Source: Thermococcus sp.
Lineage (GTDB): Archaea; Methanobacteriota_B; Thermococci; Thermococcales; Thermococcaceae
Direction: 5' to 3'
Length of the DNA: 32,172 bases
NCBI RefSeq assembly: GCF_026988555.1
Contig: NZ_JALSLB010000065.1
Coordinates: 1-32,172 of the forward strand
A model generated the notes under the pieces. The model was not told the origin of the DNA. It saw only the letters and a program-made list of their open reading frames with translations, and did no database searches. Shown here in pieces: positions 1 through 32,172 of the stretch. The stretch's first letter is position 1. Each line of letters starts with the position of its first letter. The position numbers were made by a program, and so were the translations under genes.

Positions 1-135
1 ACGTACATTGACACGTTTGCTGGTCATTCATACCTAATTGAGGCAAAGTTTGGCGAGCTGGACTACTCAGTTTCGGATGTGATAACGGTTATTTCTTATA
101 ATGAAGATGAAACAAATGCAATAGTTGGGGGATGA
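1..135 (+). CDS. C-terminal fragment of an unidentified protein
   Basis: Frame 1 is open from the first base to a TGA at 133-135 and encodes the last 44 residues of a protein whose start lies outside the window. The fragment (beginning TYIDTFAGHSYLIEAKFG) is mildly acidic, has no cysteine or membrane segment, and ends in IVGG. I do not recognise the family. The following gene starts about 155 bases later with its own TATA-like sequence, so this gene probably ends its transcription unit. Confidence 0.55.
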   Translation, partial: TYIDTFAGHSYLIEAKFGELDYSVSDVITVISYNEDETNAIVGG

Positions 136-290
136 CAGCAATGGATAAATGAAAGACGCCAAGAATAACAAGCTAAAACTTGACGATGGAGAAGATACCA
201 GGGATCGGGATGGGAATAATTGCCGTTCTAAACCTGGAACATCAGCGTCCAGCAACCCTTTTTAACCCTGACTCCCAACCATCAACGGTG

Positions 291-563
291 ATGGAAGTGA
301 GGATTACCGTTAGGTACTTCGCCCGGTACCGCTCGCTCGTTGGCAAGGATGAAGAGGAGCTTGAGGTTCCCAGGGGGATTACGGTGGGAGAGCTGGTTGA
401 GCTCCTGAAGAAGAGACATTCCGTTCTGAGAAACGAGGTCTTCGCCGAGGAGGACGACCTCGCGGATGTGCATGTTTCGAAGAACGGCCGCTACGTGGGC
501 TTTGATGATGTTCTCAGGGAGGGGGACAAGGTTGCCATATTTCCCCCGGTGAGCGGTGGTTGA
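291..563 (+). CDS. moaD: MoaD/ThiS-family sulfur carrier protein
   Basis: A 90-residue ubiquitin-like sulfur carrier, the usual length for MoaD. As a thiocarboxylate on its C-terminal glycine it would supply sulfur to MoaE in molybdopterin (tungstopterin) synthase. The protein opens with MEVRITVRYFARYR, a typical MoaD first strand, and ends in the diagnostic GG (PPVSGG) that is adenylated by a MoeB-type enzyme. I chose the ATG at 291 because it follows a GGTG site and gives the family length; the frame is open further upstream to 180, but that part has no similarity to MoaD. A TATA-like CTTTTTAACC lies near 258-267. The stop overlaps the beginning of the MoeB-like gene, so the carrier and its activator are probably cotranslated. 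Tungsten-pterin enzymes are standard in Thermococcales, which explains the need for it. Confidence 0.88.
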   Translation: MEVRITVRYFARYRSLVGKDEEELEVPRGITVGELVELLKKRHSVLRNEVFAEEDDLADVHVSKNGRYVGFDDVLREGDKVAIFPPVSGG

Positions 564-564
564 G

Positions 565-1263
565 ATGCTGGGCGGGAGGGAACTTGAAAGGTATGACCGG
601 CAGATACTGATCTTTGGAAGGGATGGGCAGGAGAAGCTGAAGAACTCCAAGGTCGCCGTTGTGGGTGTGGGAGGTATCGGCAGCCCTGCCGCGTACTATC
701 TGGCCGCCGCCGGCGTTGGCACGCTCCTCCTCGTGGACAACCAGAAACCCGAACTCAGCAACCTCAACAGGCAGCTTCTTCATTGGGAGGAGGACGTCGG
801 GAAAATCTCGAAGGCTGAATCGGCCCGCTGGAAGCTCGAGCGATTCAACAGCGATATCGTTGTGGAGACCTTCGCCGGGGAGCTCAACGTGGACAACATC
901 GAGGAGGTGCTCGAGGGGGTCGATGTGATAGTTGACTGCCTGGACAACTTTAAAACGCGCTACCTCCTTGATGATTACGCCCACCAAAAGATGGTTCCGC
1001 TGGTTCACGGTGCGGTTGAGGGTACTTTCGGTCAGGTCACCACGATAGTCCCCAGAATCACGAAGAGCCTCAGGGAAATATTCCCCGACATGAAAGAAAC
1101 TGGGGATGGCTTCCCCGTGCTTGGGGCAACCGCCGGGGTTGTGGGTTCCCTTCAAGCCATGGAGGTTATAAAGCTCTTGACTGGACTGGGGGAGCCCCTT
1201 CTGAACAAGCTTCTTCTCATTGACTTGGCATTTAACACCTTTGAGGTCGTGGAGCTCCGTTAG
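565..1263 (+). CDS. moeB: MoeB/ThiF-family adenylyltransferase (E1-like)
   Basis: A 232-residue E1-like enzyme expected to adenylate the C-terminal glycine of the adjacent MoaD-like protein using ATP. The nucleotide site is clear: GVGGIG at residues 34-39, an acidic residue after the next strand (LLLVDN, about 55-59), the N-R-Q motif near 68-70 and the DVGK lysine near 80; DCLDNFKTR follows in the second half. E. coli MoeB has two CxxC pairs that bind structural zinc. Here those places read SLREIFP and FPVLGATAG, and the only cysteine is the one in DCLDN. Either the fold is stabilised without zinc or the enzyme has another partner range, for example several sulfur carriers. The ATG at 565 follows a GGTGG site; a GTG at 556 overlapping the moaD stop is the alternative. 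The end overlaps the convergent lipoprotein gene by 3-4 bases. Confidence 0.85.
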   Translation: MLGGRELERYDRQILIFGRDGQEKLKNSKVAVVGVGGIGSPAAYYLAAAGVGTLLLVDNQKPELSNLNRQLLHWEEDVGKISKAESARWKLERFNSDIVVETFAGELNVDNIEEVLEGVDVIVDCLDNFKTRYLLDDYAHQKMVPLVHGAVEGTFGQVTTIVPRITKSLREIFPDMKETGDGFPVLGATAGVVGSLQAMEVIKLLTGLGEPLLNKLLLIDLAFNTFEVVELR

Positions 1264-2117
1264 GGTTTTTCCACTTCCCTCTTATGGTTGACCCCCGTTA
1301 CGTTTATTACCTCATCCCAGCTTCCTTCCTGGACTATCGTCATGTTGCCCATGGTGGGGTCACTCACTTCCGCCTCGGAGATAGCATCGTAAGAGATTCT
1401 CCCCCATTTAAGCTCCCCGTTAACAAAGTGCAGCTCCAGCAGGCCGTTGCTGACGTTGAGTTCGGCGCTGGGTGTTGGGGAGAAGTACGTTGCGGCCATC
1501 TTGAGCAGGTCGCTGGTATCTACCCTGTAAACGAGCGTCAGGCCGTTGTCTTCCTTCCTCCGAATGGGCGTTCTCTTTATGTACTTTCTCGCGAGGCTGA
1601 TGAGGTTGTAGTCCCAGACGAGGTCACCCATTGCGGAGTTGTTCACCTCCATCCAGCCGCTCAGAGTTTTCGTGTAGATCCTCCCGTTGATTATCCTGGT
1701 GTATGTCGTGCTCGATGTTCCGTCTGAGAGGCTCGTGGTCGTCGTGTTTATGATACCGTTCCTCCCCTGGAAATCGAGGTATGCCGCCTCCAGGATTCTG
1801 AGCTGGAGCTTGTCCGTCTGGGAGAAATTCCCCTGGGTAACCGTTACGTTGAGATCAAGGGTAACGTTGCTCGTGTACTCGACCTGGCGGACCCCCGAGA
1901 GCCATTCTTCCGGGCTAGGGGGGGAGGGTGTGGTTGTTGTCGTTGGACTGGTTTCCGTTGGTGATGACGTGGTTGTGGGGTGGGGCGAGGCGGTCTGAGG
2001 GGTGGTTCCCGGGGCGGTTCCGCTCGTGCTTGAGCTCCCCCCTCCCGGGGAGGAGATGCAGCCACCCATAACCGCCGCGAGCAGGATCACTACAAGTATC
2101 AGTGCATACCTTCTCAT
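1260..2117 (-). CDS. Secreted lipoprotein with Ser/Thr/Pro-rich linker
   Basis: A 285-residue surface lipoprotein of unknown function. The N-terminus has a lysine/arginine-poor but typical signal (MRRYALILVVILLAAVMGGC) whose last cysteine is a lipobox-type anchor. Residues about 22-65 are almost entirely Ser, Thr, Pro and Gly, as in archaeal stalk regions that are heavily O-glycosylated. The remaining 215 residues look like a beta-rich globular domain with several N-glycosylation sequons (NVT, NFS, NTT, NVS, NMT) and alternating hydrophobic strands, reminiscent of outer lipoproteins that bind lipids or peptides, but I cannot assign a family. The start at 2117 was chosen over 2144 because a GGTGA site precedes it and the signal then begins MRR. 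It converges on the moeB-like gene, so it is transcribed separately. Confidence 0.8.
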   Translation of the reverse strand: MRRYALILVVILLAAVMGGCISSPGGGSSSTSGTAPGTTPQTASPHPTTTSSPTETSPTTTTTPSPPSPEEWLSGVRQVEYTSNVTLDLNVTVTQGNFSQTDKLQLRILEAAYLDFQGRNGIINTTTTSLSDGTSSTTYTRIINGRIYTKTLSGWMEVNNSAMGDLVWDYNLISLARKYIKRTPIRRKEDNGLTLVYRVDTSDLLKMAATYFSPTPSAELNVSNGLLELHFVNGELKWGRISYDAISEAEVSDPTMGNMTIVQEGSWDEVINVTGVNHKREVEKP

Positions 2118-2216
2118 TTTTTCACCTCTACTGAGTGGACCCAACGGGACTTAAAACTTTCGTGGAGGCCGGCAAAGTTTAATTGTCGGAACGCGCAATA
2201 TTGATCGGTGAAGGTG

Positions 2217-2645
2217 ATGAAGGTCCGGTTGACGAGGGAGCGCTTTGACCTGATGGAGGCGCTGGAGCTGATAGCTGTGCCCCAAGCGGGTGGATACGTT
2301 TTCTTCCTTGGGAGGGTCCGCAGTGAGGGCCACGGGAGGAAGGTTCTGAAGCTCGTGTACGAGGCTTACCCTGAGATGGCGGAGCTGGAAATGATCAGAA
2401 TAAGGGAAGAGGCCCTCAAACGCTTTTCCATCCTGGACATGGTGATCTGGCATCGCTACGGGGAACTTCCCGTTGGTGAGGATACGATACTCATCGTTGC
2501 CTCCGCCAGACATCGGCGGGATGCTTTTGCTGCGTGTGAATGGGCAATAGACGAGGTCAAGCGCCGCGTTCCTGTGTGGAAGCGTGAATTTACGGATGAG
2601 GGCGTGTTCTGGATAGAGGGCGAGCGGGCAATTCCCGAAAAGTGA
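2217..2645 (+). CDS. moaE: Molybdopterin synthase catalytic subunit MoaE
   Basis: A 142-residue protein matching MoaE, the large subunit that transfers two sulfurs from MoaD thiocarboxylate to precursor Z (cPMP) to form the dithiolene of molybdopterin or tungstopterin. Recognisable family segments are GGYVFFLGRVRSEGHGRKV near residues 28-46, YEAYPEMAELEM, HRYGELPVGED, the ASARHRRDAF segment, and the lysine-containing PVWKREF near the C-terminus that corresponds to the active-site lysine region of E. coli MoaE. The ATG at 2217 follows a GGTGA; an in-frame GTG at 2208 is less likely. The moaD- and moeB-like genes lie just upstream on the same strand, with only the oppositely oriented lipoprotein gene between them, so these are likely functional partners but not one operon. 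Confidence 0.92.
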   Translation: MKVRLTRERFDLMEALELIAVPQAGGYVFFLGRVRSEGHGRKVLKLVYEAYPEMAELEMIRIREEALKRFSILDMVIWHRYGELPVGEDTILIVASARHRRDAFAACEWAIDEVKRRVPVWKREFTDEGVFWIEGERAIPEK

Positions 2646-2663
2646 ACACTTATGTTCTCTCCA

Positions 2664-2669
2664 TTTTTT
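2664..2669 (+). terminator. T-rich terminator after moaE
   Basis: Six T residues directly after a short spacer behind the moaE stop codon, the usual form of an archaeal intrinsic terminator. The tract also forms the outer end of the inverted repeat that follows. Confidence 0.35.
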
Positions 2670-2696
2670 GCGAACTATTTAAAATAGTGTGCAAAA
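2666..2696. promoter_or_regulatory. 31-bp inverted repeat upstream of SPASM gene
   Basis: TTTTGC at 2666-2671 and ACTATTT at 2674-2680 pair with AAATAGT at 2682-2688 and GCAAAA at 2691-2696 around a central A. Only two positions per arm fail to match. It lies 15 bases upstream of a TATA box at 2712-2720, the place where an archaeal activator would bind, or it may serve as a hairpin at the end of the moaE transcript. The tandem Lrp-type regulator encoded at 3673-4596 is the obvious candidate ligand, which is inference from position. Confidence 0.5.
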
Positions 2697-2711
2697 TCGG
2701 AATAGAAAAAG

Positions 2712-2720
2712 TATATATAT
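2712..2720 (+). promoter_or_regulatory. TATA box for the SPASM-domain gene
   Basis: TATATATAT preceded by a purine-rich AGAAAAAG that could act as a BRE. Initiation about 25 bases downstream would give a leader of roughly 10 bases before the ATG at 2752, which supports that start over the upstream ATG at 2689. Confidence 0.6.
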
Positions 2721-2751
2721 GATCGGCCCCGTATTCCTCTCGGTGGTCTCA

Positions 2752-3684
2752 ATGGAAGAGGTAGTGTACGGTGCTGGTGGGGTCGTTGAGGGGACCTCTC
2801 ATCCTCACATAGTTTCGGTTTCTAAGCCTCCCTGGAGCAACAGGGAGCACTATGGAAGGTTGGAACGGTTGATAGTCCAACTGGGGGCTGGAAAAGGAAG
2901 ATTCTCAGAAGCTACCGGTATTCCCCGCTCCATTGGATGCATAGGGAACAACCGGTTCGTCCTGCACAGGGAGCCAATGAGCGTGGAGCGCCTCCGAGAG
3001 CTACTGTTTGAGTTCTCCCATCTCCGCGGAAGGGAGCTGTGGCTGACGAACTACGACAACGTTGAGTACCTGATGGCGATGGCTTCCTACGCACTTGAAC
3101 TGGAGATTCCCGCCGTTTACGCGGTTCTGCGTCTGGAAGACATCTATAAAGTTCGCCCCATCGGGGGGGTGCGTTTTATAGTGGAGTTTGAGTACTCACC
3201 CGAGAGATTTGAAGAGATCGAACGCATAGACTGGCTCTACGGGGCCCTCATCCTGGCCACGGCTTCTCAATACGAGGAGATACGCAACCTCCGGACGACG
3301 TTTCAGGGGGAGGTGTACGTGGACGTTCTGTACCCCGGATCCCTTAGAAAGGTCGATTTCAACCTGATTGAGCTTAGAAGAACACTGAACCTCAGCAATG
3401 AGACGTATCACGACTGCCTTGCCGGAACTGTGGCACTTACGGCGGACGGCTACTTCCTGCCCTGTCCCCTTCTGAGGAACTACATAGTTGCCGATGCGAA
3501 GGAAGAGAGTTTAAAACGGGCCCTGCGGAAAAAACGCCTTAAATCCTTCTGGAAGCTTACGAGGGACAGCCTCAATGAGTGCAAAACATGCCCATTCAAG
3601 TACCTCTGCCACGACTGCCGTGCCCTTGAGTACCAAGCGACGGGGGACATCCACGGCGTTGAGTACTGTCAGCTAGAACTCTAA
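2752..3684 (+). CDS. SPASM-domain protein lacking the radical SAM cysteine motif
   Basis: A 310-residue protein with a C-terminal SPASM-type iron-sulfur domain. Seven cysteines fit the SPASM pattern: C near 222, then C near 237 in DGYFLPC, then C-x2-C-x5-C-x2-C at about 278-290 (CKTCPFKYLCHDC) and a last C near 305 (EYC). SPASM domains normally follow a radical SAM barrel and bind two auxiliary 4Fe-4S clusters in peptide- or protein-modifying enzymes. The N-terminal 220 residues resemble a barrel in length and strand/helix rhythm, but no CxxxCxxC is present and only one cysteine (near 63, SIGCIGNN) occurs there. It therefore cannot cleave SAM in the usual way; it may be a degenerate partner subunit or a cluster-bearing scaffold. 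The start follows a GGTGG site and the TATA box. The 3' end overlaps the convergent regulator gene by 12 bases. Confidence 0.7.
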   Translation: MEEVVYGAGGVVEGTSHPHIVSVSKPPWSNREHYGRLERLIVQLGAGKGRFSEATGIPRSIGCIGNNRFVLHREPMSVERLRELLFEFSHLRGRELWLTNYDNVEYLMAMASYALELEIPAVYAVLRLEDIYKVRPIGGVRFIVEFEYSPERFEEIERIDWLYGALILATASQYEEIRNLRTTFQGEVYVDVLYPGSLRKVDFNLIELRRTLNLSNETYHDCLAGTVALTADGYFLPCPLLRNYIVADAKEESLKRALRKKRLKSFWKLTRDSLNECKTCPFKYLCHDCRALEYQATGDIHGVEYCQLEL

Positions 3685-4596
3685 TATCGAACGGTAGCCC
3701 TTTCCATCTTTTCTGACCATGTCCGTGTACCTCCTCATTCCCTTCTTGGTGTTGATCTCGTTGAAGGCCGGGGTGAAGTACTGTATGAGAAGCTTTTCAA
3801 CGTAGTTGCTGAACTCCAGTATCTTCGTGCCCAGGTCCTCGCTCGACGAAAAATACCATTCTATGAAGTACCCGTAGCCCAGCAGAACACCGATGTTTAT
3901 CTCGTAGTCATTGAATCTCTCCAGCACTCGGTCATTGAGTCCTTTCGAGATTCCTATGACCCCCCTGTCATGTATGTTCATGTCCAGGTTCGCGTCGAAT
4001 CCTTTGAGTATGCCCTCCTCCCTCAGCCGGTTTATCATGTACTTGACCGTTGGCCTGCTCTTTCCGAGCCTTCTCGCGACCTCCGTCATGGGGGTTCTCG
4101 CGTCAACCTTAAGCATGTCCATCAAACGGGCGTAATCGTGACTCAGGTCCCACTCCCCAAACGTTTCTTTCTTTGGGTTAGGGTAGCCTCTGACCCTGTA
4201 GTATTCGTAATCGTTCGAATACCTTGACAGGAGTTCATCAACCCTGTCCAGTTGGTCCACGGGGACTGAGATTATCATGGTTAGCCCGTTCTTAAAACCG
4301 AATGCTGGGTTTGAGTAAGCCACAAACGGGTTGGCCGCGAGTCTGTAGTTCACCTCCACCAGCTTCTCCCTGGGAATGCTCAGGAATGCGAGCACGCTGT
4401 CGAGGCCGATCCGCCTTATGTTGTAGAGGGCGTTGACCTGCACCTGCTTGCCGACCCCGTAGTACTTGTCGTAAAGTCGCTTGAGCTTGTAGTAATCAAC
4501 GTTTTCTTCCTTGGATATCCTCCTGAGGCTATCCAGGGGGTGTTTCTGCAGGAGTTCCACGAGAAATTCAAGCTCTTTCACAGATGGTTCTCCCAT
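3673..4596 (-). CDS. Tandem Lrp/AsnC-like transcription regulator (two HTH modules)
   Basis: A 307-residue DNA-binding protein that appears to be a fusion of two Lrp-like units. The first unit (residues about 1-135) has a helical start that resembles a divergent winged helix, followed by an alpha/beta region like a RAM ligand-binding domain. The second (about 150-307) has an unmistakable Lrp-type HTH, with ARTPMTEVARRLGKSRPTVK as the helix-turn-helix and REEGILKGF as the wing, then a second alpha/beta region. Ordinary Lrp proteins are about 150 residues, so this is double length. It ends inside the last codons of the SPASM gene on the other strand (12-base overlap), suggesting a functional pair. 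A GGTGA site precedes the ATG. The effector is unknown. Confidence 0.7.
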   Translation of the reverse strand: MGEPSVKELEFLVELLQKHPLDSLRRISKEENVDYYKLKRLYDKYYGVGKQVQVNALYNIRRIGLDSVLAFLSIPREKLVEVNYRLAANPFVAYSNPAFGFKNGLTMIISVPVDQLDRVDELLSRYSNDYEYYRVRGYPNPKKETFGEWDLSHDYARLMDMLKVDARTPMTEVARRLGKSRPTVKYMINRLREEGILKGFDANLDMNIHDRGVIGISKGLNDRVLERFNDYEINIGVLLGYGYFIEWYFSSSEDLGTKILEFSNYVEKLLIQYFTPAFNEINTKKGMRRYTDMVRKDGKGYRSILEF

Positions 4597-4663
4597 TTTA
4601 ACTCACCTGAGTCTGCGGGAAAAGGTTATATCTGTTGCGGTATTAAATTTTCCGGTGGTGGCA

Positions 4664-5152
4664 ATGGTGAAGATCGAGGTCGTTGATGTTGATAAACCGG
4701 AGGGCGTTGAGGCTGTCATCGGTCAGGGAAACTTCTCCGTGTTCACCGTGGACGACCTTGCCAAGACCCTTCTGACCGCAGTCCCCGGCATAAAGTTCGG
4801 TGTGGCTATGAACGAGGCCAAACCCCAGCTGACGAGGTTCACCGGAAACGACGCTGAGCTTGAAGGGCTGGCGGCAAAGAACGCACTTAAGATAGGCGCG
4901 GGTCATGTCTTTGTAATCCTCATGAAAAACGCCTTCCCGATCAACGTTCTGAACGCGATTAAGGCGCACCCTGCGGTGGTCATGGTTTACGGGGCCAGTG
5001 AGAACCCCCTGCAGGTGATAGTTGCCGAGACTGAACTTGGCAGGAGCGTCCTTGGAATCGTCGATGGCAAGGCCGCGAAGAATGTGGAGACCGAGGAACA
5101 GAGGAGGGAGCGCAGGGAGCTGGTTGAAAGAATAGGCTACAGGATAGACTGA
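4664..5152 (+). CDS. Adenosine-specific kinase family protein (COG1839)
   Basis: A 162-residue soluble protein of the small conserved family once called DUF355 and annotated adenosine-specific kinase on the strength of structural work on an archaeal member. Recognisable family segments are [59 protein letters not shown] and the C-terminal [13 protein letters not shown]. It would phosphorylate adenosine or a related nucleoside, though the physiological reaction is not firmly established. The ATG at 4664 follows GGTGGTGG, and a TATA-like GGTTATAT lies at 4624-4631. It is divergent from the tandem Lrp regulator across a 67-base gap, so both promoters share that space. The much longer open frame starting at 4511 only reads through the regulator gene on the opposite strand. 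Confidence 0.8.
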
Positions 5153-5199
5153 GGCGACAACCTTTTATCTTCTCCTCTCCTCTTTCCTTCGGTGGTTTC

Positions 5200-5754
5200 A
5201 TGAGGCTTGCGTTCATAACTTCTAACCCTGGTAAGGTGGAGGAGGCGAGGAAGTACTTTAGGTCCTTGGGAATCAAGGTTTATCAGCTCAGGGTGGACTA
5301 TCCTGAGATACAGGCGGACACCCTTGAAGAGGTCGCAGAGTACGGTGTCCGATGGCTGGCCGAACGCATTGATGGACGCTTCTTCCTCGATGATTCCGGG
5401 CTTTTTATCGAGGCCCTTTGGGGCTTCCCTGGGGTCTACTCGGCCTACGTTTACAAAACCCTCGGTATCGATGGAATACTCAAGTTGCTGGATGGGCTTG
5501 CCGACAGGAGGGCGCACTTCGAGAGCGTGGTGGCTTACTGGGACGGGGAACTCCACCTCTTCTCCGGCAGGGTCGATGGCGAGATAACCACGGAGAGGCA
5601 CGGAAGCGGCGGCTTCGGCTTCGATCCGGTGTTCAAACCGACGGGCTTTGAGAGGACTTTCGCCGAAATGACAACCGAGGAGAAGAACAAGATATCTCAC
5701 CGCGGGCAGGCCTTAAAGGCCTTCTCAGAGTGGCTAAAGGAAAACCTTAAATAA
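5200..5754 (+). CDS. rdgB: Non-canonical purine NTP pyrophosphatase (XTP/ITP), RdgB/HAM1 family
   Basis: A 184-residue housecleaning enzyme that hydrolyses dITP, ITP and XTP to the monophosphate and pyrophosphate, keeping deaminated purines out of nucleic acids. The N-terminal phosphate-binding motif [12 protein letters not shown] (residues 5-16), the acidic metal site [12 protein letters not shown] near 62-73, and the specificity region [11 protein letters not shown] near 135-146 followed by [10 protein letters not shown] are all intact. Length and motifs match archaeal HAM1 proteins. The ATG follows GGTGG with about 5 bases spacing. It follows the COG1839 gene at 47 bases in the same direction and both act on purine nucleosides or nucleotides, so they may share a transcript. 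Confidence 0.93.
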
Positions 5755-5809
5755 GGATAACCCTCAACACCCAACAGTCTAAGTTGTATAAATGACGAAG
5801 GGGGTCGCC

Positions 5810-6262
5810 ATGGGTTTCTCGCTTGATGGAACCGATATGCGGTTGCTGAGGGAGCTTAAGGAAAACGCAAGGGAGAACATAGCCTCATTGAGCAAGAAAC
5901 TGGGAATCCCGAGGACCACGGTTCACTACCGCATCAAGAAGCTTGTTGATGAGGGTATAATAGAGAAGTTCACCGTGAAGCCCAACTACAAAAAGCTGGA
6001 TCTTGGAACCACGGCCTTCATCCTCGCCAGGTACGACCCCGAGTCCGGTCTGAACCAGCGCGAGGTGGCCCAGCGTATAGCGGCCCTTGGCGGCGTCTAT
6101 GAGGTTCACATCATAGCTGGCGAGTGGGATCTTCTTATAAAAGTCCGCGCCCCGAGCTCCGAGGAGGTTGGCAGGATAGTCGTTGACAGGCTCAGGGAAG
6201 TCAGGGGGATTGGTCAGACGGTTACGATGGTCTCCTTCGTCACTGTCAAGGAGGAGCTTTGA
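5810..6262 (+). CDS. Lrp/AsnC-family transcription regulator
   Basis: A 150-residue regulator of standard Lrp architecture. The N-terminal HTH reads LDGTDMRLLRELKENAREN followed by IASLSKKLGIPRTTVHYRIK as the recognition region and a wing DEGIIEKFTVK. Residues about 70-150 form the RAM ligand-binding domain (alpha-beta sandwich) with the typical GVYEVHIIAGEWDLLIKVRA segment. Such proteins usually assemble into octamers and respond to amino acids. I prefer the ATG at 5810, which gives the family length; an in-frame ATG at 5792 overlaps a TATA-like TTGTATAAA. The effector and targets cannot be inferred, but the radical SAM gene downstream is on the other strand and so is not cotranscribed. Confidence 0.82.
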   Translation: MGFSLDGTDMRLLRELKENARENIASLSKKLGIPRTTVHYRIKKLVDEGIIEKFTVKPNYKKLDLGTTAFILARYDPESGLNQREVAQRIAALGGVYEVHIIAGEWDLLIKVRAPSSEEVGRIVVDRLREVRGIGQTVTMVSFVTVKEEL

Positions 6263-6267
6263 ATTCA

Positions 6268-6332
6268 GGGGCGATGATCGGCGTTCTCCTTTCTGATCTT
6301 GTGATGATGCGAGGTTTGGTGAGCCCTGATAC
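6268..6332 (+). ncRNA. Probable archaeal C/D box guide sRNA
   Basis: The 73-base gap between two convergent genes contains the full set of C/D elements in order: C box GCGATGA at 6271-6277 (one deviation from RTGATGA), D' box CTGA at 6293-6296, a 4-base spacer, C' box GTGATGA at 6301-6307 (perfect), and D box CTGA at 6326-6329. Spacers of 15 and 18 bases would be the two guides, somewhat long for archaeal sRNAs, which usually have about 12. The guide 5' of D' ends in GTTCTCCTTT and that 5' of D ends in GGTGAGCC. Such RNAs direct 2'-O-methylation of rRNA or tRNA with fibrillarin, Nop5 and L7Ae. I could not match the targets. No promoter was identified; it may be read through from the Lrp gene. 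Confidence 0.5.
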
Positions 6333-6335
6333 CAC

Positions 6336-7172
6336 CTACATGACGCAGCACTCGTAGATTATCTCAACATCCCTTATAGTTTTCGCCCATTCAATAACTT
6401 TTCGCGGCGGGTTCGTCAGCCTGTCAACTCCCGCCAGAACCGCCCCCCTATCGAACTCAAGGCGCCATCTTCCAGTCGGCCGCATGCACCCTATACTCAG
6501 TTCACCCCCAAACCTCTCGCGGGCGTATTCAACGACCTTCAGGCTCTCCACGACGCTTGGCCTCGGGACGTTCTCCATTTCCGTCCCCCTCGTCGGGATG
6601 AGCACGTCAAGTACGAGGACGTCTATGGGATATCCTACCAGCATGTCAATGGCTTTGAACTCCCAGCCTATCCTCCCGAAGTCGAGACCTATCGTTATAT
6701 GGGGCGCAACCCTCACTCCAGCATCGGTGAGCAGGTCGAGGATTCTTAGGTAATCCCTCACGGTTCTGTCTATCCTGTACACGCGTTTTATCACGTCATC
6801 GTCGCCAACGAAGTCGAGGGAAACTGCGTCGACGTATTTAACCCACTTCAAATCACTCTCGTCTATGAATCCCACGTGGGCGTTGAGCTTCAGGTTCGTC
6901 CTTCTCTTTATCTCCTTTATCTCTCCGGCGTGGGAGTCGATGGGAACCTTGAGCCTGCCGTCCATCCCGCCACTGAGGAGACAGCCGAGGTAACCCTCTC
7001 TGGCGAGGTTCAGGCAGTAGTTCAGCAGGTCTCCCCGCTCAGGCTTCATCATGCTTTCAAGGTAATGCTTCCCACAGTGGGCGCAGTTGAGGGTGCAGTA
7101 GTTTCCGGTGAGTGATATTGAGGGGAACTTCGGCCCAGGTATGTAGATCTTCAGTTTCTGTCTTCCGGCCAT
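6336..7172 (-). CDS. Radical SAM protein, probable subunit of LipS-type lipoyl synthase
   Basis: A 278-residue radical SAM enzyme. The cluster motif CTLNCAHC (C-x3-C-x2-C) lies near residues 26-33, after ISLTGNY, and a GG-type SAM contact follows (LLSGGMDG). Further cysteines sit in GCLLSGG, SIGCMRPTGR and at the extreme C-terminus (ECCVM), enough to bind an auxiliary cluster. It belongs to the group previously described as uncharacterised biotin synthase homologs (COG1856). In T. kodakarensis a two-protein lipoyl synthase LipS1/LipS2 was shown, and as I recall one half (TK2109) lies a few genes from enolase, as here. The assignment thus rests on family and gene order rather than on a unique motif. 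The ATG at 7172 follows GGGGTGA; the GTG at 7181 sits inside that site. A TATA-like TTATAT lies about 90 bases upstream. Confidence 0.65.
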   Translation of the reverse strand: MAGRQKLKIYIPGPKFPSISLTGNYCTLNCAHCGKHYLESMMKPERGDLLNYCLNLAREGYLGCLLSGGMDGRLKVPIDSHAGEIKEIKRRTNLKLNAHVGFIDESDLKWVKYVDAVSLDFVGDDDVIKRVYRIDRTVRDYLRILDLLTDAGVRVAPHITIGLDFGRIGWEFKAIDMLVGYPIDVLVLDVLIPTRGTEMENVPRPSVVESLKVVEYARERFGGELSIGCMRPTGRWRLEFDRGAVLAGVDRLTNPPRKVIEWAKTIRDVEIIYECCVM

Positions 7173-7306
7173 TTCTTTCACCCCGTGCGGAGCTTGATGG
7201 GGGTTTCGTTCTGATCATCCCCGTTCGCAGCGCCTCTGAAGAAAAACTTGAAGTCGAGGATATAACGGTTTTGGGACAATTCCGTGGAAAAATGGAAATA
7301 GGGGGG

Positions 7307-10300
7307 TCAATCCTTCCTTCTTCTGAAGAGCGGCCACCAGGCCTTATCGCCGAAGAGGCTCATCATGGCGGGTCCTATGAAGTAGACCGCCATTATTGCC
7401 GTTAGCAGCACGCCGAAGGCGAGGGCAAAGCCCATCTCCCTGGTTCCCCAGGTACCGCTGAGCATCAACGATCCGTAGGTGGTTGCCAGGACGGCTGCGA
7501 GGCCTATCACGAGGGTATCCATGGTTCCGGCTGCCACTATCAAGGACTCCACCGCGGAGCGCCGCTCGAACTCGTCCCTGGCCTTCACCAGGTAGAAGCT
7601 GTTGTAGTCTATGCCGACTCCCATGAGCACGACGAAGACCATCAGCGGCAGGAACCACATGACCTCCTGTCCGAATATCTTCTCGAAGAGCCACGTCGAT
7701 ACCCATATGCTGGTCATCACTCCGAGGAATATCGTGGCCATAGTGGACAGCACCGCGGGCATTCCCCTAAGCGTCGGTATCAGAGAGAGAAACATTAGCA
7801 GCAGGGCAACCGGCAGGATTCTGTGCCAGAAGATGTTGTTTATCTTGTCACTGAGGTCCATTGAAAGCGCTGCGCTCCCACCGACCATGGCTTTCCTTAT
7901 CTCCCCGCCCTTTTCGGTGAAGCCCTTGACGTAGTCCCTGAGATCCTTGACGAGTGCCTTGGCTTCGTTGCTGTCCGGGCTGTACCTCCCTGAAACCTGT
8001 ATCAGCACAGTTCTCCCGTCCTTTGAGATATAGCGCGAGCCCCCTAGTGATTCTATGTTCCTGAGGCTCAGGTTGCTGACAGGTTCCCCATATGGCATGG
8101 TGGGTGAGTAGACAGTAGTGACCCCGCTGAACTTTGATACCCCCAGACTGATCTTCTGGATCGTCTTAAGGTCTGAGTCACTTATCGGCCCGTTGAACTC
8201 CAGAACGATGTAGTAGGGTGACGACACGGCCGCCCCGAACTTCTCCTGGCTGAGCTGGAGGAAGTGATACGTCTCGCTGTTCTCTGGAAGGAAAAGGGTC
8301 ATGTCATGGCTTCCGTTGAAGTGGAAGAACGTGTATGTCGCTGGAACGGCTATCAGCAGTCCAACCAGCAGGACGACTTTGGCGTGTTTGGTTACCCACT
8401 CGGCTATCCTGCTCCTCTCGTGAACATCAGGGGATATGAACCTAAGATGCCTCGGCCACCAGAAGGCCGCTTTGTCACCAACCAGAGCAGTTATCGCCGG
8501 TATGAATGTCAGGCTGGCTATCAGCACGGTCACGACGGCGAGGGGTGCTATTATGCCCATCTGCTGGAACATCGGGAACTCGTAGGCCAGGGTGAAGGAT
8601 GCGAAGGCAATGATGTCTGTGAAGGCGCTGGCCAGGACGGCGTCCTTGGAGCGCTTCAGGGCTTCGGAAACAGCCTTCTCGTGGGTGTAGCCCTCAGCAA
8701 GATACTCCTTGAAGCGGTGGAGGTAATAGGTCGAGTAGTCGATGCCGAGGCCTAGGGAGGTGGTTATCGTTATCATCCTGGCCCAGCTACCGACGTCGGT
8801 GATGCCACCCTTTGCCGCCAGGTACGTCAGCCCAAGCGCGGTTAAGCTCGCCGTTGCAACGCCCGTGAACGGCAGCAGGGTGGCCAGTAGGGCGGCTCCC
8901 ATCAGGATGAACAGGATGATCAGTGCCCCAAGGACGCTGGCCCGGGTTGTCCTTTCGTTGTCCTTCTGACCGAGGGCAAACATCTCGTGGAGCTCCATCG
9001 GGTTGCCTCCGAGGGCCCCGGTTACGTTGGGGTAGTACTTCTTGAACTCCTCGATGGCAATCCCCTTGACGATGGTTGCGTTTCCGGCCAGGTACTTGTA
9101 CTGATCCTGACCCGGTGCCGTTTTACCTATGGGGACGAAGGTTATGAGCATGGTGGTGTTGTCGTTGCTTTTGAAGGCCTCTATATAGGACCTGGCCGTT
9201 CTGTATATGCTGGGGTATATCTGCTCTGCTATTGGCCTAACGTCACTCACAGTGAGGGCGTTTGGATTGTCCCTGAACGTGAAGGCCAGGTCAACCAGCC
9301 GGGTAGTGTTCACGTTGAACTTTACACCACCCACACCTCTCTTGACGTAGGGCTGGATTATCCTCCCAACTTCCGCCTTCACCATGGCATCGAGCCTCCC
9401 CTCATCCAGGGGGTACCCTCTGACGACCTCCTTGACTATCCTCACAACGGCCTCTTTAACTTCCTCCGGGGTTCCGGGGGGGAGGGTCCCGCTTATCTTC
9501 TCCATGGTGGCGTTGAGGAACGTCTCCTCCGCCAAGGTCTTTGGGCTTTCCCCGCTGTAGAGTGCCCTTACCGTTTCCGCGGTTTGAGGTCCTTTGACGT
9601 TCCCAGGGATGAGTGCCAGGACGACACTAACCGTGGCGTTTTCAAGGTTCTCCCCGCTTATTATCCCGTCGGGATTCGACGTTGCCTCATCAACGACAAG
9701 TCCTGCAACGGCTTCAGGGTTCACTACCTTTCCGGCCAGCTTTCCTATGAGGCCCTCCCTGAGTGTGTCCTTTGCTATCCCGTCGAGCTCTCTACTCCCC
9801 CCGTGGCTCTCGTAAACGGCCTTTAGAAGGCTCTTTGGGGTGCTTGGAGGACTGAGCTTTGAGATTACATCCACGGTCGCGTTCTCAAGGGCGCCAGGGT
9901 TGTTGGAGATGAGCCCCTCTGCGAGGGGGTCGCCGTTCAGGATCGTGCTCACCATCAGCGGAACGGCTTTTTCGAGCTCCTGGGGAACTTCCTTCTCTAG
10001 AGCCTCTATTAAAAGGGAGCTTTCCAGCTCCCGGGTCGGTCCCTCCCTGAGAAGGGTCGTAAGTACCTCCGCCGCCCTTGGACTCCTGATCACTGGACTG
10101 TTCGGGTTTTTCTCTCTGAGGAAGGCCATGGCGAAGTTGACCGTCGTGGATTCGACGGCGTCAGCCTTCGGGTTCTTCCCCAGGGAGATGGATGCGTTGA
10201 CGAGCAGGGACATGGTCTCCGGATCGACTTCACCCATTCCTGGAACCTTGAGCGTCGTGTTGCTCTCCGCTATCGCCTCCGGGAGAGAGCGGAGTGCGGC

Positions 10301-11398
10301 GGTGGCCATTCCGGAGACCACCCCCTCAAGTTCGGCCGGCTGAAGCCCCTGGAGGACGAAATTTGAGCCCTTTTCTGCGTCGAAGGCCTGAACCCTCGAG
10401 ATGAATTCTTCCCCGTACAGCCCGGCCATCCACCTTTGACTCTCGCCGGTTCCGTTCAGGATGAGCTTTTCGGTGGTCTCGGCTAGAACACCGTCGGTTA
10501 TGCTGCCGCTCCCACCCTGAGAGTATATCGGATAGAGGGTGTTGAAGACCGCGAAGACGAATTCTTCGGTGGTCCCCGTTTGTGAGGCTATGGTGCTGGC
10601 CTCTTCCTGGCTGAGCGTCCCCCGGTCGTAGGCACCTATGTCTAAGAGCGCTTTATGGACCGCTATGACTCCGATGAAAGTTCTTCCATAGCTCTCGTTC
10701 AGGGAGTAGAGGGCGGCGTTGGTCCCGGTTATGCTTGCGTTTATGTTCCTTAAAAGGGTGCTCGTCTCTGTGAGGTTTTGGTGCAGCATCACATAGGCGT
10801 GGTCTGTCTCGTTGAGGGCGAGGCTCAGGTTGTTCATCCGGGTGTACAGGATGGTGAGGTTTCTCCTGAGGGCAAGGTATCCCTGGGCGGTTGCCAGGAG
10901 GCTCTCCTTCATGGCCTCCGTTGTGTTGGCCAGGGCGTAGGTCTGAGAGAGGGCCTTTCCATAGCTCTCGTTGGTCTTAACCGCGATCGAGTAGAGCATC
11001 CCGCTGACGTTGGCGGTCATCCTGGTGACGTTGAGGGCGACCTCATGGCTCATGTTCCGCAGCATGTCCATCACGTCGTAGTAGGAGGTAACGTTGTGGG
11101 CGTACCTCCCGTCGACCCGCTCCTTGAAGGCCTCGTAGGCCTCCCTGCTTCTGACGTCGTTAACCTTCACATTGGTGAGTATCAAGTAAGTCGTGTTCTC
11201 ACTTCCGGCCCCGGTGAAGTTCTTCGTGACAATCTCCTGGACTTCCACGGACTCTATGTGCTTTGGAAGCATCTGATCCATCCCGTACTGGGTTATGCTG
11301 TTGAGCTTTACGGCCAGGGGTATCGATACCACGATTATCAACAGCCATATCACGAGAACGAGCTTCCCGTGGCGCGCGATCCAGTTGTTCCAGGCCAT
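7307..11398 (-). CDS. Giant RND/MMPL-family membrane protein
   Basis: A 1363-residue member of the RND superfamily (HAE3/MMPL-like), probably exporting or flipping a lipid or amphiphile with the proton gradient. The two repeated halves are clear: TM1 at residues 12-32, TM2-6 at about 820-1000, TM7 near 1005-1025 and TM8-12 at about 1195-1350. Both halves carry the proton-relay signature GLGIDYSTYYLHRF (about 884) and GVGIDYNSFYLVK (about 1262). The first external loop is extraordinary, about 785 residues against about 160 in the second half. It is rich in N-glycosylation sequons, has heptad-like helices at the beginning, and contains loosely repeated helical units of 80-90 residues (for example those opening LENATVDVISKL and LENATVSVVLAL). 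The gene is divergent from a PadR regulator that probably controls it. Confidence 0.85.
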   Translation of the reverse strand: MAWNNWIARHGKLVLVIWLLIIVVSIPLAVKLNSITQYGMDQMLPKHIESVEVQEIVTKNFTGAGSENTTYLILTNVKVNDVRSREAYEAFKERVDGRYAHNVTSYYDVMDMLRNMSHEVALNVTRMTANVSGMLYSIAVKTNESYGKALSQTYALANTTEAMKESLLATAQGYLALRRNLTILYTRMNNLSLALNETDHAYVMLHQNLTETSTLLRNINASITGTNAALYSLNESYGRTFIGVIAVHKALLDIGAYDRGTLSQEEASTIASQTGTTEEFVFAVFNTLYPIYSQGGSGSITDGVLAETTEKLILNGTGESQRWMAGLYGEEFISRVQAFDAEKGSNFVLQGLQPAELEGVVSGMATAALRSLPEAIAESNTTLKVPGMGEVDPETMSLLVNASISLGKNPKADAVESTTVNFAMAFLREKNPNSPVIRSPRAAEVLTTLLREGPTRELESSLLIEALEKEVPQELEKAVPLMVSTILNGDPLAEGLISNNPGALENATVDVISKLSPPSTPKSLLKAVYESHGGSRELDGIAKDTLREGLIGKLAGKVVNPEAVAGLVVDEATSNPDGIISGENLENATVSVVLALIPGNVKGPQTAETVRALYSGESPKTLAEETFLNATMEKISGTLPPGTPEEVKEAVVRIVKEVVRGYPLDEGRLDAMVKAEVGRIIQPYVKRGVGGVKFNVNTTRLVDLAFTFRDNPNALTVSDVRPIAEQIYPSIYRTARSYIEAFKSNDNTTMLITFVPIGKTAPGQDQYKYLAGNATIVKGIAIEEFKKYYPNVTGALGGNPMELHEMFALGQKDNERTTRASVLGALIILFILMGAALLATLLPFTGVATASLTALGLTYLAAKGGITDVGSWARMITITTSLGLGIDYSTYYLHRFKEYLAEGYTHEKAVSEALKRSKDAVLASAFTDIIAFASFTLAYEFPMFQQMGIIAPLAVVTVLIASLTFIPAITALVGDKAAFWWPRHLRFISPDVHERSRIAEWVTKHAKVVLLVGLLIAVPATYTFFHFNGSHDMTLFLPENSETYHFLQLSQEKFGAAVSSPYYIVLEFNGPISDSDLKTIQKISLGVSKFSGVTTVYSPTMPYGEPVSNLSLRNIESLGGSRYISKDGRTVLIQVSGRYSPDSNEAKALVKDLRDYVKGFTEKGGEIRKAMVGGSAALSMDLSDKINNIFWHRILPVALLLMFLSLIPTLRGMPAVLSTMATIFLGVMTSIWVSTWLFEKIFGQEVMWFLPLMVFVVLMGVGIDYNSFYLVKARDEFERRSAVESLIVAAGTMDTLVIGLAAVLATTYGSLMLSGTWGTREMGFALAFGVLLTAIMAVYFIGPAMMSLFGDKAWWPLFRRRKD

Positions 11399-11437
11399 TG
11401 GGACACCTCCACAAGTCTTTTAAAGGGGTTGAACCCT

Positions 11438-11489
11438 ACATGTCAGTAACGGATATGTCTTTAACACATAGGTTTAATCCAAACATGTC
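11438..11489. promoter_or_regulatory. Candidate PadR operator cluster between the RND and PadR genes
   Basis: Three dyad elements are spaced evenly: ACATGTC at 11438-11444, the perfect inverted repeat TATGT-N7-ACATA at 11454-11470, and ACATGTC at 11483-11489. The two outer palindromes are nearly equidistant (about 22-23 bases, two helical turns) from the central one. Bacterial PadR operators have the form ATGT-N8-ACAT, close to the central element (N7). TATA-like sequences for both genes (TTTAA at 11472-11477 and TTATAAA at 11503-11509) lie in or next to the cluster, so occupancy could repress both directions. Confidence 0.55.
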
Positions 11490-11528
11490 TACTTCGGAGA
11501 GGTTATAAACGTTTTGGCGGTGGGAGAG

Positions 11529-12011
11529 ATGCCCAAGGATGAGGCGGAACTCGTGAGGAGTATGTTCACGGTCCCCATGCGCAACTTGATCCTCCTGATA
11601 ATTGGATTGAGGGGAGAGGCGCACGGCTACGAGATACTGAAGGAGATAGAATCGATAGCGTCAGGAATATGGAAGCCCAGTCACGGGAACCTCTACACCA
11701 TGCTCGGTAAGATGGTTGACAAGGGCCTTGTTGAGCCCCACGAGGAGTATCGTGGGAAGAGGAGGCTCGTTAAGTACTCCCTGACGGAAAGGGGCTGGAA
11801 CTACCTCAGAGAGGCCAACGAGCTCGCCCTTAAATCCCTCTACACCGCCCTCCAGTACCATGAGATGATGAGAAAGAAGCTGGAGGAACGCGGCTACGGG
11901 CGGGAACTGGCCGAGGAGGCTATAGACGAGTACCTCAAGGTTCTTGACAGGGTCTGCAACATACTGGACGCCAAGAGGAAGGCCCTCAGGGACATGCTTG
12001 GAAGGAAGTGA
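11529..12011 (+). CDS. PadR-family transcription regulator
   Basis: A 160-residue PadR regulator. The winged helix includes RNLILLIIGLRGEAHGYEILKEI, KPSHGNLYTMLGKMVDKGLVEPH and the wing RRLVKYSLTERGWNYL, the canonical PadR sequence (GNLYTML for the recognition helix). The C-terminal helical part (about residues 100-160) would form the dimer. PadR proteins generally repress neighbouring transporter genes and are released by small amphiphilic molecules. Its divergent position next to the giant RND gene, with symmetrical operator-like repeats between, argues that it controls that gene and itself. The ATG follows GGTGGGAG; the frame is open to a TTG at 11514 but without a better site. Confidence 0.88.
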   Translation: MPKDEAELVRSMFTVPMRNLILLIIGLRGEAHGYEILKEIESIASGIWKPSHGNLYTMLGKMVDKGLVEPHEEYRGKRRLVKYSLTERGWNYLREANELALKSLYTALQYHEMMRKKLEERGYGRELAEEAIDEYLKVLDRVCNILDAKRKALRDMLGRK

Positions 12012-12035
12012 AGGACAGGGGCGCTTCCCCCGTTC

Positions 12036-12042
12036 AAAAAAA
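12036..12042 (-). terminator. T-tract terminator after enolase
   Basis: Seven consecutive T residues on the minus strand, starting 9 bases past the enolase stop codon, the normal signal for archaeal RNA polymerase termination. Confidence 0.55.
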
Positions 12043-12050
12043 GTAGGGAG

Positions 12051-13343
12051 TCAGAGGAAGGGGTTGTGGAACTTCCTGCCAGGGTAAACTGATATCCCCT
12101 CGAGCTCCTCCTCTATGCGTATGAGCTGGTTGTACTTGGAGTTCCTATCCATTCTTGCTGGGGCACCAGTCTTTATCTGCCCGGTGTTCAGGGCAACGGC
12201 CAGATCGGCTATGAACGGGTCGTCGGTCTCGCCTGAACGGTGGGAGACGACAACACCCCATCCAGCGCGATATGCGGTGTAGGCGGCGTCGATGGCTTCG
12301 CTCAGGCTGCCTATCTGGTTGACCTTCAGGAGGAGCGCGTTGGCGGCACCCATCTCAATGGCCTTCCTTATCCTCTTCGGGTTGGTGACGAAGATGTCGT
12401 CCCCCACTATCTGTATCTTCTTCCCGAGCTCCTTCGTTATCAGCGCGAAGCCCTCCCAGTCCTCCTCGTGGAATGGGTCCTCGAGGGAGACTATCGGGTA
12501 CGTTGAGATCAGTTCCCTGTAGAGCTCGAGGAGCTCTCCGTTGGTGTACTCCTTGCCGTTGACGACGTACTTTCCAATGTCCTGATGGAAAAACTCGCTT
12601 GATGCAGGGTCCATGGCAAAGGCTATCTCATCGCCGGGCTTGTAGCCGGCCTCTTCTATGGCCTTTATCAGGAGCTCGAATGGCTCGTGGGGTTCCTTCA
12701 GCGGCGGGGCAAAGCCCCCCTCGTCGCCCACGTTGACGGCGTCCTTACCGTAGCGCTCGGCGATGACGCCTTTGAGAACGTGGTAGGTCTCGGAAACCCA
12801 TCTGATGCCCTCCCTGAACGAGTCCGCGCCGACTGGCATTATCATGAACTCCTGGAAGTCGAGCTCGTTGCCCGCGTGAACGCCGCCGTTGATGACGTTG
12901 CTCATAGGAACCGGCATGACGTAGGCGTTTGTCCCTCCGATGTACTGGTAGAGCGGAATGCCAAGGGCGTTGGCCGCTGCCTTCGCAACGGCTAGGGAGA
13001 CACCGAGGACGGCATTGGCCCCGAGGTTGCTCTTGTTCTCGGTGCCGTCAAGCTCGATCATAAGAGTGTCGATGTCCCTCTGCCAGGTGACATCCATCCC
13101 CGTTATCTCGGGGGCGATTATCTTGTTGACGTTCTCAACGGCCCTTCTGACGCCCTTTCCGTGGAAGCGCTTTCCGCCGTCGCGGAGCTCAAGGGCCTCG
13201 TGCGTTCCGGTGGAAGCTCCACTGGGGACGGCAGCCCGCCCCATGCTCACGGGAGTGTAAACCTCGACCTCAATCGTCGGGTTTCCCCTGCTGTCGAGTA
13301 TTTCCCTTGCAAGGACTCCTGTTATCTCAAACGGGTTCTCCAT
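12051..13343 (-). CDS. eno: Enolase
   Basis: A 430-residue enolase, converting 2-phosphoglycerate to phosphoenolpyruvate and back. Diagnostic stretches are [17 protein letters not shown] (residues 12-28), the loop [26 protein letters not shown], the metal ligands in [24 protein letters not shown] and VGDDIFVTN, and the active-site LLKVNQIGS lysine near 340 with SHRSGETDD near 370. The ATG at 13343 gives the standard length and follows GAGGTGAT; the frame is open further upstream to 13607 but that portion is antisense to another gene. Enolase serves both glycolysis and gluconeogenesis, and the promoter carries a motif close to the Thermococcales glycolytic operator. Confidence 0.97.
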
Positions 13344-13346
13344 CTC

Positions 13347-13363
13347 AATCACCTCGGGTGATA
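13347..13363 (-). promoter_or_regulatory. Tgr-type glycolytic motif (TGM) in the enolase promoter
   Basis: On the plus strand the sequence is AATCAC-N5-GTGATA against the published Thermococcales glycolytic motif TATCAC-N5-GTGATA, so 11 of 12 fixed positions match. It lies between the enolase TATA box and the start codon, the repressing position for the regulator Tgr on glycolytic genes. Part of it overlaps the ribosome binding site GGTGAT, so a chance contribution is possible. Confidence 0.5.
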
Positions 13364-13375
13364 TTCCCGACAGGA

Positions 13376-13384
13376 CATATAAAG
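13376..13384 (-). promoter_or_regulatory. TATA box of enolase
   Basis: CTTTATATG on the minus strand, preceded by AAAACC as a plausible BRE. Initiation about 25 bases downstream would fall near 13354, within the TGM-like motif, and leave a leader of roughly 10 bases. Confidence 0.6.
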
Positions 13385-13441
13385 GTTTTAGGTTCCGGTT
13401 GTTCGTTCCGCTTTTCATCAGCCGCGGCGGTGGGCTTTTAA

Positions 13442-13455
13442 GTACACCCGTGTAC
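13442..13455. promoter_or_regulatory. Palindrome GTACAC-CC-GTGTAC before the 109-residue orphan gene
   Basis: A perfect 6-bp dyad with a 2-base centre, located directly after a TATA-like CTTTTAAG at 13434-13441 and 8 bases before the ATG at 13464. It would cover the transcription start, a repressor position. The half-site GTGTAC occurs again at 13814-13819 before deoC. Confidence 0.4.
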
Positions 13456-13463
13456 CTTTGATC

Positions 13464-13793
13464 ATGGAGTGGAAGAAACGGCTTCGGGAGGACGGATTCA
13501 TCGAGGTCGGTGGGTTCCGTGTGGAGCTCACGCTGGACAACACCTTCATGGACGTGGGGTACATCCCAAGGATAGCTGTTTACGATGACCTGACCGGTAG
13601 ATGGCACGTTCTCAGGAACCCTATTCCCCGCGGACGAACCCTGGAGGAGAACTGGGATAACGCGGTGGCGCTCCTGGAGCGGATCGCTGGGGGAAAGGAG
13701 TGGCCCGTTCTAGGAGACGATGAGGTCTCGGAGAGGTTGGCCCGCGCCCTGCTGGGTCTGGGTTCGTCATCCAGTACCTCGGGGAGTGGGTAG
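13464..13793 (+). CDS. Conserved-looking small protein of unknown function
   Basis: A 109-residue soluble protein that I do not recognise. It is charged at the start ([22 protein letters not shown]), then predicted beta strands ([24 protein letters not shown]), a basic-aromatic turn ([14 protein letters not shown]), an amphipathic helix ([16 protein letters not shown]) and a low-complexity serine/glycine tail (SSSSTSGSG). No cysteine, signal or membrane segment is present. There is no clear ribosome binding site; the TATA-like sequence about 25 bases upstream of the ATG suggests a leaderless mRNA. The gene is divergent from enolase and is followed by the deoC operon with its own promoter. G+C-rich codon use agrees with neighbours, so it is probably a real gene. 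Confidence 0.6.
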
Positions 13794-13811
13794 TAACCCC
13801 TCAAATTTTCC

Positions 13812-13850
13812 TAGTGTACCCCCATTCTTGGAGGGAAACACTAAAATATC
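13812..13850 (+). promoter_or_regulatory. deoC promoter with adjacent inverted repeat
   Basis: TAGTGT at 13812-13817 pairs with ACACTA at 13838-13843, with C-rich and G-rich stretches facing each other inside. The right arm runs into the TATA-like CTAAAATAT at 13841-13849. Initiation about 25 bases downstream would leave only a few bases before the ATG at 13881, which is preceded by GGTGAG. A regulator bound to the dyad would touch the TATA box. Confidence 0.4.
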
Positions 13851-13880
13851 CGGGGATGCAACATCCTTCGGTGAGTTGTG

Positions 13881-14555
13881 ATGAAGGACTATATCGATGT
13901 TGCCAGGTACATCGATCACACCAATCTGAAACCCTACGCAACGAAGGAGGACATCACCAGGCTCTGCGATGAGGCCGTCCAGTACGGCTTCTACGCGGTG
14001 TGCGTCAACCCCTACCGGGTTAAGCTCGCCAAGGACTACCTGAAGGGGAGGGGGGCCAGCGTTAGGGTGGCGAGCGTCATAGGCTTCCCGCTCGGAGCGA
14101 CGCCAACGGAGGTTAAGGTCTTTGAGGCCACAAAGGCCTTAGATGACGGTGCGGATGAGCTTGACATGGTCATCAACATCGGCGCGCTGAAGGATAAGGA
14201 CTACGAGTACGTGAAGAAGGACATAGCCGGGGTCGTGAGGGTCGCCCACGAGAAGGGCGCGAAGGTCAAGGTCATCATCGAGACCTGCTACCTCACCGAG
14301 GATGAGAAAGTCAAGGCCTGCGAGCTTGCCAAAGAGGCCGGCGCAGACTTCGTCAAGACCTCAACGGGCTTCGGAACCGGCGGTGCAACCGTTGAAGATG
14401 TCAGGCTGATGAGGAAAGTGGTCGGCCCGGAGATGGGTGTTAAGGCCGCGGGGGGAATCAGAACCTACGAGCAGGCGGTTGCTATGATAGAGGCCGGGGC
14501 CACCAGAATAGGGGCCTCAAGCGGGGTAAAAATAATTCAAGGTGCTCGAAGATGA
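13881..14555 (+). CDS. deoC: Deoxyribose-phosphate aldolase
   Basis: A 224-residue class I aldolase that interconverts 2-deoxyribose 5-phosphate with glyceraldehyde 3-phosphate and acetaldehyde, in nucleoside breakdown. The catalytic lysine is K159 in [10 protein letters not shown], the proton-relay lysine is K188 in GVKAAGGI, and the aspartate of ELDMVINIG (D95) completes the site, all at the spacing of E. coli DERA. The length matches archaeal enzymes and is shorter than the 259 residues of E. coli. ATG at 13881 was chosen over the GTG at 13878. The last codon and stop overlap the start of the encapsulin-like gene (ATGA), so the two are translationally coupled; this is the arrangement in which DeoC has been proposed as cargo of a Family 4 encapsulin. 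Confidence 0.96.
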
Positions 14556-14836
14556 TGGAGGTTAAAGAGCTTCTCCAGGCGGTTATCTCTGATTTTGAGG
14601 GGGAAGGCCTAAAGCCGGACATACTGCTGGCGGGCCCGGGGTTTATTCAGTACGCGAAGGATGCACTTGCCGAGTGCTCACTTAAGATATACCGGATAGA
14701 GGAGCTTGGATACGACGCCGTCGTGGCGGACTCCGCATACCTTGGGCAGATGAAGAGGGCGTCAAGAAGGGTGTCGATCGAGCCGCTCCTAAGGGAAAGT
14801 GAGATGTGGAAGGAGATCCATGAACTGGACGTCTAG
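14552..14836 (+). CDS. Family 4 (A-domain) encapsulin-like protein, DUF1884
   Basis: A 94-residue protein of the DUF1884 type found in Thermococcales. The core [20 protein letters not shown], then [22 protein letters not shown], then the basic [12 protein letters not shown] match the A-domain of HK97-fold encapsulins, and computational surveys class such short proteins as Family 4 encapsulins associated with single enzymes including DeoC. Unlike true shells they lack the P-domain and E-loop, so assembly into a closed compartment is uncertain. The ATG overlaps the deoC stop (ATGA; a second ATG follows at 14555), with GGTG about 8 bases upstream. It ends 2 bases before the stop of the convergent ECF gene. 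The family call is from memory of motifs; the functional link to DeoC is inference from coupling. Confidence 0.72.
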
Positions 14837-14838
14837 TC

Positions 14839-15435
14839 TCATATGAGGTCTTCGACCTCCGGGTACCTCTTTTTTATGACCTGTGCGAGGCCGGCCCCCA
14901 CCAGTATCCCGGTGATAGCCTGAACCGTGTTTCCAGGAACCTCTGTCGCCGCGGCAGGCACCCCGAACATGTACGCCTCAAAGAGGAAGTAGCCGGATAC
15001 CATTATGATCCCACCTATTGTGCCACCGACGATCAGCATTCCAACGTTGTCCGACCTCTTCGCGATGTAACCAACCGCCAGACCCTCCAGGCCCTTAACG
15101 ATAAGCGTTATCGGGGCCCAGCCCGCGTATCCCCCTATTATGTCGCCCAGTGCTGATCCGACGCCGCCGGCAAACACCCCGACGACCGGTCCGAAGACCA
15201 TTGCGGCGAACATCACCATAGTGTCCCCGATGTTTATGTAACCGCCGGTGGCTGGTGTGGGTATCTTGATGAAGTTCGTTGCCACGGCTACCAGCGCCGC
15301 CATTATCGCTGATATTGCCATTACGTTGGCGCTCCTGAACCTATCTCTTTTGACCCATACGTAGGCCATGAACACGACCACGGCAGAGGTGATGATGTAC
15401 CTCCCGTAAGGTTTGAGGATCTCTGTAAGGTCCAT
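14839..15435 (-). CDS. ECF transporter S component (vitamin-type, specificity unknown)
   Basis: A 198-residue integral membrane protein with five to six hydrophobic segments, starting with a TM at residues 12-29 and then the ECF-type module. The N-terminal part ANVMAISAIMAALVAVATNFIKIPTPATGGYINIGDTMVMFAAMVFGP matches S components, including the alanine-rich first helix that contacts EcfT, and the GYINIGD loop; AGGVGSALGDIIGGY is also typical. S components bind the vitamin or its precursor and share EcfAA'T encoded elsewhere. The substrate cannot be read from the sequence; thiamine precursors, riboflavin, folate or a queuosine base are all possible. A TATA-like TTTTTAAAG lies inside a palindrome upstream, so expression is probably controlled by a repressor. 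GGTGATCG precedes the ATG. Confidence 0.8.
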   Translation of the reverse strand: MDLTEILKPYGRYIITSAVVVFMAYVWVKRDRFRSANVMAISAIMAALVAVATNFIKIPTPATGGYINIGDTMVMFAAMVFGPVVGVFAGGVGSALGDIIGGYAGWAPITLIVKGLEGLAVGYIAKRSDNVGMLIVGGTIGGIIMVSGYFLFEAYMFGVPAAATEVPGNTVQAITGILVGAGLAQVIKKRYPEVEDLI

Positions 15436-15455
15436 TCTCGATCACCGTCGGAATT

Positions 15456-15480
15456 TCAAGTTACAACTTTAAAAACTTGA
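15456..15480. promoter_or_regulatory. Inverted repeat over the promoter of the ECF gene
   Basis: TCAAGTT at 15456-15462 and AACTTGA at 15474-15480 form a perfect 7-bp dyad with an 11-base spacer. The minus-strand TATA-like TTTTTAAAG falls within it. This is the layout of a repressor operator, which would suit a vitamin-responsive transporter gene; no regulator in the window is an obvious partner. Confidence 0.45.
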
Positions 15481-15513
15481 CTGGAACGTCCGGGAACGTG
15501 CCATAGGAGCAGG

Positions 15514-15519
15514 AAAAAA
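15514..15519 (-). terminator. T-tract after the class III aminotransferase
   Basis: Six T residues on the minus strand about 12 bases beyond the stop codon, consistent with termination before the ECF gene promoter. Confidence 0.45.
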
Positions 15520-15530
15520 GAGAACGGAAA

Positions 15531-16868
15531 TCATCCGAGGGCGGCCTTGAGGGCCTCCTCGAAGATCTCCATCGCGACGTCTACCTCCTCCTTCGTGACG
15601 ACCAGCGGCGGTATGAAGCGGAGTGAGTTATCTCCGCAGCCGAGGAGGACGAGTCCGCGCTTAGCGGCCTCCTTGACGACCCTGTTCCTGATCTCCGGGT
15701 TCTTTTCTTTGCTCTCCTTGTCCTTGACGAACTCAACCGCCTGGGCGAGACCGAGACCCCTAGCATCGCCGATGACCTCGTAGTTCTCCTTGAACTCCTC
15801 CAGATATCTGTGCAGGTGGTCGCCGACCTCCCTGACGTGCGGGAGGAGCTCCTTGATTATCTCAACGACCTCTATTCCGGCCGCTATGGCTACCGGGTTG
15901 CCGCCGAAGGTGGTTGCGTGCCTTCCGGGCTTGTCGAAGCTTATCTCCTTCCTGTGAACGACGCCGGCGAGCGGAAGCCCTCCACCTATGGCCTTACCGA
16001 ACTGGATGAGGTCGGGGGCGACTCCAAAGTGCTCGATGGCCCAGAACCTTCCGGTTCTCCCTATGCCCATCTGAACCTCGTCGTCCGCGAGGAGGATTCC
16101 ATATTCGTCGGCGAACTTCCTGAGGGCCTTGAAGAAGTTCTTCGGCGGGACGACGTAGCCGCCTTCACCCTGTATCGGCTCGAAGAATATCGCACCGACC
16201 TCGTGCGGCGGGACGTGCTTGAATGCGTACTCCTCGATGAAGTCAAGGACCCTGTTGGTGAGCTCGTCCGGCTCCTCGTAGCCGTCGATTCCCCAGAGGT
16301 TCCTGTAGGGGTTCGGGTAGGGGATGTGGGTGACGCCGGGCATCGTCGGGAAGAAGCCGTCCTGCTGAACCCACTTGCTGGCAGTGAGTGAAAGAACCGC
16401 CTGCGTCCTGCCGTGGAATGCGTGGTAGAACGCGAGGAACTGCTTCCTTCCGGTTCCGTACTTGACGAGCTTCATGGCGGCCTCGTTGGCCTCGGCACCG
16501 CTGTTTCCGTAAACGACCTTCTTCTCGAAGTTCCCTGGGGCGAGCTCCACGAGCTTCTCGGCCAGTACAACCGCGTTCTCGTAGAAGAAGTCAGTGAGCG
16601 AGTAGTGGGTGAACTTCTCGGTCTGCTTCTTTATGGCCTCGACGACGCGCGGGTGGGCATGGCCGACGTTTATGACACCAACGCCGCTCGCGAAGTCGTA
16701 GAAGACGTTCCCATCGACGTCGTAGACCCTTATTCCCTCTCCGTTGTCGATGACTATGGGAAGGTTCTCGGGGTCCTGCGTTGTCGTCGCGAGGTACTCA
16801 AAGTTCTCCTTTATAACATCCATGGCCTTCGGTCCTGGAAGTTCTTTAACGTTAGGTCTAACCACCAT
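15531..16868 (-). CDS. Class III PLP aminotransferase, probable ornithine omega-aminotransferase
   Basis: A 445-residue fold-type I PLP enzyme of the class III (omega-amino acid) family. Family landmarks are [22 protein letters not shown], the PLP-phosphate segment [27 protein letters not shown], the acidic pair in [19 protein letters not shown], the Schiff-base lysine in [14 protein letters not shown] (about residue 290) and [10 protein letters not shown]. The likely ortholog in T. kodakarensis (as I recall TK2101, near thioredoxin reductase) is an ornithine aminotransferase; related Pyrococcus proteins act as amino acid racemases, so the exact substrate needs assay. ATG at 16868 follows GGTGATGCAC; the long frame to 17012 is not preceded by a site. 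A TATA box (ACTTATAAAGG at 16898-16908, minus strand) gives a very short leader. Confidence 0.88.
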
Positions 16869-17089
16869 GTGCATCACCGCCCCAGATTGGGGGTTCACCT
16901 TTATAAGTCTGTGTTCATCAATGAACATTTTTGACCGAAGAATTTTCGACAATGCTCGAAGAAGTACGAATTGTTGGGCCGGTACCTTGAAAGGTTGTTG
17001 TTCCGCAATCAACCGAGGGCGCTATGGTTGGGCCCTGAAACAACGGGGTGATCGGCAGGGTGTGATTAAAGGGAATGCTGGGGAAAAGC
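16869..17089. other. 221-base intergenic region with promoter and short repeats
   Basis: The left part holds the aminotransferase TATA box. The rest has the direct repeat GTTGGGCC (about 16973-16980 and 17027-17034) and a GGTTG/CAACC dyad at 16993-17014. No open frame with a ribosome binding site, and no C/D box or tRNA pattern, could be recognised. It may hold a structured RNA, but I cannot support a call. Confidence 0.3.
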
Positions 17090-18082
17090 TCACTCCCCGT
17101 TCCTTTCCTTCCATTCATCGAGCAGTTCCTTCGCCGCGGCCGCGGCTATGGCCCCCTGACCGACCGCCACTGCAATCTGTTTGAAGACGTTGGTTATGTC
17201 CCCGGCGGCGAAGAGTCCTTTGACCTTTGTACGCATGTACATATCCACCGGTATGTAGCCAGCCTCGTTGGTTACACCGAGGTGCTTGACGAACTCCGTC
17301 TTCGGTTCGTAGCCTATGAAAACAAAGACTCCGTCCACCGGCATCTCCTGTTCTATGCCCGTCTTGACGTTTCTGAGCCTAACGGCCTCAACCCTGTCCT
17401 TCCCCACTATCTCCGTGACCACGGTATCCAGTACCGCCGGGATGCCGCTCTCCTTGAACCTGTCCTGGAGTATCCTGTCCGCCCTGAACTCCTTCCGTCT
17501 GTGGACGAGCGTGACGTCGACGCCTATGCTCTTCAGATAGAGGGCCTCCTGAAGGGCGGTGTTTCCTCCGCCGACAACGATGACCTTCTTGCCCTTGAAC
17601 AGCGGGCCGTCACACGTGGCGCAGTACGAGACACCCCTCCCGTAGAACTTCTCCTCACCGGGAACGCGGAGCTTCCTCGGGGCAGCGCCTACGGCCACTA
17701 TGACGGTCTTGGCTTTGTAAACGGCCCCGTTCGCGGTCTTAACCTCGAACTTACACGGTCCCTCGTAGTACGCACACTCACTCACGTCGACCTTCACAAC
17801 CTCGTCGAAGACCACGTTGACGCCCAGTCCCGTCACCTGGTCGTACATTCTCCCTGCCAGCTCCTGGCCGCTCACTCCCTCCGGGAACCCGGGGTAGTTC
17901 TCTATAAGGTCCGTGAGGGCCACGTTGCCTCCGAGGTCCCTGCTTATGATGATGGCGTCGAGGCCGTAGCGGGCCGAATATATAGCCGCCGTGTACCCCG
18001 CCGGTCCCGCGCCTATTATGAGTACATCCCAGATTCTGTTCTCGTCTCCCGATGCCTTTGAAAGGGACGTCAAACTGAACAT
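17090..18082 (-). CDS. trxB: Thioredoxin reductase (FAD/NAD(P)H)
   Basis: A 330-residue flavoprotein of the low-molecular-weight thioredoxin reductase family, which passes electrons from NAD(P)H through FAD to a redox-active disulfide and on to thioredoxin or the Thermococcales protein disulfide oxidoreductase. The FAD motif is VLIIGAGPAGYTAAIYSARYG (about residues 20-40, dinucleotide fold GxGxxG), the second nucleotide motif is VIVVGGGNTALQEAL near 175, followed by LVHRRKEFRA whose arginines favour NADPH, the active disulfide is CATC near 153-156, and the flavin motif is LFAAGDIT. ATG at 18082 follows GAGGTGA. A TATA-like CTTTTAAG lies near 18114-18121 on the minus strand. In P. furiosus the corresponding gene adjoins the mbh cluster; here several genes intervene. 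Confidence 0.95.
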   Translation of the reverse strand: MFSLTSLSKASGDENRIWDVLIIGAGPAGYTAAIYSARYGLDAIIISRDLGGNVALTDLIENYPGFPEGVSGQELAGRMYDQVTGLGVNVVFDEVVKVDVSECAYYEGPCKFEVKTANGAVYKAKTVIVAVGAAPRKLRVPGEEKFYGRGVSYCATCDGPLFKGKKVIVVGGGNTALQEALYLKSIGVDVTLVHRRKEFRADRILQDRFKESGIPAVLDTVVTEIVGKDRVEAVRLRNVKTGIEQEMPVDGVFVFIGYEPKTEFVKHLGVTNEAGYIPVDMYMRTKVKGLFAAGDITNVFKQIAVAVGQGAIAAAAAKELLDEWKERNGE

Positions 18083-18170
18083 CGTCTCACCTCCGCCTTC
18101 CCCTAATCCCGCCTGCTTAAAAGCATTATGGGTCATTTTTGAGTATATCGTTACAACTGGGGCGAACGGG

Positions 18171-18704
18171 TTAGATTAGTTTAAGACTCCTGTCCAGTAT
18201 CAGGTGGAGTGTGTATCCAAGGAACGCGGCCAGTCCCAGGAACATACTCTCCCCGTTGCTCAGGTTCAGGCCGTAGCTCCCTATTCCAAAGGCCGTCAGC
18301 CCGTACACGCCTGCAAATAGAACGCTGTGTACGATTCCGCGGTGCTTTGGCATTACCGCCGTGAATCCCACCCACGCGCCGAGGCCTATGAGTGCACTCA
18401 CCGTCCATGCCACCGTCACGTTGATCCACGGGTCGCCGACGTTTATCTCCGGTAGAACGTTCACGTATGCGGCTCCCCCGGCGAGCACCGCCACTATGGG
18501 TTTCGTTCCTCGATGTATTAGGGCGTTGGGGTGGTCCATGTCGGGGAGGTCCGCCCCCAGGACGTAGAAGCCGTAGCCCAGCACCGTGGCGATGGTCGTA
18601 AGCTCCAGCGGTGCCCCGGTGTAGGTTTTGATTAGAGCAGCCACCAGCACCGCCAGGGGATAAGTCACTATCCCGCTGAGGACGTGTGCTTCGTAGTTCG
18701 GCAT
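18171..18704 (-). CDS. DUF457/YdjM-like membrane-bound putative metal hydrolase
   Basis: A 177-residue membrane protein with four or five hydrophobic helices and the metal-binding signature of the YdjM/DUF457 family: His near residue 7 (YEAHVLSG), GADLPDMDHPNALIHRG with several Asp and His ligands near 50-66, KHRGIVHSVLF near 120-130, and GYTLHLILDRSLKL near the C-terminus. Family members are called inner-membrane metal-dependent hydrolases, but no substrate is known. The gene lies 22 bases after the AAA+ ATPase gene on the same strand, so the two are probably cotranscribed. The ribosome site before the ATG is weak (GGGATCG), consistent with coupling to the upstream gene. Confidence 0.72.
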   Translation of the reverse strand: MPNYEAHVLSGIVTYPLAVLVAALIKTYTGAPLELTTIATVLGYGFYVLGADLPDMDHPNALIHRGTKPIVAVLAGGAAYVNVLPEINVGDPWINVTVAWTVSALIGLGAWVGFTAVMPKHRGIVHSVLFAGVYGLTAFGIGSYGLNLSNGESMFLGLAAFLGYTLHLILDRSLKLI

Positions 18705-18726
18705 GACGATCCCTGCTGTTTCCGTT

Positions 18727-19932
18727 TTACCCTTCTTCTTTTTCGGCCTCTTTTTCTTCCATGAACTTCCTCACATAATCGGGAACCTTGTAGTTGCCCT
18801 TCGGGTCTCCTACCAGGAAGCCAAGCCTCAAAAGCTCGTTGAGCTGGTCATAGACTTGCATTCCGGGCCTCCTGACGGCCTTCGCGATCTGGATGTAGCT
18901 TACCGGTCCCCCGTTGAACTCGAAGACCACGGCCTCGACCAGGTCCTTGTAGTCCTTCGGGATCCTCGTGAGGTACTCCTCAAGGCTCTTCGGCTCCTCA
19001 AGGATCGTCGTAACCACGTAGTCGTCAATCGGATCGAACTTGTGCTTCGCGGCCTCACTCAGCACGTAGTGGAGAAGGCGGAGGATCTGCCTTGGATTGC
19101 CCTTGTCGAGCTGATGGATGAGCTTTACTGCTTCCTTGGTGAACGGGTAGAGCGGGTCGTCGGTGTCCCTTACCCTGACGCGGTTGAGCCGCTTCTTGAC
19201 GAGTTCGTAGGCCTCATCAAGGCTCATGGGCCTCAGTTTGAACTCGTAGTGGAGGCGCATAAAGAACGCCGGGAATATCTTGGTGTACTCCTCGTAGGCC
19301 TCAGGGACGCAGGCGAAGGCCACAACGCACCCCTTTGGCATGTTGCTTATGAAGTGCCTGAGCATCTCGAAGAACTGAATCTTCTCCTGCTCGCCGGCGC
19401 TCCCCATGTTCTCAAGCTCATCAAGAAGTAGGGCACAGTACGGGTACTTCCCCATCTGCTCGGTTAAAAGCTCGGCTATGTCCCTGCTCTTGTACTCCCC
19501 GGTGGAGGACAGCATCTTCTCCAGACGGTCGATGAACCCCAGCTTCCTGGACAGGTTCTCAAGGAAGATGTTGGTCCGGCTCCTGGGCGGTTTAAGGGCG
19601 TAGAATACATCCCTCGTAAGCTTCAAGATGTCGTTGGTGTCAACCTTGATGTATATCGCCTTTCCCCTCTGCTCCTCAATGGCCTTCAGAATGGTCTTCA
19701 ACCTCTGGGTCTTCCCCATCCCAAGCGGACCGACGATGCTGAAGGCTATCGAACTCTTGTTGCCCACGATCTCCGAGATTATCATCTGTATGCGCATGTC
19801 CACCTCCTGATAAACGTGAATGCTCTCCACGTCGGCTATTCCCTCACTCGCCAGCTGTTCAAAGGGGTTTCGAGAAAGACCGTACACCTCGTATGATCGG
19901 TATGGGTAAAGCTTAAGGCCACCGGATTCCAT
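18727..19932 (-). CDS. AAA+ ATPase with C-terminal winged helix (Orc1/Cdc6-like architecture)
   Basis: A 401-residue P-loop ATPase. Walker A is GPLGMGKTQR (residues 68-77), Walker B is CALLLDELENMG near 166-177, and a sensor-type segment VVAFACVPEAYEEY follows. The lid region near 240-300 contains KGNPRQILRLLHY, matching the sensor 2 arginine of STAND/Orc-type ATPases. The last 90 residues form a winged helix (VSYIQIAKAVRRPGMQVYDQLNELLRLGFLV) and then a charged lysine/glutamate tail. It resembles the archaeal Orc1/Cdc6 layout but lacks clear origin-binding features, so a regulatory or DNA-handling ATPase is a safer description. ATG follows GGTGAG. The divergent THUMP gene shares the 61-base promoter gap with a TATA-like AAATATAAAAA. 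Confidence 0.78.
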   Translation of the reverse strand: MESGGLKLYPYRSYEVYGLSRNPFEQLASEGIADVESIHVYQEVDMRIQMIISEIVGNKSSIAFSIVGPLGMGKTQRLKTILKAIEEQRGKAIYIKVDTNDILKLTRDVFYALKPPRSRTNIFLENLSRKLGFIDRLEKMLSSTGEYKSRDIAELLTEQMGKYPYCALLLDELENMGSAGEQEKIQFFEMLRHFISNMPKGCVVAFACVPEAYEEYTKIFPAFFMRLHYEFKLRPMSLDEAYELVKKRLNRVRVRDTDDPLYPFTKEAVKLIHQLDKGNPRQILRLLHYVLSEAAKHKFDPIDDYVVTTILEEPKSLEEYLTRIPKDYKDLVEAVVFEFNGGPVSYIQIAKAVRRPGMQVYDQLNELLRLGFLVGDPKGNYKVPDYVRKFMEEKEAEKEEG

Positions 19933-19993
19933 TTTAACTCACCGGATAACTTAAGCATGCGAAATATAAAAACTTGTCCATCGGTGAGCAGAG

Positions 19994-20488
19994 ATGATGG
20001 TTCTTTTAGTCACCGCCCCCCAGGGGCGTGAAGGCGATGCGATACTGGAACTTGAATGGGCGCTTGGGAAGGTCCGCATTATGGGGACTGATTGGAAAGG
20101 GGTTCTCCTTGCGGAAACACCCCTCCCTAGGGAGGAGGCCTTGAGGCTTCTTAGGGAGTTTGAGACCCAATCGATCTTCCGGGTCGTTCCCCTTGATGAA
20201 CTTGTGCGGAGCGATGAGAATAGAATTATGGAGAGGGCGGTTGAGATTGCCCGGAAACGGATAAAACCCGGCGAGAGCTTCGCCGTAAGGTGCAAGAAAA
20301 GGGGGGATAAAATAAAGTCCGGTAAGGGCATCGAACTCAGATTAGGGGCAAGGGTAAAGGAGGAAACAGGGGCGACCGTCGATCTGAATTCCCCCAAATG
20401 GTACGTCTTCGTGGAGATTCTGGGTAGGAAGACGGGAGTGGCCGTTGTGGGGGCGGGGGAAGCTGTTAAAAAGCGGGTTGAAGAGTAG
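19994..20488 (+). CDS. THUMP-domain RNA-binding protein (Tan1-like, COG1818)
   Basis: A 164-residue protein with an N-terminal ferredoxin-like half and a C-terminal THUMP half. The first strand LLVTAPQGREGDAILELEWALG and the segment RIKPGESFAVRCKKRGDKIKSGKGIELRLGARVKEETGATVDLNSPKWYVFVEI are characteristic of THUMP proteins such as yeast Tan1, which helps tRNA N4-acetylcytidine formation, and of the stand-alone archaeal COG1818 group. It probably binds the tRNA acceptor stem. The usual partner in archaea would be an acetyltransferase of the TmcA/Kre33 type elsewhere in the genome. The tandem ATGATG at 19994 follows GGTGAGCAGAG. Confidence 0.82.
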   Translation: MMVLLVTAPQGREGDAILELEWALGKVRIMGTDWKGVLLAETPLPREEALRLLREFETQSIFRVVPLDELVRSDENRIMERAVEIARKRIKPGESFAVRCKKRGDKIKSGKGIELRLGARVKEETGATVDLNSPKWYVFVEILGRKTGVAVVGAGEAVKKRVEE

Positions 20489-20663
20489 TGCGGCGCTGGT
20501 ACCACGGGACCCCAATGCCAACCCGGGAATAAAATCCGATTCAAAAACGGCCCAGTGTCCGAAAACGCCTTCTAAACTACTTCTTACTCTCAGAACATCT
20601 TTCTTAGATGGTTATACCACAAAACGGATAAAAAGAACGCTTTATGATTCACCGGTGATTGAG

Positions 20664-21158
20664 ATGGAGGATCTTGACGGACTGTGGGTTCGACTGAAGG
20701 GCCTTGATTTGAGAGGGCTTTTAAGTTACTGGATTTTAAACGAGAGGAATAAAGCCCGGTTGTACAGCGTACTCGCCCAAAAAGTCAGGGATCTGGGGCT
20801 CGACGACTCAGTATATGACGTCTTCAGGCTGCTCTCCCTCGAGGCCTCCCGGCATGACAGAAAGCTCATGTCGCTTTACGAGAGGGTGTTCGGCACCGAT
20901 GAGCTCCTTGAAGTGGCGCTGCCTTCCCTGAGTTCGCTGTCGCTGACTAAGGATTTTAACGGTGGTAGGGATGTTTTCAAGGTTCTTGAGGCTGCCCTTA
21001 AACTGGAGATACTGGCGGAGGATGTTTATGGGATACTCACCGAGGCGGCATCCGATGATTACATGAGGGCAGTTTTCAGCTACCTCGGCTCGACGGAGAG
21101 GCTTCACCGGAGGACGATTGAGGGTCTTATGCGGGAGTACGGTTGTGGACACGCATAG
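20664..21158 (+). CDS. Four-helix, possibly ferritin-like protein
   Basis: A 164-residue all-helical protein that I cannot place with certainty. Its helices alternate as in the ferritin/rubrerythrin superfamily: helix 1 LLSYWILNERNKARLYSVLA with one Glu, helix 2 VFRLLSLEASRHDRKLMSLYERVF with a Glu and a His, helix 3 KVLEAALKLEILAEDVYGILTEA with Glu residues, helix 4 YLGSTERLHRRTIEGLM with a clear ExxH. In helix 2 the Glu is four residues before the His, not three as in a standard ExxH, so a diiron site is doubtful. The ATG follows GGTGATTGAG, with a TATA-like GGATAAAAA at 20627-20635. The 175 bases upstream are untranslated; the open frame there is incidental. A Cys near the end (EYGCGHA) is unusual. 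Confidence 0.55.
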   Translation: MEDLDGLWVRLKGLDLRGLLSYWILNERNKARLYSVLAQKVRDLGLDDSVYDVFRLLSLEASRHDRKLMSLYERVFGTDELLEVALPSLSSLSLTKDFNGGRDVFKVLEAALKLEILAEDVYGILTEAASDDYMRAVFSYLGSTERLHRRTIEGLMREYGCGHA

Positions 21159-21184
21159 AGAGGGGATAAATTAGATAAAGTGCC

Positions 21185-21595
21185 TCAAACACCCTGCCCC
21201 TTGGCCTTCTTTTTCTCCTCAAGCTTCCGCCTTACCTCCTCGATTTTCTCCTCCTTCAGTGGGATGAACTTGTCGTCGTAGTTGTCGTAGCTGGCTAAGA
21301 GAAAGTCGTTGCTCATTCGTAATGCCCCGGTCGGACAGACGTCGACGCACTGCTTGCAGAAGACACAACGGGCTGTCCAGAGGGCTACTTTCCTGATGTC
21401 CGGCAGGTAAACAAAGACACCTGCCGGGCAGACGGTTACGCACATTCTGCAACCAACGCACTTGTCAACGTTGTAGCTTATTATTCCCCTGAAGTCCTCG
21501 GGTATTGGAACTGGCTCTGTCTCTGGAAAGAGGTTGGTCGCCGGCTTTTTTGCTAGGTTCCTCAGCACTGTTGGGACGAGTATTGGTGCCCTCAC
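21185..21595 (-). CDS. mbhN: Membrane-bound hydrogenase subunit MbhN (2[4Fe-4S] ferredoxin-like)
   Basis: A 136-residue NuoI-like electron-transfer subunit, the distal electron input of the membrane-bound hydrogenase. Two classical 4Fe-4S motifs are present: CVGCRMCVTVCP near residues 46-57 and CVFCKQCVDVCP near 77-88. Residues before the first motif contact the membrane arm, and the lysine/glutamate-rich tail (KLEEKKKAKGQGV) is flexible. Electrons from reduced ferredoxin pass from here to MbhJ and the Ni-Fe site. The GTG start at 21595 overlaps the mbhM stop and is preceded by GGAGGTGAT. It is the last gene of the operon. Confidence 0.95.
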   Translation of the reverse strand: MRAPILVPTVLRNLAKKPATNLFPETEPVPIPEDFRGIISYNVDKCVGCRMCVTVCPAGVFVYLPDIRKVALWTARCVFCKQCVDVCPTGALRMSNDFLLASYDNYDDKFIPLKEEKIEEVRRKLEEKKKAKGQGV

Positions 21596-22584
21596 ATTAT
21601 CACCTCCATCGCTATGAGAAGTGATCCGACGAGCGACGCTAAGAAGACGTTTTTCCAGAGGAAGTCAACGGCCTGCGTTATCTTCAGCCTTCCCGTCACT
21701 GTCCTGAAGACGCTATCTACGACGAAGAGCAGCACGAAGACCTTGAGTGTGTGGAAGAGCAGGTTCACGATGCCCGCTGAGAGGCCGGTGAGGTTGCAGT
21801 AGCTCGCTATCCCCCAGGGGAAAAATATCGCCACGACGAGGGAAGCGGCTATGTAAGCCTTGAGCGCCTTCGTCAGCTTGAGCAGGGCAAGGTACCTTCC
21901 GCTGTACTCCACGAGCAGTCCCTCGGCTATTTCCTCCTCGGCGTCGGGTATGTTGAAGAACCCGACCTCAATCTCGCTCGCCAGCCACACTGCGAAGACG
22001 TAGAGGAGTATTATCGCCCCAACGAAGCTCATCGGCGTCCCTATCTCCCAGATGTTGTGCCTGTAAAATATCCCGAGGCTGAATGGCTTGGTCACGCCGA
22101 GCTTACCGAGGCGCCACATTATGGCGAATATCGCCAGCATCATCGCCGGCTCTCTAGACACCATTATCGTCGCTTCCCTCGCGGCTCCTATTTTCGCGTA
22201 CGGACTGCCAGAGCTTATGGCGCCGACTATCTTGAAGAAGCTTATCAGGGCGAGGAGGTAGATGAAGACGATGACGTCACCTTTGCTCGCCAAAATCGGC
22301 GAGAAGCCCATCGGTGTATAAGCTAGGAGCGCTATGGCAGTCGCTAAGGCTAAAACTGGCGCGGCCCTGAACATGTAGTTGGCAGTGTTTGGAACTATCG
22401 TTTCCTTGCTGAGGAGCTTTAGAAAGTCGTAGAATGGCTGTATCAGTGGCGGTCCAACGCGCCTCTGCATTCTGGCGACCAGCTTCCTGTCTATTCCCTC
22501 CCAGAGGAGTGAGGCGAGTGAGACGAAGCCGTAGAGGCCGAGTAGACCTGCGACCGGGTAAACGATGTTGCTCATCACGTTCAT
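21592..22584 (-). CDS. mbhM: Membrane-bound hydrogenase subunit MbhM (NuoH-like)
   Basis: A 330-residue membrane subunit with about eight transmembrane helices, homologous to complex I NuoH. It anchors the hydrogenase module and couples its charge movements to the Mrp-like arm. Family segments include RKLVARMQRRVGPPLIQPFYDFLKLLSKE near residues 29-57, the conserved REATIMVSREPAMMLAIFA, and the acidic loop NIPDAEEEIAEGLLVEYSGRYLALLKL, matching the E-rich quinone-side loop of NuoH. I prefer the ATG at 22584, which has GAGGTGAT about 5 bases upstream; an ATG at 22590 overlaps the mbhL stop (TGATG) and is the alternative. Confidence 0.94.
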   Translation of the reverse strand: MNVMSNIVYPVAGLLGLYGFVSLASLLWEGIDRKLVARMQRRVGPPLIQPFYDFLKLLSKETIVPNTANYMFRAAPVLALATAIALLAYTPMGFSPILASKGDVIVFIYLLALISFFKIVGAISSGSPYAKIGAAREATIMVSREPAMMLAIFAIMWRLGKLGVTKPFSLGIFYRHNIWEIGTPMSFVGAIILLYVFAVWLASEIEVGFFNIPDAEEEIAEGLLVEYSGRYLALLKLTKALKAYIAASLVVAIFFPWGIASYCNLTGLSAGIVNLLFHTLKVFVLLFVVDSVFRTVTGRLKITQAVDFLWKNVFLASLVGSLLIAMEVIM

Positions 22585-22589
22585 CCCCA

Positions 22590-23867
22590 TCACCTCGAAC
22601 AGGTCACCCCGAGGGGGCTTGGGTCGCCCTTCACCTCGGGGTTAATCTCGCGCGTCTTCTTTATCGATGCCTTGAGGAGGTCCCTCTCGGTTAAGATTCT
22701 CTTCCTGCCGTCTTCAACGATTGCCACCCTGTCGGTACAGCTCAGGCAGGGGTCTATTGAGGCAACTGCGACAACAAAATCCGCGACCTGGTCGCCCTTA
22801 ACGCCCTCGGCAACCGCGAAGAGGTTCGGGAAGGTCGGCTCCCTTGGCTTCCAGCGGAGAGGCTTGTCGCTTCCCTTCTTTCCGCGGACGTAGTGAATCA
22901 GCTCTCCCCTCGGGGCTTCGTACCTACCAACCCCTTCTCCGTCCACCATTATCCTGAGCTTCGCGACCAGGATGTTGTCCTTTGAAAAAACCTTGATTTT
23001 CCCGTCCGGCATCCCGTCGAGGGCGTGCTCTATAAGCTCAAGGCTCTGCCACAGCTCGCCTATTCTCACGGCCATTCTGTCGAAAACGTCCCCCCTCGGC
23101 CTCTCGCCCGTAACGTCCTGGGGCATAACGGGCTTTATCCCGAGGTCTGGATAAACGCCGAGCCTCTCGCTCCATCTCGCGTCGTCTCTAATGCCGGAAC
23201 CTCTTCCGGTCGGGCCGACTGCGCCCTGCTCAATCGCGACGCGCCTGCTTATCACTGCCGTGTCCCTGAAACGGGCCTCTATCGTCGGGTCGTGGAGGAA
23301 TACCTCCTCAATCTGGGGAAATACCCCCTTGTAGTACTTTATCATGTCGAGGATTATCCTTCTCTTCTTCTTGTCTATGTCCCTCCTGACGCCCCCTATT
23401 GTTACCATCGAGTAGTTCACGCGGTTTCCTGCCACCGCCTCAAGGGTGTCCATGACCTTCTCACGGGCGAGCCACGTGAGATGCAGAACCGTGTCATAGC
23501 CTATGTCGTGGGCCAAAACTCCGAGGTTGAGCAGATGGGAGTGGATTCTCTCCAGCTCGCCGACGATGACGCGAATGTACTCCGCCCGCTCGGGCACCTC
23601 TATCTCGGCCGCCTCCTCGACGGCCCTTGTGTAGGTGTGGTTGTGCGAGAAGGAGCAGATTCCGCACATCCTCTCCGCCAGATACATTATCTGGACGTAG
23701 TTCCTCCTCAGGGCTATCCACTGGATTCCCCTTAAGTTGTAGCCGAGCTTGACATCGACATCAACTATCCTCTCGCCGTCGAGCGTTAGAATGAACTTCT
23801 CGGGCTCTTCTAAGCCCGGATGAATCGGACCGAAGGGCATCTTGACCCAGTACTCGACTTTGGTCAT
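22590..23867 (-). CDS. mbhL: Membrane-bound [NiFe] hydrogenase large subunit MbhL
   Basis: A 425-residue catalytic subunit, homologous to NuoD, that reduces protons to H2 with electrons from ferredoxin. The four Ni-Fe cysteines are present as RMCGIC near residues 65-71 (RxCGxC) and DPCLSC near 373-378 (DPCxxC). Group 4 features include Arg instead of the usual His after the second motif (CTDR), and the protein stops about 45 residues later. Its ATG at 23867 overlaps the stop of the small open frame in the upstream repeat insert (ATGA), with RBS GGGGGTGGGAAGAA. Without the insert it would follow mbhK directly. Confidence 0.96.
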   Translation of the reverse strand: MTKVEYWVKMPFGPIHPGLEEPEKFILTLDGERIVDVDVKLGYNLRGIQWIALRRNYVQIMYLAERMCGICSFSHNHTYTRAVEEAAEIEVPERAEYIRVIVGELERIHSHLLNLGVLAHDIGYDTVLHLTWLAREKVMDTLEAVAGNRVNYSMVTIGGVRRDIDKKKRRIILDMIKYYKGVFPQIEEVFLHDPTIEARFRDTAVISRRVAIEQGAVGPTGRGSGIRDDARWSERLGVYPDLGIKPVMPQDVTGERPRGDVFDRMAVRIGELWQSLELIEHALDGMPDGKIKVFSKDNILVAKLRIMVDGEGVGRYEAPRGELIHYVRGKKGSDKPLRWKPREPTFPNLFAVAEGVKGDQVADFVVAVASIDPCLSCTDRVAIVEDGRKRILTERDLLKASIKKTREINPEVKGDPSPLGVTCSR

Positions 23868-24036
23868 TTCTTCCCACCCCCAGAGCCCTTTGCTTTGCAA
23901 AGCGCTCGCGGAAACTCCCTCACTGCAATATCGGCATTATTTCGAATGGGTGCCTCACCAATTTTCTTCTGGCTTTTGTTCATCTGTGAAATGCGCCCTT
24001 CGGGAGTAAAGTGAGTGTGAACCCCTTGGACTGGCC
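23864..24036 (-). repeat. 173-bp structured insert, copy A (between mbhK and mbhL)
   Basis: On the plus strand it carries, in order, GAGCCCTTTGCT (23883-23894), AGCGCTCGCGGAAA (23901-23914) and GCGCCCTTCGGG (23993-24004), each shared exactly with copy B. The first two form an imperfect stem around the perfect palindrome GCTTTGCAAAGC (23892-23903), and the third contains a CCC-TTC-GGG hairpin. The unit starts with the 18-mer at 23864-23881 that recurs with one mismatch at 24037-24054, just outside the unit (TCATTTCTTCSCACCCCC), like a target-site duplication that includes the ribosome site and start of the flanking genes. Confidence 0.6.
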
Positions 24037-24040
24037 TCAT
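23864..24040 (-). CDS. Small open frame (58 aa) filling the mbhK-mbhL gap
   Basis: The minus-strand frame begins with an ATG overlapping the mbhK stop (ATGA) and ends in a TGA overlapping the mbhL start (ATGA), so it fills the gap exactly. The predicted peptide has the segment VHTHFTPEGR near its N-terminus, also seen as VHCHYTPEGR in the frame between mbhJ and mbhK, and ends RALCKAKGSGGGKK. Only the first third is similar between the two peptides; the shared DNA downstream is read in different frames, so this may be an incidental frame kept open by a repeat element rather than a functional protein. It is not among the 14 known Mbh subunits. An RBS-like GGGGGTG precedes it. Confidence 0.3.
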   Translation of the reverse strand: MRPVQGVHTHFTPEGRISQMNKSQKKIGEAPIRNNADIAVREFPRALCKAKGSGGGKK

Positions 24041-24600
24041 TTCTTCGCACCCCCTATCTTGTATGGATGACCTGCGTTGTGGACCATTTCCTCTGGCACG
24101 CCTTTGTCGTCGAGGCGGAGAGGGTATATCCCCTCCGGGAAGTCGTCCGGCAAAAAGAGCCTTCTCCTGTCTGGCGCTCCTTCGAAGTCTATGCCGACCA
24201 TCTCCATGCCCTCCCTCTCGAATTGGAGGGCTATCGGAAAGATGTCACTGATGTCTGGCAAAGTTGGCTCGTCCTTGGGCGTGTGGGCGTCCACTATGAG
24301 AGATACAGCCGGGGCGTCGTCGTAGTAAATCACGAGGTGGTTCAGGAAGCCGAGCTCCTCCCCCCAGTCCTGCTCGATGCCTATCGAGTAGTGAGTCTCA
24401 CCGTCAAGCGCTTTTAAAAACTTCATCAGCTCGCGGTAGTCCTCCTTTTGGACTCTCACCCAGACCCTCTCGCGCCCCCACTTGTTGGTCTTGACCTCGA
24501 CCCTGGCGTTGGGGAAGCGCTCCGCTATTGCATTCGCGACCTTCTCGGCCTTGGTGGGCTCTTTAACCTCAGTTCCCTCGTTAGCATGAGTCTCGCTCAT
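24037..24600 (-). CDS. mbhK: Membrane-bound hydrogenase subunit MbhK (NuoC-like)
   Basis: A 187-residue NuoC-like subunit of the peripheral hydrogenase arm. Typical family sequence begins near residue 60 (YSIGIEQDWGEELGFLNHLVIYY) and includes FEREGMEMVGIDFEGAPDRRRLFLPDDFPEGIYPLR, equivalent to the EREVYDMFGI...DLRRIL motif of NuoC. The first 25 residues are charged and variable. It has no cofactor and stabilises MbhJ and MbhL. The ATG at 24600 follows GGAGGTGAAAGA. Unusually, it is separated from both neighbours by repeat inserts, although each junction retains an ATGA overlap with a small open frame. Confidence 0.93.
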   Translation of the reverse strand: MSETHANEGTEVKEPTKAEKVANAIAERFPNARVEVKTNKWGRERVWVRVQKEDYRELMKFLKALDGETHYSIGIEQDWGEELGFLNHLVIYYDDAPAVSLIVDAHTPKDEPTLPDISDIFPIALQFEREGMEMVGIDFEGAPDRRRLFLPDDFPEGIYPLRLDDKGVPEEMVHNAGHPYKIGGAKK

Positions 24601-24814
24601 TCTTTCACCTCCAGGAGCCCTTTGCTCCGCATGTTGGGACAGAGCCCCAACACGTCGGGAAGCTTCGCTTCCCACGAAGCGCTCGCGGAAAGTATTTTTC
24701 TAACCAACTGGGCACCTTGTGGGGTGGGGGGCTCTTCACCCGATTTCTCCTCAGCGTTCACCTTCTTGGAGCGCCCTTCGGGCGTGTAATGACAGTGAAC
24801 CTTTCCAAACGTCA
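24597..24814 (-). repeat. 218-bp structured insert, copy B (between mbhJ and mbhK)
   Basis: It contains the same three modules in the same order as copy A: GAGCCCTTTGCT at 24615-24626, AGCGCTCGCGGAAA at 24678-24691, GCGCCCTTCGGG at 24771-24782. The distance from the second to the third is 93 bases against 92 in copy A, while the first spacing is 63 against 18. The extra 45 bases add two hairpins: GTTGGG/CCCAAC (24633-24651) and GGGAAGC-TTC-GCTTCCC (24657-24673), nested in the outer stem. The flanks TCATTCTT at 24597-24604 and 24815-24822 are direct repeats at the two gene junctions. Confidence 0.6.
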
Positions 24815-24818
24815 TCAT
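24597..24818 (-). CDS. Small open frame (73 aa) filling the mbhJ-mbhK gap
   Basis: The frame begins with an ATG overlapping the mbhJ stop (ATGA; a second ATG follows immediately) and ends in a TGA overlapping the mbhK ATG, so it also fits the gap exactly. The predicted peptide begins MMTFGKVHCHYTPEGRSKKV, with VHCHYTPEGR resembling VHTHFTPEGR of the 58-residue frame, then a hydrophilic EEKSGEEPPTPQG stretch, then residues encoded by hairpin DNA (SASASWEAKLPDVLGLCPN). I know of no such subunit in Mbh. It may be a translated repeat element that maintains coupling between genes; codon use in the hairpin part does not look selected for protein. Confidence 0.3.
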   Translation of the reverse strand: MMTFGKVHCHYTPEGRSKKVNAEEKSGEEPPTPQGAQLVRKILSASASWEAKLPDVLGLCPNMRSKGLLEVKE

Positions 24819-25324
24819 TCTTCCAGACCCCCCTTCAACATTTTCGCGAGCTTTTCCAGCGCCAAAACGACGCCGTGGAGTATTGCCTCTGGTCTCGGTG
24901 GACAGCCCGGGACGTAAACATCTACCGGAATGACGTTGCTCAGCGGTGCGTTGGTGAAGGGGCTCTCGTAGAAGACGCTCCCGCCGGTGGGGCAGGAGCC
25001 TACAGCGACCACTATCTTCGGCTCGGGCGTCTGCTCGTAGACCAGCTTAACCCTCTCGAGGCTCTGGTTGGTTACCGGCCCGGTAACGAGGAGTATGTCG
25101 GCATGCCTCGGACTGCCGACGAGCTTGACTCCGAAGCGCTCCGCGTCGTAGCGGGGCGTTAGGGCCGCTATTATCTCGATGTCGCAGCCGTTGCACGAGC
25201 CGGTGTTCACGTGGAAGACCCACGGTGACTTCCCGATGAACCTGCACAGCTCGGCGATTCTCTTCTCAAGCCTCTCGCGTTCCGGTGAGTTTGAACCTCC
25301 GTTAGCGGGAACGGTTATTGTCAT
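24815..25324 (-). CDS. mbhJ: Membrane-bound [NiFe] hydrogenase small subunit MbhJ (NuoB-like)
   Basis: A 169-residue subunit that holds the proximal 4Fe-4S cluster and passes electrons to the Ni-Fe centre in MbhL. Cluster ligands are visible in TGSCNGCDIEI (C44 and C47), VGSCPTGG (about 110) and PGCPPRPEA (about 139), as in NuoB. The segment SPRHADILLVTGPVTNQSLE is strongly conserved in group 4 hydrogenases. The first 16 residues (TITVPANGGSNSPERE) are variable. ATG at 25324 overlaps the stop of a 30-residue open frame that spans the gap to mbhI (AGATGA). Confidence 0.96.
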   Translation of the reverse strand: MTITVPANGGSNSPERERLEKRIAELCRFIGKSPWVFHVNTGSCNGCDIEIIAALTPRYDAERFGVKLVGSPRHADILLVTGPVTNQSLERVKLVYEQTPEPKIVVAVGSCPTGGSVFYESPFTNAPLSNVIPVDVYVPGCPPRPEAILHGVVLALEKLAKMLKGGLEE

Positions 25325-25413
25325 CTCACTTCACCCCCTATGAGCCTTGTTATGAAGGGGTTTCTCACGTTTCTTTTTTCAAATTCCACAATCATGAACG
25401 CCACTTTTTTCAC
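25321..25413 (-). CDS. Very small open frame (30 aa) between mbhI and mbhJ
   Basis: A GTG overlapping the mbhI stop (GTGA) opens a frame that ends in TGA overlapping the mbhJ ATG. The predicted peptide, with VAFMIVEFEKRN and FITRLIGGEVR, is basic and amphipathic. Its RBS would be GGGGG within the end of mbhI. The flanks TTCACCCCC at 25330-25338 and 25409-25417 are identical, as in the inserts around mbhK, but the internal sequence is unrelated to them. It may simply be a leader that couples translation. An ATG at 25393-25395 is a possible later start (24 residues). Confidence 0.3.
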   Translation of the reverse strand: MKKVAFMIVEFEKRNVRNPFITRLIGGEVR

Positions 25414-25757
25414 CCCCAGATTAGTAGCACTCCCATGACGAAGGCGGTAACTATGACGAGGTAGCTCACGTAGTCGGTCAGCAGTCCGGTGTGATCGGCC
25501 TTGAGGGCGGTGAAGAAGCGCTTGAGCGCGTAGGTCAGCCCCCACATGACGTTCCTGCCGGTGTAGTGACCCTCGAGGTGCTCGAAGCCCGGAATCACCT
25601 CCTCGGGGTCCTCACCGCTTATGAATATCTTCGTCCCGTCGCCGACTTCCCTCGTCCCCATGCTGCTCCTCTTGGCCCACTTGTCGAGGATGTAAGCCAG
25701 GATTAGGCCGATGATGAAGACGAAGACGAAGTAGAGGGCGTCCCAGTAGCCGAACAT
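25410..25757 (-). CDS. mbhI: Membrane-bound hydrogenase subunit MbhI
   Basis: A 115-residue connector subunit with one hydrophobic helix at each end: residues about 5-24 (YWDALYFVFVFIIGLILAYILD) and 90-114 (VSYLVIVTAFVMGVLLIW). The soluble middle is short and charged (GEDPEEVIPGFEHLEGHYTGRNVMWGL). It corresponds to the piece that joins the Mrp-like ion-translocating arm with the hydrogenase membrane module and resembles the end of NuoL/MrpA. ATG at 25757 follows GGGGGTGCGTGAA, one base after the mbhH stop. Confidence 0.9.
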   Translation of the reverse strand: MFGYWDALYFVFVFIIGLILAYILDKWAKRSSMGTREVGDGTKIFISGEDPEEVIPGFEHLEGHYTGRNVMWGLTYALKRFFTALKADHTGLLTDYVSYLVIVTAFVMGVLLIWG

Positions 25758-25758
25758 T

Positions 25759-27306
25759 TCACGCACCCCCTAAGACCGCTCCAATGTAAGCCAGCTGGTT
25801 CTCAAGAGCCTTCGCGGCTGGAATCATGACCTTGTCGCTTATCTGCCACGGGAAGAGCCCCATGACGATTATCGCAGCCGTTAGGAGTATTATCGGTATC
25901 ATCATGCTTCCCTCGGGGTCTTTGGCCTTCATGACACTCTCGCCCGGCCTTCCTAAGAAGGTGTAGAGCACCTTGACGTATGCCGCTGTACAGAATGCCG
26001 TTCCGATTATCGCTATCGCACCGAGTATCGGGTTGAATACCGCTGAACTCTCGTAGATGAGCCACTTGCTCGCGAAGCCGTTGAGGGGCGGCATTCCTAT
26101 TATCGCGGCCGCACTAATCAGGAAGGCGAATGTGGTCTTAGGCATGGTCTTGGCTAAGCCGCTCAGCTCGTTGAGGTCCCTCGTGCCGAGCTGGTGGATT
26201 ACGACGCCCGCAATCAGGAAGAGGAGTGCCTTCATGAGGGCGTGGTTGAAGGTGTGGTAAATCGCCCCCGCCATTGCTGTTTCTCCCGTCTGGCTTCCGT
26301 AGGCCGCTAAGCCGATTCCGAGGCCGAGGAGGATGTAGCCTATCTGTCCGACCGAAGAGTATGCTAAGAGCCTCTTCATGTCGTTCTGGATTACCGCCAT
26401 CGCGTTGCCGACTACCAGCGTTATGCAGGCGAAGATGATGATGACCCACCCGACGGTCTTCACGCTTATGCTCGCCCCATAGATGCTGAAGAGTATCCTC
26501 GTGAGGGCGTAGATTCCGCCTATCTTGATGACGAGACCGGAGAGCATCGCACTTATCGAGCTCGGCGCGGCCGGGTGGGCGTCTGCCAGCCACATGTGGA
26601 CTGGAGAAGCACCGCTCTTGAAGAGAAGTCCCGCTATGAAGAGCGCCAGGGCAACCTTGGCCGTAACGCTCGGGCTTTCAGCGAGCTTGACCGCCAGATA
26701 GCTCATAGTGAGCGTTCCGTACTGGCCGTAGAGGAGCGCTATGCCGAGGAGCACGAAGGCGCTCGCTATCGAGCCGACGAACATGTACTTGATACCGGCT
26801 TCAATGCCCTCCCAGGTGTCGTTCCTGAAGGCGACGAGAGCGTAGCTGGCGATGCTCATTATCTCTAGGAAGACGTAGAAGTTGAAGAGGTCGCCGGTTA
26901 CCGCTATGCCGAGCATTCCGAGCTCGAGGATTATGATGAGGGTGTAGTACTTGTCGAGGCCGGTGTCGTGCTTCATGTAGCCGAGGGAATAGAGAACCGC
27001 CAGGAAGCTCACGAGCGTTACCATGAGGACCATTATCGCCCCGAAGAGGTCAACTTCCCAGACTATCCTTATCGGGAAGCTGACGCCTTGGCCGAGCGGG
27101 CTCTTGGCGCCGAGGGTGTAGACGAGGATTTCCTTCGTGTCCCAGACGCTGTAAAAGATCCCCGAGCCGACTATCAAAGTCGCGCCGGAAATCAAGACAG
27201 CCCACGCTTCCCTGGCCTTTCTTCCGAGAAGGTTCACTATCGGCATCGAGAACGCTCCGAAGAGAGGGATGATTATGAGGTAGGGAAGTATTGCCTCGCC
27301 GTTCAT
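25759..27306 (-). CDS. mbhH: Membrane-bound hydrogenase subunit MbhH (MrpD/NuoN-like antiporter)
   Basis: A 515-residue, 14-helix antiporter-type subunit, the main proton-translocating element of the complex. Functional landmarks are the Glu in TM5 (LFNFYVFLEIMSIASYALV), the lysine in KSGASPVHMWLADAHPAAPSSISA, the broken-helix region, the lysine in DMKRLLAYSSVGQIGYILLGLGIG and the His-rich IYHTFNHALMKALLFL. This order matches MrpD and NuoN. Proton flow through MbhH is thought to drive sodium export by the MbhA-C/F-G part. ATG at 27306 overlaps the mbhG stop (ATGA). Confidence 0.96.
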   Translation of the reverse strand: MNGEAILPYLIIIPLFGAFSMPIVNLLGRKAREAWAVLISGATLIVGSGIFYSVWDTKEILVYTLGAKSPLGQGVSFPIRIVWEVDLFGAIMVLMVTLVSFLAVLYSLGYMKHDTGLDKYYTLIIILELGMLGIAVTGDLFNFYVFLEIMSIASYALVAFRNDTWEGIEAGIKYMFVGSIASAFVLLGIALLYGQYGTLTMSYLAVKLAESPSVTAKVALALFIAGLLFKSGASPVHMWLADAHPAAPSSISAMLSGLVIKIGGIYALTRILFSIYGASISVKTVGWVIIIFACITLVVGNAMAVIQNDMKRLLAYSSVGQIGYILLGLGIGLAAYGSQTGETAMAGAIYHTFNHALMKALLFLIAGVVIHQLGTRDLNELSGLAKTMPKTTFAFLISAAAIIGMPPLNGFASKWLIYESSAVFNPILGAIAIIGTAFCTAAYVKVLYTFLGRPGESVMKAKDPEGSMMIPIILLTAAIIVMGLFPWQISDKVMIPAAKALENQLAYIGAVLGGA

Positions 27307-27662
27307 CCTCTCAACCTCCTTAGGGCTCTCACGTCAAGGGTTCCGTAGTGGCGGTAGGCGTTTATCGTCAAAGCCACAGCCAGTGAGAGGACACAGACGC
27401 CGATGACTATGCTCGTGAGGACCAGCGCCTGTGGGAGCGGGCCGACCATCGGGCTCTTCAGCGTCTCGTAGCCGGTGTAAATCGGCGCGGTCGGGATCTG
27501 GTTCAGCTCTATGCGGTAGCCGAGGCTGATGAGGAGAAGGTGTATTCCTGAGTCTATGATATCAAGCGCTAAAATCAGCTTTATCAGGTTCCTCTTTGCT
27601 AGGAAGGCGTAGATTCCGAGGACTGTGAGAAGGAACGCTGTAATGAACTGGAACTGAATCAT
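27303..27662 (-). CDS. mbhG: Membrane-bound hydrogenase subunit MbhG (MrpC/NuoK-like)
   Basis: A 119-residue, three-helix protein homologous to MrpC and NuoK. TM1 is near residues 3-22, TM2 KLILALDIIDSGIHLLLISLGY near 28-49 with the buried Asp/His pair, and TM3 near 80-105 (ALVLTSIVIGVCVLSLAVALTI). The loop between TM2 and TM3 is longer than in NuoK. ATG at 27662 overlaps the mbhF stop (ATGA) and is preceded by AGGAGGTGGAAGTC, which rules out the GTG at 27671. Confidence 0.93.
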   Translation of the reverse strand: MIQFQFITAFLLTVLGIYAFLAKRNLIKLILALDIIDSGIHLLLISLGYRIELNQIPTAPIYTGYETLKSPMVGPLPQALVLTSIVIGVCVLSLAVALTINAYRHYGTLDVRALRRLRG

Positions 27663-28105
27663 GACTTCCACCTCCTGTACATCGCTATCGCGGTGAGGGC
27701 GCTAACTAGCCCCGTAAAGACCTTTAGACCGACTGCCAGGTTCATTATCGGCAGGAATCCTGCCGAGAGGAGCGTTCCTGGTTCTCCGTTGAAAACTGGC
27801 CCATTGTGCCAGAGCGTGTTGTAGAAGAACGCAACGCCCATGCCGAGCATCGCCGCGCCGAGGAATACGAGGCCGCCCACTCCCTCCAAGACCGAGTAGA
27901 GGCTCTTGTTGTAGTGCTCCTTCATCCCGTCGAGGCCAAAGGCGACAAGGAACAATATACCCGCTCCCGCTATCGTCGCTCCTCCCTGGAAGCCACCCCC
28001 GGGTGTAAGGTGACCGTGCACCACTATGTAGGCACCGAAGATTCCTATGAGCGGGATTATAGCCCTGGCAGTGGTCTTCACTATGAGCCCCATATCCTCT
28101 CTCAT
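27659..28105 (-). CDS. mbhF: Membrane-bound hydrogenase subunit MbhF (MrpB-like)
   Basis: A 148-residue, four-helix MrpB/MnhB homolog. It contains the diagnostic YIVVHGHLTPGGGFQGGATIAGAGILFLVAFG near residues 25-57, which is almost invariant in MnhB proteins and lies close to the putative sodium path, and a C-terminal helix (NLAVGLKVFTGLVSALTAIAMY). ATG at 28105 overlaps the mbhE stop (GCATGA), which decides the start. Confidence 0.94.
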   Translation of the reverse strand: MREDMGLIVKTTARAIIPLIGIFGAYIVVHGHLTPGGGFQGGATIAGAGILFLVAFGLDGMKEHYNKSLYSVLEGVGGLVFLGAAMLGMGVAFFYNTLWHNGPVFNGEPGTLLSAGFLPIMNLAVGLKVFTGLVSALTAIAMYRRWKS

Positions 28106-28398
28106 GCCTGGTCCCTCCTCCAGGGCCTTAGAAGGGCTATCGCGCCGGCTATGGCCGTGAAGAGAACCGTCGCCTCTCCAATCGTATCGTAGCCCCTGTA
28201 ATCAAACACGATGTCTGTGACTATGTTCGTACCTCCCACTTCTTTGAGGCCGTGGGTGATGTAGTAGTTGTCCGTGTATCTCAACGAGAGCCACTCCTTT
28301 CCACCTGGACCGAAAGTTAATCCGTAGTTGGGGTTCGCTATGTAGAGGAGCGCTCCAAGGATGAACAGCAGTGAGAGGTATGCTATCGTTCTCTTCAC
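28102..28398 (-). CDS. mbhE: Membrane-bound hydrogenase subunit MbhE (MrpA C-terminal/MrpB-like)
   Basis: A 98-residue membrane protein with a hydrophobic helix near residues 4-22 and another near 75-92 (GEATVLFTAIAGAIALLRPW), with an ordered external segment between them (NIVTDIVFDYRGYDTIGE). The last motif, VFDYRGYDTIGEATVL, is typical of the MrpA C-terminal/MbhE family. The start is a GTG at 28398 overlapping the mbhD stop (GTGA) with GGAGGTGG upstream; an ATG at 28413 would lie inside mbhD. Confidence 0.9.
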   Translation of the reverse strand: MKRTIAYLSLLFILGALLYIANPNYGLTFGPGGKEWLSLRYTDNYYITHGLKEVGGTNIVTDIVFDYRGYDTIGEATVLFTAIAGAIALLRPWRRDQA

Positions 28399-28658
28399 GG
28401 TTCCACCTCCCATCTCTCGGTCTTCGCTATGCCGTAAACCACAACGGCTGTGACAACCCCAGCTCCAACGGCTGCCTCGGCTATGGCAACGTCAGGTGCG
28501 TGGAGCATGTAGAACTCAAGGCTCAGGAGCAGGCTCATCGCGGCCGACATTAGGGCGGCGGCCAGCAAATCTCTAAAGCGAATCGTGAGGTAGGCCGTGA
28601 TGAGGACGCCGATTAGGATAATCGCCTGAATCGTCATGTCAATCGTTAGGGCGTTCAT
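28395..28658 (-). CDS. mbhD: Membrane-bound hydrogenase subunit MbhD (MrpA-like)
   Basis: An 87-residue, three-helix membrane protein related to a C-terminal segment of MrpA. Helices are near residues 8-24, 30-50 (LLAAALMSAAMSLLLSLEFYML) and 57-75 (IAEAAVGAGVVTAVVVYGI). The motif HAPDVAIAEAAVGAGV is a hallmark of this segment, and its acidic residues lie on the ion pathway in Mrp-type complexes. ATG at 28658 overlaps the mbhC stop (ATGA) and follows GAGGAGG. Confidence 0.92.
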   Translation of the reverse strand: MNALTIDMTIQAIILIGVLITAYLTIRFRDLLAAALMSAAMSLLLSLEFYMLHAPDVAIAEAAVGAGVVTAVVVYGIAKTERWEVEP

Positions 28659-29020
28659 TCCTCCTCACCCCCGAGCTTCTCCTCGTAGGCATCGATGACC
28701 GCTCTGGCTGGCTTGTAGCCGCTCAGGTGTGCGGCCTTGGCTATTGCATGTGCCCCGACGGGGTTCGTTAAGAGGAGAGCCACCAGCGCGATGAGGCTGT
28801 GGAGGGCCATCCCGAGATACTTCGGGTCGCCTGTGACGTGAAGCCTGTAAAGGGCGTGGGTAACCACAGCTAAAACAGCGAATATCGTTCCGAAGGTGGT
28901 GCACTTTGTCGCCCCGTGGAGCCTCGTGTAGACGTCGGGGAAGCGGTGTAACGCGATACTCCCGAGGAGGTTGAAGGTTATGTTTATCGCGAGGAAGGCA
29001 TAAATCAGGTACTCGATCAT
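28655..29020 (-). CDS. mbhC: Membrane-bound hydrogenase subunit MbhC (MrpG-like)
   Basis: A 121-residue MrpG/MnhG homolog with three helices near residues 3-24, 40-60 and 70-88. The hallmark segment is GSIALHRFPDVYTRLHGATKCTTFGTIFAVLA near residues 20-51, and the last helix ends in LLLTNPVGAHAIAKAAHLSG, both family-typical. The charged C-terminus faces the cytoplasm. ATG at 29020 overlaps the mbhB stop (ATGA). Confidence 0.94.
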   Translation of the reverse strand: MIEYLIYAFLAINITFNLLGSIALHRFPDVYTRLHGATKCTTFGTIFAVLAVVTHALYRLHVTGDPKYLGMALHSLIALVALLLTNPVGAHAIAKAAHLSGYKPARAVIDAYEEKLGGEEE

Positions 29021-29280
29021 TCCAATCCCCCCTGGAGGTATCTGGCTACGACGAGTGTTCCGATGTAGCTTAGCAGAGCGTAAACGATGGCTATGTCGAT
29101 GTAAATCGTCCTGTCGTAGGCCGCGCCGAGGAGAACCATGCCTGCCACAACCAGTGTGTTGAGCGTATCAACTCCAACGACTCTATCGGGGACGCTCGGT
29201 CCGAGCAGAATCCTGAGTATGGCCAAGAACGCGCCTATCGCTATAATCAGTGCCGAGTAGAAGAAGGCCGGTTCAATCAT
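29017..29280 (-). CDS. mbhB: Membrane-bound hydrogenase subunit MbhB (MrpF-like)
   Basis: An 87-residue, three-helix MrpF/MnhF homolog: helices near residues 5-25, 35-54 and 57-80. The motif LRILLGPSVPDRVVGVDTLNTLVVAGMV is nearly invariant in MrpF, with the Asp residues (PDR, VDT) inside the membrane and likely part of the ion path. ATG at 29280 overlaps the mbhA stop (ATGA). An upstream GTG/ATG in the frame lies inside mbhA and is unlikely. Confidence 0.94.
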   Translation of the reverse strand: MIEPAFFYSALIIAIGAFLAILRILLGPSVPDRVVGVDTLNTLVVAGMVLLGAAYDRTIYIDIAIVYALLSYIGTLVVARYLQGGLE

Positions 29281-29780
29281 CTTCCCAGCCTCCTCGCCCA
29301 CTTTTCGAAGGGACCCGATACCGGCTCCGAGTTTTCCGGCCTCTCCAAGCCGGGGGGAATGTCAATCCAGTGGACGTAGAGGGCCTTCTCCCCCGGGCAG
29401 GCATCGATAGTGAGCGTTCCAGGGGTTAGCGTTATCGAGTTGCTCAAGATGGTATACTGGGCGTCGTTCTCAAGCTCGACCGGAACCCTGACAATGCCCG
29501 GCCTTATCTTTCCGGTTATGACGAGGTAAGCAACGTGGAAGTTGGCCTTGACCATCCCCCAGAAGAGGACCGGAACGTATGCAATCCACTCGAGCCATCT
29601 AACTGGGTTCAGGAAGCGGGTCGATTTGTCCCCTACGATGTCCTTAGTCGCATACCCGACTATTCCGGCGAATATTAAGCCTGCTATCAGCTCCTGCGTG
29701 CTCCAGAGCAGTCCGTTCGTTCCGGCCGTCAGGATGAGCCAGATTAAATAGGCGAACACGAAAGCCGAAATGAAGGGCAA
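29277..29780 (-). CDS. mbhA: Membrane-bound hydrogenase subunit MbhA (MrpE-like), TTG start
   Basis: A 167-residue MrpE/MnhE homolog and the first gene of the operon. It has hydrophobic helices near residues 3-20, 25-45 and 60-80, then a soluble C-terminal domain with RPGIVRVPVELENDAQYTILSNSITLTPGTLTIDAC, the conserved NSITLTPGT of MnhE. The start appears to be TTG at 29780: a strong GGAGGTGG lies 4-5 bases upstream and no in-frame ATG or GTG would keep the first helix intact. A non-ATG start on the leader gene may lower translation. It follows a promoter with a SurR site. Confidence 0.9.
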   Translation of the reverse strand: MPFISAFVFAYLIWLILTAGTNGLLWSTQELIAGLIFAGIVGYATKDIVGDKSTRFLNPVRWLEWIAYVPVLFWGMVKANFHVAYLVITGKIRPGIVRVPVELENDAQYTILSNSITLTPGTLTIDACPGEKALYVHWIDIPPGLERPENSEPVSGPFEKWARRLGR

Positions 29781-29848
29781 GCTACCACCTCCGGGTTAAC
29801 ATTTTTGTTTTCCTACGGTTGTGATTTCTCGTCTCTGCTTAAAACGCT

Positions 29849-29856
29849 TTTTTAAA
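29849..29856 (-). promoter_or_regulatory. TATA box of the mbh operon
   Basis: TTTAAAAA on the minus strand, in the context GGACTTTAAAAAAGCG. Initiation about 25 bases on would lie near 29827 and leave a leader of roughly 45 bases before the TTG start. A second A/T-rich stretch (CGTTTTAAGC) just downstream is a weaker alternative. Confidence 0.5.
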
Positions 29857-29868
29857 GTCCTGATTGCC

Positions 29869-29875
29869 AAAAAAA
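29869..29875 (-). terminator. T-tract after the mobA-like gene
   Basis: Seven T residues on the minus strand, about 32 bases past the mobA-like stop and just before the mbh TATA box. They would separate the upstream transcript from mbh. Confidence 0.45.
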
Positions 29876-29890
29876 GGTAGGAAACCGCTC

Positions 29891-29907
29891 GTTGTAAACC
29901 AAAGGTT
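29891..29907 (+). promoter_or_regulatory. SurR binding site of the mbh operon
   Basis: GTT-GTA-AAC-CAAAG-GTT, a complete match to the published SurR consensus GTTn3AACn5GTT. The site is about 45 bases upstream of the mbh TATA box, the activating position reported for SurR at P. furiosus hydrogenase promoters. SurR is a redox-sensitive regulator that releases DNA on exposure to elemental sulfur, so the hydrogenase would be shut off when sulfur is available. The final T coincides with the last base of the mobA-like stop. Confidence 0.7.
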
Positions 29908-30506
29908 TAAATTTGAGGTCTGGAGATATCAAGTTTGTTTTCCAAATTTTCTACGTCTTTCCTCCGGTTGACGTTGAAAAAGCTAACGTGCCACTCTTTG
30001 GGGACATCCTCCAAAGGAAAATAGCAAACCTTCGCTATTTCAAGGGCCTTCTTTATCTGGTATTCCCCCTCATCGAGCCGTTTCTTTATTGCCCGCATGA
30101 ATCCCTTTGAATATGCTGCATGGAGGGGCTCAATGTAGCCGTTTGGCCACCTCGGAACACATGCGTCTACCTCCTTTTTCCGGAACTCTCCGATTATGGT
30201 CTCAACGATCTCCGGGACTATGGAGGGCATGTCACCGGCAACCACAAAGGCGTCGCCAAGTTTTAGGGCGGTATAAATCCCGCCGAGCGGGCCAACGAGG
30301 AGCTCGTCCACAATAATTCTTCTTCCAAAACGTTCGAGACTCCCCGCGTTCTCCGGGGAGGCTATCAAAACCACTTCCTCTATAGAGGGACAGCTTTCAA
30401 GCCTCTCGATGGTGTGAAGAACCAGCGGTTTCCCGTCTATCCTGTGGAGGAGCTTGTTACCACCGAACCTCCGGGACCTCCCGCCAGCCAAAACAGCCCC
30501 GATCAT
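29907..30506 (-). CDS. mobA: MobA-like molybdenum cofactor guanylyltransferase
   Basis: A 199-residue nucleotidyltransferase that would attach GMP to molybdopterin or tungstopterin to make the dinucleotide cofactor. The N-terminal signature GAVLAGGRSRRFGGNK (residues 3-18), the GPLGGIYTAL loop near 72-81 and the metal-binding GDMP at 91-94 fit the MobA family; the C-terminal HVSFFNVNRRKDVENLE is also typical. The dinucleotide form is needed by formate dehydrogenase but not by Thermococcales aldehyde ferredoxin oxidoreductases, so the gene suggests an FDH nearby. ATG at 30506 follows GGAGGAG. It lies 32 bases after the antiporter gene, on the same strand, and is probably cotranscribed with it. 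Confidence 0.88.
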   Translation of the reverse strand: MIGAVLAGGRSRRFGGNKLLHRIDGKPLVLHTIERLESCPSIEEVVLIASPENAGSLERFGRRIIVDELLVGPLGGIYTALKLGDAFVVAGDMPSIVPEIVETIIGEFRKKEVDACVPRWPNGYIEPLHAAYSKGFMRAIKKRLDEGEYQIKKALEIAKVCYFPLEDVPKEWHVSFFNVNRRKDVENLENKLDISRPQI

Positions 30507-30538
30507 GATGACTCCTCCGGAAAAAGAATAAAAAAAGT

Positions 30539-32101
30539 TCACGGAAGCTTCAGCTTTGAGGCGTACTCAACTGCCGTCTGGACGTAAAGCTTCCAGTTTA
30601 CAGTCTGCGAGGCCGCTGGAGTTATGTAGTGGTCAATGACATAAGGTGCAACCAGGCCGAGCGCGATGCACACCACTGCAAGGACCAGAAGCACAGCCGA
30701 CATGCTCGCCTTCTCCCTGGCCTCAACTTCCCTCCTCGGCCTTCCAAGCCACACCTCGTAGAACACCCTGACGTAGGCAACCAGTGCTGTAACTGAGCTG
30801 AGCACGAGGACTAAGGCCAGACCAAAGCTCCTCTCCATCAGCGCGTTGAAGAGCAGAAGCTTGCTGAAGAACACGTTGAACGGCGGAACACCAACGAGGC
30901 TCAGAGTGGCTATTCCGAGGGCGAAAGTGGTGACTGGCATCTTCCTGCCCAGACCGGCTAAATCCTCGATTGTTCTTGAACCGACCTCGTGGATGAAGGC
31001 TCCGGCAGCGAGGAAGAGGAGAGCCTTCGCTATTGCGTGATTAACCATGTGGAAGAGGGCCGCCTCAAGGCCCAGCTTTGTACCAAGGCCAATTGCCATG
31101 AAGAGGTAGCCCATGTGCATTACCGTCGAGTAGGCTATGAGTCTTTTCACGTCCCTCTGGACGAGCATCATTATTGCACCGAACATTGCCGAAACCGCGC
31201 CAAGCGCTATGGCTATGGTGCTAAGCAGAGAGACCACCTGGGCCAAATTGCCGGAAACTCCTCCGTAGACTGTGTACAGGAACCTTAGCAGGGAGTATGC
31301 TCCAACGTTGACGACCAGTCCGGAGAGAACTGCCGAGATGGGACTCGGTGCTGCCGGGTGTGCCTCTGGGAGCCAGAAGTGGTTGGGGAAGATAGCAGCC
31401 TTAATGAGGAACGCCCACGTTGCCAAAGCCAGCGCGACGCCGGAGGCGATGACCACATCACCCCAGGCGCTGCCAACGACCGGGAAGCTCATGCCGTGGA
31501 TTAAAGCGCTCAGGTTGGCCATGTTAACCGTTCCAAAGGCATAGTAGAACGCCCCAAGGGCCAGGAAGTACATCGTCGTGCCGATGGCGCCTATGAAAGC
31601 GTACTTCAGCCCGGCACAGATTGAGTCGCCCCTGTCACGGTAGAACATCACAAGAGCATAAGCCGCGATGCTGGTAACTTCTATCATGACGAAGAGGTTG
31701 AATGCGTCTCCAGTTAGGAGGACTCCTAACAGGCCGGCCTCAAGGCCGAGGTAGAGCGTGTAGTACCATTCTAAGCCAGAGTCGTGCTCAAGGTAGCGGT
31801 AACTGTAAATTGCTATCACGAACATCAGAAAGGCAGTAACGAGCGCCATTAAGGAGCTCAGCTTATCAACCTCATAGATTATGCCCACTGGAGCGGCCCA
31901 GCCACCGAAGGTGTAGATCAACGGCTTATTCGAGGAGTAGGCAAGCTGGAAGAGTTTGAACGCGCTCAGCAGGGTTAAGCCCGTGCCGAGCAACGCGTAA
32001 CCCTGGATGAGCTTTCTGTTCCCCCTAACTATTATCGACGTTAGGGGCAGAGCGAAGGCGAAGAGGATTGGAATGATTGGGGTTAATCCCACAACGTTCA
32101 T
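30539..32101 (-). CDS. MrpD/NuoL-type proton-translocating antiporter subunit (not part of mbh proper)
   Basis: A 520-residue, 14-helix antiporter-type membrane protein, paralogous to MbhH (similar length and motif order). The TM5 acidic motif is LLTGDAFNLFVMIEVTSIAAYALVMF, the first lysine is in FLIKAAIFPNHFWLPEAHPAAPSPISAV, the second in VQRDVKRLIAYSTVMHMGYLFMAIG, and the His helix is LFHMVNHAIAKALLFLAAGAFIHE. It belongs to a different Mrp- or hydrogenase-type complex whose genes lie to the right; formate hydrogenlyase (Mfh/Mnh), CO-hydrogenase and Mrp antiporter clusters all contain such subunits. ATG at 32101 has GAGGTGGTAGC upstream, right after the preceding stop. Confidence 0.88.
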   Translation of the reverse strand: MNVVGLTPIIPILFAFALPLTSIIVRGNRKLIQGYALLGTGLTLLSAFKLFQLAYSSNKPLIYTFGGWAAPVGIIYEVDKLSSLMALVTAFLMFVIAIYSYRYLEHDSGLEWYYTLYLGLEAGLLGVLLTGDAFNLFVMIEVTSIAAYALVMFYRDRGDSICAGLKYAFIGAIGTTMYFLALGAFYYAFGTVNMANLSALIHGMSFPVVGSAWGDVVIASGVALALATWAFLIKAAIFPNHFWLPEAHPAAPSPISAVLSGLVVNVGAYSLLRFLYTVYGGVSGNLAQVVSLLSTIAIALGAVSAMFGAIMMLVQRDVKRLIAYSTVMHMGYLFMAIGLGTKLGLEAALFHMVNHAIAKALLFLAAGAFIHEVGSRTIEDLAGLGRKMPVTTFALGIATLSLVGVPPFNVFFSKLLLFNALMERSFGLALVLVLSSVTALVAYVRVFYEVWLGRPRREVEAREKASMSAVLLVLAVVCIALGLVAPYVIDHYITPAASQTVNWKLYVQTAVEYASKLKLP

Positions 32102-32110
32102 GCTACCACC

Positions 32111-32172
32111 TCACTCGAATATTTTTTTGGCGAACTTCTCAAAGTCCTCGCAGATTTCCTTTTTGGCATTCT
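32111..32172 (-). CDS. C-terminal fragment of an upstream gene in the same operon
   Basis: The last 19 residues (ending in EKFAKKIFE) and a TGA at 32111-32113 are inside the window; the rest lies to the right. The sequence is basic and helical with one cysteine, unlike a membrane-helix end. The 9-base spacing to the antiporter start, which contains its ribosome site, shows cotranscription. The fragment is too short to identify. Confidence 0.6.
   Translation of the reverse strand, partial: NAKKEICEDFEKFAKKIFE

Follow-up and report, generated by a model that had tools for sequence, protein, structure and literature searches.

The question raised by this locus is whether the intergenic DNA in front of its mbh operon carries an operator that places hydrogen production under the sulfur switch of the regulator SurR, and which parts of that DNA belong to such an operator. 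A first-pass annotation of the window, i.e., the whole stretch of 32,172 nt analysed here, had reported a complete SurR motif upstream of the mbh promoter. The genes on either side of the site are the following:

21185-29780, minus strand: mbh operon, 14 ORFs in the order A to N, assigned by gene order, with eight of the 14 ORFs scanned against profiles.
29277-29780, minus strand: mbhA (MrpE-like subunit), the first gene of the operon, with a TTG start (PF01899, NF006245).
22590-23900, minus strand: MbhL with the motifs RMCGIC and DPCLSC, read from the sequence.
29907-30542, minus strand: mobA-like gene upstream of mbh, whose TAA stop codon overlaps the palindrome described below by one base (NF001457, PF12804).
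30539-32101, minus strand: MrpD-like antiporter subunit gene, which lies upstream of mobA and overlaps it (PF00361).

The operon is a genuine mbh operon encoding an H2-evolving membrane hydrogenase, with its 14 genes in the order A to N, gene M after gene L, and both CxxC motifs of the NiFe ligands in MbhL. An MBS or MBX identity was considered and rejected on account of the two CxxC motifs of MbhL, the position of gene M after L, and the presence of an mbs-type operon elsewhere in the genome. This other operon, on contig C54, comprises 13 genes in mbs order (subunit labels by position and size), and its L subunit shows RICVPES and DNCPPD at the motif positions in place of RMCGIC and DPCLSC. 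The mobA-like and stand-alone MrpD-like genes (29907-32101) are co-directional with mbh, and the cluster of loci with these upstream genes comprises five of the 85 mbh loci compared, including the window. The window also contains an MMPL-family transporter-like ORF of 1363 aa (7307-11398, minus strand) and, downstream of the mbh operon, two ORFs of 401 and 197 aa (18727-20544, minus strand) that gave no Pfam match at 1e-6.

The site itself consists of two overlapping matches and can be described as a single element:

29883-29907, strand-symmetric: SurR operator, full palindrome, arms 1 and 2 (based on the sequence, its chance level and 85 related mbh promoters).

On the plus strand, GTTGTAAACCAAAGGTT (29891-29907) is a full match to GTTn3AACn5GTT, the extended form of the SurR core GTTn3AAC, so that the complete motif is present as had been reported. 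The report even understated the case, since the minus strand also carries a full match, GTTTACAACGAGCGGTT (29883-29899), and the overlap of the two makes the whole site a 25-bp palindrome, AACn5GTTn3AACn5GTT. The final base of the mobA stop codon (29909-29907) is also the first of this palindrome, beyond which, towards mbh, come a run of seven T and then the core promoter; the location upstream of the promoter of a genuine mbh operon, in front of its BRE and TATA box, is likewise confirmed. GTTn3AACn5GTT has only these two matches in the window, against a mean of 0.11 after shuffling, and at least two matches were obtained in two of 100 dinucleotide shuffles. In the whole genome (1,972,058 bases in 68 contigs), the 17-mer is found 38 times and its reversed-pattern control eight times, while the palindrome with at most one mismatch occupies 17 places versus one for the reversed control (each place was listed on both strands, and the 17 are places). 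The exact palindrome exists in four copies, located before mbh, before the mbs-type operon (C54:93550), between ShyB-like and sudB-like genes (C30:10726), and before an iron-dependent alcohol dehydrogenase gene (C16:9530).

The SurR gene, whose absence the first-pass annotation had named as an argument against its own reading, is present in the genome. The ortholog (G000:C54:66833-67549) encodes an ArsR-type protein of 238 aa with the N-terminal redox motif CTEC and matches PF0095 (2qlz) at E 2.4e-90. A Pdo-like gene, named by its two CxYC motifs and its position, is divergent from surR, with SurR motifs in the shared intergenic region, and a ferredoxin-like frame (by cysteine pattern) comes next in this neighbourhood; the same arrangement is described for TK1086-TK1088 of T. 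kodakarensis in an excerpt of PMC4247193. SurR matches occur in all 94 genomes of the order and amount to orthologs by score in 92 of them (in G081 split over two contigs), the two exceptions being G010 (77% complete) and G064 (75% complete). Two HTH matches on different contigs (G000:C12:4022-4162 and G000:C63:6424-6564) agree in score, E-value and length of the frame (101 aa), one of them near a contig end, and are possibly a duplicate sequence in the assembly.

The gene context was read for 37 of the 38 motif places, including that of the window. Promoter-like places precede hypF, a hypD operon, hypA, a nickel-hydrogenase subunit and a molybdopterin oxidoreductase gene; a ShyB-like gene, two sudB-like genes, a CoA-disulfide-reductase-like gene and thiI; and a hydrogenase-4 D-type gene, cbiM, an Lrp-like HTH gene, mbs, pdo and surR. 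Among these labels, frhA, ShyB, CoA-disulfide reductase and CbiM lie below the NCBIfam cut-off, and the gene at C30 is presumably Nfn. Judged from these neighbouring genes, the promoter copies of the motif are the textbook SurR regulon. Across the order, the long motif shows no excess over the reversed control in genera g5 and g6 or in several genomes of g3 and g4, although all eight genomes of g5 (G086-G092) and g6 (G093) encode SurR.

The position of the operator relative to the core promoter requires the latter to be placed:

29838-29845, minus strand: TATA box GTTTTAAG (by the pattern [ACG]TTTTA[AT] in related promoters).
29846-29853, minus strand: BRE-like element AAAAAAGC, just upstream of the TATA box, from the sequence.
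29785-29792, minus strand: ribosome binding site GGAGGTGG of mbhA, from the sequence.

The TATA box was taken as GTTTTAAG because [ACG]TTTTA[AT] is found at 83 of the 85 related mbh promoters, compared to 15 of 85 for CTTTAAAA. The earlier placement, apparently at the latter (29850-29857, minus strand, with a range ending at 29849), is about 12 bp off. Transcription would be expected to start near 29810-29816. The palindrome is located 37 bp from the TATA box and upstream of BRE and TATA, which is the activating position. Spacing alone gives no guide to activation or repression. A spacing of 9 bp, common in this genome, is found at the hyp promoters and equally at the promoter of the CoA-disulfide-reductase-like gene, which is probably Nsr. 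Repression of the Nsr gene by SurR is described in a portion of PMC12162507. Since the same 9 bp thus occur at a promoter probably repressed by SurR, spacing is not diagnostic, and a rule by which activated and repressed promoters differ in spacing was rejected.

The operator is conserved in relatives. MbhA matches were found in 93 of the 94 genomes of the order, and 85 of these were used (best match at least 62.5% identical); of the nine dropped, G054 has no match, and G010, G049, G060, G061, G063, G065, G083 and G093 have weaker matches only. In the stretch 85-185 bp upstream of mbhA, all 12 palindrome bases are found in 52 promoters, 11 in 27 and 10 in six, so that all 85 keep at least 10 of 12, compared to a shuffle average of 1.55 of 85, while a control stretch 500-600 bp upstream never exceeded nine in the 82 loci long enough to include it. 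The best site lies 36-38 bp from the TATA box in 74 promoters, and in the other 11 at 23 bp (three) or 51 bp (eight), i.e., one 14-bp arm away. When read strictly at 36-38 bp, the counts are 12 in 52, 11 in 17 and 10 in 13, with three promoters at 9, 7 and 7. In 11 loci (L059, L061, L062, L064, L066, L068-L072 and L109), mbh and a Fer4_22 ShyB-like gene point away from each other (by longest frame), and there the palindrome may serve two promoters.

With the site, its palindromic form, its conservation, its distance to the TATA box, the SurR gene, the identity of the operon and the matching promoters all observed, it is very probable that reduced SurR acts through this operator to activate mbh in the absence of elemental sulfur. 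In such a mechanism, reduced SurR would bind the palindrome upstream of BRE and TATA and help to recruit the transcription machinery, whereas in the presence of sulfur its CxxC pair would be oxidised and SurR would release the DNA, a release that would turn mbh off and relieve mbs. Binding, activation and redox response are expected here by analogy with published work on relatives, and orthology strongly suggests that hydrogen production is linked to the sulfur switch, which would place this process in the organism under an established control.

A further question is how much of the DNA between the palindrome and the TATA box belongs to the operator. Two segments are concerned:

29869-29879, minus strand: TACCTTTTTTT, T-tract, a putative degenerate third arm in the 14-bp register (conservation beside divergent genes; arm-score peak at offset 23).
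29855-29865, minus strand: AATCAGGACTT, a possible degenerate fourth arm (arm-score peak at offsets 9-10).

The run of seven T (29875-29869, minus strand) does lie between motif and TATA box, as the first-pass annotation had it. It appears better read as a weak third SurR arm than as primarily a terminator. In the extended form of this reading, which is tentative, the site is a SurR array with AACn5GTT arms every 14 bp, the last one ending 9 bp upstream of the TATA box. Equally tentatively, at mbh two strong distal arms would nucleate SurR and two conserved weak arms would extend it cooperatively, so that its contacts might run on in 14-bp steps through the T-tract and the next block. The array was read post hoc from the same data that suggest it. 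Before the mbh TATA box, the AACn5GTT score averages 5.4 of 6 at offset 51, 5.4 at 37, 3.6 at 23 (the T-tract), and 3.4 and 3.5 at 9 and 10, the latter being slightly higher; the remaining offsets in the range 0-36 average 1.4. Scores are raised near the array offsets in each of seven subgroups, and register 9 (tied with 10) is the best of 21 shifts in the group average. Off-register rivals of the third arm also occur, as offset 17 ties with it in one Pyrococcus group, offsets 56, 38 and 39 beat it in g4, and offsets 36 and 35 are near or above it in g5.

A tally of site ends extends this register beyond mbh. It covered 37 of the 38 places of this genome, the first 30 of 55 in G024 (which is taken to be T. 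kodakarensis KOD1) and the first 30 of 43 in G021, with both ends taken and duplicates and non-final array members removed, giving 164 site ends; TATA boxes were scored within 65 bp by a hand-made 13-position weight list with an author-chosen cut-off. A good TATA box was found for 39 ends, of which 17 lie at 9 mod 14 (13 at 9, two at 23 and two at 37) against 2.8 expected from an even distribution, and 22 lie off this register. Beyond 9 bp, the only fitting gene families are Fe-ADH (23) and mbh (37), each in two genomes. The misfits in the genome itself include mbs (11-12), the Nfn-like gene at C30 (16), the Lrp-like gene (34-36) and hypA (15 or 1), together with the sudB-like gene at C29, the Mrp/hydrogenase-4 D gene and pdo. 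Exact same-strand sites 14 bp apart form three pairs in G024 and two in G021, and none in this genome. Among the papers listed in literature searches, none dealt with a SurR half-site or SurR array as judged by titles and the openings of abstracts, and neither these nor the consulted excerpts of papers that cite the primary SurR work contained the corrections to T-tract and TATA box or the phasing idea. The phasing represents a testable rule for the register of one archaeal regulator to the TATA box. If the array is true, the hydrogenase operon would have a graded or cooperative sulfur switch, and surveys that count exact motifs alone would miss part of the operator.

It is unlikely that the T-tract instead binds a second regulator, or serves as a bendable stretch of DNA separating SurR from the TATA box, as might be thought from its conservation, which is comparable with that of the operator, and from its core ACCTTTNTTTNNCAA, which is found exactly at only two places in the genome, the window and C25:17714-17728, and with one mismatch at 14 versus eight for the reversed control. 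However, the T-tract falls into the register of the SurR arms and is similar to arm 1 (on average 7.3 of 11), and the C25 match overlaps a SurR palindrome with one mismatch (C25:17705-17729).

Rather improbable is the reading of the first-pass annotation, in which the T-tract is the intrinsic terminator of the upstream MrpD-mobA genes and the palindrome alone belongs to the mbh promoter. Termination in the Thermococcales is T-rich, and the seven T lie on the correct strand about 32 bp past the stop of the co-directional mobA gene. However, a terminator would be kept only after a co-directional gene end, and 22 genomes in which the upstream gene was called divergent retain a similar block (consensus ACCTTTnTTTtCAA) equally far from the TATA box. 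The mean number of T in 14 positions is 6.7 in these 22, 7.1 in 13 promoters called co-directional and 6.4 in 50 unassigned ones, where orientation was called from longest frames and similarity to an exemplar, with one Pfam-checked exemplar per divergent group: Fer4_22 (ShyB-like), pyridine nucleotide-disulphide oxidoreductase (TrxR-like), TRAM and TldD. As it is conserved equally beside divergent-called genes, termination of the upstream operon was rejected as the reason for its presence; the T-tract may end mobA transcripts in this genome. Finally, that the motif is a chance match is next to impossible, for even if about a dozen of the 38 genomic matches lie inside genes and are, in the authors' reading, probably chance, both motif forms far outnumber their reversed controls and the site is kept in all 85 related mbh promoters compared, mostly at a fixed distance.

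With the SurR operator as the preferred reading, the response of mbh to sulfur may be predicted from the presence or absence of a second site near the start. A motif near the start (about -29) that keeps eight or more of nine bases is found in 32 of the 85 mbh promoters, compared to 0.85 predicted by shuffling, and it has changed at least 14 times on the MbhA tree, whose support is modest (13 of 79 inner branches starred); two of these calls, L066 and L072, lie in short-leader promoters and may be chance. This downstream site is absent from the promoter of the window (best 6 of 9), in which the distance from TATA box to start is 65 bp, versus 86-93 bp in 30 of the 32 near-site promoters. The mbh promoter of G024 (L063) likewise has the upstream site only. 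In T. kodakarensis, transcription of mbh ceases shortly after sulfur is added, as stated in the available portion of PMC4247193, whereas mbh1 of T. aciditolerans, with upstream and downstream SurR sites, is described in an excerpt of PMC12401011 as high with or without sulfur. As mbh1 is insensitive despite its upstream site, such a site alone does not guarantee sulfur control. Since the window resembles T. kodakarensis in having the upstream site only, classical sulfur shut-off of mbh is predicted here by analogy. If the array is true, whether a promoter has one upstream site or a downstream site as well would help to predict which Thermococcales stop H2 production on sulfur.

In comparison with known systems, the arrangement is of the published SurR-mbh type, and the site is an ordinary one, known in kind. 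The consulted parts of PMC12401011 and PMC12162507 place the SurR site of mbh upstream of BRE and TATA and describe activation by SurR in the absence of sulfur. The mbh promoters of P. furiosus and T. kodakarensis, as described in papers that cite the primary work, share with the window the SurR motif upstream of the TATA box, the mbh operon and a SurR with CxxC encoded beside pdo; in both organisms the system is controlled by SurR, as is predicted for the window. A long motif upstream of mbh is also reported in excerpts on T. piezophilus and T. barophilus (PMC8595942, PMC12162507). For T. piezophilus, the excerpted text places a long mbh site at 127 bp and a short one at 21 bp from the start (PMC8595942), the same two distances as in locus L082 (G029). 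The promoter of the window differs in having the upstream site only and a TATA-to-start distance of 65 bp. Lastly, the passages on T. aciditolerans mbh1 in PMC12401011 describe an upstream SurR site as in the window, together with an added downstream site and no response to sulfur, in contrast to the promoter of the window, which carries the upstream site alone.
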